Shown here piece after piece: positions 1-64,000 of a DNA stretch of 64,000 nucleotides. This stretch comes from Phalacrocorax aristotelis (lineage: Eukaryota; Chordata; Aves; Suliformes; Phalacrocoracidae). The stretch lies in contig NC_134279.1 in the NCBI RefSeq assembly GCF_949628215.1, forward strand, positions 84,625,517-84,689,516. The letters run 5' to 3'. How positions within the stretch are numbered: position 1 is the stretch's first letter; each line of letters opens with the position of its first letter. Position numbers and translations under genes: made by a program. A model generated the notes under the pieces. The model was not told where the DNA came from. It ran no database searches and worked only from the letters and a program-made list of their open reading frames with translations.

Positions 1-1849
1 TGCCTGCCGGGAATACATGCTCAGCCTCACAACTGGTTGGGCCTGGGGACATGGAGCTGTGGCAGCCTTGCTGATGTCAGATCAAGCCGGATTCCCCTAA
101 CAAGGTATACAGCTCCAACCAAACTTATCTCTAATGTTTGCCTTTGCGTTCCTATTACTATTATGGGCTCCTTTTAGGAACTAATAAAAATGGCTAACAG
201 GGACTGTTCTTGAGCTGGGGATAGATGAACTGTCTAAAAGACATAATTATCTTTTGCAGAGCTATAGACAGAGCATTTGCCTCACTGATGCACCTTTATT
301 TCATCAAAACCATAGCTGCATTACATCTGTAGCCTATCGCCTCCAATTTACCCTTTTCACAACCTGAGTCATACTGGCACATGCTGGTCAGACACCAGGA
401 GAAATATTTTACCACATACAAAACCTGAGGTAGCTACTCTGACTTCCCTTCATATTACCACAGTTTCTAGATATAACCCCTTCATGCCATTTTACTTCCT
501 AATCTGACAAAAGATGGTCTACTATAACCTGAAAAATGCTTTTCATCCTGTTGCAGATTGGCCACATTTCCTGCCCTGTATTTGCTGCTGAGACTTAGCT
601 TTGCTGATGCTGGTGGGTTTTCCCCTCTGAAGTCAGGATCTCAGAAAAGTAAGCATTTTCAATACTTTGGACAAATTCTTGCATTTTAAATGATTGCAGG
701 TTGTATCAAAGTCTGCCTCCTAGACTTTCTAGTCGTCTAGGAACATTCTTGCCTCTGTGCTTTAACTGTTAGCAAAATGCACATTTGCCTAAAGACTAAT
801 CTGATTTGCACAAGCAAAATGCCAGTGGTGCTCTTGCACTATAAATATCAGCAATCATGGTCTTATGCTAAAGAAACTGTACTTGCAATGTAACTGTAAT
901 ACCTCCTTAAGCACTTGTGTTTCTGCTAGCTCACATGTAAGCACGCTTCATCAGCACCTTGACATACTATGTTTCTTCATCCTACTGCTGCTCATAGTCC
1001 TGTCCTGCCCTTCCTGCCTCTTCCTCCTGAGCTGCAGCTGGCGTGTGCGCGGCTGCCTGCAGCATGCTCCCCTGCTGCTGCACTCCAGGTTTTGCCCGCG
1101 GTGGGATGGTGCCGGAGACGGTGCAGCAGCCAGGTGTTCCTGGTGCGCAGCTCCAGAGTGGTCTCCTCCACCCGGATGGAAGCATGCGGAAAGCTTTTTG
1201 GTTTCACTTGTAGTCTTTAGAAGCGTAACAGCAAAAGCTGAAAATGCTCTTTTTTTGAAGAGAAGGCTTCACAAACAGAACTGGTAACTTTGAGACGAGC
1301 CAGTGCATCTTGGAGAGGTCTGGCCCCTTGCTGGCTGCCTTTTCTCCTCCTGCCCAGCTCTGCGTGCTTCCTCTGCTAAGCATCTTCCCTCTGCTGAAGG
1401 ATTTCAGAGAGTGATCTTGTTCCTAATCATTTACTCCTCAGTTGTTTACTGACTGTAATTATATGCCTGTAATTTGCTGTTTCAGCCAGCACCCATGGGT
1501 TACTGTACCTCAGTAATAGGGCCACAGAGATGTCAGTTTGGCAATCGGGCATTGATGCATCAAAATGACATAAAAAGCATTAAATTCTGATGAATAACAA
1601 ACACTCCAGATAAGCCTTATGTTAAATCTTAACTGCAAAATGCTGGAATCAGCTGATTTATGAGGGCACTTAACTAAGGCATGAAGGTCTTGAAACAGAA
1701 GAAAGAAATTGTATTGCTAGAACCTGACATTTGTCCAATTGAAAAACAGATGAAACTAGAGAGTTCCAAAAACTTGATAAAGTAGGGCTTATTTTCTCTT
1801 GTCCGTGCCTTACAGTTAAATGCAGAAATACCTCCCCTAATATGTTTTC
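1..1849. other. AT-rich noncoding flank
   Basis: No splice-bounded exon, RNA gene or repeat family is recognised on either strand; the short open frames show no similarity I know. If M1AP runs off the left end of the window, as its missing exons suggest, this is M1AP intron. A small GC-rich patch around 1.0-1.2 kb has no clear function. Confidence 0.4.
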
Positions 1850-2030
1850 TAATCGTAGAATAGTTTGGGTTGGAAGAGAGACCTTCTTGTCTTGTCTTCT
1901 TTGCAATAAGCAAAGACATCTTCAACTAGATCAGGTTGCCCAGAGCCCCGTCCAACCTGACTTTGAATGTTTCCAGGGTTGGTGCACCTACCACCTCTCT
2001 GGGCAACCTGGGCCAGCATTTCACTAATGC
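1850..2030 (-). mobile_element. CR1 LINE 3'-end fragment
   Basis: The left edge, AATCGTAGAATAGTTTGGGT, is a diverged form of the inverted CR1 3' terminus. It is followed by the usual reversed CR1 phrases for 'ttgcccagagcc', 'gtccaacctgac' and 'tctctgggcaacctg'. The copy is short, old and 5'-truncated, as most avian CR1 insertions are. It lies with its 3' end to the left. Confidence 0.85.
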
Positions 2031-3381
2031 TTTAAAGTATCACAGAAAAAAAAATTGCTGTTTCTCTTAACCATAGACTAAACAGAAAATGCTTGTGGGA
2101 GATGTTAAGTACTCCATCTCCACACATGGTCTACCTGATACAGTTGAATTTAACAGGATAAATGCCTACTTTAACTGGCTTAAGTTACCCAGCCTTTAGT
2201 TCCAATAAGGTATTTTTATTTTTCCTTCTTCAAAAGATACTGTATCTGAACAAAAACATTCAAATGCCCCTGAGAAAAGGAAACAAATAAAAATCCAACT
2301 TACTCTGCATAAAAAAAAAAATGCTTGTGATGAAATAAGAATTTCAGTCACTGAAGTATCTGAAACAGAAAGCTGTCTTTTTTAGAAACATGGCCTTTTG
2401 TAAGGGTGAAATACCCCTCTGCCTTTCTGTGATCACTGGCTTTTATTTTCTAACAAAGATCTGAGAATTGTAGGTGCTGTTCTGCTGCTTCCTGGCTCCT
2501 TAGTGATCTGATGGTGCTTATTCACCCTTATGTGAAAGACCAAGGCCACCCCTTAGATCCCATTTAGGTCTGTGAAACACCTTTTGTCTGGGTCTGCAGA
2601 AGACTGAATTTCATCAGGTTACCTGTTTATGTATCCACAGGTTTATGCAGCATGCAGAACAGGGAGGACTGCAGGCTTGGAGCACAGTCCTTTGTCATTG
2701 AAATCCTCCTCAGAACTAAATTTAGAGCTACAGTTTTCACAGGATAGGCAAGTACGTTGTGTTGCCTTTTGGAAGCCCTCAGTATCCTCTCCAGTACCTG
2801 CGCTAAAATCAAGCGTACTATAATACTTCTGATCTCTACATTCTTTGAATTATCTCTCTAGTTTTATTTTGGATATTTTTCAAATGAAATAGGATCACGA
2901 TAAATTGTATCCTCTAATGAAGCCGCAAAACAGCTATTCTTAATTTAATTTTTTTTCTCTTTGCTTTACAAGGCATGCATTCTTGGAAGAAACATGTGAT
3001 GCCTGTCACAAACAGCTCAAAGGGAAGTCAGGTAGCAGAAACAGGAAATGAAATATAGCTAGCACAGAGCAACTCAGAGGGAAGACTAGAGCTGGCAAGT
3101 GTGACTGATGTCTGTGGTATTTGCTGTTGTATGGAAACCAGGAAAAATCAGAGACTCTGATGTGGAAGGGATGGGATTATATGCTCAGCTGTCTCAGAGG
3201 CTTCTAAAGCAACTCCTCCTACCTGTTGAACTGACTGTCTGCAAGGGTTCTCTAATACTGCATGAGACAGTTTCTGGCAGAGGTTCTCTAGGCAGCAATT
3301 TAAGTTCTGCAAAAAGTTTCTGACGAATGGCCCCACCTCCTGAGTTACAGAGTTCTTGTCCTCCCTATGAAATCTTTCAAG
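2031..3381. other. AT-rich noncoding stretch
   Basis: Contains short A-runs near 2.05 and 2.31 kb and no recognisable gene, repeat family or RNA. Probably intronic to the minus-strand gene if that gene extends left. Confidence 0.4.
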
Positions 3382-3717
3382 TTAGAATCCATGCATGTTT
3401 GAGAGTAGGTTTTTGTTTGCTTGATGTTTGAGCTTTGTGGGTTTGCTGTGTTGGTTGGTTGGTTTTTTACTAGCTCTACATCTCCTCAGATTGCCCTGAG
3501 GATTTTTATAAAGACTCTCTGCTAGGGTAGTCTTTAGATAGGACTGAGTATACATATCCAGGACATCTGCAGGGTCACAACTAGCGTAACAAACGATGTG
3601 AACTCGCTGTTTTCTAGTACCAGGAAGAAAAAGATCTGGTAAACTATCAAAATTATCAACAAAGTGGTATGTGGTCAGATTAATTCCAGAAGAGTGGAGG
3701 ACACACAATTTTCCAGG
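3382..3717 (-). CDS. unrecognised candidate exon, possibly terminal
   Basis: On the minus strand, a pyrimidine-rich stretch ending in TTGGCTCAG could act as a splice acceptor. It is followed by 111 open codons and a stop. The predicted peptide starts PGKLCVLHSSG, has a protein-like middle (FDSLPDLFLPG, CDPADVLDMYTQS) and ends in a basic, Lys/Gln-rich tail. The segment QSYLKTTLAESLYKNPQGNL loosely recalls the Q-S-x-L...Y..P-Q-G-x-L pattern near the C-terminus of mammalian M1AP, and the strand agrees. However, the middle M1AP exons are not seen between this ORF and the 7.2-kb exon, so assignment as an M1AP exon is weak. It may be a chance ORF. Codon boundaries are compatible with a phase-0 acceptor. 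Confidence 0.28.
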   Translation of the reverse strand, partial: PGKLCVLHSSGINLTTYHFVDNFDSLPDLFLPGTRKQRVHIVCYASCDPADVLDMYTQSYLKTTLAESLYKNPQGNLRRCRASKKPTNQHSKPTKLKHQANKNLLSNMHGF

Positions 3718-3849
3718 CTGAGCCAAGTACATGAGAGCAGATATGAGTTGGTAAATTGTCAGAAGAGGAGGAATTAGTGTTACATTTATGTACACTGTTC
3801 CCATGAGAAAATGAAAGTATTATAAAAATGGTGGTCAATGCTTTCAAAT

Positions 3850-5861
3850 AAATATAGAATACCACAGCCTATCACTGCAGCAGGTATCTTAGATCCCTTT
3901 GCAGTGAAAAGCATAATATACTTGCATGATCTAGAGGAATAAGAATTGCTTAGTGAAGTATAAACTCCCTATATTCATGCATAACTTAATTTTGAATGTA
4001 GCTATCTCATTCCTTCAACTGTACTAGATGGCGTCCTGGATTTTGTTGTGTGTCAAAAAAGGTCTTGCCTCAAAAGGGTACTGTTTGTTCCAACCCCCAG
4101 CTTTGATGTTTAAGTACACATCACATTTGAAAGAGTCAGGAAAGGTACCTCAAGGCCCTAAGAAAACACAGAGAAGCAGTAAATCAGAAGAAAGGCTTCC
4201 TGGACAGACAGTAGAAGTGAGCCTTAATTACAGCTGGGAGAATCTGTCTAATCACAGCATGACTCTAGAAGGGTTTAAGAATCTAAATAAAGCAGAAGGA
4301 CTGGGGATATTTCACTCATGGGAGTCTGGATTCCTTTTTAGGACTGTCAAAGCTCTAAAATCAGGTGGACCCTGAGCCTGTGAAGTCTGAAATAAAAGAT
4401 AGTTTGGAGCTGATGTTTCCTCATGTCCAGAAGAAAACACTACTTCCGAGTCCTTCCCCTCTTGATAACTGCCTGTCCTTTCACGTCAGTTGATGCTGCT
4501 TTAAAAAAAAAATTCTTCCTGTGAACCTTGCTCTGCTTTCTCCATTTGTACATATGTTCTCACGTGTTGTTAGCAGCTTCCTTCCACTTATGCAAGTATA
4601 CACGTCCAGCTGAGAATACAGCCACTAGTTCACACCAAAACCTATCAGATCCTGTCCCAGGACTGCTGTAATATAGATTTATCCAGATATGTTCCCTTTC
4701 CTACTGGAATCTGCCCAGAGGGATTTGAGGACTTGATATATTCCCACAGGATTTATGGACACTGGATCTCTTGGACAGCTAGATTGCTGAATATCTAAAA
4801 CTTTCTGGCATGTTCACTGTACGTAGGGTCATGTCAGAGACACTGCTCAAGCTAAACGGTGACAACACACCTACACAATTGGCTTAGGAAGTACTGGACA
4901 GACCTGCTATGTGCATGTTCATTCCCACTGTGAATCCTGGGAGACAAGACACCAGTATATATGTGTACTGGAATTCCAGACAAACATCAGGCTGTCCTAC
5001 CATACCAACTCATGTCACTAACCTGTCCAACAAGACTTATTTACCTGAAGTTGCTGTTCTTCCTACTTTCTCTAGGCAAATCGTCAATAGCCAGTCCCAA
5101 AACTGCACAAAGTCTGAGCAGAAAGGAAATGTTTGCATGTGGTGTTTCAAAACACTTTACACTCCTTTCCCAGGGCCTTCCTCCTTAGAAGGAAGTGCGG
5201 GAACTGCTGTGGCATGGGAGACAGAGTAATACATAGCCTAGAGCTGGGATGAACAGAAATACCTTCCATGATGCAAGAATGCTTATTTAGGTGTAGAATT
5301 TGCTTTTTAGGCTGACTTTCATGAAATTTCCTAAACTATGTGAGCGTAGGTGGAACATGAGAGATAAACATTTATAAAGTATGATTCATGAAGTGAGAGA
5401 GAGTGCTTTTAATGCATTAGCAGCTGCACCTTATTTAGGGCCTTGTAAACTGCAAGGAGTGGGGATAAAGCACTAGTGCTTCAGGTTTACAGCAGGCACA
5501 GTTCTCCCCTAATTCTCTGGGGCATGGGCAAAGCAGTTGGATTTCCCCGTTCTTTCCATGTCTGCTGCAAAGGTGTCAGAGATTACCCTTTTTCCATTCA
5601 CCCAACCTAAGGACATGTGCCAAGAACAGATATGATGATTCCTGAGTTTCAGGGGCTGTCTGTTGCACAGAGCTTAAAATGGTCCTTTTCTACTTTTCGG
5701 TTATTTCATGCAGCCGTTGCCAGTGATGTACTGTAAGGGACCCCTGTTACAATTTGCAAGAGCCCTGTGGAATTCCCAAGCCACCAAGAAAAGGAAAATG
5801 CTAATTATAAACAAACTGTTTTGTTATTCCAAATGCGGACCATATCTTCTTTTTAGACTTT
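3850..5861. other. noncoding stretch, probably intronic
   Basis: I looked on the minus strand for the middle M1AP exons and did not find them. The + strand frames of about 110 codons here resemble no known protein and lack splice context. No repeat family is recognised. Confidence 0.4.
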
Positions 5862-6654
5862 CTCAGTGGCCACTTGTGTGAGGTTTAACAAGGCCAAGCG
5901 CCAGGTCCTGCCCTTGGGTCACACCAACCCCAGGCAACGCCCCAGGCCTGGGGCAGAGGGGCTGGGAAGTGCCTGGCGGAGAAGGCCCCGGGGGTGCTGG
6001 CTGACAGCCGGCTGGGCATGAGCCAGCAGTGCCCGGGTGGCCAAGGAGGCCACCAGCCCCCGGGCTTGTGTCAGCACTGGTGTGGCCAGCAGGAGCCGGG
6101 CAGGGATGGGGCCCCTGTGCTCGGCCCTGGGGAGGCCCCACCTCGAGTGCTGGGCTCAGGTTTGGGCCCCTCGGGACAAGAAGGGCCTTGAGGGGCTGGA
6201 GCGTGTCCAGAGAAGGGCAGCGGGGCTGGGGCAGGGTCTGGAGCACAAGTGTGCTGGGGGGCGGCTGGGGGAGCTGGGGGGGTTTAGCCTGGAGAAGAGG
6301 AGGCTGAGGGGAGCCCTTCTCGCTCTCTGCAGCTGCCTGAGAGGGGCTGGAGTGAGGGGGGGGCTGGTCTCTGCTCCCAAGTCACCAGTGACGGGACGAG
6401 AGGAAACGGCCTCAGGCTGCGTCAGGGGAGGTTTAGGTTGGAGATGAGGGAAAATGTCTTCCCTGCCAGAGCGGTCAGGCCCTGGCACAGGCTGCCCAGA
6501 GAGGTGGGGGAGTCACCGTGCCTGGGGGGGGGTTCAAAAACTGTGTAGATGTGGCACTTGGGGACATGGTTTAGGAGGCCTGGGGATGTTGGGTTGATTG
6601 TTGGACTTGATGATCCTAGAGGTCTTTTCCAACCTTAATGATTCTATGAAAACT
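5862..6654 (+). mobile_element. CR1 LINE 3' portion, 5'-truncated
   Basis: Begins at the CR1 phrase 'cagtggccacttgtgtgagg', runs through 'atgagccagcagtgcccggg' and 'tttagcctggagaagagg', and ends in the CR1 3' terminus 'aatgattctatga'. It encodes a decayed version of the C-terminal part of the CR1 pol protein (for example [17 protein letters not shown]), with frameshifts. It is much more GC-rich than its surroundings. The large open frames on both strands here are CR1 remnants, not host genes. Confidence 0.93.
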
Positions 6655-7226
6655 GATTTGGAGAGGACTGTGCCAAGACAATGACCATTCTGTAGGCTTT
6701 TCCTGTCCTTTGCAACTATACCGACTGCTCTCAAGATGAAATGCATTTCTTTTGTCTGTATGAGTTCACTTTCAATGAATTGTGGACATGCTTTCAGGCA
6801 TAATACGGACCTTTGTACAAACATCCTATCGCATCAGGGAAAGTTCCAGACACTAGAACCACAGAATGGAACTGTAGGCTGAAAGGAAAATCATGTCCAT
6901 AAGCACTGTGAATGTCTTTGCATTTGACACAGTTGTTCTGTGCAAGTAAGCTGAAAAAGCATCCAATCTTAAATGCCTGGAAATTAAATTAATTCTTCTA
7001 TACTATAAAGTAAGTCAGTCTCCATAAGCAACTCAGACCTGAATCTGTATAGTTTCCATGAGCGTTCAGAGATTGCCATCCAGAGTTTTTTTGGAGTGCT
7101 TATTTTCTTAACTGCTCTCTCCCTCCCTCCCACAGACCTTAGATATCACACAGGCTATCATCTTAATATGTCAACAATTGGCAAGTCTGGTGGATGGCTC
7201 CCACTACCTTCCCAATATTTTCTTAC
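6655..7226. other. M1AP intron, noncoding
   Basis: Lies downstream of the second M1AP coding exon on its strand. No further exon or repeat recognised. Confidence 0.45.
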
Positions 7227-7409
7227 CTCAACAGAACTGTTTCTTGAGCCTCCTGCTGCTGTGTGTCTGCTGTATTGTTTGAACTGTTGCAATCCATCCT
7301 GCACAGCTTGTACTACTCCATTTCCCCCCTGTGGGAAAGAACCTTCCCTTGGTAGCGAACGGAGCTCCAAAATGCAGGCTTGAATTCGTGCAAAGTTTTC
7401 TTTCACTTG
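7227..7409 (-). CDS. M1AP: M1AP, second recognised coding exon
   Basis: This 183-bp exon (61 codons, phase 0 at both ends) encodes a peptide starting QVKENFARIQACILELRSLP and containing AVQDGLQQFKQYSRH. It matches the segment of mammalian M1AP that directly follows the ECILPF motif. The acceptor is TTCTGCAG before CAA, and the donor is GAG followed by GTAAGA. Joined to the upstream exon the reading is ECLLPFT-QVKENFARIQ, which aligns without gap to the human ECILPFV-QVKGNFARLQ. M1AP is a germ-cell protein needed for normal meiosis I and male fertility in mammals, reported to act with crossover-promoting factors. The next exon should lie at lower coordinates and was not found in the window. 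No in-frame stop or frameshift is seen, so the gene looks functional here. Confidence 0.93.
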
Positions 7410-10400
7410 CTGCAGAACAATATTCAATGAAATTGAAAGAATGGAAATGTCAAACTGATAATATAAAATATTTTTCCATAATGTGGAAGGAGGCTTTTGA
7501 ATTCACAACACTGAAATAAGACTGGAGGCAGGAGCCAAGTCAGAAAACAGTGGACAGTGATATGAATCAAAACCAGCTGATAGTTACGCTAGTAACAACA
7601 CACATTAACACTCCTCATGTTTTCAGCTGTCTACCTGTTGCCTGCTGCTAGCCAAAATGTAGTAGTTTGGCATGCCCCTCTCCTCTGGCCCTGCATAACA
7701 CAGAGGCAGAACTTGAGGCATAAATAGGAGCGCTGAGGCAGTGTAATGTCCCCAGGCCATAGTCACCCCTGCCATATCCAGACTCCTTTACTCGTTGAGC
7801 TGTGGAACTATGGAACCTGTGTTCAGGGGGGTTTGGCAACAGGTTCAAAAAGGGGTTCCACAAACTCATGGGTAGCAGGTCCAGAGGCAGATACCAAGAG
7901 GAATAGCCTCAAAAGTATCCTCTATCATTCTTGATACAACAGCTGTGGAGCGAGGGGAGTGTGAGGAGAATGAAGTGCAGAAAGTGATTTGGCTGGGCTG
8001 CTCCCTCAAAATAGCCTTTCCTTTTGATACTGGGCTGATGGACTGTTGGTCTGACTCAGGAGGACATTTCTTATGCTCTTATACTGCTCTTTTAGGACAT
8101 TCACCACAGTAATGATTGTCAAAAAGTAAATGCTGGTGGAAGGTCTGTGGACCCTCCTGCTTCAAAGATGAGCTTCCAGAGCAAGTGTTAGAAAGGAAAA
8201 ATTATTCTATATCTGTCATTTGTAAAAAGGTTTTATTCCTTCAGGCAACAGCTACCACTGTACAATGGCTGCCCTGAGGACAGTTGATCTGACTCATTAT
8301 GGCAAGATGAACATTATAAATGCACAGGTTATTAACCCATTTTGCTCCACTATGGTGCTTTGCATCAGTCTCATGGATTGGAGGACATTAGGCCATATTG
8401 TCACTGCCTGCTATGGTGATTGAGATTACCTGCAGTCTGAGGCTGCTGAACCCTTATATTACATATATTGCTCAGCCCTTTGTTGAATCTGGTATCACTT
8501 TATAGCAGCCACTGAAATCCAGAGAAGGCAGTCTGAACATGAACCAGGCTGGCCAGGATTACGGTAGACGCCTCTCATACTCTTTCTCCTCACAATATTA
8601 GTTGAGGCTACCTGGTGTCTATTACCCAGCCACGACCTTTCCTTAGCACAGACATGACAATGCTAGGGAGCAGCCAGGATCCAAAGGTGTGTGGAGTATC
8701 TCACAGATGTCAGTTCACCTGAGTTTCAACAAGAACTCAAAGGAGTTGAGACATACCCAATGGGTAAACTGGCAAATTCTGGCCATAGGAGAGATTATTA
8801 GTGAACTCTACCAAATCTGTTTGAAGCAATATAAGGCGCTGCTGCCAGAGTTCACCTTCCTCACAGAAGAGTCAACAGATGAACATATGACTCATTTGCT
8901 TCAGATGCTTGGAGCTCTGACTCACTGAACCACTCCTGAGCAGCCACAGTTTACAGCATGGTCTTTCAGTGTGACTAAGTTATGAACCAGGGGCTCAGGC
9001 ATGTGTTCATAAACAGCTCCAATGGTTCTGCAAATAGTGTGGGGAAGAAAGCTGGGATGGCTCAAACCTCGCCTTAGAATGGTGAAAAGAGTAGTCTTAA
9101 GAAAGGACACCACACTTTGTACTCTAATGTGTGAGAAGTATCTGGCCCATTATGTCAGTTCTGCTGCAAGGTTAACAATCTCTTATAAATGCACCAAGTA
9201 GATGCAGCCAGGAGCCTCTCTAAGTGCTACAGCAAAATTCCCTACAGTTCAGATGCCTGCCCTGCCATCCCAGGAGGCAGCTGCAGCTCACACAGTTGTA
9301 AAACAGCTGTCTAACTGTGCCAGAACAGGGCTTAGCACAGAATGCAGGGCAGCCTGAAGTCCAGTTAAGTACCTGTCCTATGGAACTGGCACCAGCAGAA
9401 TTGTATTTTCTCTTGTATATGCACAGCTACTTTAAATGTTAATTTAGGGGAGTCTACGCAAGCTGCAGTTTCACCTTGGGAATGTGCTTTGGACATGTTA
9501 AACTTCTAAGCACAAATTGTGTTGTTTCTGACTGCAGCCCTGTTCTGGGTGCTGACACCCAGCCTGGTGCCATAGGCCTTGACATGTCTCTTCACATGTG
9601 ACCCTGCCCCTTCATTACACAACTCCAAGAATTCATAATCTCACACTGTGCGTCCAGCAAACTGTTGTAATCTGCAACACTACATTGCTTTCAGAGAAAA
9701 GCTACCAAAATTAGAGATCAAAGCTGGCCAGGAGCCAGGGTAGGCACTGTGCTCACTGCCCTGTCTGGCTCCTTCCACATGTTGTACCCTCACCCACTTC
9801 ACTTTCTTAATTTGCTAGTCCCTGTAATTAACAACTTTCTCCCTTGTTTCTTTTTCAGCCCTTTTTGTTGGGGAGGGTCTGGGAGTTGTGGGGGATAGCT
9901 GCCTATCCCAAGGGAAAACCAGTAGGAACAGAGCCCATCAGCTGGAGGTGCTCTGCTCAGAGTCCTTACTCAGTCCCACATTAAAATTTTTTGACGCTTT
10001 AATGCTCACTTACCCTCTTGTCACCATCTGTTGTCCTCCACAGTTATTTATTTTCTTCCTGGTTTCCTTTTCTTTGGCATCCCCTGCCCTTTCCAGGGAA
10101 GCTCTTTGAACTTGTTAGAGTTAGGCCAATAGGGGAGACCAGTACAAACCATAAACAAATACCCAGGAAAGACTAAGAAAAGGGTAACCATATATGACAC
10201 TTCCCCACATACTCTCCCAAATTCTATTTTCGCTCTCAGGCTTTCCTGACTTCATATGATTAGCCTAATAAGCAACTTTTAATACGATCAATCTTGGTTC
10301 CTCCCTGAGAAGTATCAAGTTTTTTTCTAGCTAGATCAGAAAGTCAATGTGATAAACGGCATGCCCTGTTGAGACAAAGGGGCAAATTCAGGAGCGCAGA

Positions 10401-12752
10401 AAAAGCAATGGAGCCCTGGTATTTCTGAAGAGGCTGAAATGGAACAGATGTTTATCAGATAGAGATATAAAACTGTCTCTGATGCCAGAAGCTGCAGAGG
10501 ACCAGATATCATTATTAGAGAAATTAGGTCTGTTGAGTAAGACATCTTACTATACTTTACTGTTCCTAATAGAGAAAGAACAGTTCTGAAAAACAGCCTT
10601 CAGGTACAACAGCAGATGTCTAAAACAAAGAGAAGGCTCACTGGACAGAACATCCAAGCAAAGCTGGGGAGGAGCTGGGGGCCTACACTAGAGTTGTGCC
10701 TATCAACTGGGTATGCAGTACTGGCTCGAGTCTTTGAGTGTGAAATTTGCTGTCTTGGACAAGTCCCAGAGAAACACAATATTATGGCAAAAGAGTTGAT
10801 GTGATTACCAGTCATGCAAAGAGGGGGTAATTTTTAGCTCTCTGTGTAGCATTGCTGAGTCTAGTATTGGGATGTAGCATCCAAAATACCAGAAGAGTGA
10901 ATACATAGAAGGGCTTGGAAGTTATTAAGGGCCTGTAAAAATGCTTTGCAGTTAGATGTATACTTTGTTCTCTTTCATTTACCAGCTAGAAGATTGAGAA
11001 TGGACCTGCTTATATTTAGAGGAAGAAAGTATAAAATACAAGCAGCTTCCTCAATCGAGCCAAAAGAGAAAATGTATTAACAAATCCCTGGGAGCTAAAG
11101 CCAATAAATGCAAATTAGAAACAGGTGCAAGTTTCACAATGATAATGATTAACCACTGGAAGAAATTATCAACAGAAGTACTTGATTCTCCATCTTGTAA
11201 TATCTTCAGATGAAAACTAGATGTCTTTCTGGAGGAAGTGTTTTAATGATATATGAGTACTTTAGTGAAATATAATATCCTGTAATTTGAAGGAAGCCAA
11301 AAAATGATCTAAGGGTTCCTCTGTCTTTAAAAACTATGGTTATGAAAATAAGGAATTGTTGTTTAAACAAGGAAGACAACCTATGATGAGCAGAAGATTC
11401 ATATGATGGGGCAGGTAGAGGGATTGTGTCAAAGTGCAGTTGTGCTCTGGTGACCCATGATTACCAAATGAGACCTGAGGTTGCTGTCAGCCACCACATG
11501 TTGGATCAGTGTCAGGACACACCTAGCAAACACAAAAGCAGGCATTTGGCCTCAAACACTTACAAATTGATTTGGACATAATGCAAAATCACAGAAAGCA
11601 GGCCGGGAACCAGTTGTGAAACAGATTACGTAGTCCATCCTACAGTGACATGTAAATTCACCCTATGAAGCCAGACAAGTGTCTGTTCTTAAATCCCCTA
11701 ATCAGAGTGATTTCACAATATCTCCAGAAAATATTTATGTGGTATCCCCTAGTTATCCTTGTCACATTATCTATAACCTATTCTACAAAATAAACACCAC
11801 CATTAGCCACAGTCATCTTGCAGATCACATTGGCTAAATTACTGTTGACATCTGTTGGTTTTTTCCCAGTTAGCCTCTACCTTTCCTGAGATGTGGAAAC
11901 TTGACAAAATATTCCAGAATGTTTTCACCATTGCTGAATAAAGTGGAAGGGTTAATACTGTGTGTTTACAATAAAGTAGTGTAAATGAGAGTGCTCAGTA
12001 TGACTGTTTATTATAGTATGACTTCCTAGATTCTTGTGAACTTTATGATGCTTTGTAATCCCAAACTTTTATTGTAGAGCTGCTAGTCATTCTCTATCTA
12101 TATTTATTATGCTGCATATCCCTAGATGAGTGAAATACTTGTTCTTACTGACTTAGAACTATATATTTAAAAGACGTGTAGATGTAGCACTTAGGGACAT
12201 GGTTTAGTAGTGGACTTGCCTGTGTTGGGTTTATGGTTGGACTCAATGATATTAAGGGACTTTTCCAACCTAAATGATTCTGTGATTTCAGGATATTTCT
12301 CAAATTCAGCAAAAATGTTTTGAATTCTGATCCTTTCCCCTTAAATATCTGGAATCTCTCCCAAAGTGGTAACATTTGTGTAATCAACAGGTATACACAC
12401 CATTTCACCATCCAAATTATGACAGCTGTGTTTGATATTTTGATACAGAAGCATTACAGATAGTGCAGAAAGTAGCATATGAAAGGGAGCGGTACAGCAG
12501 ATGTTTTAGAAGGGAACAGCACAAAACCTAATTTATGCACATGAGCAACTTCACAGATCAAAAATATGAGACTCCTTTTAAACATATTCTTTCATAAATT
12601 CACCTTTTCCATGAAGTCTATGAAACAATGCTCTTTGAGAATTATTAACTTTTAGATACAAGTTTGTAGTAAATAATAACTTCTTTACTGAACTGCAACA
12701 GCTTATTGCATTCATGTTCGTTAGGTCCCAAGAGACATAATTTCATACATAC
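7410..12752 (-). other. M1AP: M1AP intron between first two coding exons
   Basis: About 5.3 kb with GT...AG borders on the minus strand. AT-rich, with one short CR1 remnant near 12.2 kb. Small open frames exist on both strands, but none is splice-bounded or recognisable. Confidence 0.75.
12170..12292 (+). mobile_element. CR1 LINE 3'-terminal fragment
   Basis: Contains 'gtgtagatgtagcacttagg', 'ggacatggtttagtagtgga' and 'ggttggactcaatgatatta', ending 'aatgattctgtga'. This is the last roughly 120 bp of a CR1 in sense orientation, lying inside the M1AP intron antisense to that gene. Confidence 0.9.
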
Positions 12753-13001
12753 CGTAAAGGGAAGCAGACACTCCTGCTGGTTCTGCACCACGTACAGGCT
12801 CAGCGGGGGAACACGGCAGGGGCCTGTCAAACTGCATGCCAAACAAAGTGTGTTTTCCAGAGCTTCAGAGAGTGCAGAACAAGTGTTCGTCCAGGAAGGT
12901 GATGTGACATCCACAATGAGAATCCGCAATGGCTGCTGGCAGTGTACTTTAGTAGCAGGAAATGTTCTCCGTGTTTCTGAGAGTAATTTTCTGGAATTCA
13001 T
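12753..13001 (-). CDS. M1AP: M1AP, first coding exon with start codon
   Basis: The exon gives 83 codons from ATG, starting MNSRKLLSETRRT and continuing QQPLRILIVDVTSPSW, SLTGPCR and VVQNQQECLLPFT. It aligns with the human M1AP N-terminus at QQPPRLLIVHIALPSW and VQDQHECILPF, with similar distance to the initiator Met, which supports this start. The donor is ACG followed by GTATGT, phase 0, matching the next exon. A possible upstream acceptor (TTCAG five bases before ATG) suggests that a 5' UTR exon lies further up on the minus strand. No disabling change is seen. The order of exons and strand show that transcription runs from right to left. Confidence 0.93.
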
Positions 13002-15055
13002 GGTTTCTGAACATGGGTATTAGATGTCCAGTTATCCATCTGCATCTGAACAGGAAAAATGAACAAATAGTATCAATGAGTGAGACTCCCCCTTTCCCAT
13101 TCACTTGAAAGCAGCCTGAGACATAGCGGACAGTAATGAATTAGACTCCTACAGCTTTCTCCAAAGCAATCGTTACTCTAAGATAAACCCACACAAAGAC
13201 CAGGGAAAATGCATACAGTCAGCAAACAAAATGGTTCAGCTAAAGAAAATGCATGGTAGATATATGCTTAGAGATGCAACTGGAGCAGTTAAAAGTGTTA
13301 ATAGCAAAACCATGCCTAGTCCATGGATGAGCTGTGTGATGTTGCGTGATCCCTCAGTATGGCACAGGTACATGGCATCAATCTCCAGCAAAGAAGTGAT
13401 CTCCAGCAGCTGCTGTAGAGCAAGACTTTGAACTCCTACTTCTGCAGTGGCCAAGTGATTATACCCAAACACCCTGAGGAGAACACAGTCCCACTCCTTG
13501 ATACCCAGTATGAGACAAGTAGCTGTCATATCCAAAAAAGGCCAGCATGATGCAGCAAGAAAATATTGCATATACATAAATTTTACTTGGTGGATGGTAC
13601 AGGACCGACCTTTGTCCGTCAGAGTACCTAACACCTGGGGTTAGCTCTCTGCATTGACAGAAGCCTCAATGAATGCAGCACTAAGGCTGCCCAGCAGTAC
13701 CTCATACTGTTCAAAAACATGGGAGTGCTGCAAGCCTTAAAAACTCTGTAATGTCAGAAACTCCAACAGAAAGTATTTTCAGTGAAACTCCAGCTTTGAT
13801 TCCCAGAGCTGGCTGGAGATGCTGGGAATGCTATGAAAGGAGGTGGCTGTGCTGTGCCAAACAACACAGAGATTTGTTAGCACAGCTTGGTGCTGTCAGT
13901 GTTGCAGGCGACAGCTCGCACAAGGAAGGAAAGGAAAAGATTAGGGCTCCTCAGTTCCTGGGTCCTGTGTGTGTGGGAAGAGAGGTGGTTCTTGTTGCAG
14001 TACCCTGGGAGAGCACCGATCCCTTAGGCACACGAGGATTGTGTGGTCAGGACACGTTTCTCCCCCCCCTCTTTTTGTACACTTCCTTTCAAATATCCAC
14101 CCTTTCACCCAGCAGCACCACTACACATCTCCGCATGCATAAAGCTCAGCTGGTGCTGTTTTGAGAGACTTCCCCACAATCTTTACGAAAATTGGGCTGT
14201 TTCTGTGAAATAGCGGAGAAGCAGCAAGAAACAAACAGGAGGGGTGTGCTGTCAGGTCTTGTGTCTTTCCTGTACCTCAGGTGTACAGAACAGAGGAAAC
14301 CATTCAGCCGTGAGGCCAGAGTGAACACCTCGTAGTTTGGCTTAAAGGTTTAGAGGCAAAGTATTCACATGTACTCATCCTCAGACATTGAATATGACAT
14401 TTCTTCTTCCCCCTATTTCCCTTCAATGCATACATCTTAAGCACAAGAGCCAGCATTTTCTTGTTAAAGAAATCTTTTCCTTCCTTCATCATGAACAAAG
14501 ATCTTGCCTAAAGTCTTCTTTTCACTAAGTCTAAACATATCTGCACAAAGCACTCACTGCTGTTTCTAAGGGTACAGAAAATGCTTTAAAAATGTGTCTT
14601 GGTAATAACAGCAGCATGTAACCATACAAGTCTACTTGTGCCCAGAAAAGTGCTTACATAATTGCACACACCTTCTCAATATGAACTAGAATAAATTCTT
14701 TCTTCCTACAGCTGTGTAAATCCCCAGCAGGCTTAGCAAAATTTGAAGAAACCCTGGATTTACATGGTTTGGCTCTGGTCAGAACTCGGGCCAGTATGCG
14801 TTCCTGTAATTTGTGTGGTATGTTTAGCTGAGACCAATAACTGTTTTACGTTCACCAAGGAGACAAGCTACTATATTTCCTACAGCCTCCAGCACTTTGG
14901 AGTAAGAATTTCTGTAAGCCTTGAAAAGAGCAAGAAATTAATTTCTATGTGATTGAAGTAACATCAGAAAAAATCTCTGTATTTCTAGGATGTTTTTCAG
15001 CGAAGGCAAAATGGAGTGATCACAGATTGAATTTCAAAATTGAACTGGTAAAAAT

Positions 15056-15117
15056 GTCATATATGTATATACACGTGTATGTGTATATATATAGATATAA
15101 TGTACATATGTGTAGGT
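15056..15117. repeat. imperfect TA/TG microsatellite
   Basis: Alternating purine-pyrimidine tract made of TATA, TGTA and CACG steps, including TGTGTATATATATAGATATA. Simple-sequence repeat with no coding meaning. Confidence 0.7.
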
Positions 15118-16639
15118 ATCTTGCTTTGACTAGTAACCTGATATAATTTCACTGGAAAATGGAAAACTGACAGATACCACTTTAATCAGTGTCGCTTCTG
15201 GAGCTTTACAGTTTACAGGAGAGTTCACTAAATTACTTCTGGGAAAATTAAATATGGGCAAATACTTTTCTGTCTGTATTTTTTGTGATGAGGCTTTATA
15301 CTACTGAACTCTGCAAGCCCCCAGTGCTTTCTCAAACAAGGAAACAAAAACCATCCAACAAAAGAGTTGGGTCTTTGATTTGCGTTGGTTTCAGAGAGAA
15401 AAATGAGCTTTGATTCTGAAAAAAAACCCCCACAGTCTTCCTAAATTTGAATTAATTCTCTCATTCTTGACACTGTACAGGACTATGCTTATTTTAAACT
15501 GCTTTAGTAAAATGGATCTCTCATCAGCTATGCACTTTATCAGCTGAATGGACTTCATTTCTTCATAATTGTGGTGTCTTAATCTCTGCTTAGCAAAATT
15601 AGTATGATTTATATGCAGTTCTCGGTACAATATTTGGTATACAGCATAAACAGCCCACCTCCCTTACAGCCTACATCAGTTACACTTAGCTGTGATGAGG
15701 CTGGTAACTGAAGAATTGGGTATAATAGTCTAATGGGTTACTATGGTAAAATCACATCTTCATTTAAGCAGCAAGTGAACTGACAGAGAGCCTAGCCTAA
15801 GCGATTACACCATAATTCAGTGTGCACAAATGGAAACTGTTAGTTCTAGCAGCTGATATGACATTAACTTACTGCTCAATAAAACAGAACGTATCAACTG
15901 TCAGAGCTTGTTGCTAATGGTGATGTACATTTGCTCAGTGCAAGAAGACATACATTTTTCAGAACTAGAAAGACAGGGACAGAAAGAAAACTTTGCCATA
16001 TTGAGTGACTTGTGAGTGCTGATAACATTCTGCAGTTGCATATTATCCTAAGTGCTTCATTTGTTCCAGTTATACAAACCCATCAAATAATACCCAAGTC
16101 TAAAAAAGTATAAATGAGAGGCAACACCAAAGCCACTGGTTAAAGAATACTAAGAATAGTCTCCATCTTCTTTCTAATATAAGTACCAGCAAAACTTGGA
16201 TCCAACCTCACTCGAAGTGGGAAGAAAAAAAACACAAAAATGTGAATAATGAGTTTAAGTTAAGAATGCCTTACTGGGTAGCTAAGCCCTACAGTCCTAC
16301 GGCTGTGAAGACAACTACTTTGACAGTGGTCTGTTTACAGAGAACTAGGGAGTAAAACCAGGAAAACCTTGAGACACAATAGTAAAGAATACAAGCTATT
16401 GGCAAGGAAATGCACAGAAAATGATGAACAAAAGGCACCAACAAACAATAACAGTCAATAAGTTTAAGGACAATAAAAACTTACTCTGTCAATTATCAAA
16501 GAATAAATGCTACTCCTTAAACATATCAATAACAAAAGACAACCTCAATAGCATAAATCTGCTTATAAGGATATGATTTTTTTAATGATACAGAAAAAGT
16601 GTTCGATGACTATTTTGATCTGCATTTAGAAAAAAAGCA

Positions 16640-17400
16640 CTGATAACTAATTATTCTCTTTTCCATTAGCAGCTAGAGAAGATATTAACCTGCAGCTGCT
16701 AGTACTGTGAGTTTTGCATTTCTGAAAGGGGATCTTTGTGCCCAGGAGCCCTCTGAACCATTCCTGTTAACCTTTAACTCATCTCAGAGCTGTGCAAGTT
16801 CCAGAGTAACCATAATGTTCTTGTTTAAACAAGGAGCACGCAAAACAATTCGGATAGCAATAGCCTATTTGTCATAATGTACATACCAGGCAAATTCATA
16901 GAAACTGTGATATAATGCAGTCAATAACAAATTTAAAAATATTTGTGTAATTATGCAAAATAAATCTCCTTAATCAATAGATTTTAGTAGGATTACATAT
17001 AGGCCTAGGTGGTCAAGGCAGGAGTGTCAGCAGAGTGTAATTTGCTTCTGTGAAGCATTCAAATTAAACGCACTTGCTTTTAGTCACCATACTACTATAA
17101 AACGCAATCAATCCCCTCAATGAATAGATAAGAGCTCATTAATGGAGAAATTGCAGATAAATGAGGATTGTTCAGTAAAAGGTTCCCACTGCAATTATAC
17201 AGCTATCTGTTTTTTCCTTAATTACGTAGAAAACAGATGATACACAAAAATTAATCTCATAAAATCTGTAGAAAACACAACCACTGATGTTGCAAAGAAG
17301 GGCTTAACACAGCTGCTTATCAAACTGGGCTTATTTGCATACCATGCATTTTAATATACCCAAATGCAATTAACCAAAAGAGCAGCAGAGGTAGCAGAAG
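16640..17400. promoter_or_regulatory. candidate conserved noncoding element, AT-rich
   Basis: Dense in motifs typical of vertebrate developmental enhancers: a perfect octamer ATTTGCAT at 17333-17340, an octamer-like TTATGCAAA at 16951-16959, and several TAAT cores such as CTCATTAATGG. No repeat family is recognised. The call rests only on motif density, with no conservation data, and could be chance in AT-rich DNA. Confidence 0.22.
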
Positions 17401-20400
17401 ATAAGAGCTTATGTCACCTTCAACTCAGGAAGTCCCTGAGCTGCAAATAGTTGGAGGCTGCAGCAGCACCGCTGCAGACTCAACCGCTTCCTATACTCTT
17501 CCCAAAGCATTTGCTGTAGGCCGCAAGTTCATGGAGGAGGTGAATCTGTGGTCTTATACTGTGTCACTATTTTCATATATTTTTCATTTGGAGTTTCAAA
17601 CTAGGTGGTTTAAAAATGTCATTTTCTGACTAAGCTTCAGGACCCTGGGAAACATGAAAATTCTCACGTGGAAGACAGATCAAGCTGCATAAATAAGTGG
17701 GATTACTAGAGAAAAAAAACAGCAAGCCATGGAGAAGCCTGAGCCCTGAAGTAGTTATGCACTGTGGGTGGCTTCTGGTGTATATCTTTTTGTCTAACTA
17801 GCCTAGAAAAGAAGGCATTTATTTGAAAAGGTCAGAACAAACAGAAGAATAAAAACAAACAAAAAAAGTTAGCATAAAATCATGCTACTGAAAACAGAAT
17901 TATTCAAGTGCCTATATAACAGAAGATATTACATATTTTTCTATACACCAGTGCTATAACCAAAAATAAATAAGTGGCTTTAGGCCTGTGCTTTTATTGA
18001 CATAAAATCACCAAATCTTAGTAAGAATAGTCACTTTATCATAGTGTTAAAAATAACTTATTATAACCTTTATAGATTTTTTTTTCCTTAAAAGAAGAGG
18101 AATTATAACACTATAGGCATTTGGAAAAAGGCATTTCCTAATTCTGAATCACTAAAAATGATGCAGCAAATGATTGTGAATGCTGAACAGCCAGCGTGTT
18201 GACAGATAAAGCAAAACAAGCACAAGCTGATGCATAATGCTTATGCCCAAGTGCCCCTATAGAACAACCAGCCAACTCATAAAACCCATCAAGAATGCTC
18301 TGAGGGAAGTTGTGTTATCATGAGGGACTTCTCTTTGAGTGATGTGCTGGAACTCTCAGTTAAACGTCTTAGGTATTGTAATATCTTTTTGATGAGATTA
18401 TATGCATGATTAATGAAGCCTCATAGGGCATATACTATATATTGCCTGGCATCTTGATTAAGAAACTAGAGTGATAGGAAGTCAACATACACGTTAAATG
18501 GATAACAATCTGCATAATTCATAGGCCTCAAACATAACTGTAGACAGGCAATCATCACTGAGGGTGCTTTAGTAAGTGCACGTGAAATCCTGAGATACAT
18601 GCATGTATCAGAGCAGACTAGAATTGCCCTCCATAGTAACGCCTTACAGGCAGACAGGCTCAGTTTTATTTCTTTCTTTCTCCTACTCCCTGACACAAGG
18701 CCTCTTGAATCCTTTTCAGTGCAATGAAACAGGACGGAGCAAGAGGGGACTGCTATTTCCCTTCCATCACACCTTGAAATATCCTTTAACCTGATGGTCA
18801 GGGCACTTTTCTGAGAGGGAGGGTATCTTATGTGAACTCTTCACCCTGAGAACAGCATTGAATCCATACCACGCACGTTCTGGTTGTCTTTTCTAGCCAT
18901 TATTCCAGTGTACTAAATGATTAGTGGCAATATCCACATCAGCTTTAGCAGCGGAGTGATATCTTGTTTTTTGAATGCAGCGATTTGACTAACAGCACTG
19001 GGAGAGAACCCCAGTATGTGCATTCTCAGAGGAGCAGCTGCCTCACCGTAACCCAGACTTGAGCATTTACATGCAGAAGAGGGTAGGCTTTAAGATACCG
19101 CTTTCCTTTCTTTGCTTCCACCAGGCCAGCTGAGGTAATTCCTCACTCAGGGTTAGGCCCAGAAATCTGACACCACGGAAATCTGGGTTCTGCTTTGATT
19201 CTATGCAGGACCTTCCGAGCTGTGACTGAATAGGGTTTGCACCTGAACGACAAAAAGCAATGCTGACATCACAAATGTCAGACCACAGAAGAACAGAGAG
19301 GCTTCTGTCAGGCCCTGGGCAGAATAACTTAGCAGGGGGCTCAGTCTCCTTACTCTTCCTCCTTCCTACCTCCAAAGCACTTGGCACTCTTTTGAAGGCT
19401 GCACATTACACTGATGGCCAGTTGCAATTTATCTCAAGTGGTATGATTTCAGGTTATGCTAGAAGCAGTCTCATGATAGGATGTGTAAGACACTAATGTC
19501 ATGCTGTATTAGGAATACGGGATTGGTCAGTGAAACTTTCCTTAATATCACAGTTATCATGTCATGCAGTTTCCTTGTTAACTGGTCAAGACTCACTTTT
19601 AAAGTAATTAGGGCTTCCTGTCCCACTGTTTCTATTGACAGACTGCTCGTAAACCTCAGTGCTTTAGTGATGAGAAACCTTCCAGTAATTTCCATCCTAA
19701 ATGCATGGTGTCTGCCCATTTTATACCATTGTTCTTGTGCCAGCATTACATTTTTCTTCCATAACTTTTCTCCTGCCTCATTATTTGTGCCTTTTACATA
19801 TTTGTAGACAAAAAAATCATATCCCTGCTCAGCTTTGCCATGCCTTTCAAGAGGCAAGGCTTTCCTAGTTGCACCTTTTAAAACACACTCTCTATTTCCC
19901 CAGTTATCCTAGTAGCCCTTTTCTGCAGCTGCACCAACTTGAACATTTCTGTACATATTTCATTTCCATTCATATTTTATTCAAATTACACAAAGCATTT
20001 CAGATGACATCTCACAAATTTGTAATGGAACTTTTACCTCCCCATTACTACTGAATGGCTTTTGTCATATATGACAATAGGGAATATGGAATACTTTAAA
20101 TTCAGATGATAAACTGAAGTGCATAATTTAGTATATGTATTTTTTTCAATTACCTTCAATTTTCCTAAGGTGTGGTTTAGGATTTTTCAAGTCTGGAGGT
20201 TGTCCTTGAGAGGTTTTATAAAAGAATAAACAAATTTTACTGGACACAAGTGGCAGAAAGCACAATTTATGAGTTAATGGTGTGTTAATAACAGTTCTTG
20301 TTAATAAAGAATAATCCCTAGAATACTAATGTATGCCTGCTGCTTACACACACAGTTCTGTGTGTCCAGATCATGTGCTACATCACAAACCCCTTGTACC

Positions 20401-20873
20401 CTGGATGTGACCTCTGAGTCTCTAAATTTTTAGTCTGACCGTAACATTCTCATAGGTTCTTTTTTCCTGTACTATTTTTTTAAAAGCTTTAGAAGCAATG
20501 CTATCTCACCAATGAGCCCTGTGACCGGATACTCAGAAAAAGGGAAAACAGCACGCAGCAGCCTGCTGCACTTGTCCTCTGGCCCACAAGACTGTCCCAG
20601 TAAAAGCTGCACACTTTAAGGGCATGTCCCGCTTGGAATGTGAGGAAATGCCAAGGTGGCTGTGGCAACTGCGGTCTCTAAATTAGGCAACCTCCCCCAC
20701 TGCGAGCTGGGTCTGTTCTGCTGCAATGCTGTCGTAACAGCAGATCCTCTCTGCTCTGCCCCTGGTGGGGGCCACTGAAGAAGGGTGTGTGGTTAACACA
20801 GATGGGTTTAGAGCAAATGGGCAGGCTGGACGAAATGGGTGAAACACTGCCTGTGCCATTCCTCCTCCAGACA

Positions 20874-20986
20874 ACAGAATCATAGAATCATGTAGGTTGG
20901 AAATGATCATCAAGTTCAACCATTAACCTAACACTACCAAGTCCACTGCTAAACCATGTCCCTAAGCGCCACGTCTAAAAACACTG
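20874..20986 (-). mobile_element. CR1 LINE 3'-terminal fragment
   Basis: Starts with the inverted CR1 terminus 'agaatcatagaatcatgtag' and continues 'gttggaaatgatcatcaag', 'accattaacctaacactacc' and 'ctaaaccatgtccctaagcg'. A 110-bp 3' remnant with its 3' end to the left. Confidence 0.92.
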
Positions 20987-21580
20987 GGGTCAGGAGCAAG
21001 CTTCTCCCCACCCATGGGGACCCTGCCCACAGGGGACATGGCCATGGCAGCCACGCTGGGCTGGGCAGGGCCCTGCTGTAGGAGACGTGCCTGTGGCAGC
21101 CGCTGGGCTCAGGCCGACTGCTGGCCAGAAGCACCCAGTCCGGGCCTGTGAGGGGCCTCCACGGAGAGCCACGCTAGGCCTGTGGTGTGAGGGGGGCCCT
21201 GCACGGGCGGGCGGCAGCTGGCGCTGGGGTTACCTGCACAGCAGCCCCAGCAGATGTGCCCAGGAGAGTGCAGCAGTGCTGGCGGACAGACAGCTCTGGC
21301 TGTCGCTGCTCAGGGCCGCCTCTGGCAGGGCACCGGCCCAGGCAGCAGTGCAGGGCCAAACCCCTCCTCCCTCCGGTCAGGGCCGTGTTGCACACCCTCA
21401 CCTGCGCCCACAGACGTGTGCAAGGTGGGCATGGGCACACGTGCTCGCGGGCATACCTGCATGTGCCGACGCAGTCACAGGCATGCATGGGGTGTATAGG
21501 CAGGCATACACGCGTGTAGGCACATGCAGGTGGATGGCAGGAGCCCACGAGGCTGAACAGAGAGAAGGACTGACTCACTT
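20987..21580. other. GC-rich islet of unknown function
   Basis: A roughly 600-bp GC-rich patch in AT-rich surroundings, with moderate CpG (for example CACGGGCGGGCGGCAGC). Frames are open on both strands because of composition, and none resembles a known protein. It could be a remote CpG-rich promoter, for instance for M1AP, or a GC-rich intronic patch. Confidence 0.3.
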
Positions 21581-21599
21581 CTGCATCAAAGTAGCTGTA

Positions 21600-22857
21600 G
21601 ACTTTATCTGTGCCCTTTGCCCTCTCATCTATTAGGAATTGGATGCTTAAAGGAAAACCTGTATTTTTCAGAATGGACTTCAGTCTGAGAATACATGCTG
21701 GAGATAGGCTAAATCCGTAAAGATCCTTGCTATTTCAGAACATTATATACTAATTCATAAATTGAATATGCCAGTTAAGTAATAAACTTAAAACTATAAA
21801 CCAAACTAAAATAAATATTCATCGAATCTCTGTTACATTCTAATACCTCATCAGACGTGTTTCTGATCAGATGCTACAACAATCGGTTATCTCCCACGTC
21901 TTTATCATTCATTTGAACAGGTATTTCTAGTCATTGTGGATGAAGATCATAGATAAAACAATAACCAGAGCAGTAAAAACTAATAAATACAGATCAGCTG
22001 GAATAGAAATGTGTAGGTCTTATTTGCAGGTTGTAGCATATTTGCAGGAAACAAGAAGAGAATTTGGATCATGGTGAAAATTATACAGCATCTTTGAATG
22101 ACATAATTGTTAAGAGAGGCAGTGCTACCTGCTTACACAATTAAGGAGATTTCAGATAAGAAGTACAGAAGTGCATCATCTCCGTATCCTAGTACAGAGT
22201 ATTCTTTAATCTATCAGGCTGAAGAAGAGAAAATCCAATTACTGAAAGCTGAAGCTAGAAAATTATTCAACTTTTAGAATGTTTTCTCAGGGAAAGCATG
22301 GCTGGAGTCTCTGAATCTTTATTATTATAATCAGTAATATTGTGTTTACATTACTTTATACACACATATATAAAATACAGTCATCTAGCAGGACTTAATG
22401 GCACTGAACACAGTTCAAACATGGAACAAAAACCCAACAGACTACAGAAAGCCAGGAATGTGCAAGTGCTCAACATTGCAGAAAACACTGTTTTGCTTTG
22501 TGTAAGTCCACTGTGAAGCCATTTTTAGAGAATTCATGTCCTTCTGATTCTGCCATCCTGAAGGGGATAAAGTACAATTAGAAAAAGTCAGGGAAAACCA
22601 GTGGTTATGAAATACACATCAGAGTTTCTGAGTAAGAAGAGATTAAATAGATTCTGATTCCTTAGCTTCTAAAAGAAATGGGGATATGTGACGGAACCAT
22701 TTAAGGTTGTGAATGGTGTTGAGAAAACAAGCAGAAATGCTTATTCATGTTTCTCTTAACAAAAGAGCCAGGAAATGCTGAACAAAATGATCTGGCAGAA
22801 GTTTAAAATGAAAGAAAGCGTTTTCTCATACAGGGCATAATTAGAGTTCATAAGAGA
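21600..22857. other. AT-rich noncoding stretch
   Basis: No exon, RNA gene or repeat family recognised. The sequence is low in CpG and similar in texture to the M1AP flanks. Confidence 0.4.
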
Positions 22858-22904
22858 GGATCACAGAATCACAGAATGGCAGGGTTGGAAGGGACATCTG
22901 GAGC

Positions 22905-23821
22905 TCATCCCGTCCCACCCCTGCTGGAGCAGGCACACCCAGAGCAGGGGGCACAGGACCGTGTCCCAGCGGGGTGTGAATGTCTCCAGGGAAGGGACCC
23001 CACAGCCTCTCTGGGCAGCCTGTGCCCCTGCTCTGGCACCCGAACAGCAAAGGGGTTTCTCCTCATGTTCAGGTGGAACTTCCCATGTTCCAGCTTGTGC
23101 CCGTGGCCCCTTGGCCTGGCGTTGGGCACCACTGAAAGGAGTCCGGCCCCATCCCCCTGACACCCGCCCTTCAGATATTTATAAGCATTGATGAGATCCC
23201 CTCTCAGCCTTCTCTTCTCCAGGCTGAACAAACCCAGGTCTCTCAGCCTTTCCTCACAAGGGAGATGCTCCAGGCCCCTGAGCATCTCCGTAGCTCTCGC
23301 TGGACTCTCTCCAGCAGTTCCCTGCCCTTCTTGAACTGGGGGGCCCAGAACTGGACACAGCACCCCAGATGTGGCCTCACTGGGGCAGAGCAGAGGGGGA
23401 GAAGAACCTCCCTCGTCCTGCTGGCCACACTCCTTTTCATGCACCCCAGGACACCGGCCCCCTTGGCCCCAAGGGCCCGGTGCTGGCTCAGGGTCACCTC
23501 GCTGCCCCCCAGCACTGCCAGGGCCTTCTCAGCAGAGCCGCTCTCCAGCAGGTCCCCCCAGCCTGTACTGGTGCGTGGGGTTGTTCCTCCCCAGGGGCAG
23601 GATCCTGCACTGGCTCTTGTTGAATTCCCTGAGGTTCCCCTGGGCCCAGCTCTCCAGCCTGCCCAGCTCTCGCTGGATGGCAGCACAGCCTCTGGTGTAT
23701 CAGCCACTCCTCCCAGTTTTGTATCATAAGCAAATTTGCCAAGGGTACACTGTCCCTTCCCCCAGGTCACTGATGAATATGTTGAACAGAACTGGCCCCA
23801 GCACAGACCCGTGGGGAACAC
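22905..23821 (-). pseudogene. CR1 pol C-terminal fragments
   Basis: Two overlapping frames cover the end of CR1 pol: one with [20 protein letters not shown] and [20 protein letters not shown], the next with [20 protein letters not shown] and [15 protein letters not shown]. The change of frame between them shows at least one indel. Confidence 0.92.
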
Positions 23822-23860
23822 CGCTAGTGACAGGCCTCCATCCAGACCCTGCCCCGTTGG

Positions 23861-24067
23861 TCACGGCCTCTGAGCTCTGCCGTTCAGCCAGTTCTCAGCC
23901 CACCTCTCTGTCCTCTCATCTAACCCACACTTCCTAAGCCTGTCTATGAGGGTGTGATGGAAGACAGGGTCAAAAGCCTTGCTGAAGTCAAGGTAAGCAA
24001 CACCCACTACCCTCCCTTCATCGACCCAGCCAGTCACACCATCACAGAAGGCTATCGGGTTGGTCAA
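23861..24067 (-). pseudogene. CR1 reverse-transcriptase palm fragment
   Basis: Contains VAYLDFSKAFDPVFHHTLID, the RT motif with the first catalytic Asp, followed by KCGLD and [12 protein letters not shown], typical of CR1 pol. It is separated by frame changes from the flanking pol fragments of the same insertion. Confidence 0.92.
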
Positions 24068-24342
24068 GCCTGATGTCCACTTGGTGAATCCATGTCGATA
24101 CTTCTGATAACCTCCTTGTCCTCTGCATGCCTGGAGATGACCTCCAGAATGAACTGCTCCATCACCCTTCCAGGGATGGACGTGAGGCTGACTGGCCTAT
24201 GGTTTCCTGTGTCCTCCTTCTTGCCCTGTTTGAAGACTGGAGTGACATTTGCTATCCTCCAGTCCTTGGGTACCTCTCCTGTCCTTCATGACAGGGTGAT
24301 GGAGAATGGCTTAGCAACAGCGTCCACCAGCTCCCTCAGCAC

Positions 24343-24678
24343 TCATGGGTGCATCCCATTGGGGCCCATGGATTTGTGAGGATCCAGTTTGCCTAAATGA
24401 TCTCTGACCCAATCGTCCTCAACCAAGGCAAAATTTTCCTTCCTCCAGATTTTCTCTCTCATGTCTGGGGGCTGGGATGCCTGAGGGCCAGCCTTAGCAA
24501 TAAAGACTGAAGCAAAGAAGGCATTCAGTAACTCTGCCTTCTCTGCATCCTGCATCATCAGGGCACCCATCTCATTCAGCAGTGGGCCCGCAGTTTCCCC
24601 AGTCTTTCTTTTACTATGGATGTATTTGAAGAAGCCCTTCTTGTTATCCCTCACATCCTTTGCCAGGTTTAGTTCCAA
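24343..24678 (-). pseudogene. CR1 pol fragment, pre-RT region
   Basis: Open stretch inside the CR1 copy with KGFFKYIHSKRKTGE, NEMGALMMQDAEKAELLNAF and KLDPHKSMGPNGMHP, the conserved CR1 segment just before the RT palm. It is interrupted downstream by frameshifts before the YLDFSKAFD part. Confidence 0.9.
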
Positions 24679-24716
24679 GTGGGCCTTGACCTTCCTTGTT
24701 GCATCTCTGCTAATTT

Positions 24717-26099
24717 ATGATGATAAGCAATGGGCTCAGAGTATTATTTGTCAACTGTTATGAAGATTCTTAAGATGTAGGATTAATATAATTTATTATG
24801 CCCAAGGAGTTATAAAAAAAATACAGCTGATTTCAGGAGGCTAGTGTTTTTGTTTTGTGGATAGTCAGAGTAAAAGCACAGCATGAGAAAAAAAAAGGCA
24901 ACAAAAAACCAAACCCAAAGACTGTCCATAGAGATTATATTTTTAGGCTTATTAGAATTAGAAGCTGATTCTAATCAGGAATGAGAAAATGGCAATAGGT
25001 GGAGGATGTACCAGGTCTGCACGTGTGCTATAAAGGCTAAGTCTAGTAGAAGGACGGGGGACAGGCGCCCTCTGGTCTTCAAGCATATAAGATGATGCAA
25101 AGAGGAGGAGAATAAACCCCATTTTTCCCAGTGAACAGGGCAAGTCACAATGGTGTTTGGATAAAAGCTTTGTAATAATGGAGTACTGGGAATACGTTAC
25201 CTGAGGAGAATACGGCATCTCTCTCATGGGAGGACACAGACGTGGTGGTGATATCTACTGTGAGTAAGAAAGTAATTAGTTCACCAAGTTGGGAGTGAGG
25301 AAGTAGGAAGTTTGGTTTTAGCTTTGAGGCAGTCAAGTCGGCATCAAAGAGGAAATGTTAGGGGCTGAGAATTTGGTTTCAGAAAACCTGAAGTAGTGTG
25401 GTTCATCTGTGTCATCAGCATTGATTTACCTTAGCCCACCGAATCTGTTTGCAGATAAGATCATAGAGAGATCATGGAAAAGTCAGAAAGAGAATCAAGG
25501 GCAGAGATCCATGGAGATGCATGACATGAAGGAAGAAGATAATTTCTGCAAAGAGATTCCCAGAAAGGCACATGGAAAGGGAGCAATTACATAGGAATTG
25601 ATGGTTCAGCCAGGAAATGCAAGGTCAGATAATATGTCAACAATAGGACAATGAAATGTGTCCAGTCTGTGTAAGAAGGATAAAGATGGAGCAGTGCTCT
25701 GAGCTTTAGCTAAGAGACTTGGGTGAGAGCAATGACAGAAGCTGGAGCAGAAAAAGAACCCCAAGTAACAACAGCAAAAAACCGCATGCATTGAAAAGCA
25801 GTGAAGGAAATGGTGCGGGTGGAGTGATGATAGTTTAGGAGGATGGAATAGATTAATTGAAACTATGATAGGTACAGAGCAGTTCTACTAAGGACATGGA
25901 AAATCTGATGACAGATGAGCTCAGTTCGTTTAGGTGGCAAAACAAAACGTGTGAGATGCCATGGTTGTTATTATTTCAGTGGTCAAACACTGAAAAGAGC
26001 TACTAAAAATAGAGGACAATGATGGATAACAAAAATTAAATATAAACTATCTGTGAACAAAATTAGAGTTAATGATGGTTGTTAACTACACAAGTACCT
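24717..26099. other. AT-rich noncoding stretch
   Basis: Purine-rich on the + strand around 25.4-25.9 kb, with no recognisable gene, repeat or RNA. Confidence 0.4.
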
Positions 26100-27080
26100 C
26101 AGTTACTTTGTGGCTTCTGTGACAGTTTTTTCGCTATGTGATGGAAGCTCATCTGCGCACCCACAAAGGAGAACAGAGACACAGTGACAGGCAGAAGAGC
26201 CCAGGTTATGCCCATCCTGGCTACTGCCCTCAGCCCATCGAAGGCCCATTTCCCCAAGCCTAAAGGAGCACAGGGGCAGGGTGTCAGACCAGGAAACCAA
26301 ACTAGGGATGGGAGGAAGGGACACCCTCCCGGGGCCGCTGCCTGGGCTGTCCCCAGAGAGCTCCTGTCCAGGTGTGAAACCCAAAAAGAGGAGTCAAATC
26401 CCAAGCACCTTTCTGACCGAGAGTGGGTTGCTGCCATGGGGTGTGGGACACATTATGGGGTGCGGGGGAGGAACAGCTGGGGACTGCACAAGGCTTATTA
26501 TGTTTAGGGGAGGAACCAAAAGTGGGCAGAGGGATGGAGCTAGGTGATTTGGGAAAGAACAAGTGTGGGGAAAATAGAGAGGTGAGGGGCTAAAAAGAGC
26601 CAGTCCTGCGTAAACAGTTGGCTGGTCAGTATGCTTGTCTGGCCAGGCCCTGCCCGGACCACCACAGTCTGTCCCATCTTCTTCTTAAATTCCTTCCCAG
26701 CTCTGCCCTGGGTGAGGGCTCCCTTCTGTGTGCATGGCGGGGTGTCTCGCTGCAGCAGCTGGAGCCGCACCATGGGTTGGAGGCCCATGTGTCTGTGGTG
26801 CAGCGGCTGGAGCAAGCGTGAGTGAGCAGGTGATCATTAGGAAAGGTCAAAATGGACCAGCTGGTGAATAGGTGAAATGGCTTGGGAGCAAGGGGGTCTC
26901 TAAGGGTGAGACCATGGGAGGAGGTGGCTGTTGGAGGGAGGAGGGGAGCTCTGGCCAGCTCTGGGGGTGTGTGCGCGCGTATGTCCAGATGCCAGCAACT
27001 GGGGAGGCTGGGATCCAGGAGCAGCTACTGGGCAGACAGAGTGCCTGAGCCCAGCTGCTGGAGGGATCCATATTGTACGT
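26100..27080. other. GC-rich islet of unknown function
   Basis: GC content rises and many short frames open on both strands, but CpG is sparse and no protein is recognised. It carries 'tgtgtgcgcgcg'-like simple sequence near 26.97 kb. Confidence 0.3.
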
Positions 27081-27083
27081 ATC

Positions 27084-27152
27084 GAGGTAGATACATACAC
27101 ACACAGTATGTGTATATCTATATTTCTATCTGTCTATATATTCCTGTTAGTG
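27084..27152. repeat. mixed CA/TA/TCTA microsatellite
   Basis: Tract of ACACACAC, TGTGTATATCTATA and TCTGTCTATATA steps. Simple-sequence repeat. Confidence 0.7.
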
Positions 27153-27603
27153 GAGAAGATCATCATACATAAAAGGCTAGTGCAGAAATTATTGCAGGGA
27201 TCATGGTAGTACTCTGGCCCGTACGCAACAGTAACAGATTTGAATAGACTTGAATATCTATTTTATTCTGAATGCATTAGGTTAATAGTCCATTCTGTTG
27301 CCAGGAAGCAATTCCTTATCTCTGTTCAAGGTCTGTCTGGGAACTTGTTGGCCCAGGGAAACTTTTCCTTTGACTCTTCCATTAGCATCATCATAAAGGC
27401 TTTCTTTTCCATAGCTTTAGGTGCCATTCTCCTTGTATTAGGTTTTGTGTACTTGAGCGAAGTAACAGGTTTTCCTGAAGTTTCATGTTAAATTCATATT
27501 TGTTACATGAAATGTGTTTTTCCCTTGCCAGGATTATAGGCACACTGCTCTGCCTGCTCTGATACAGTCTATACAATCACTTTTGCTTTCTGTATGTCTC
27601 AGA

Positions 27604-27672
27604 AAACATTAGCCTTCTCTTCTCCCCCTCCCTCTCCTTTTCCCTCTCCTCCCCCCAGCTTTTCTCCCCTAT
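27604..27672. repeat. polypyrimidine tract
   Basis: About 70 bp of nearly pure C/T (CTCCCCCTCCCTCTCC and similar). Low-complexity DNA that could form triplex structure. No coding function. Confidence 0.7.
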
Positions 27673-28080
27673 TCTACCCTTTCTAATGTGACAAAAAGAA
27701 AAAGTCACAGCCTGTGTTCAAATACCAACAAGGGACTCCATTAGAAGAAGGAATATACCTACTACTTGGTATATAGCTGTCCTGCCTACTTTACTATGGA
27801 GCTGTTCCTTCCCTTTTTTCTGCCAGTTTTTTTTTTTCTCTTTTATTTTTTTCTGCAGAATTACAAAGAAAGTATAAGAAAAAGCACCACACTTGACAGC
27901 ATTTGCATGATGGGAGCCTTTTTATAAACTACTTGCAAGCAGTTACAATGATCAATTTTAGATAGTTTTTGAAAACTAGCCAGCTGTTTCAGCATGTATC
28001 ATGTTCTGAAATGACCTTTAGCCTATCCCTGTTGCATCTTTCATTAACCTTAGATATTACTTGCCAATCCATTCTTCCCA
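27673..28080. other. AT-rich stretch up to the duplication boundary
   Basis: Last low-GC sequence before the GC-rich duplicated region. No gene recognised. Confidence 0.45.
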
Positions 28081-28429
28081 TTACATTCTTAGGTCTTGTA
28101 GCTGGGCGTCTTGTGCCTCCTCCCTCTCAGTTTTGAGAGGAACTTCTTGTCACGGGCCCTGACGCTCTTCTAATCTTTTTGGATCGCGTTAGGGCCTCCT
28201 GTGTCACTGTCAGGGTTCCGCAGGTCTTGTTGCTGGATGAGCTCTTCCGTCCAGTTGTCTCTGTGTTTGCCAAGAGTGTTCTCTCGCCTCAGAGGCGCGC
28301 AGTTTGTAGTGTTTCTCATAGCGTTGGTGTGTGCGTTTTGTGAGTTTGGCTCGGAGCCGCCTTGCTGGCCGTGTAGAGTCAGGTAGGTGGCACAGCGATG
28401 AGAGCTTAGGGTTCATCTGTTGCTATGCC

Positions 28430-28855
28430 AAGGCTGTTGGGGGAAAGGTCGTACTGTCATCTTGGATTGAGTGGCCCTCCTCAGCAGGCAAGGACCGTAA
28501 TCACCGTGACGTTTTGTGGGCTCGGAGGCCGTGACCGTGGCTATCTGGGAGAGGCAGCTAGAGTTCAGCTGAGCAGATTACATCTGCAGGGTGTTCAAGC
28601 TTGTACGTGCGTAGGGCTTCATGTTTGATGTCATATGTTTGTTTTAATGGCAGGTTATAGTCGGTGTTCAGGAACAGTTAAGGTACTGCTGTGCAACCAG
28701 GCGACTTGTTTCGTATTGGTTTTGGAGATGCCAAGGGACGAGTCGTGCAGGGCGACGGAGGGGAACTGAGGGGACCGATGTAAGCGGGTGAGTTGGTGCG
28801 TGGTGTATATAGAGGGAAGATGTGACCGATGCCTCTATGACTCCATTGCTCCTTG
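28430..28855 (+). repeat. exon-module family, copy A
   Basis: A roughly 430-bp module recognised by 'gggagaggcagctagagt', 'gttcaagcttgtacgtgcgt', 'gacgagtcgtgcagggcgac' and a donor-like CGG|GTGAGT. It recurs near-identically at 59.16 kb and in more diverged form at 46.1 and 58.1 kb. In this copy the acceptor upstream of the exon core is poor (TTTTGGAG). Confidence 0.8.
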
Positions 28856-31096
28856 CGTTTGTCTTTTGTTTTGGTTTTGAAGTAGCGTAGCAATGAGCAA
28901 AGGAGGCAAGTCGAGCAAGGCAAGTGGTGATTGGTGGGCTGAAGTAGCAGCTCTTTTCTGAGGTGTTGTGTTGCTGGGGAAGGTATAAGCAACGCGTGTC
29001 GTTTGGGTGTTACGGACGGCGGGCGAGCTGAACATGGCACCTGGAAGTGATATAGGCCAGGTGGGAGGCTGTCGAGGGAAAGGAGTGCGAGACGGGGATC
29101 GGTGCGGGCAGGCTGTGGCATCGGGCAGCATCTCAGGAGGTGCCTTTTCACTTGGCTTTTTGCAGGTGCCGCTGGCAGGCTCGGAGCGGTGCTGCCGCAT
29201 GCCTATGAGAGGTCTGAGAAGGTGGGGCAGCAGCCAGCATCTAAGACCAGAGAATGCTGTGGTCCGTCGTCGAGCTCTTCAGTTTGTAGGTAACACGTGG
29301 GCCGTCTTTGGAACGGCGTATGAGCATTAGAAGTGAGCTGGGTAGTAATGAGGAAGTCACGGGGCGGTGATTTCTCACGAGCGTAACGGTAGTTTACTGT
29401 GTGTTGATACGTTTGGTGCCACAAGCGATGACGGAAGCGGGGTGTGATGCTGGAATCTGTGCCGAGCAGGTGAGCCGATGGGCATGTTCGTTTTGATGAG
29501 GGGGGTGCTCTGGAAGAGATCTGTGTTGACCTGTGTGATACTTATTGCTGGCTCTGGGTTTTTTTCTTTTTCACATGATGAAGAGGCACCTGGCCACTGC
29601 AAGAATATCCTGGTTAGCTGGTGTGTTTCTTGTTGTGAAAGGATTCATAATCTGACCCATCTGAAAGCCCCACAGTGTGACTTTGGTTAGAAAGAGATTT
29701 TGAAAAATTGAGATATTTCTTTTTCAGTGAGGTTGCATTCTATGAACTTGCCATCAGAGTGCATCTTAGAGATGATGTCTTTGTCAGTAGAACTCATCAG
29801 CACGAGACTTGCAAAGTATTGCTTTTTTTTTTAAAGATAAAAAAAATCAATGGTCCTTGCAGAGATCCAAGCACAGCACATACTCCAAAGGTTGATGGCA
29901 TTGGTAGTGCTTGGGTTCTCAGTTGTAACAGTCGAGATACCATAAAAATATGGTTCCCCTGCATGCTTCGGTACAGCCAAACGCATTAGCATATCTGCCG
30001 GTCCTTCTTGGTAGCCTCATGTATTGCAACACCGGGGATTTGATTTGCGTGGGTTTTTGTTGTGGTCTTTTTTTTTTTCCCCAAAAAAAGTAAAACCATA
30101 TCGGGGATCCCTTCACTCACCGATTCTTCTGTCATAAATGAAAGTTTAAAAAAAGCTAATGTCGTCTGATTTACGACGTGACTTGCGCTCTTTCAGCTGT
30201 AACTGCCGAGCAGATGTAGGGTACGATTTGTTAGGTGTACTTAAGCAGGTAGGTATTTGTTGTAAATATCTAGTGAGGGGCGACTGAATGTTGGGGGGGG
30301 GGGGTTTCCTGCCGGTATTTTGAGGGAGCACTCTTAAGTACTTTATTTCAGTCTCGCTTTCGACGCGCGTTTCCCTGGCAGTTCAGCAGCATCTCTTGGG
30401 CGGGGCAGCTGGGCGGACGTCCCTCCCGACTCCGTAACACGCCAAAACCCCCCAGTCACGTTGCTGCTGTGTATTTTGGAGATAGATAATCTTATGGCGG
30501 GCGTGAACGGCTGTGCGAGTTGAATGAACGCAGAAGGAAAATGGAAAGCTTTTAGAGCCTAGACGCTCGTATTGGATGTGCGTAAACACGCGCCCGCCTT
30601 CTCAGCACAAAGTGAATGACAGAGATTTATTCTTAATTTTTCACGTTACTCTTTCAAGTTTGACACGCTTCACTTCAGGCTTCATGGAGCTAGGCAGCAA
30701 GACGTGCGGCGGCAGGGCGAGGGCTGTAGCTGCTGCAGTGGATCTGTAAGTGGAGGTTCCGGTTACGGTACAACTTTGCCCCGCAGCCTCACGGGGTTAT
30801 CTCCCCGCAGCGGTGCCGTAAGGAAGGGATGAGACATTTTCCAACACCAGCCAGAGCGTTCAGTGTTACGCAAAGAATCTGTTCAAAATGGTATCGGTTA
30901 GTCTTAATACCGTTTTCAAGTGTTCCAATCACTCTAGCTTTTAAAGGATGTGTTGTGTTTTGACATGACCCATTTGCCTGGAATCTTGCTGTGGCTCAAT
31001 TTCCTTCCTATCCCTTATGTTGACTGAGCTCCTCCATTCTCTTCTGTGCTATTTTATTTACGTGCTGAAATATAGTTTGGGATTTCTGTTTTTCAG
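28856..31096 (+). other. duplicated block interior without recognised gene
   Basis: GC-moderate DNA present also in copy B. Several short frames occur on both strands, but they differ in length between the two copies and resemble nothing known. A 12-G run at 30293-30304 is shortened in copy B. Confidence 0.5.
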
Positions 31097-31175
31097 ATGT
31101 CTTCTAAGTGTCTTGTGATGCTCAAGAGATGCCCCCCAGCCCGGGTTTGCCTGCCAGTCGTTAAGCGTGGTGAAG
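31097..31175 (+). other. micro-exon-like cassette, copy A
   Basis: Acceptor CTGTTTTTCAG, then 79 bp opening with ATG (MSSKCLVMLKRCPPARVCLP, then VVKRGE), then donor GAAG|GTAAGG. The copy-B version keeps the same acceptor, start codon and donor, and differs by in-frame losses of 1 and 6 codons. This looks like a real exon, coding or not. The gene it would belong to is unknown, and the ATG directly after the acceptor may be coincidence. Confidence 0.45.
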
Positions 31176-32029
31176 GTAAGGGGCCATCCCTCTGCCTGGA
31201 GGCTCCTGGCTCTGTCTCCAGCGGGTGCCCCACAGGTGTGGCCATGAGGGCTGCCTGGTGGGGAGAGTCGGGGCCCCCAGGGACCGGGGCTGTTTGTTGC
31301 CCCGGGGAGCCTGTCCCAGCACGGGAACAGAGCGGGAGCATGGCCGAGCAGAGCCTGAGAGAGACGTGACACCGTCCTCTGGCACGCTCCTGCTTTGCCC
31401 TGGGGCGGCCGCCAGCCTGCGGACAGGGGCTGGGGGGGCTGCAGCTGTTTGGGGGGCTGCCCCACCTTTTAGATTTTAGCAGAGCTCCCCCTTTTCTGGG
31501 GGGTGGGGGGTGTGTGTGCGTACCTTTGTAAATGGAACTATTAAAGTAATGAGCTGCAGGTTGGAGCAGATTCCCTTGTTTAGTGCCCTTCTTGGGGGTG
31601 AACAAAATTGGGGGAGTCCTGGGGGGTGTGTGATGATGTCATGTGTGGGCGCCCCAGTGTCACTGGGGGAGCTAATAATGCGTCAGAGGAACAGGTGAGT
31701 GGGGGCATCATGTAGGGTTTCCCCCCCAAAAAGGGGGGTTGCAGCCCCAAAATGCCTGAAAATTCAGGGGGGCTATTACAAAACCCTCTTATTTTATATA
31801 TATTGAAATGTAATATTAATTTATAGATGTATAAAGGGATTTTGAAATAAGAACTTATCTCTCCTATATTATATAATGGATTTCAGGATACAAAAATTCT
31901 ACATCGAGATACAGGGTTTTAAAACACAAAAGTAACTCGACTGTCTATATATCTAGATCAAAAAATAAAGGAGTTTAAAGTGAAAAAAAAGGATAGATGA
32001 AGGAATTCAAAACAGAAGAAAGTCTGACT
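31176..32029 (+). other. duplicated block, G-rich then AT-rich
   Basis: Holds G-rich tracts such as GGGGGGTGGGGGGTGTGTG near 31.5 kb and a change to AT-rich DNA at 31.78 kb. No gene recognised; the same layout is seen in copy B. Confidence 0.5.
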
Positions 32030-32430
32030 AGAGCGAGCATCTACGCTTAGTGTGTGTTACATAGTCTAAGTAGATGTGTAATCTAAATAGAGGTTATATA
32101 GAGTGAAATAAGCCTAGGTATAACTGTAAGTAGATGTCTAAATAGAGAAGTCGAAAAAGATTGAAGTGTCAAAGGGTAAGTAAGCAGATAGCTAGTCTCA
32201 TTAGGTGTTTTAATACGTGTTAATATGGAAGTCTAAACAGGTATGTGTAAATAGATATTCTGTGTAAGTGTAAATAGCCTAAATAGGTGTAAGTGTAAAT
32301 ATAATAGCTAAGTCTAAACAGGTATTGTATGTAAATGTAAAATAGATGGTACATATAAAACATAGATGTACTCTGTAAGGATGTGTAAGTAGACACATAA
32401 GTGCAAATGTCTATGCTATATAAGGTTTTA
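32030..32430 (+). repeat. AT-rich degenerate minisatellite, copy A
   Basis: Built from short variants of 'gtctaaatagatgtgtaagt' with repeated GTAAATAG, GTCTAAA and TAAGTAGAT steps. It stands out as low GC inside a GC-rich block. Copy B has the same array with small differences. Confidence 0.75.
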
Positions 32431-32504
32431 AAATGCAAAGAAACCATGTTGATAGAGATGTTTATAGAGAGGATTTAAAAATTAGACACATACCTCACCC
32501 CCAC

Positions 32505-33110
32505 CCCCCAATCAACTGAAGGCACAAAAGCGCTTTCAAATGCTGCCCCTTCCCCGTTCTCCTTCTCCCATCCCGATTTGGGGCCGATTCCCCCAAATGG
32601 GGACTTCCCCCTCTGGGGCTGCGTAGGCAGCCTGGGAGCTGCTGCCAGGGCAGACAAACACCCCAAAGCCCCTGAGTCTGGGTCTGCAATGGGGGGTGAA
32701 AAACCCCAAACAGACAAAACACCCAGACAGGTTTGGGGGAAAGAAAACAATCTGGGGCTCCTGGGAAAGCCCACTCCTGCTGGGTTTGTGCAGCTGGAAA
32801 GGAGGGGGAAAAAAAAAGCGGGGGTGGGGGGCGGAACCCCGCTAACCATTCTCATGCACAAAACCAGGAGCAAAAATCACCGATTTCTGTGTTGTGGAAA
32901 GGGCCAAAGAGACCCAGGAGTGAACTGTTTGGAAAAGCAATCCCAACTTTTACTTTATGAAAAAGCAAAAAAAGCCGAAGGAACAAACCCCAGAAAACCC
33001 CAACAACAAAAAAAGCCAAGCCATCCAAACAGAAAACACCAACACCAAACGAACGCCCCAAAAACCCCAAATTGGGGAAAATTTGGGGTGAAACACCGGC
33101 AGTTTGAGGG
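32505..33110 (+). repeat. three-copy element E, copy A
   Basis: Segment starting near 'ccgttctccttctcccatcc' with 'gatttggggccgattccccc', 'ctgggtctgcaatggggggt' and an A/C-rich tail. It is present in copy B and, more diverged, at 46.7-47.1 kb. The 260-codon + strand frame across it is shifted in copy B and truncated in copy C, so protein coding is unlikely. Its A/C-rich tail could mark an old retroposed element. Confidence 0.7.
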
Positions 33111-33340
33111 GCATTGCTGGGGCTTATCTGGAGCGGATTCTCCGGAGTGGGTCAGTTATCTGGAGCGGATCATCTGCTGCAGGTTAGCCCAGGTGAGTTG
33201 CCCGTTGTGGATTATCCTGGGGGGACCCCCTGGTGTCAGTCATCCCCATGCATGTTCCCCATGGCGTGTCTGCCCAGACATGCCCCTGTCCAGCAGTGTC
33301 CGCCTCCTCCCCCGCCATCCCTCTGCGTGTGTCTGTGCCC

Positions 33341-34060
33341 TCCCAAACGCTTTCCCCTGAAATGGCCCCCCCGCATGACTTTTTTTCCCCGGTGACATCC
33401 TCCCTCTCCCTGGCCTCCTGTTCTGTGCTCGCTGCAGCCTTGTGCTTACGCAGGATGAGCAGAGCAGGGTCCTGGCAGTGCAGAGGCGAGGCGAGGCGCT
33501 GCCAAGCCAACGAAGCCCAAGGCTGAGCAGTGCACAACTCCTTTGCAGGTCAGCCACTGGCACCTGGTCTGCCTGGCTGCCCTGTGCCCTGACGCACAGC
33601 TGCCCCCCTCACCCCAGGCAGCCTGCCTTCAGAAGGGCAGCTGTGTTCCCCTGATTGATTTTCTTCTTTAACCCTCTAGGACCTGTTGACTTGCTGCTCT
33701 CCCTGTCACAGCCCTGACGCCGCAGGCCTACAGCAACTGACGGGGCTTACTCCGGGGGGGGTGGGGGGTGGGAAAGGGGACCTTTCTCCCCAGGTCGTTT
33801 GTGCTGCTTCTCCTCCCTAGGGCGTGGGGTGGGGGTGAGTGGGGCAGGAGGGAGGACAGTAATGGCCACCTGATTTTTAAAGCAGTCGAGACGGAAGGAC
33901 TAAAATGCTCGAGGCACTTCGGTGCTGGGCGGTGCGGAGGCAATGACTGACGCTGCTGGGGCTGCAGGAGTGGGGAAGGTGCAGAGAAACATGAGCTCTG
34001 CGCACGCAGTAACAGTTCCGTTATCCCGGCGAACGTCACCCAGAGCCGGCGCGGGTCTTG
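33341..34060 (+). other. GC-rich spacer, partly shared with 47.16-47.56 kb
   Basis: From about 33.70 kb ('cccctgacgccgcaggcctaca'-like start, then 'gcttctcctccctagggcgt') the sequence is alignable with the third copy of the duplication. Acceptor-like sites CTTTGCAG near 33.55 kb and TTTAACCCTCTAG near 33.68 kb are seen, but no convincing exon. Confidence 0.5.
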
Positions 34061-34189
34061 CCCCAGAGAAGAGTCACGGATATGATCCCGCTGCCCCCGG
34101 GCTCGGCTACTGCAGCCGGGAATCGTGCATTCACACTGGCGATGGTCTGTCCCTGCTGCCACCGTGAGGCCAAACTTCGGTACTGCACT

Positions 34190-35215
34190 CGGAACAGACG
34201 CATGCGCAGTGGCGACGATGTGTCACTGCTCGCTGCTGCCACCGAGCGACCGAACCGCGGAACAGCAGGGAGGAGCTGCGCTACCCTGGTAGAGATTTCC
34301 ACCCGCCCCTTACCCGATCGCGGCAGGCACCGAGCGATCAAAACCGGCTACTGCAGACGGGCAGCCACCCGTTCCCGAGGGTGAAGTTTTCCTCTGGTCG
34401 CTGCTGCCACCGTGCAAGAAGATTCTGGTACTGCATCCAAGCAGTTCCGTATGCGCGGTGGCGCTTTATTTTCTGCCCCCTACTTCCACCGACCGCCCAA
34501 ACCCTCGTACTGCAGTTGGGCAGCCGCGCATGCGCAGTGTCCACCTTTTTTCTGCTCGCTGCTTCCACCGTGCGACCAAACCGCGGTACTGCAGGCGGGC
34601 AGCCGCGCATGCGCAGTGGCGCCTTTTTCTGTTCTCTGCTGCCACCGTGCGATGAAACCGCGGTACTGCAGGCGGGCAGCCGCGCATGCGCAGTGGCGCA
34701 TTTTCTGCTCTCTGCTGCCACCGTTCGACCAAAATGCAGTATTGCAGGTGGGCAGCCGCGCATGCGCAGTGGCTCCGTTTTTTGTTCTCTGCTGCCACCG
34801 TGCGATCAAACCGCGGTACTGCAGGCGGGCAGCCGCGCATGCGCAGTGGCGCCTCTTCTCCTCTCTACTGCCACCGTGCGACCAAGCCGTTGTACTGCAG
34901 GTGGGCAGTCTCGCATGCGCAGTGGCGCCATTTCTGTTCTCTGCTGCCACCGTGCGACCAAACCGCGGTACTACAGGTGGGCAGCAGCGCATGCGCAGTG
35001 GCGCCTTTTCTGTTCTCTGCTGCCATCGTGCGACCAAATCGCGGTACTGCAGGTTGGCAGCCGCGCATGCGTAGTGGCGACTCTTTCTGTTCTCTGCTGC
35101 CACCGTGCGATGAAACCGCGGTACTGCAGGTGGGCAGCTACGCATGCGCAGTGGCGCCTTTTTCTGTTCTCTGCTGCCACCGTGCGATCAAACCGCGGTA
35201 CTGCAGCCAGCAGCC
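34190..35215 (+). repeat. 76-77 bp minisatellite carrying NRF1 sites
   Basis: Tandem unit read as TGCTGCCACCGTGCGA, then CCGCGGTACTGCAG, then GGGCAGCCGCGCATGCGCAG. Motif starts at 34525, 34604, 34681, 34757, 34834, 34910, 34986, 35062 and 35139 give spacings of 76-79 bp. The first five are perfect matches to the NRF1 consensus YGCGCAYGCGCR; the other four each have one mismatch. Degenerate units with two-mismatch sites lie at 34197 and 34446. The unit is CpG-rich. The 312-codon frame through it stays open only because the repeat lacks stops in all frames, since the unit length is not a multiple of three. NRF1 is a methylation-sensitive activator of CpG-island promoters; binding here is inferred, not shown. 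Confidence 0.9.
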
Positions 35216-35219
35216 GTGC

Positions 35220-35885
35220 ACGGGCTGTACCGACATTTTGCCGCGCTCACTTCTCCACGCCACTTAGTGACACCCCCCCGCTACCTGGTGACGGCACCGT
35301 GGGGGCCGGAACCGTGTAGGCACAGCCCTTAGCGACAGGTGTTGACCCCTTGCGATAGCCGGGTGAGGGTGGTGCTGATACCCCTCGCCACGCTCTTAGC
35401 AACGGGCCCCGCCCCCCGCGATGGGCGGGCGGGCAGTCTGATGTCTGACCCACCTGGCCCCACCCACCTTTGCGACAGGCCCCGCCCCCTGGCGAGGGCC
35501 TGGTGGGGCGGGGCCGTGCTCCTGTGCTCCCCAGCACCCCCAGGTAGCAACAGGTCCCACCCTCTGGTGACAGCCTGGGGGTGTTGCTGGTGCTGCCTGG
35601 CCCCACCCTCCATAGCAACAGGGCCTGCCCGTGGTGATGGTTCCAGGGGCATTGCCAGAGTCTCTTTGACACACCCCCTTAGCGACAGGAACCACCCCCT
35701 GGTGATGGTCAGGGGGCGGTGCCGGTGGCAGGCTCCACCCCCTGGCAACGGCCCGGGGGGGGCAGTACCAGCAGCTCCTCGTAATGACAGGCCCCACCCC
35801 CTGGCAACGGCTCGGGGGGCGGTGCCGGCTCTCTCCCATTAGCGACAGGCCCCGCCCCCCGGCAACAGCCCGAGCCTGTGTTTGC
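35220..35885 (+). repeat. irregular GC-box / half-X-box minisatellite
   Basis: Roughly nine units of about 57-76 bp (one spacing near 100 bp) share TTAGCGACAGG, CCCCGCCCCC, and a GGYGAYGG or GGCAACGG step. GC boxes occur near 35405, 35480 and 35850. The half X-box GGCAAC lies at 35744, 35803 and 35861, with AGCAAC at 35398, 35546 and 35614. Sp/KLF and RFX families bind such motifs, but here only half sites are seen. It follows directly on the NRF1 array and precedes a candidate first exon. Confidence 0.75.
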
Positions 35886-36207
35886 TCCGCTCGGGGTGCT
35901 CGGTTTGGGTGTTTTCTCTCCCCCCTCCCTCCCGTGCCAGGAACTTCAGGCGGCTCTCGTACGGCTCCCGGGGCCTTCATCCCTCGGGGGGGCTCGGCCC
36001 GCCCCTTTCGCGGGCGCTGTGGGAAGGGCGGGGGCGGGGCCCGGGGGTCGAAGAGCCCCAGCCGGGGCTCTGGCAGCTCTTGCTGCCACTGGGCTCCTCT
36101 GGCGTCGGTGCTCCCGTGTTCCCTCGGGCGGTCGCAGCTTTGGGGCTGTCTCAGCCCCCCGGGCAGGCGTTCTCTGGCGTTTAGAGAAGCGGAGGCGTCG
36201 CCTGAGG
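35886..36207 (+). promoter_or_regulatory. CpG-island promoter and candidate first exon
   Basis: Very CpG-rich DNA without a TATA box, ending in the donor GAG|GTAAGG. Placed directly after the NRF1 and GC-box arrays, it is a plausible transcription start region for a + strand transcript. The exact start is not visible. A CpG-rich minus-strand frame overlaps but has no splice support. Confidence 0.5.
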
Positions 36208-36478
36208 TAAGGATTCCAGAGCTTGGCACTCTTTGGCGGCATCTGTACTAGAAAGGTCCCTTGTGGCCTGCTTTGCTTTTTTTCTCCCGGGATGCTGTTT
36301 TGGGCACTGAGGGGGCGGTGAGACAGTTTAGTGGTATGGTGTTCTGTTTGGGGTTTGGTTTTTGCTTTGCTGGTTTTTTTCCCCTCATGAGATCATTTTA
36401 TTGTGCTGCTGCAATTCCTGTCTTTACTGAACCCGGAACCTTGGGGGTTTTCACTAGTTGTGCCGTTCACTGTTTCAG

Positions 36479-36819
36479 GTGTTGCCTTGGCCTCTCAACA
36501 GCCGTGGCACAACCTACAGCGATGCTGCCTCTCCAGGCCCCCGCAGGCCCCGCTTTCTTGTCCAGCCAGGCGGGAAAGCGTGGTTGTTGCAGAAACAGCT
36601 ACGCCCTGCGACTCCTCCTCAGGTTGTTGGCTCGGCCCCAACAGCGTACAGGCTGCTGAGGTCACCGCCTCCGCGCGGGACGCAGGCGGCCCGGAGAGCT
36701 TTACCCCGCGCCATTTCCGTCCCCTGTGGGCAGCAGCGGAGCTGCCGCCGCTTCAGGCGGCCGCTTTCTCGAGGGCGAGGAGCTGGGACAACAACGGGCC
36801 GCTGCAGACTCTGGTCAGG
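36479..36819 (+). other. exon-like cassette, 341 bp
   Basis: Bounded by acceptor CACTGTTTCAG and donor CAGG|GTAAGA on the + strand, 270 bp after the previous donor. Two of three frames are open throughout (one contains VTASARDAGGPESFTPRHF), which is common in GC-rich DNA, and neither resembles a known protein. It could be exon 2 of a transcript starting near 36 kb. Confidence 0.4.
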
Positions 36820-36879
36820 GTAAGAGGCTGTTCCCTGGGGAGCCGGCGCAGGGGGAGCGGAGGTACGCACGGGCACTTG

Positions 36880-39800
36880 TCGGTGCCCCTGACCAGTAAA
36901 GGGAAGGTTAAATTGTTAGAGTGCAAATAAATACATTTTATTTAGGGAGGAGTCGTGACTAAATTTAATCGCACCTATTACTGAACAAACCAGGCAGTCA
37001 TTATTCCTAATCTGTAATTAAAAAAAAATAAAGGCAGTCCTTTTTTATGCCATAAATAGAGTTGCGAGTCATTAATAGCTCAATCTAAATACAGCTGTTA
37101 CTAAATCAACTGCAGGCATTAACGACTCCTGATCAGAAACAAAATAAGGAAATTTTAGAATCTAGAATGAAAATTGACCCGGAAAGCTAAATTGGGAGCG
37201 GGTAATACTGAAATTGTAACAGGGCTGTTAGAAAGTTCAGAGGCAGCGACAGCTCCTGCTTCCAACCCAAGCAGTAAACGAAGCTTTAGATTCTTAAATG
37301 AAGAGAAATAATGGTGAGCTGTTAAGCAGTGGCTGGGTTCAAGCGTAGGCATTAAGAAAATTTGCAGGTGCGGGTGATTCCTGACCAGAACTAACAATTC
37401 CAGAAGATTTAGATTTAAAATTACAAAGCTAATGGAGTGCCACAACCGCCCGGATGTAACTGCAGCCGCTTTGGGGGAATGCCCCCCCAACCACCGCTAT
37501 TAATTACTGCCAAGGAGAGCGAAAGTGAAAGTAGAAGCAGTGCAGGTGAAATGGGAGCAGTACGCTTTTCCTAAGTCATCTCTTCGTGTCAGGAGAGGAA
37601 AGAAAATGGAAAGAAGATGTTTGCAGGGGGTCTGTGCTGGGTTACTTGCGCATCTCTTCCATGCATCACTGAGGAGACATTTAGCTCGTGTTGGGCGCTC
37701 GCAGGTGGAGACAGGGCGAGCTGGAGGCAGGATCGGTGCTGGCACTGATAAAGGGATGGGCAACGAGCTGAGAGAAGAGGGGGCAAGGGCTGAAAAAGGG
37801 TCACCAGTTCTGCAGGGAAGGCAGCGGGATGTGACTTGGCAACCGCTCTGAGGAGTGCAGGGTCATTCGCTGCGATGAAGTCCGGGTCTGTGGCTGGCCC
37901 GGAGAGGCAGCAGAAATCCCAAACCCTTTGCAGGGGTACCGGCCAGATTAGGGCAACACCTGAACAGTAAAACCATTTAGGGGAAGCAGAGCTGGGCTGC
38001 ACCGCGTGGCCAACCTCCCTCTTCTCCGTGAGTCCCAAAGGGGCAGGTCTAAGAATGTGCTGAGAATTCATCCCTTGCGCTAAAAATGAGACATAAGTAG
38101 CACCCACCCGTGAATTTTATTTTCTCTCTCGCTCTGCGGCTCCTGCCTGCTTGTCTCTCCTCAGCGCTCACCTGCACCCGTGCTCGGATGGGGCAGCTGA
38201 GGGAAGGTGCTGCCATCTCCCCAGCCCCGGCGGACCGCCCCTCAGCTGTGTCCTCTGTCAGGGAGCGTCGTCATCTCTCCTGCCTCCCAGAGCGTGTCCT
38301 GTAGTGGCAGACGCGCGGGCTTTTCCCTGCACGCGCATACGGGAAGGGAAGCACAGTGAGAGCTGGGCTTGTCAAAGAGTAACGGGGGTGGTGGGAAGCG
38401 TAGCTAGAACCGGAGAGCTACAGCGCAAAAGCAAAGCGGACGGGACACAAAAGTAAAATGGTGCACAGGAATGCTGAGGCGAGAACTCCCGCAGCACACA
38501 GGAAATCAGTGTCAGAATCTATTTTCTTCTGACTGCCAAATTAAAAATAATGGCACGCTTTGCAACGCTAAGCTCGCTCTAATCGTCTGACCTGTTTATT
38601 TACAACCCCCCACCGCCCCCAGCACACCGTTCAGCCTCCTCAGCCTGAAATGCCTTGTTTTCCTTCTTTTTTTTTTTTTTTTTTATGACAGGGCAACTTC
38701 TGTTCCCGAGGTGGTGCCTACGGTACAGCTATCTCTTCGAAGGCAGTTTGGTTTAGGTCAGAGAATGTTTAGCCTGGACTGAATCAGCCTCTGTTTCTGT
38801 TTCTGGAAATCATCGGTCCTGTGCATAAAGCCCGGAAAAAAGGAAATATGAACCAAAGGACGTGGGGCCTGCAGGGGTAGGAAAATATTTGAGAAGAGGT
38901 TCAGTGGGGAAATGATTGTTTGTCTGTGGGGCGTCCAGGCAAGCAACCCAGCTGCTAGAAAGCGGCGCTGTCCCCAGGATGGCCTTGGCGGTCCCGTGGG
39001 AGTCGGGGGAACAAGGACAAGGCAGGGTGAAGCATCTGACCTGCCGTGTGGAACGTGATTGTACAAAGCACGTGTGATGCACTGCAAGTTCATTTGTTTA
39101 AACTGTGAGTTAAAGAAGGTGTGCAGTTGCTTTGTAAACAGCCGACGCTCTAAAGCTACACCCATCTAATTGCTAGCTGTATTAAATCTATTGTATTGCT
39201 GTTTCTGCATTAAAAAAAGAACAACCCAACACACCTATGTAAGGACTTCTAAGTACAATGGAAAACCACTGTTTAACGCGTGGCATGTGTGGGTTGTTTT
39301 TTTGGGGTGGGGTGTATGAAAAAACCTGCGAGAGACACACACACATACGCACATGTAATGTTTAGCGCTCACCTAAACCCAAAAAAGAAAATCCACTCTT
39401 TATTTTGCAGCATTAGCATTAGCTTCCAGCGCACAGCCTGAGCGCGCACCTCTGCTCTCACCATCTGCTCCCTCTTCAACCGTGTGTGGCTGTCATCATC
39501 AGCTTGCACAGGCTTTCCTCGTGCAAGTTTCCGCGACAGCTTACGAGAAGGCAGGGAAACAAACCCAGCAAGACGTGTAGTGCCTTCCTCTATGGGCTCC
39601 ATCCAGCCTTTTTTAAAATGAGCAGAAAAAAAATCTGCTGCTGCCTTTACCCTGACTGACTCTTACAGAGAGCATCTGACTTGACCCGCAGCAAAGCGAT
39701 GCCCCAGGCAGCAGCACGTATTGGTGCGGACCGCGGTTTCACCCACCTGTTTTACTGCGCCGGTCCTTTCCCACGGCCGATGCCGCAGACGTGGCGCAGC

Positions 39801-41450
39801 CCACCCCCACACCTCTTTACGAGGGTTCCCTGGGCTCTGCAAGTCGCCTGCTGGACGTGTTGCTGATTCAGGCACGGGCAAAGTCAGCTTCTTCGCTGGC
39901 CTCGGGCCAGGGCAGCCCCGTACTTGAGGGAAACTGAGAATATCTCCAGCGAGATCTCACCGGGAGGCTGGGACCTCATCAGCAGGGGAGAAGGCCAAGC
40001 GACTGACACTGAAAGGGAGCTCTTTGCTAGGCTGTAGATCGTAAATTTAAAAAAGAAAACAAACCTGCCTTTTTAAAAATGCCCCCTTTTGAGTCTGCCA
40101 CGTTTGATACAGATTTTTAAAATTGCAGGGTATATCTCCTACAAGCCTCATGCAAAGGGAAGTGAGTACCTCTGGCTCTCAGGACAAGGGGGTCCCTCAG
40201 GAGCCCAGGCGCTCACGCCAGCCGGCATCTGGCATAGCACAGGGCAGGAGCTTTGGCAGTAGTACGTGAGCTGAGAATGAGAGTCCGGCAGCACTGCATG
40301 CTTCTCCTGTGAGCCGCCGAGGCTCGCGCGCTGTACCTTCCACAAATAAAAGGCCAGAAGAGTCAGCATTTCTGCTAGTTCCAGCCTCATCCGTACCCTC
40401 GTCGGTGTAACTGTAAGCAAGCGTCCCGTAGCGACTGGGAGCGTGGCAGCTGGGCTTCCTGCGCTGTCTTAGGTTGTTCCCTTGGAGAGACCCTTCTCCA
40501 AGCCCCGGGGTGGGTGGGCTGCGGTGCCATTCAACGCTGAATAGGCACGAAGGCCTGTAAACAAAATGTATTTATATTGCACCCTTACCCGGCAGCCAAC
40601 CGCCACTTTATTTACGTATTCTGCACCTCCTGCCGACGCTTTTAAACTTAGCCGATATTGCCGCAGTTTTCACTGACGGGGCAGGGGACTGCCACGCTGC
40701 AGGGGGAGTGTCTGGGTGTCTCCCACGGACACAGACGTCCTCAGCTGGGTAGGGACAGGGTGAGAGCTGGAACAACTCTGCTGACATGTAAGGGCCGTCC
40801 CAGGGCAAGGCTCCTCGGTCTGGGGGCTGAAAGGCGAGCCGCGCTGGGTGGTTGGTGTGGGAGTTGTGGAGCAAGTAGGGGAAAAAAAAACCAACAAGAA
40901 AAAACCATCCAAATGTTTCACAGCAGGTAGAAAGCTTGGCAGAAAGCAAACTGAATGCTGTAAAGACAAAAGCCGAAAGCCGGCTATGGACTGTACGAAA
41001 AGAGTCAGTGCCACGGAAAGAGGTTATTTCTTCAACTGACCATAGGAGGCTTTTTGTGAGAAAACACACCTCTTCTTTCTGCTACAGCGCGGTACCACAG
41101 CAGTAACGGGCCAGAGCGTGCGAGCGCCTTTGGCAGTATCCGTAACAGCCGGGGCACGGCCGAACGGCCAGCCCACCTTCCACACAAGGAAAACACCATT
41201 TCTCTGGAACGCCGCGCAGACCCAGGACGGGTAAGGCGGAGGCCGAGCCCAGGCGCCCCCATTGCCAAGGACCACCTTGGCCTTGCAGCGTCTCACGCTT
41301 CGAGGTGTTCTGCTGGCCGTGGCTAAGCTCAGGCCCTCTGCTCGTGGCTGCCCCCGGTCCCCCGGCGCCGGTCGGGCCCCAGCCCCCAGCACGGTGCGGC
41401 GCAGGGCAGTGACCCAGCAGGGCGGCCCCACGGGCCCCAGCCCCCCCCCC
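36880..41450. other. noncoding stretch, mixed composition
   Basis: Composition drops to moderate GC between two CpG-rich zones. An 18-T run lies at 38667-38684 and a short CA repeat near 39.34 kb. Frames of up to 170 codons resemble nothing known and lack paired splice sites. Probably intron of a + strand transcript. Confidence 0.4.
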
Positions 41451-42120
41451 CCGCCGTGCCTGCGGCCAGGGCCCCGCGGCCGCCGGCCCCTTCCTCCTCT
41501 GCCCGCTCCCGGCGCGGACGGCTCGGGATGTGTCACGAGGGGCAGCCCCGTTCAGCCGCTCTCGGAGGGCGCGCGGCTCTGCCCGGCCGTGACCGGGGCC
41601 CGCAGGGGTTTCTCGCTCGCTCGCTCGCCCCGAAAGGAGCTGGCCCCGAGCCGGCGCGCCCCCCCCGCCCGGCCCACGGCGCCCTCGCGTGCTGAGCGCG
41701 GCCCGGCCAGCAGGGGGCGCTGGCGCTCAACGGCTGGGCGCGGGGGCGGTCCGGCGCGGGGGCGGGGCCGGTGGGGGCCGGTCCTTCCGGCCGCCCTCTA
41801 AGGGCCGCCCCGCGGGGCTCCGGCTTCCGGTGGCGCAGCGCGGCGGAGCGGAGGTGGGAGCGGTGCGTGGGGCGGCTGCGCCGCGAGGTGTCTCTTTGCG
41901 GTGCCGGGGCCCCTCTGCGGCCCGGCGTGGGAAGCCCGTGGCCGGCGGAGACTGCTCGGAGCTGGGCGGGGAGCGCCGCGGCAGTCCGACCGCAGGCAGC
42001 CATCCCCTGCGGTGGCCGCCAGCTCCTCAGGACTCCTGGAGGCCTGGCAGCGCCCGACCCTCGCCTGCGGCAGCCGCCTGGGAGAGCAGCGCGGCCGTGG
42101 CCAGGGGCCGGAGAGCGCTG
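41450..42120 (+). promoter_or_regulatory. CpG-island promoter and candidate first exon
   Basis: Extremely CpG-rich and TATA-less, with ETS-type CTTCCGG elements near 41.79 and 41.82 kb, GC boxes (GGGGGCGGGGCC) near 41.76 kb, and the strong donor GCTG|GTGAGTGAG at the right end. Transcription probably starts around 41.8-41.9 kb on the + strand. Open frames on both strands follow from composition. Confidence 0.6.
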
Positions 42121-42140
42121 GTGAGTGAGTTCGGGCAGCG

Positions 42141-42471
42141 GTGGAGGCTCCGTGCGGGCCCGGGCCCGGGCCGGGGTGGTGGGGGGGGCTCCGTGCGGGC
42201 CCGGGCCCGACCCCGGGGTGGTGGGGGGGGCTCCGTGCGGGCCCGGGCCCGACCCCGGGGTGGTGGGGGGGGCTCCGTGCGGGCCCGGGCCCGACCCCGG
42301 GGTGGTGGGGGGGGCTCCGTGCGGGCCCGGGCCCGACCCCGGGGCGGTGGGGGGGGCTCCGTGCGGGCCCGGGCCCGACCCCGGGGCGGTGGGGGGGGCT
42401 CCGTGCGGGCCCGGGCCCGACCCCGGGGCGGGGGGGGTGGTGGTGGGGGGCTCCGTGCCGGGCCCGGGCCC
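42141..42471 (+). repeat. 42-bp G-rich minisatellite at start of intron
   Basis: Eight units beginning CTCCGTGCGGGCCCGGGCCC and ending GGTGGTGGGGGGGG. Units start at 42148, 42189, 42231, 42273, 42315, 42357, 42399 and 42451, so spacing is 41-42 bp except the last (52). The middle units are almost identical, which suggests recent or ongoing homogenisation. It begins about 20 bp after a splice donor, with the G-run on the presumed nontemplate strand. Because 42 is a multiple of three, long repetitive frames open on both strands. Confidence 0.95.
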
Positions 42472-42479
42472 CGCAGAGA

Positions 42480-43320
42480 AGCCCTGGTCGGGCATCGTTC
42501 GCTTTTGCACAATGTAGGGCTTTCCCCGTCTATTTTCTGTGTACTGTGTTTTGGGCCACCTGAAACCCTTTGGCCGGGTAGGTTTGGTGCGGGGAGATGG
42601 CAGGTCTGGAGCCTGAAAGATCTCCGGTGGGGGGCGGGGGAGGTATTTTTGCCTTAAAACTCTGAGCCCACCTCGTGTGTCATGTCGTGTTATCACGTCG
42701 TGAGTCTGGTGACTGTGGCAAATGGCTCAGTTGGGCGTTTTCTGATAAATAACTTCTGAACGTGTGCGTGTGTAGGCACGGGGAGATTTGTGCAGGGTGA
42801 CAGAGCCCCTTATGCTTCTGTGCTAATGTCTACCTGTTCTAGACCTCCAGTGTTGGAAAGCCTTTGTTTAGTGCCTAGTTGTGCCTGCATAACAAATGTT
42901 TTAGCTGCTGATGTGTTATACCTCTGCTGTGAACTTTTTCCTGGGTGGCTTGATTGTTTCTGGTTGTCCGTGTAAATCTAGGCAGATATTTTCTGCCCGG
43001 TGGTGAAGCCTATCGCTTTGGATAACAAAGGGCAGGAGAGCAATAAAGAAAAAGGTGATTCGTCTGCTGCAGCTCCTTGGAAACGATTCGTTCCTTATTT
43101 TCTGCCGTTGGGGAGGTGTTGTGCTTTCCAGATAATGCAGCCTCTCCTGTGCCTGTCCACGCCGTGCATTTTTGTCCTGCCCTTGCTTGAAAAGGCTCTC
43201 CTTGCCTTCTTCCTCTCTGCTGCAGTTGGCTTAATCTCTCGCTGCTGCTGCTGGAAGAGGGATAAAGGGAGTGTTGTCGATCGGGTTGTTAAAAGCTTTT
43301 TCGCGGGCTGTAACGCGCAG
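42480..43320 (+). other. presumed intron, no recognised exon
   Basis: Moderate-GC DNA between two CpG-rich zones. Frames here have no splice support or known similarity. Confidence 0.4.
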
Positions 43321-44330
43321 GAAGGGGTGGGGGAGGGGGGAGGATCAGGCTGCGGGGAAAATGGGAAACCAACATCACCTTTCCCTCCTACGGCGCAGCC
43401 CGGCTGCACGGCTCCCCGGGGATGCCCCTGCCCGCGGGTGTACCGTGTGTGCGCCCCCCGCGTGGGGCGGGGGACGACGACACCCCCCCACACAGTCGGC
43501 GGCACTGGGGCAACCCCTGCCCCAGGGCTCCGCGCTCGTACCCGGCTCTCCCCGCTCCGGCACGGCACGCGGCTGGACGCACCGAGGAGACCCCGGGGCG
43601 GCTTCTCGTGGCTGGGCGAGAACAGGGCCTGGCCCCGAGCAGCAGAGCGGGCACCGCCGGTAGCTCGGAGGAGCGGGGCCGGCTCGGCTCGAGGCGTCAG
43701 AGCGAAAAGGGACGGGAACCGTCCCGGAGCGTCCGGGGGGGGGGGGGGTGGGGGGGCGGCGGATGGTCCGGTGGCCGGGTTCGGCTCCGTGCCGGGCCGT
43801 GGGGCAGCCGGAGCCGCGCCGGGGGGCAGGTGAGGAGCCGCGTGGCCGGGCACGCTGTGGGTCGGTGGGTTTCGGCTGTGGGGTCTCCCGGTCCGCGGAG
43901 TCCCCGGGGGGGGGGTTGCGGGCAGCAGTGGCCCCGGGCCGAGCGCTATCGTGGGTCGGTGGTTGGGTTTTGGGGCCGAGCCCGTGCCCGGCCGTGGGGA
44001 AGTAGGGGCAGCCCCACCCGGCTCTCGGCTGCTCCTCGTTGGGGTCGGGCGGCGGCGGCGACCCCGGCGGGGGCTCCTGTGGTGCCGGGCGGGTCCCCCC
44101 TTGCCCGCGAGGCAGGCAAGGACCCTGGCTGCTGCCGCCGCGGTTTGCTGGAGGCGGGCCGGGCCCGGCCCCCTGTGGGGTTGGGGTGCGGGCCCGGCGC
44201 TGCCGGGGAAACGCGGCCTGTGAGAGCAGGAAGAAAGCGCTGCCGGGCCGGCGCTGGGCTGCCCCGCCGGGGTGCGGGGCCGGGCCCGCGCAGTTCAGTT
44301 CCCAAGGCCTCCCCGACAGTGCCCGCGTGG
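43321..44330 (+). promoter_or_regulatory. CpG island with splice donor and long G-run
   Basis: High CpG over 1 kb, TATA-less, with a 14-G run, one T and 7 more G at 43735-43756, followed 70 bp later by the donor GGGGCAG|GTGAGG after 43829. Likely an alternative first exon or promoter on the + strand. Homology with the 41.8-kb island was not evident. Confidence 0.45.
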
Positions 44331-46139
44331 GCCGTGGGGGTGCAGGGCTGTGGGGTGGCTGCGCTCTCCGCGGCCCTGAGCGTTGCCCGTGGGGACTGCG
44401 GAGGGGGCCGGGACGCAGCCAGGCTCAGCTGGTTTGGTCCCTGAACGGGGAGAGCACAGCTCTTCTGTTCCTGGGCCTTGAGAGCAGGCTCCTGTGGCTG
44501 ACGCCGGGGCCCTGAAACAGATCGAGTCGTGCGTTTTGAGGGCCTGAGCGAGGGGACTAAGTGGTGTGGTTTTGGGCTGAGGAGCAGAGTTCAAGTGCTG
44601 CGCTTTTGGGATTTGAGAACAGGCTCAGCAGCTGGGCTTTTTGGCTCAGAACCGGTCCCAAAGTGAGCTGGTTTGGGGGCCAAAAGCAGAAGCCGGTTTG
44701 GCTGCTTGTGCAGGCTGGGGGGTTGGGGTGGGGTGGGGGCATTGGGGGCTGCAGGGGAAAGCAGGGGTTGGGCAGGGTACGAGGACCCTCCCCGGAGGTG
44801 GGGGTCCGGTCACATTGGACCCCGAAGTTCGGGAGGCCAGCATGCACCAGAGCGAACTCGCCACCTGAGGCGGGTCTCTGGAGGAAGGGTGCTTTTTGGA
44901 TCCAGCGCAGCGCACCCTCTTTGGGTCCAGCTCTTCTTTCTGTGCTGCTTAGGATAGTTATTAACCAATTAATTAATCATACAAACTAAGTCACAACAGC
45001 TCTATCGGCTCCATCGTGGTTCGGAGCTCTGAATCAGTTTCATTTGGTGTCTAACACGTTTTTTCCCCAAGGAGAGGCTAAGTTTCAAAGTTAATTAGTT
45101 CTCACAAGTGTGTGTCAGTCGATAAAATTGAGTTATGATTATTAAAACCACAAAGGTGACATGAGTCTCACAGATCTGGTCTATTTCTGAAAATGTATTC
45201 ATCCCATGCAAATGTCTTCGGGATACAGATCATCTGCACTTCATGCTCTGACAAGACAAGATGCTGAGACAGGGATGAGCTCCAAAAGGACTGCTGAAAA
45301 GAAAAAAAAAAAACGCACTCCACGAAGTCATGGGTTTTTTTTGTTTGCATTTGGCGGGGCGGGGTGGCTTTAACAAAAGAGTGCAGTGTTGGCTGGCAGC
45401 AGCCTGCAGAGCATTTTTGCTGCCTGATCTCTCCTTTTCTTCTCTTCCACTCCTCTTTCAGGGCTGTAATTGTCATTTGGATAGTTTTAGAAGAGCAGTT
45501 AAGTTCCTCGCCTGTGTCAATGTGCTGGTAATACCAGGAAGGTGAATGCTTGAACCGGTCGGGCGGGTGGGAATAACTTGGCTGCAGGTAGAATTTCTGA
45601 GGGAAGACCAGCAAAACCAGGAAGCAAATAGCAAGTTCCCAGAAAATGTGCGGGTGTCAAACACATAAAAGTTTCATTGCCGAATGTTTTTGGGAATATG
45701 TTCCCAATGGCTATTTTTAGTAAACATAAATTTTCAGGAGATTCAGGGTTGTGTGTGGCAAAACATGTCCCTCTGTTTTTGTGTCCTGCCGCACAAACGG
45801 CCGGCGGCAGGGCTCTTGTTCCCCGCTCTCGATATTGCCACAGCAGGGCTGCGATATTTCGACCTAAGTGGGGATGGGTTTAGGAATGGAAGGAGAGAGG
45901 ATGCCTGTGTTCTGTAAGGGCTATGAATGCTGACCCTTTGTCTCTGTCTGCCGCTTTTCCTGTGCAGGTGATGAAGCTGTTTTACTTTTCTCTGTTGTTC
46001 CTGGTCTAAATAGCTGCGAAGCTGTCGCCGCTGTGGGTGTGCAATTTGTGTTGCTGTGTTTCTGTGGAGTTCTAGCTACGGCTCGCTTCTAGTGTGGCCA
46101 AGCGTCAAGGTAGGGCTTTCAGTTTAAAGCTTCAGAAGC
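44331..46139. other. presumed intron with weak exon-like sites
   Basis: GC falls after 44.9 kb. Acceptor-like sites CCTCTTTCAG near 45.46 kb and TTTTCCTGTGCAG near 45.97 kb face the + strand, but no matching donors of good quality were found. No repeat family or known protein seen. Confidence 0.35.
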
Positions 46140-47560
46140 GCTGCGCGCCGAGATGGGTGTAGGTGAAACTGCTGTTGCGCCTGCAGCTGTGCTCGCAGGG
46201 ATGCTGGGTGGCTCTGCATCAAACCGGCGAGGTGCGCGTGGACCTCCGTCGGGCTGCGCCCTGGGTGCGCGAGCGTGCGGTGTTTTTGCTGTTCCGGCTT
46301 GTATGTGCGAGGGCTTAACGTTTGATTTAATGCATTTCCTTTAACAGCAGGCTGTAGTTGGGCTCTAGACGGTATTCCTACGTGGGCACAAGAGCTGTGG
46401 AATGGTTAAGCTGTTGCTGTGCCTCCAGGTGATTTGTCAGTAACACTGTTTTTCCAGGTGCAGATGGATGAGTCGTGCAGGGCAACGGAGGAGAGCCCAG
46501 GGTAGCGCTGTAAGAAGGTGAGTCTGTGTAGTACTGGAGGGAAGATGTGACTGATGGCTATAGGGCTCCATTATGGGTTTTACTCTTTTTTTTTTGTGAT
46601 CCGAGGGCGCTAAGCGATGAGCCGAGCGTGATCTGGGCCCTGGAGGTGAGTCAGGCAAGGTGACCGGTGCTTGGTGGGCTGGAGTAGGTGTTCTTTTTCA
46701 GGTTATTCAGGGTTTTTTCTCCTTCTCTTCACTTTCCCATCCCAATTTGGGGCCGATTCCCTCAAACGGGGACTTCCCCCTGTGGGGCTGCTTATGCAGC
46801 CTGGGAGCTGCTGCCTGGGCACAAAAATACCTCAAACCCCCGACTCTGGGTCTGCAATGGGGGGTGAAAAAACAGAAAGAATTCTGGTGGAAAGAAAACA
46901 ACTTGGGGCTTCTGGGAAAGCCAACTCCAGCTGGATTTGTGCAGCTGGAAAGGGAAAAAAAGGGTGGTGGTGGGGAAGGAACAACCACCTAAAAGCACCC
47001 ACCAACCATTCTCATGCACAAAACCGAAAGTGAAAATGACCATTTTTTGTAGGGTAAAAGCACAAAAAGTCCCCACAGAACTCAGTAGTTTGGAAAAGCA
47101 ACCCCAATTATTACATTATGTAAAGAAGGCGGGGAAAAAAAGAAAACCAAAACAAAACCCTATCACAACCCTGATGCCACGTGCCTACAAGCAGTTCCTG
47201 GGGCTTATTCTGCGGGGGTGGGGAACCCAACCTTGTTCCCCAGGTTTGCTGTGCTGCTTCTCCTCCCTCGGGCATGGGGGGGGGCAGTGGCATGGACAGT
47301 AGCAAGCACCAGATTTTTTTAAGCAGTTGAGAGGAAAGGACAAATGCTCGAGACGCTTTGCTGTTTGGTGCAGAGGCAATGAACGGTGCTGCTGGGGCTG
47401 CGAGGGGGAAAGGTGCAGAGGAATAGAAGCTCTGTGGATGCAGCCAAGTTATGGTTTCTGGATGGTATTAATCGAGAAGAGTAATTCAGATAATGCCGCT
47501 GCCCAGCAACCAGAATTGGGTACTGAGCCCAGGAGCCGCGCACGCACGGTGGCATCCCTG
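46140..47560 (+). repeat. duplication copy C, internally deleted
   Basis: Three pieces align in order with copy A: 46.14-46.58 kb with the exon module, 46.72-47.13 kb with element E, and 47.16-47.56 kb with 33.70-34.06 kb. The DNA between them in copy A (about 3.7 kb and 0.6 kb) is absent. Divergence from A and B is clearly higher than between A and B, so this is an older copy. Its first piece is closest to the 58.1-kb module. Confidence 0.75.
46458..46517 (+). other. exon core of module family, copy C
   Basis: Sixty bases between acceptor TTTTTCCAG and donor AAG|GTGAGT, containing the family core GATGAGTCGTGCAGGGCAAC. One frame is stopped by TAG near the end; another is open and Arg-rich. 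Best kept as a possible noncoding exon. Confidence 0.4.
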
Positions 47561-47584
47561 TGATCCACATTGCTCTCTCCGCAG

Positions 47585-47648
47585 GTAACAGCCCTGCGAT
47601 GCTGCAGTGCCTGCGAGGTGATGCCGCCGTGCTCGTTGCTGCTTCCTG
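47585..47648 (+). other. exon-like cassette, 64 bp
   Basis: Acceptor CTCTCTCCGCAG and donor CCTG|GTAAGG on the + strand enclose 64 bp with an open frame containing VTALRCCSACEVMPPCSLLL. No similarity recognised. Splice scores look good by eye. Confidence 0.35.
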
Positions 47649-47879
47649 GTAAGGAAAGGCCTCCTCCGCTCCTGCTGCAGCGTGGTGGTGTGTCGGACAC
47701 GATTCCCTGTGTCGGGTGAGGCCTAGGGCTGCCGGCGAGGTGAGCGAGCCCCTTTGGTGGGTGCAGGGGTGCCTCCTTGTGTGCCTGTACTACTGGGGCT
47801 GGTGGGATGGGAAGCTTCAAACGACCCGCCGAGGCAGGCTTCTGGTATGCTAAAGGCGAGTGGGTGAGGGCAGCCCCAG

Positions 47880-48440
47880 GAGTTACCCGGGAGCTGATAG
47901 AAGGGAAGAGGGAAAGGAGGAGGAGGATGATGACCCCTTCCCCCTACCCAGGGCGCAGAAGGTGGCCGACTCCCCAGCTCACCAGAGCTCCCCCTCAGCC
48001 TCCCCTGGCCCCCCTTGCCCCGTGCGCCTGCCCCCAGCTCTGGCACGAGCGAGCTAGGCTAAGTGTCTAGGAAGCCTCATCTCGTAAGAGCTGTAAGACA
48101 CCCATGTATTCTCTTTAGGTGGAGGACGACCTAGAGTCTGGAGCTGCAGAAGAGGCAGGGAGGAGAGAAGGGGAAAGAAGCATCCGAACGGCTAAATTGT
48201 GCCAGCAGCGCTGAGAGCGAGAGTCGCGGTGAGTCCTGGGCCACTGGGGCCCCGTTGCCTCTCTTGTGCATCCTGGGCCCTCCCTGTCTCTCCCCTGGCC
48301 CCCTCTCTTTCCTTACCTGCTGCAAAATATTTTTTTTTGCGCCCCCCCGCACCTTCTTTCTCCATCTCACTCTGAGTGGCTCCCTGCCTCCCGGTCTTTT
48401 CAGTCCTCCCTCTCTCTGTCCTGTAGCCTGTGGCTACTTT
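47880..48440 (+). repeat. P-Q duplication, copy 1
   Basis: Piece P ('gggagctgatagaagggaag' to 'cccccagctctggcac') and piece Q ('gagcgagctaggct' to the pyrimidine array) match 52.44-52.61 kb and 53.20-53.62 kb. In copy 1 they are contiguous; in copy 2 about 590 bp with a different exon lies between them. Confidence 0.85.
48119..48228 (+). other. 110-bp exon-like cassette, copy 1
   Basis: Acceptor TATTCTCTTTAG, purine-rich core (GAAGAGGCAGGGAGGAGAG, enhancer-like for splicing) and donor GCG|GTGAGTCC. The second copy at 53.27 kb keeps the same length and both splice sites. All frames contain stops (VEDDLESGAAEEAGRREGER, then a stop at CGC-TGA), so it is probably noncoding or an untranslated exon. 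Confidence 0.5.
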
Positions 48441-50640
48441 TTCTTTCTCCGACTCTCTCTGCCTGGCTCTGGCTCTGGCTCCGTTTTTATTTTTTTATTC
48501 CTCCTGCTCTGTCCTGTAGCCTGTCGGTATTTTGTCTTTCTCTGGCTCTCTTGGTCTGACTCCCTGTGTTACCGAAAAACGTGGTAAAATCGGAAACAAC
48601 TCAACGCCAATTTAGTATTGAAGAGCAGGCGTTCTTTATTCACGGCGCCAGACGCACGGGGGATCGCTCCTCCTGGCGTGCGTACCTGACACACCTTTCC
48701 CCTACAATTTGTAGATCAAACTTTTACGCATTCATACATATTCATTATTGTCCTGTCTACTGATCGGTACAAACTTGCTTGTTCCGTATGTAAATTACTG
48801 CGCAGGCTCGGTGGTGGTCCGTGAGTCGGTGGTCGCGATCTCCCCCTGCCGGAATTGCCTTTTACCTTCTTGGCTCTTAATCTTGGCAGCCTTGGCTAGT
48901 TTTCTCAGTCCGCTACACGAAACCGCGTTTTGTCATCCTTTTCTGACAGAAGCACGTTGTCTGTTGTTCTGTTGACATTAACGATCGCCTAGTGACTAAA
49001 ATGCAGATCGACAGATCCGCTGATTCGTACGCTCCATGTTCCCGTAATGGAACACCGTCTCTGGTTGGTTGATTTCATCGCTTTGGTTACACCTGTTGCT
49101 GTTGTTCAGCGTCTTCTTTTTTGGCTTTGTGTGATTCTCTCTGTGATTCTGTTTTTCTCTGCCTCGCTTTCCGCAGCTCCCCGTCCCTCACTTTGAATGC
49201 CCGTTATCCTTCACCAGCTCACTCTCCCTTGGTTGCCATCCCCGTTTCTGAATTCCTCCTGCTTTGCCACGTAGCCCGTGACTTTTTTCTTAATCTCTCT
49301 CTGTCTGCCTCAACGCTCCCGCCGCGCTTTTTAATTCGTCTGCTCTGTACCCTGCTACTGTTCTTGCCTTTCTGAGTTCTTCTCTGTCCAGCTCCCTTTC
49401 CCTATTCGTGAACTCCTGTTCTTCCTGCAGCCACCGCTGTTCCCTGGGATCTCCGTCTCTCTCTGTCCAGCTCCCTGTCCCTAGGTTTTAATTCCTGCCT
49501 CTGCCCGCTGTAGCCCATCTAGATTTTTCTGTCGGCCTCTCTCTCTGTCCGGCTCCCTCTCTCTGTTCTAATTCCACGTTCTCTGTCACGTAGACCCGTG
49601 CTATTTGTTTGTCCTCATCTCTCTCTGTCCAGCTCCTTGCTGCGATGTTTTATTTCTTCCCTCTCTGTCTGTCTTTGTAGCCCATTGCTGTTGTTGTGGT
49701 TTTTTGTTTTTTTTTTTCCCCCCACTTGTTTCTTCATTTGTCTCTGTCTGCCTCCCAGTGCCTGATCTTTAATTCCTCCTTCCCTGTTGGGCCGCTGTTC
49801 CTTTTTTCCATTCTACGTTGTGTTCTCTTTGGTCTCCTGTTCTTATTCATCGGTTCCCTCCTCGCCGCCCTGTGGCTTGTCCCCATTTTAGTGTTGCCTC
49901 CCTCTCCCTCTCTCTGGCTTCTTGCCCCTGGTTTTAAAATTCCTCCCTCTCTTCTCTCTTCCCTGTCGGCCGTGTGATCTTCAGCCTTTCTCCATCTCTT
50001 TCTGCCCAGCTCTCTGTGTCTATTCATTAATTCTTCCCTCTCTGCCCTGTAGCCTGTAGCTTTTGTCCTTTCTCCATCTTGCTGTCTCTGGCTTCCCCAC
50101 GACCCTGTTTTAGAATTGTTTCTCTCTTCTTTCTGTACGCATTGCAATTCCTTTTGCTCCCCATCTCCCTTTGTTTTGGGTGTTTTTTTTTGTTGTTGTT
50201 TTTTCTGGCTCCCTGTCCCTAATTCTTAATTCTCTGCCTTCTCGTGCTCTGTACCACGTCGCCCCATGGTTTGTTTTGTGGTGTTCCCTCCCCGGCCCCT
50301 TCCCTCCGTCGTTGGCTGTCTCGGCTCCCTGTCCCCGTGGCTTCATTCTTCCCTTTCTGCCCTGTTCTTGTCGCTTATCTTGTCTTTCTCCATCGCGCTC
50401 GGTCCAGCTTCCTGCCCCTATTCTTCTTTCCTCCCTCGCTGTCGTGCTGCCTGCCCCAGGTTCTTTGTGCGTCTCCAGCCTGCTCCTCTTCCTCCTTTGT
50501 TGGTCTGTGTCCTGCTCTTCCCTCTTCCTGCTGCCTCTCTTCCCCTCTCTCTGCTGCTTTTATCTCCACCTCCGTCAGGCTCCCTGTCCTTCTCTGGCCG
50601 TCCTGTTCCCTGCCTCGTGCCTTCTCACTACACGCACACA
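48360..50640 (+). repeat. pyrimidine-rich degenerate minisatellite
   Basis: Repeated phrases CTCTCTCTGTCC, AGCTCCCTGTCCCT, TTTTAATTCCTCC and CCTGTAGCC return every 80-110 bp for about 2 kb, with the + strand mostly C/T. The array is split by an LTR insertion. Three long overlapping + strand frames near 50.2-50.9 kb and a Glu/Arg-rich minus-strand frame near 49.7-50.1 kb reflect composition. A truncated copy of the array start lies at 53.53-53.64 kb. Confidence 0.8.
48567..49091 (-). mobile_element. solo LTR of an endogenous retrovirus
   Basis: A 525-bp segment of different composition sits inside the pyrimidine array. It begins TGTTACC and ends GGTTACA (imperfect inverted termini, TG...CA form) and is flanked on both sides by CCTG, a 4-bp target duplication. 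On the minus strand an AATAAA lies about 70 bp before the LTR end (48635-48640), which sets the orientation. There is no internal coding sequence and no second LTR, so the provirus was lost by LTR-LTR recombination. A 4-bp duplication is usual for gammaretrovirus-like elements. Confidence 0.8.
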
Positions 50641-51555
50641 CGCCCCCCCGCCCCCGTCCAGCCGGATGCCGCTCTTCTCTTCTCTCCTGCTACTGTCCTG
50701 TGCCCTGCTCATCACCTTTGGTGGCCTCCCCCTCTGCCCAGCAGCCCGTTGCTCCAGGAGCCGGGCGACGGACGGTCCGTTCCCTGCCAAACCAGGACAA
50801 GCGCGTGCCGTGGCTTAGCCCCAGCTGGCAACTCTGCACCAGGGAGCTGCTTGCTCGCTCCACCCTCAGTGGGCTGGGGGAGAGAGCTGGAAGGGTAAAA
50901 GCGAGAAAAATCATGGGCTGAGATCAAGACTGTTTAATAGGTAAAGCAAAAGCTGTGCGTGGAAGCAAAGCAAGGAATTAATTCACTCCTCCTTTTCGGT
51001 GGGCAGGTGTTGAGCCACCTCTGGGAAAGCAGGGCTCTGTCATGTGTAACGGTTACTTAGGGAGAGAAATGCTGTAGCCCCCCCCAAGGACTCCCCCTTC
51101 TTCCCCCAGCTGTGTGTGCTGAGCATGATGTCAAATGGTATGGAATATCCCTTTGGTCAGTTAGCTGGGAAAGCTTTCCCAGCTGTGTCCTCTCCCAGCC
51201 TACTTGCTGGTGGGGCACTGAGAGAACCAGAAGAGGCCCTGACTGTGGAAGCAGTGCTCAGCAAGAACCAAAACATCTCTACATTATTAACGGTGTTTTG
51301 AGCATAAATCCAAAACGTATCCCTTCCTAGCTGCTGTGGAGAAAATGAGCACTATCCTAGCCAACAGCAGCTCCGTGCGGCTGCGGCAACGGCGGCCGAG
51401 GTGGCCTTGGGGCAGGGGGAGCGTTGGGGACCCTGAGCCACGAGTCGCTCCTGGGACTTGTTACGTGCGCGCCTGCACAAACACCTGCCCTCTCCTTTGC
51501 CCTCAGGGCTGCGTTTGCGCTGCCTTTGCGTGGGGCAAGGGGCTGTGATGGAGCC
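50641..51555. other. spacer without recognised gene
   Basis: Mixed composition, a short run of Cs near 51.08 kb, and no repeat family or splice-bounded exon that convinces. Confidence 0.35.
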
Positions 51556-51795
51556 CAGGGGAGGAGGTGGTGCACTGTGGGGGTGAGGGGAGGGGGCCCC
51601 CCGTTGCTGCTGAGCCTCAGCTGTGGGCGGGGTCTGGATGGAGGGGCCCCAGGTGCGGGCAGTGGGGCTGGCGGTGCCGGCTCCTCCCTGGAAAAGGGGT
51701 GGTGCCCTGCTCCGGGGGGCCAGTGTGAGCCGAGGGCGGGGCGGGGCGGAGCTGTGGCCGAGCGTCAGCGGGCTGCGACTGTAGCGAGGGAGGAG
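51556..51795 (+). promoter_or_regulatory. CpG-rich candidate first exon
   Basis: G- and CpG-rich DNA with GGGCGGGGCGGGGCGGAGC (GC boxes) near 51.74 kb, ending in the donor GGAG|GTGAGCG. No TATA box. Probably a + strand start region, some 200 bp upstream of the ZNF143-type array. Confidence 0.45.
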
Positions 51796-51993
51796 GTGAG
51801 CGGGGGCTGGGTGGTGGAGCGCTGCGTCCCGGGTCAAGCCCCGAGGAGGGCTGCGGCGGGGCAGCGCCGGGTCGGAGCCGGAGCGGGCGGTGGGGAGAGC
51901 GAGGCTGTGCTGAGGGCTCGGTGGGGCTTCCGGGCGCATCGGCGGGAGGGACGGTGGCCCGCAGGGTCCGAGAGCGGGGAGGGCGGGCTGGCG

Positions 51994-52326
51994 GCGTGCC
52001 GGGAGCTGTGGTGGTGTGGCGCGCGGCTGCCGGGCGGCCGTGTTGTGCCGCAGAGCATGGCGGGAGCTGTAGTCCTCGTGGGGCGCGGCTGCCGGGGCGG
52101 CCGTGTTGTGCCGCAGAGCATGGCGGGAGGTGTAGTCCTTGTGGCGCGCGGCTGCCGGGCGGTCGTGTTGTGCCGCAGAGCATGCCGGGAGGTGTAGTCC
52201 TCGTGGGGCGCGGCTGCGGGGCGGCCGTGTTGTGCCGCAGAGCATGGCGGGAGCTGTAGTCCTGGCGCAGTGGCTGCCGGCCCTGTCACGTGGTTCGCCG
52301 GGGCGTGGCGGGAGGCGCGGTCTTCC
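51994..52326 (+). repeat. 61-63 bp minisatellite carrying ZNF143/THAP11-type sites
   Basis: Four strong copies of GCATGSCGGGAGSTGTAGTC start at 52055, 52118, 52180 and 52242. Read on the minus strand they give GGACTACASCTCCCG, which fits the promoter consensus ACTAYRNNNCCCR of the ZNF143 (Staf)/THAP11 element, including the adjoining CATGC. Degenerate versions lie at 51994 and near 52303, so the array holds about six units. Between motifs the unit reads CGCGGCTGCCGGGCGGCCGT and GTTGTGCCGCAGA. Such elements normally occur singly in promoters close to the start site. Binding is inferred. Confidence 0.9.
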
Positions 52327-52438
52327 GGCGCTCGGGTGCCGGGCGGCCGTGCCGCGTATGGTAGGCGCGCTGTGTTTTTGGGGTTGGATTCGTGTTGATT
52401 TCTGGGGGCTTGCGGGTGCGGCCGCTCCCCGAGAAGCG
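52263..52438 (+). promoter_or_regulatory. promoter core and candidate first exon
   Basis: Right after the ZNF143-type array comes an E-box (TCACGTGG, 52287-52292 core), an ETS-like CTTCCGG near 52322, and the donor GAAGCG|GTGAGTTCC. An ATG at 52358 opens exactly 27 codons to the donor (MVGALCFWGWIRVDFWG...), but none of the nearby downstream cassettes gives a long continuation except the one at 57.8 kb, so coding is uncertain. Confidence 0.5.
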
Positions 52439-52822
52439 GTGAGTTCCCCGGGAGCTGACAGAAGGGAAGAGGGAAAGGAGGAGGAGGACCTTTTCCCCCT
52501 GCCCAGGGCGCAGATGATGGCCGCCTCCCCGGCTCACCGGAGCTCCCGCTTAGCCTCCCCTGGCCCCCCCTTGCCCCGTGCGCCTGCCCCCAGCTCCGGC
52601 ACCTCCCCTGAAGCGTGCTGCGTAGCCCTTGGCCGCCCCCAGGCCCTGTCGTGAAGGCAGCGAGCCGGCCCTCAAGCGCACTGGATTCCCCCTCGGCGCA
52701 GGGGCCCTTAGCAGTAGTGCGGGGAAGGGGTGGTGTGTCCAGAAGCCCGTGCGCAAGGAGAGGCTTTGGTCAGGGTCGATCGATGGTAATGACGGTCGCT
52801 GTTCCTTCTTTCCCTCTCCCAG

Positions 52823-53014
52823 AGACCGTGCTGAGGACGTGGTTGTCTGTCCTTCCCCCGGGGATGCCGTCGACTGCGGCCGTCTCAGGCTTGCGTGGCT
52901 TCTCTCTGCCCGGCTTTGCCATCCTCGCAGCGCCGGGGCGAAAAGGGACACACAGAGCCCTTCCCGGCTGTGGACAGGAGCTGCCTCGGCTGAAGCTGGA
53001 GACGCCAACGAAAG
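52823..53014 (+). other. 192-bp exon-like cassette
   Basis: Acceptor CTTTCCCTCTCCCAG and donor AAAG|GTAAAG enclose 192 bp, a multiple of three, with two open frames (one reads RAEDVVVCPSPGDAVDCG, the other SVLPPGMPSTAAVSGLRG). No known protein. A partial copy with the same acceptor lies at 53.785 kb without the matching donor. Confidence 0.4.
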
Positions 53015-53272
53015 GTAAAGCAGAAGAAACTGAAGGCGCTCTGGCTGCCAGCTGCCTTCCTGCTGCAGGCAAGAGAGAGCCTGTCCCTGCAGGTGAGGGA
53101 GGAAGGATCCCCCTTCATAGCCCGCAGCGGGACAGGCCACCAACGTGCACCGCAGGGTCTGTACGCGTAACCCGGAGTTGGGTACGGGCGTGTAGGGCAC
53201 GAGCGAGCTAGGCTACGTGCCTAGGAAGCCTCATCTCGTAAGAGCGGTAGGACACCCACGTATCCTCTCTAG

Positions 53273-53382
53273 GTGGAGGATGGCCTAGAGTCTGGAGCTG
53301 CAGAAGAGGCAGGGAGGAGAGGAGGGGAAAGAAGCATCTGAACGGCTAAATTGTGCCAGCAGCGCTGAGAGCGAGAGTCGCG
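53273..53382 (+). other. 110-bp exon-like cassette, copy 2
   Basis: Twin of the 48.12-kb cassette: acceptor TATCCTCTCTAG, the same purine-rich core, donor GCG|GTGAGTCC and identical length. Substitutions between the twins do not favour any frame, and frame 1 stops earlier here, which argues for a noncoding exon kept for splicing. Confidence 0.5.
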
Positions 53383-53642
53383 GTGAGTCCTGGGCCACTG
53401 GGGCCCCGTTGCCTCTCTTGTGCGTCCTGGGCCCTCCCTGTCTCTCCCCTGGCCCCCTCTCTTTCCTTACCTGCTGCAAAATTTTTTATTTGGTTTTTTT
53501 TTTTTGCGCCCCGCCCCCCCCCCCCGCACCTTCTTTCTTCATCTCACTCTGAGTGGCTCCCTGCCTCCCCGTCTTTTCAGTCCTCCCTCTCTCTGTCTTG
53601 TAGCCTGTGGCTACTTTTCTTTTCTCTACCTCCCTCTGCCTG

Positions 53643-53890
53643 CACTGGATTCCCCCTCGGCACAGGGGCCCGTAGCAGTAGCGCGGGGAAGGAGCGGTGT
53701 GTCCAGAAGCCCCTGTGGAAGGAGGCTTTGGTCAGGGTTGATCTGCGGTAATAACGGTTGCTGTTTCCTCTTTCCCTCTCCCAGAGGCTGTGCTCAGGAT
53801 GGGGTTGTCTGTCCTTCCTGTTCATCTCTTCCTCTCTCTATTCCTTTGCGCTGGTCCCTCTCCCTATTGTTTATTGTTTTGCTACTCTGA
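53643..53890 (+). repeat. segment R, second copy
   Basis: Starts 'ctgcactggattccccctcgg' shifted by one base from its twin at 52.68 kb and keeps 'gtgtccagaagccc', 'ggctttggtcagggt' and the acceptor CCCTCTCCCAG. It diverges after about 53.82 kb, so the 192-bp exon is only partly duplicated. Confidence 0.75.
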
Positions 53891-53924
53891 ACCTTTTTTT
53901 ATTCCCAGCGTTTTCCCGTGACAG

Positions 53925-54017
53925 GAGCAGCAAAGAAGGGAGCGGAGCATCGGGGTATCCATGGAGAGAGCATTGGGCGTTCTCCTGTCTTTGTGGGGCT
54001 GACCCTGAGGAAGTGCG
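53925..54017 (+). other. 93-bp exon-like cassette
   Basis: Acceptor TTTTCCCGTGACAG and donor GTGCG|GTACGT enclose 31 codons open in two frames (one with SKEGSGASGYPWREHWAF). Length is a multiple of three. Not recognised. Confidence 0.35.
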
Positions 54018-54476
54018 GTACGTGGGTCGATGGCATGAATATATATATTTTGTGGGTGCACAAATCCTTTTCAGAGTGTCAGAGGGTAAGGGTTTTGTTC
54101 TGTTCAGTGTAAACATTGTTCTGTTTGGTGAATTTGTCGAAGATGAGAGTTCAGTGGGGGAGGAAGTCAGCTCTCTGGCTGGTTTGAGGGTAAGGTGGGC
54201 TGTACGTGTTTGTCGGTCATCTCTCACCTGCCAGATGTTTTGAACTAGTTGTATCTGGTTTTCGTAGGGAGTCACGAAGGGGTTTGGGGCTCCCCAGTGG
54301 CGGGTGCTGTGGCCAAAAGAGAAAGCAGGGTCACAGAGTGCTTCATTTACGGGGCTGGCCTCGGCCATCTACTGCACAAACTTCTGGTATGTAGCAATCG
54401 GGACTCGATTTCCTGAAGGAGGAGAGGATGATGGAGCTCGTTATAAGAGCATAATCATTTTCTCTTCTTTTGGCAG

Positions 54477-54580
54477 TACGGGCACCCGAGGACCAGCTTG
54501 CTTTTGAGGAACGGCACGAGGATGTTGGTGTCGACGCTCAGCAGAGGAAGGAAGCTTCTTTTGGAGGCCAAGAAGATGAA
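54477..54580 (+). other. 104-bp exon-like cassette, acidic frame
   Basis: Acceptor TTCTCTTCTTTTGGCAG and a weaker donor GATGAA|GTAGGC enclose a frame rich in Glu, Asp and Gln (APEDQLAFEERHEDVGVDAQ). The composition is unlike the GC-driven frames around it, which makes it one of the better coding candidates. No known protein matches from memory. Confidence 0.4.
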
Positions 54581-56525
54581 GTAGGCTGCTTATTTGTTGT
54601 GTTTGATTTTCATTGCGGGGATGGGGAGGGGTGGAACATGCAAAACGCGGTCCTGGGCAGGGGAGGTTTCTGACGTGGGAGGCCGTGAGAGAGATCATGG
54701 ACGCTGCTGGACAGGCGTTAGAACCCGTTGCTCAGGTTGGACGGACCCGGCAGAACCACTGCACCATCTTAAGTAATGCCTGCTCACGTACTGAGATTTT
54801 AGTAGTTGCCCCCGCATCAGCTTTGGCTTTTCCTCGTCAAGCTTGTGTTTTGGCAAGAAGTGTCTTTCGTTAAGCGTTTGGGTATAAGGGGTGTCCACGA
54901 GGCTACGTGGTGCCCATCCCCGTGAGATTTTGTGACCATCAAGTGATATTCAGCATCCATCTTATGCCCGTCTCCTGTAACTACTCTGCAGTTTTCGCTT
55001 AAGGCTTGATAGCGGAGTGTTAGCTGAGGGCGGCATTTACCCCACTGGCCCCTCCACGCCGACGGCGTTTCCCCTGCCGGCCGCTGTCCGTTCCCTGTAA
55101 CTGTGACTCTTGTCCTGGCAGAACCTTTGCCAAAGCCACCTTTGTGCTCCACAGCAGTCTGTTTTCTGTCTCGAGTATGTTTCTTTTCGGTATCCGATAC
55201 CCCAGAGCTGTGTACCGTTGGCTCAGGTCTCTTCTTGAGCTTCTGCGAGAAGAGAGAGCCTTCATCTGTTTTTATCCATGTGTCTCCTGGGGTGTTTTTT
55301 TGTTGTCCTTTACAATTTAGTTTTGCCCCAGCTACTGAGGTGTTAATTTAGCTGCTTCATACGGTTCCCGATACGCTTGTGTATTTCCACGTTTCTTTTC
55401 GTGTTTTTTGTCCTTTGAGACTGATCTAGTTCTGTTAAGGGACTGAGCAAGAGAGAGCGTTGAGGTGACTCCGAATGGTTGATGGCTTTACAATAAATGA
55501 TTTACTTTATAACCAGAGATATTTTTTGAGAAGGGGTTCTTAAAAGATTTCATTCTGCTTTGCCATTCCGCTGGGGTAGATGAGCCCCAGCCTTTTTTCG
55601 TGAGGCTCATTCTGCTCCTGGGCTTCTCTGGTACTGTTCCTTGAGTTGGTTGCAGGTTTTGAGCTGTCTAAGCTCTTTGGGTAGGTGTGTTTTGACATTC
55701 AGAGATGGGGAGGTTTCTGGTTGAGGTAAGAGATTAAGGAGCAGTCAAAGTTGAGCAGCAGATATATATTAGGAAGTACACTTGTACGAGCTTTTGTTTT
55801 CCCTTCGGTCAGTAAGTTTGTGTTGGGTGTTCAGGGGTAGCAAGATGGTCTAATAGTGTGTTTTGGATTATTTGGTTTTGTGGGGGTGTTATGGTTTTGT
55901 CTGGGTTTTTTTGTTTGTGGTTTGTTGGGTTTTTTTGTGTGTGGTAGGTTTTTTGTTTGTTTTGTCTTGTTTTCCAGGAATTTTGACTTGACTGAAGGTA
56001 GAACCTTATACTTTTTCCACCAGTTTTGCCTGTGTGTTGTGCAAGTTGTGTCAGCGCGGCCACTCGAGTGTGCTGTCTGCCGAGAGGTTCTCCACGCGGC
56101 TGTTCATGGAGTCACTCAGGAGTGAGTTACCTACAAAGGGAGAGTGTGTCACTACACCAGCCACGCCTGTTTGCTTCCCATACTGCTTTTGGTGTTTGGC
56201 CTATCAGTGTCCGCCTGTGCTTGAGTCATCTGACACGAACTGTGATTTTTGTGTGTTGCGTGGTTTGACTTTTTCTTGCAGTTTAAGTAACAGGTCGAGG
56301 GTTAAGCAGGACAGTCGAGCGAGGCGTGACGGCAAAGGCGAGCAGATGGCGTCGTGTGCTGTGACGGGGCGGGCTGTGAGGTCACTCGTCTGGGATTTCT
56401 GCCTTTGGGGTCTCTGTGTTGCCGAACAAGTCAGTCAAAAGGATTTGTTAGTTTGTTTTGCGTGGTGAGCTCTTGCTTTTGGAAAGCAGTGTCCAACATC
56501 TGTGTGCCTCTCCGTATTTCCCCAG
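54581..56525 (+). other. presumed intron with GT-rich low-complexity tract
   Basis: No convincing exon. From 55.85 to 55.98 kb the + strand is almost entirely G and T (TTTGTTTGTGGTTTGTTGGG). Frames here follow composition. Confidence 0.4.
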
Positions 56526-56632
56526 AAGTGGGCCCGGCATTGAAGGTGACGGTTCCCCAGCCATCGGGGACGGACCGAGAATGCGAGCAGGCACCTGACG
56601 TGGCCACCGACCCGGGAGGCACGGATTGGGAG
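56526..56632 (+). other. 107-bp exon-like cassette
   Basis: Strong acceptor CTCTCCGTATTTCCCCAG and donor GGGAG|GTGAGC. The frame VGPALKVTVPQPSGTDRECE, then QAPDVATDPGGTDWE, is open across and looks protein-like, with mixed acidic and polar residues. No family recognised. With the acidic cassette at 54.48 kb it could be part of one coding transcript; joining phases could not be settled. Confidence 0.45.
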
Positions 56633-57815
56633 GTGAGCGGAGCCGTGTTGGCACGGTAGGGGAAAGGATGAGTCTGGAATGTGGCTGTTGGTGCAGATGC
56701 ACGGTAGGGAGCCGGACACGGAAGGGAGGGGGCGAACAGAGCATCGTGAGAAGGTAGGTCAGCACGTGACAACGGAGGGGTCGTGCAGTGTGAGCACCTA
56801 TGTGACTAGTTAATGAAGGGACTCACAAAACTATATGCAAAGCGGGATGTCTGCCCCGAGCTCGTTGGGCAAGGTGAGCGATGAACAGGAAGCCGTAGCA
56901 GCTGTTATTTTTGAGGTGTGGAATTGTTTGTGAGTGGGCGGCTGCTTCCAGGCGCAGGGGTCGCCTTGTCTCTCTGGTTCTCTAGGCACCGTAGGTGGCG
57001 GCGGCCGCGACATCCAGCCTCATTAGAGCGTGGGGGAGCGGAAGTTCACGGCGCTTCCGAGGAGGCTGTTGTTGCGGAAGTGGCCGGCGTTGAGTGGTGT
57101 GACGCTGAGTGATGGCACCGCACATTTGGAGATGAAGAGTATCCGTGTGACCGCAGCCCCATCCTACGTAGCCTGTGTGGCCTTTTTAAAGGATGGCTTT
57201 TGAGCCCCCAGATTTGGAAGGGAAGCTGAGGGGCCGATGCGGTCTTTGTGCGGGTGGCTGGTCGGTTGGGGGAAGTGCAGGTGGGGCAGGCAGGGGTTGT
57301 AAAATCAGTGGAGGGTACCGTTCAGAGACCAGACCAGACACGTTTGGGCCGAGAGAGGCTGTGGTGTCCTTTCTGCAAAACATAAGCATCTGCCAGGCAG
57401 AGGAGTTCCTGCCTGTGCTTGTGCTGTTGTGTGGATTTTGTAGTCTGTCTTTGTTCCTTACTGTACTTGGGTCTCAATGTGTCTGTTGTTCTCCGTGCTG
57501 AGCAGGCACCTAGGTAGCAATATTGAGGGTTTTGCAAGCCCTGGCTCATCGGCATAATGGTAACCGAGAGCTTCCTTTCTCGCATTTTAAGTCTACTGCA
57601 TAGATTTGTCTTGTGTCTGAAATATTAGACCTTTATAGAAGGTCATCTTTTTGCGGCGGTGATTAAGGTGGCCTCAATACTGCTGCTGAAGAGCAGTCTG
57701 AATACGCAGAGCCCTTTTCTGGGACCTGTTCCCTGCACCTGAACGTTCTGAGGTCTTTAAGAGTGGCTTGTCGCTCGTACATCATCCTAGTTGTGGGTAT
57801 ATGGTTTTATTGCAG
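56633..57815 (+). other. presumed intron, no recognised exon
   Basis: Mixed GC DNA. A CpG-richer patch around 56.95-57.12 kb might be a weak promoter. Nothing else recognised. Confidence 0.35.
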
Positions 57816-57920
57816 GTGATGATGGTACGTGACTTCTCTGCGGATGCTATAGCTTCTTCCTCGCTGCCGTATAGGTCTTCTCGCCCGGTGGCATCTCTGG
57901 GCCGGAAGTCCGTCGTCTTG
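57816..57920 (+). other. 105-bp exon-like cassette
   Basis: Acceptor GGTTTTATTGCAG and donor GTCTTG|GTGAGA enclose 35 codons open in phase 0 (VMMVRDFSADAIASSSLPYR). Its length is a multiple of three and its frame could continue from the 27-codon ATG frame ending at 52438. Not recognised as any known protein. Confidence 0.4.
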
Positions 57921-58099
57921 GTGAGAGTTTTCTTAGGTGCCTCGATCACGTCGCTTGTAGTATTTGAGAGCGGTGTCGGTCCGTGCATGTCGATGCCTGT
58001 GTCAGAGCTGCTCCACCTGGGGGTGTAGCAATGGTAGAGCGGGGGAAAGAATAGCAATAAGAGTATATGGTTAATGTTAATATGCATAGACTGTTTTGG

Positions 58100-58545
58100 C
58101 AACGCCTGTACAACCCTCGTCGGAGCGAGTGGCCGTTGGCAGCAGGCGAGGATGGTAATTTCCGGGGTGTTTTGTGGGTGCCGAGGGGATGACCGTAGCT
58201 GCCTGGGAGAGGCAGCTAGAGTGCTAGCTGAGCAGAGGGCACCTCTCAGCTGTTCAAGCTTGTACGTGCGTGGGGCTTAACATTTGATTGAAGGTATTTC
58301 CTTTAATGGCATGCAGTAGTTGGGCTCTAGATGGTATTCCTACGTGGAAGCAAGACCTGTGGAATGGTTAAGCTGTTGCTGTGCGTCCAGGTGACTTGTT
58401 CTATCATGCTGTTCTTGCAGAGGATGAAGATGGAGCTGTGCAGGGTGATGGAGCAGAGCTGAGTAGAGCACACTAAGGCAGCGGGTCCGTGTGCAGGATT
58501 AAAGGGAAGATGCGACCGAAGGCTATTTGAGGAGCATTTCAGGCG
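58100..58545 (+). repeat. exon-module family, copy D
   Basis: Carries 'gagaggcagctagagt', 'gttcaagcttgtacgtgcgt' and 'ggtattcctacgtgg', sharing the last phrase with copy C rather than A or B. It keeps a good acceptor (TGTTCTTGCAG, exon from 58421), but the donor has decayed to GGGTCCGT. It lies about 270 bp before the start of duplication copy B. Confidence 0.75.
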
Positions 58546-58816
58546 AGCTGGGTCGCAGTGAGGGGGCGCATGGGGCTGGTGACTTTGTTCTCTTTGCTCT
58601 CAGGAGCACAGCGCTATCCCTAGGGGCTGGCAAGGTTCTAATTGTGGGGCTGGTGCCCATCGGGTGCTTTTTTTGCGTTACAGTTTAAAGTGTGGATCGC
58701 TCTGATGTTTGAGGAGTTTCTGGGCAGTTGTCGTCTGCGGCGTCGTTCCCAGATGCGTGAACAGCTCTGCTCTGTCGCTGTCTGTTTTCAGGGAGCGTGA
58801 TTTCTTCCCTGCATCC
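58546..58816 (+). other. spacer between module D and duplication B
   Basis: Unique sequence with no match seen in the window. It ends abruptly where homology to 28081 begins. Confidence 0.5.
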
Positions 58817-59159
58817 TTACATTCTTAGGTCTTGTAGCTGGGCTTCTTGTGCCTCCTCCCTCTCAGTTTTGAGAGGAACTTCTTGTCACGGGCCCTGACG
58901 CTCTTCTAATCTTTTTGGATCGCGTTAGGGCCTCCTTGCATCACTGTCAGGGTTCTGCAGGTCTTGTTGCTGGACGAGCTCTTCTGTCCAGTTGTCTCTG
59001 TGTTTGCCGAGAGCGTTCTCTCGTCTTGGAGGCGCGCAGTTTGTAGTGTTTCTCATAGCATTGGTGTGTGCGTTTTGTGAGTTTGGCTCAGAGCCGCCTT
59101 GCTGGCCGTGTAGAGTCAGGTAGGTGGCACAGCGATGAGAGCTTAGGGTTCATCTGTTG

Positions 59160-59586
59160 CTATGCCAAGGCTGTTGGGGGAAAGGTGGTACCGTCATCTC
59201 GGATTGAGTGGCCCTCCTCAGCAGGCAAGGACCGTAATCACCGTGACGTTTTGTGGGCTCGGAGGCCGTGACCGTAGCTATCTGGGAGAGGCAGCTAGAG
59301 TTCAGCTGAGCAGATTACATCTGCAGGGTGTTCAAGCTTGTACGTGCGTAGGGCTTCATGTTTGATGTCATATGTTTGTTTTAATGGCAGGTTATAGTCG
59401 GTGTTCAGGAACAGTTAAGGTACTGTTGTGCAACCAGGCGACTTGTTTCGTATTGGTTTTGGAGATGCCAAGGGACGAGTCGTGCAGGGCGACGGAGGGG
59501 AACTGAGGGGACCGATGTAAGCGGGTGAGTTGGTGCGTGGTGTATATAGAGGGAAGATGTGACCGATGCCTCTATGACTCCATTGC
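59160..59586 (+). repeat. exon-module family, copy B
   Basis: Near-identical partner of the 28.43-kb module, with the same weak acceptor and the same donor-like CGG|GTGAGT. Confidence 0.8.
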
Positions 59587-61815
59587 TCCTTGCGTTTGTC
59601 TTTTGGTTTTGAAGTAGCGTAGCAATGAGCAAAGGAGGCAAGTCGAGCAAGGCAAGTGGTGATTGGTGGGCTGAAGTAGCAGCTCTTTTCTGAGGTGTTG
59701 TGTTGCTGGGGAAGGTATAAGCAACACGTGTCGTTTGGGTGTTACGGACGGCGGGCGAGCTGAACATGGCACCTGGAAGTGACGTAGGCCGGGTGGGAGG
59801 CTGTCGAGGGAAAGGAGTGCGAGACGGGGATCGGTGCGGGCAGGCTGTGGCATCGGGCAGCATCTCAGGAGGTGCCTTTTCACTTGGCGTTTTGCAGGTG
59901 CCACTGGCAGGCTCGGAGTGCTGCTGCCGCGTGCCTATGAGAGGTCTGAGAAGGTGGGGCAGCGGCCAGCATCTAAGATCAGAGAATGCTGTGGTCCGTC
60001 GTCGAGCTCTTCAGTTTTGTAGGTAACACGTGGGCCGTCTTTGGAATGGCATATGAGCATTAGAAGTGAGCTGGGTAGTAATGAGGAAGTCACGGGGCGG
60101 TGATTTCTCACGAGCGTAACGGTAGTTTACTGTGTTGATACATTTGGTGCCACAAGCGATGACGGAAGCGGGGTGTGATGCTGGAATCTGTGCCGAGCAG
60201 GTGAGCCGATGGGCATGTTCGTTTTGATGAGGGGGGGTGCTCTGGAAGAGATCTGTGTTGACCTGTGTGATACTTATTGCTGGCTCTGGGTTTTTTTCTT
60301 TTTCACATGATGAAGAGGCACCTGGCCACTGCAAGAATATCCTGGTTAGCTGGTGTGTTTCTTGTTGTGAAAGGATGCATAATCTGACCCATCTGAAAGC
60401 GCCACAGTGTGACTTTGGTTAGAAAGAGATTTTGAAGAATTGAGATATTTCTTATTCAGTGAGGTTGCATTCTATGAACTTGCCATCAGAGTGCATCTTA
60501 GAGATGATGTCTTTGTCAGTAGAACTCATCAGCACAAGACTTGCAAAGTATTGCTTTTTTTTAAAGATAAAAAAATCAATGGTCCTTGCAGAGATCCAAG
60601 CACAGCACATACTCCAAAGGTTGATGGCATTGGTAGTGCTTGGGTTCTCAGTTGTAACAGTCGAGATACCATAAAATACGGTTCCCCTGCATGCTTCGGT
60701 ACAGCCAAACGCATTAGCATATCTGCCGGTCCTTCTTGGTAGCCCCATGTGTTGCAACACTGGGGATTTGATTTGTGTAGTTTTTTGTTGTGGTATTTTT
60801 TTCCCCCCAAAAAAAGTAAAACTGTATCGGGGATCTCTTCACTCACCGATTCTTCTGTCATAAATGAAAGTTTAAAAAAAGCTAACATCGTCTGATTTAC
60901 GATGTGACTTGCGCTGTTTCAGCTGTAACTGCCGAGCAGATGTAGTGTACGATTTGTTAGGTGTACCTAAGCAGGTAGGTATTTGTTGTAAATATTTAAT
61001 GAGGGGCGACTGAATGTTGTGGGGGGGTGTTTCCTGCCGGTATTTTGAGGGAGCGCTCTTAAGTACTTTATTTCAGTCTCGCTTTCGACGCGCGTTTCCC
61101 TGGCAGTTCAGCAGCATCTCTTGGGCGGGGCAGCTGGGCGGACGCCCCTCCTGACTCCGTAACACGCCAAAACCCCCCAGTCACATTGCTGCTGTGTATT
61201 TTGGAGATAGATAATCTTATGGCGGGCATGAACGGCTGTGCGAGTTGAATGAACGCAGAAGGAAAATGGAAAGCTTTTAGAGCCTAGACGCTCATATTGG
61301 ATGTGCGTAAACACGCGCCCGCCTTCTCAGCACAAAGTGAATTACTGAGATTTATTCTTAATTTTTTACGTTACTCTTTCAAGTTTGACACGCTTCACTT
61401 CAGGCTTCATGGAGCTAGGCAGCAAGACGTGCGGCAGCAGGGCGAGGGCTGTAGCTGCTGCGGTGGATCTGTAAGCGGAGGTTACGGTACAACTTTGCCC
61501 CGCAGCCTCATGGGGTTATCTCCCCGCAGCGGTGCCATAAGGAAGGGATGAGACGTTTTCCAGCACCAGCCAGAGCGTTCAGTGTTATGCAAAGGATCTG
61601 TTCAAAATGGTATCGGTTAGTCTTAATACCGTTTTCAAGTGTTCCAATCACTCTAGCTTTTAAAGGATGTGTTGTGTTTTGACATGACCCGTTTGCCTGG
61701 AATCTTGCTGTGGCTCAATTTCCTTCCTATCCCTTATGTTGACTGAGCTCCTCCATTTTCTTCTGTGCTATTTTATTAACATGCTGAAATATAGTTTGGG
61801 ATTTCTGTTTTTCAG

Positions 61816-61873
61816 ATGTCTAAGTGTCTCGTGATGCTCAAGAGATGCCTGCCGGTCATTAAGCGTGGTGAAG
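61816..61873 (+). other. micro-exon-like cassette, copy B
   Basis: Acceptor CTGTTTTTCAG, then 58 bp opening with ATG (MSKCLVMLKRCLPVIKRGE), then donor GAAG|GTAAGG. It is 21 bp shorter than the copy-A version through two in-frame differences. Confidence 0.45.
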
Positions 61874-62699
61874 GTAAGGGGTCATCCCTCTGCCTGGAGG
61901 CTCCTGGCTCTGTCTCCAGCGGGTGCCCCGCAGGTGCGGCCACGAGGGCTGCCCAGTGGGGAGAGTCGGGGCCCCCAGGGACCGGGGCTGTTTGTCACCC
62001 CGGGGAGCCCGTCCCAGTGCGGGAACATGTCCGAGCAGAGCCCGAGAGAGACGTGACACCGTCCTCTGGCACGCTCCTGCTCTGCCATGGGGCAGCCGCC
62101 AGCCTGCAGACAGGGGCTGGGGGGGCTGCAGCTGTTTGGGGGGCTGCCCCACCTTTTAGATTTCAGCAGAGCTCCCCCTTTTCTGGGGGGTGTGGGAGGG
62201 GTGTGTGTGTACCTTTGTAAATGGCACTATTAAAGTAATGAGCTGCAGGTTGGAGCAGATTCCCTTGTTTAGTGCCCTTCTTGGGGGTGAATAAAATTGG
62301 GGGAGTCCTGGGGGGGGTGTGATGATGTCATGTGGGGTGCGCCGGTGTCACTGGGGGAGCTGATAATGCGTCAGAGGAACAGGTGAGGGGGGGCGTCATG
62401 TAGGGGTTCCCGCCCAAAAAGGGGGGTTGCAGCCCCAAAATGCCTGAAAATTCAGGGGGGCTATTACAAAAACCTCTTATATATATTGACATGTAATATT
62501 AATTTATAGATGTATAAAGGGATTTTGAAATAAGAACTTATCTCTCCTATATTATATAATGGATTTCAGGATACAAAAATTCTACATCGAGATACAGGGT
62601 TTTAAAACACAAAAGTAACTCGACTGTCTATATATCTAGATCAAAAAATAAAGGAGTTTAAAGTAAAAAGGATAGATGAAGGAATTCAAAGCAAAAGAA

Positions 62700-63105
62700 A
62701 GTCTGACTAGAGCGAGCATCTACGCTTAGTGTGTGTTACATAGTCTAAGTAGATTTGTAATCTAAATAGAGGTTATATAGAGTGAAATAAGCCTAGGTAT
62801 AACTGTAAGTAGATGTCTAAATAGAGAAGTCGAAAAAGATTGAAGTGTCAAAGGGTAAGTAAGCAGATAGCTAGTCTAAATAGCTGTTTTATATAGGTGT
62901 TAATATGGAAGTCTAAACAGGTATGTGTAAATAGATATTCTGTGTAAGTGTAAATAGCCTAAATAGGTGTAAGTGTAAATATAATAGCTAAGTCTAAACA
63001 GATACTGTATGTAAATGTAAAATAGATAGTATATATAAAATATAGATGTACTCTGTAAGGATGTGTAAGTAGACACATGGTGCAAATGTCTATGCTATGC
63101 AAGGT
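62700..63105 (+). repeat. AT-rich degenerate minisatellite, copy B
   Basis: Counterpart of the 32.03-kb array, with the same GTCTAAATAG and TAAGTAGAT steps and a few length changes. Confidence 0.75.
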
Positions 63106-63171
63106 TTTAAAATGCAAAGAAACCATGTTGATAGAGATGTTTATAGAGAAGATTTAAAAATTAGACACACA

Positions 63172-63790
63172 CCCCACCCCCCAATCAACTGAAGGCACAA
63201 AAGCGCTTTCAAATGCTGCCCCTTCCCCGTTCTCCTTCTCCCATCCCGATTTGGGGCCGATTCCCCCAAATGGGGACTTTCCCCTCTGGGGCTGCGTAGG
63301 CAGCCTGGGAGCTGCTGCCAGGGCAGACAAACACTCCAAAGCCCCTGAGTCTGGGTCTGCAATGGGGGGTGAAAAACCCCAGACAGGTTTGGGGGAAAGA
63401 AAACAATTCGGGGCTCTTGGGAAAGCCCACTCCTGCTGGGTTTGTGCAGTTGGAAAGGAGGGGGGGAAAAAAAAGTGGGGGAGGGGGGGCGGAACCCCGC
63501 TAACCATTCTCATGCACAAAAGCAAAAAATCGCCAATTTCAATGTTGTGGAAAGGGTGAAAAAAACCCGGAAGTGAACCGTTTGGAAAAGCAATCCCAAC
63601 TTTTACCTTATGGAAAAGCAAAAAAAAAACCCCAAACGGACAAAACCAAAGTAACCCGAACAACAACAAAAAAAGCCAAACCATCCAACCAGAAATCACC
63701 AAAACTAAATAAACCCACCGAAAACCCTAAACTGGGGAAAATTTGGGGTGAAACACCGGCAGTTTGAGGGGCATTGCTGGGGCTTATCTG
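63172..63790 (+). repeat. three-copy element E, copy B
   Basis: Same landmarks as at 32.5 kb. The long frame of copy A is split in two here by indels, which speaks against a protein product. Confidence 0.7.
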
Positions 63791-64000
63791 GAATGGATTC
63801 GCCGGAGCGGGTCAGTTATCTGGAGCGGATCATCTGCTGCAGGTTAGCCCAGGTGAGTTGCCCGTTGTGGATTATCCTGGGGGGACCCCCTGGTGTCAGT
63901 CATCCCCATGCATGTTCCCCATGGCGTGTCTGCCCAGACATGCCCCTGTCCAGCAGTGTCCGCCTCCTCCCCCGCCATCCCTCTGCGTGTGTCTGTGCCC

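Follow-up and report, generated by a model that had tools for sequence, protein, structure and literature searches.

A tandem array of NRF1-type palindromes in a ~31-kb cormorant macrosatellite: a candidate amplified promoter module

Nine NRF1-type palindromes lie within 34525-35150 of the window (the whole 64,000-nucleotide stretch of Phalacrocorax aristotelis DNA that was analysed). Five of them are exact YGCGCAYGCGCR palindromes (starting at 34525, 34604, 34681, 34757 and 34834) and four have one mismatch (starting at 34910, 34986, 35062 and 35139), and the spacing between them is 76-79 bp. TRF places the + strand array of 77-bp units that carries them at 34451-35206 (period 76, 9.8 copies, 85% matches), with the palindrome being the least diverged 12-mer of the unit (below), and decayed units with two two-mismatch sites in the window span precede it on its 5' side at about 34156-34450. 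With the consensus letters that were given with the original observation, the two strands of the window contain 19 NRF1 matches, 18 of which are in the array and one of which is at 47537; 0.59 matches are expected and 100 shuffles gave a maximum of 4, so chance is excluded as the source of the sites. The regularly spaced palindromes and the decayed upstream units reported in the earlier note are thus both present, the former far above chance. The CpG observed/expected ratio is 0.94-1.07 in the bins from 34000 to 35249, compared to 0.51 for the whole window.

The window spans the boundary of a macrosatellite, such that a flank is followed by a tandem repeat. The flank piece that was compared with the genome (15000-15900) has a single full-length match there, and the sequence at 28081-33340 is found again at 58817-64000 with 94.5% identity, which sets the repeat length at about 30.7 kb. 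The first unit, adjoining the non-repeated flank, therefore occupies 28081-58816 (+ strand), and by sequence comparison the next one starts at 58817, fills the window to 64000 (+ strand) and runs on into the neighboring locus L011. A 901 bp piece of the unit (38000-38900) gave 297 first-look candidates genome-wide; all 40 that were scored are full-length and 98-100% identical, and the other 257 are first-look candidates only. Within each listed contig the scored copies are all on the same strand, and with its head-to-tail, homogenised, multi-kb units the repeat is, judged from the assembly, a macrosatellite. By our estimate the genome has roughly 300 such units, each about 31 kb long, or some 9 Mb in total, and the 77-bp unit itself has at least 385 matching places in its own genome. 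The single-locus promoter of the earlier note must therefore be abandoned, since the array belongs to a repeat family and is one of many, each within a ~31-kb tandem unit. The window ends about 75 kb before the end of its 84.8-Mb contig, and among the matches listed seven of eight clusters (on seven large contigs) are no more than 250 kb from a contig end, while cluster C16 is about 3.1 Mb inside its contig. These contig ends only suggest a terminal location, because contigs may break within a repeat. No runs of two or more TTAGGG or CCCTAA were found in the window and loci L001-L028, and three contig-end pieces contain 0-1 TTAGGG each; these contigs end within the repeat, so a more distant telomere is possible. 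A 23-mer core of the unit has no match in two non-bird collections (viral_contigs and genome_contigs).

The copies fetched at the outset were mostly chosen through a match to the array, and we also assembled a check set of seven units, from seven contigs unlisted for the array, that were picked by a match to the unit body alone. In six of these seven the array is present, and their 4-kb pieces contain 12-21 perfect sites each (some arrays extend past their pieces). The seventh, L037 (C84:542500-546500), has the core block described below in a more diverged form (90%) and has no array in the preceding 2.3 kb, and so constitutes a natural array-less control. We have taken the six independent arrays and the one exception of this set as balancing each other. 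In 16 arrays, whose spans were set by hand and one of which (L008) is cut by the end of its locus, there are 247 perfect, 37 one-mismatch and 34 two-mismatch sites. Array length ranges from about 14 to about 47 units, and the window array, located at the edge of the repeat block, is shorter than the other 15. In many arrays the spacing patterns of both ends are shared and the middle is variable, which is expected if arrays grow and shrink through internal exchange.

Downstream of the array on the + strand is a recurrent block (35973-36206) with GC boxes, a putative first exon whose 3' end is CCTGAG, and a splice-donor-like GAG/GTAAGG, with a putative intron from 36207. The GC-box block is present in 15 of the 18 sequences of the first copy set and in all seven body-picked units, and the CCTGAGGTAAGG donor sequence is present in all nine rows displayed from the first set and, again, in all seven body-picked units. 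Among 22 other copies that span the junction (15 from the first set, namely 14 with the block plus L011, and the seven body-picked units; L004 and L008 end short of the junction and are not counted), the array adjoins the GC-box/donor block in 20 (14, including two near-copies on one contig, and six body-picked), and in those 20 the gap between the last array-unit remnant and the block is 41-43 bp. The two exceptions are L011, which has the array without the block and goes straight from the array to the equivalent of position 37796, and L037, which has the block without the array. The window copy is itself unusual: its core block is about 3-4% diverged from those elsewhere, and some 0.7 kb of extra GC-rich degenerate repeat (35240-35972, + strand), absent from that place in the 20 adjoining copies, separates its array from the GC-box block. 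This extra repeat holds recurring TAGCAAC/GGCAAC-type stretches, which we presume to be RFX-like half-sites.

Is the unit transcribed beyond the putative first exon? Protein search with a window ORF returned five proteins, including uncharacterised models from Phalacrocorax aristotelis, P. carbo and Mycteria americana, and a second search added gene models from Spheniscus, Ciconia and Morphnus. The spliced P. aristotelis model LOC142064310 matches four blocks of the window in order on the + strand (match spans 41804-42127, 46452-46523, 47582-47647 and 52807-53016), each of which is followed by a GT donor. They correspond to a CpG island 2 exon at 41804-42120 (donor GTGAGT at 42121; 88.9% to LOC142064310 residues 17-124), and to three exon-like blocks on the same strand: 46452-46517 (donor GTGAGT; 79% to LOC142064310, with an in-frame stop in the cormorant frame), 47585-47648 (between ..ccgcag and GTAAGG; 91%) and 52823-53014 (between ..ctcccag and GTAAAG; 94%). 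Blocks related to the last of these occur in gene models of cormorants, storks, a penguin and an eagle. The ordered blocks with their donors point to a transcript that runs on the + strand from CpG island 2 and is spliced. No protein model that starts at the NRF1 block was found (LOC142064310 begins at CpG island 2), and a protein search with the ORF at 36391-36927 found nothing. A protein-coding array or unit was considered and set aside, as none of 20 window ORFs exceeded the Pfam cut-off (one weak match has an E value of 0.055), and the 45 best results of a codon scan across unit copies included no convincing exon. An RNA gene or rDNA spacer was likewise rejected, since no Rfam family reached its gathering score in the window and a tRNA search found none there.

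The last exon-like block lies in a nested subunit (48042-53642, + strand) that sequence comparison shows to have a period of about 5.1 kb and to end in 447-bp direct repeats. Twelve consecutive 5.0-5.1-kb copies of this subunit lie in L012-L018 (C4:84699517-84764361), up to the contig end. All 12 carry the 52.8-kb exon block, one of them with an indel, and their codons differ at 10 synonymous and 15 non-synonymous places (one shared change accounts for 12 of the latter), too few to gauge constraint on this exon.

The array units are numerous enough to ask whether the palindrome diverges more slowly than its surroundings, a comparison that the earlier note had made part of its refuting test. 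From the 16 arrays 371 units were extracted, with spacings restricted to 72-82 bp and with L003, L004, L005 and L007 (overlaps or near-copies) and L001 (which repeats the window) left out; 266 of the 371 are at least 80% like the consensus, and 190 distinct units remain after removal of duplicates. In these 190 the NRF1 12-mer has a mean mismatch of 0.016, against 0.100 outside it, so that the motif does diverge more slowly and the refuting outcome is not seen at the level of sequence. The NRF1 12-mer has the lowest mismatch of all 77 rotations of the unit, and random sets of 12 sites reach its value in 0.00019 of draws. With a second, gapless anchor (172 units) the values are 0.026 and 0.111, and the motif is the lowest of the 42 windows ranked. 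Ranked by the share of exact matches, it ties at 0.68 with the 12-mer two bases along for first place among 234 distinct units and comes second among all 371 (0.63 vs 0.64 for the same overlapping, two-base-shifted 12-mer). The earlier note's statement that the motif is among the best-kept parts of the unit is therefore correct, as is its remark that CCACCG and GTACTGCA are kept too; mismatch is low at both, although at CCACCG it is low partly because that stretch was used for locating the units.

The variants can also be sorted by the number of units that share them. Variants found in a single unit number 6 in the motif and 27 elsewhere (1.2 times the outside rate per site), those in two or three units 6 and 42 (0.77 times), and those in four or more units 2 and 60 (0.18 times); singletons versus variants in at least four units give a Fisher p of 0.02 in this small, McDonald-Kreitman-like table. 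New variants in the motif thus appear to arise at a normal rate and seldom to spread, which suggests that the 12-mer is kept by selection. Of the two motif variants shared by at least four units, the commoner changes C to T at the first base (10 of 190 units) and fits the Y of the NRF1 consensus; the other changes A to T at the last base (6 units) and does not fit its R. Recent changes, counted between nearest units, are mildly depleted in the motif (21 vs 34.6 expected, or 0.61). As array units share ancestry these site statistics are not independent and are best used as guides. With its palindrome match and preferential conservation, the 12-mer is a predicted NRF1 promoter element.

The history of CpG methylation in the germ line can be approached by comparing transitions at CpGs with those at other C/G positions between nearest copies. 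In the array the CpG-transition excess is 1.2 (38/2009 vs 67/4282, p=0.34; restricting the count to pairs that differ by one change gives 1.94, p=0.06). It is 8.9 in the unit body (80/2332 vs 45/11638; 10.8 without the diverged copies, the window and L009), 62 directly upstream of the array and 6.7 in a third stretch. The core block has an excess of 9.5 (10/560 vs 4/2132) that comes mostly from the two diverged copies (without the window and L009 there are 3 vs 2 events, p=0.064), and this excess means that some copies may have a methylated promoter. When changes were counted more crudely, relative to the window, CpG islands 2 and 3 gave 2.4 and 4.4 and nine other unit parts 4.4-35 (one further part has no ratio), so a low excess is not confined to the array, and other islands may be partly protected. 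Could selection on the motif alone produce the low value in the array? Array CpGs outside the motif are hardly more changed than other sites there (0.114 vs 0.098), and motif selection by itself thus fails to explain it. The CpG observed/expected ratio is 0.90-0.99 in the 16 arrays and 0.51-0.85 in 12 other unit parts. The simplest reading suggested by these values is germline methylation of the unit body but not of the array. The methylation sensor of the earlier note finds indirect support here, in the excess of 1.2 inside the array against 6.7-62 in the four stretches outside it.

We consider it somewhat probable, from the sequence comparisons above, that the array is an amplified upstream promoter or enhancer module, probably NRF1-bound, that heads a macrosatellite transcription unit of ~31 kb, repeated in tandem hundreds of times. 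The expanded promoter of the earlier note survives in the array/GC-box/donor anatomy of 20 of the 22 copies and in the motif-specific conservation, and is lost as a single locus. NRF1 would bind the array sites in the germ line, its binding would protect the array CpGs from the methylation that the unit body would carry, and the array would drive a spliced + strand transcript that may be non-coding or weakly coding. For growth of the array, sites bound in germ cells may suffer tandem-duplicating insertions as human NRF1 sites do (PMC8559717), unequal exchange would spread the duplicated sites, and units that lose the site would seldom spread.

The chief alternative is a neutral minisatellite, in which a fragment of an ancestral promoter was caught in the macrosatellite and resized by unequal exchange, with its motif kept by chance or homogenisation. 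The shared end spacings and variable middles of the arrays, their widely differing copy numbers, the additional conservation of CCACCG and GTACTGCA, the mere mild depletion of recent motif mutations (0.61 of expectation) and the lack of an array in one of the seven body-picked units all fit this idea. Against it, the motif register is the lowest of 77 rotations and of 42 second-anchor windows, singletons are undepleted and spread variants depleted, and the array, CpG-rich as it is, shows no significant CpG-transition excess; we regard neutrality as rather unlikely. Another reading is that the array is mainly an NRF1 sink or hub that tunes free NRF1 in germ cells, with promoter activity secondary. 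The numbers, 247 perfect sites in 16 arrays and 297 candidate units, make the sink of the earlier note more plausible: they point to a site total in the thousands, which approaches the figure given for human NRF1 (fewer than 10,000 binding sites; PMC8559717). A pure sink needs no GC-box/donor block, but one lies right beside the array, and we hold this reading to be quite improbable. We give as little weight to the palindrome being kept for structure or recombination (as Z-DNA-prone sequence) or for another GCGCATGCGC-binding factor: CGCGCATGCGCA does alternate purine and pyrimidine, and array lengths do differ, but conservation peaks on the 12-bp NRF1 register, and the commonest variant (C to T) obeys the NRF1 Y even though the second commonest (A to T) violates the R.

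A bolder version of the promoter-module reading, which we hold to be doubtful, is that the macrosatellite is selfish or domesticated and, through germline NRF1-driven tandem duplication, has accumulated nearly perfect NRF1 sites, an estimated several thousand of them, that its methylation-proof promoters maintain germ-cell transcription of the repeat and jointly titrate NRF1, and that the array of ZNF143-like sites described below is a parallel case.

How do these arrays compare with known systems? The nearest functional parallel in the sources available to us is the human TERRA promoter, where, according to PMC6600276, 61-29-37 subtelomeric repeats include a 29-bp repeat with a pair of putative NRF1 sites; binding of NRF1 to them is methyl-sensitive, rises on demethylation and drives a non-coding RNA. 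Both are CpG-rich short tandem repeats with NRF1-type sites, but TERRA has two imperfect sites per 29-bp repeat where the cormorant has one mostly perfect palindrome per 77-bp unit, and, unlike the TERRA promoter as described there, the cormorant array sits inside a ~31-kb macrosatellite. A telomere-adjacent TERRA promoter proper, which would adjoin (TTAGGG)n and be transcribed into it, was rejected, as the pieces examined contain no telomere-repeat runs. The nearest structural parallel, likened by description and not by sequence, is another clustered bird tandem repeat, the chicken Z-macrosatellite, which according to PMC7397634 forms clusters at several chromosome ends, is mostly rich in 5mC and H3K9me3, and is transcribed in lampbrush loops; it is at chromosome ends, whereas a terminal position in the cormorant is only suggested by contig ends. 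In the human germ line, NRF1 sites are hotspots of motif-duplicating insertions (PMC8559717), a process that would explain the origin of the array. Both cases involve tandem duplication of NRF1 motifs, but the human insertions are of 5-20 bp at scattered sites, while here whole 77-bp units are duplicated, up to about 47 per array and in many arrays. No description of NRF1-site macrosatellites was found in the literature searched, which is weak evidence as subscription papers were mostly outside it.

The array thus looks like an extreme case of germline NRF1 motif duplication, and it shows how a macrosatellite could gain a strong promoter of its own. The arrays are also a natural copy-number series of candidate NRF1 promoters, from about 14 to 47 units in the arrays measured, in near-identical surroundings and with at least one unit lacking an array, and long reads from one bird could show how the number of homotypic sites affects protection from methylation and transcription.

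The unit contains other short tandem arrays. A 42-bp GC-rich array of 7 copies (TRF; 42146-42437, + strand) directly follows the CpG island 2 exon, and the left end of C4 and the right end of C35 stop near this island. On the - strand, 52000-52263 is a 62-bp array of 4.3 copies with four sites, found by TRF and site scan, that we take to be ZNF143/SBS-like; it is a second amplified promoter motif in the macrosatellite unit and recurs in L012-L018. In the flank, near 22.9 kb, there is one - strand tail repeat that is presumably CR1-like and fits a bird genome.
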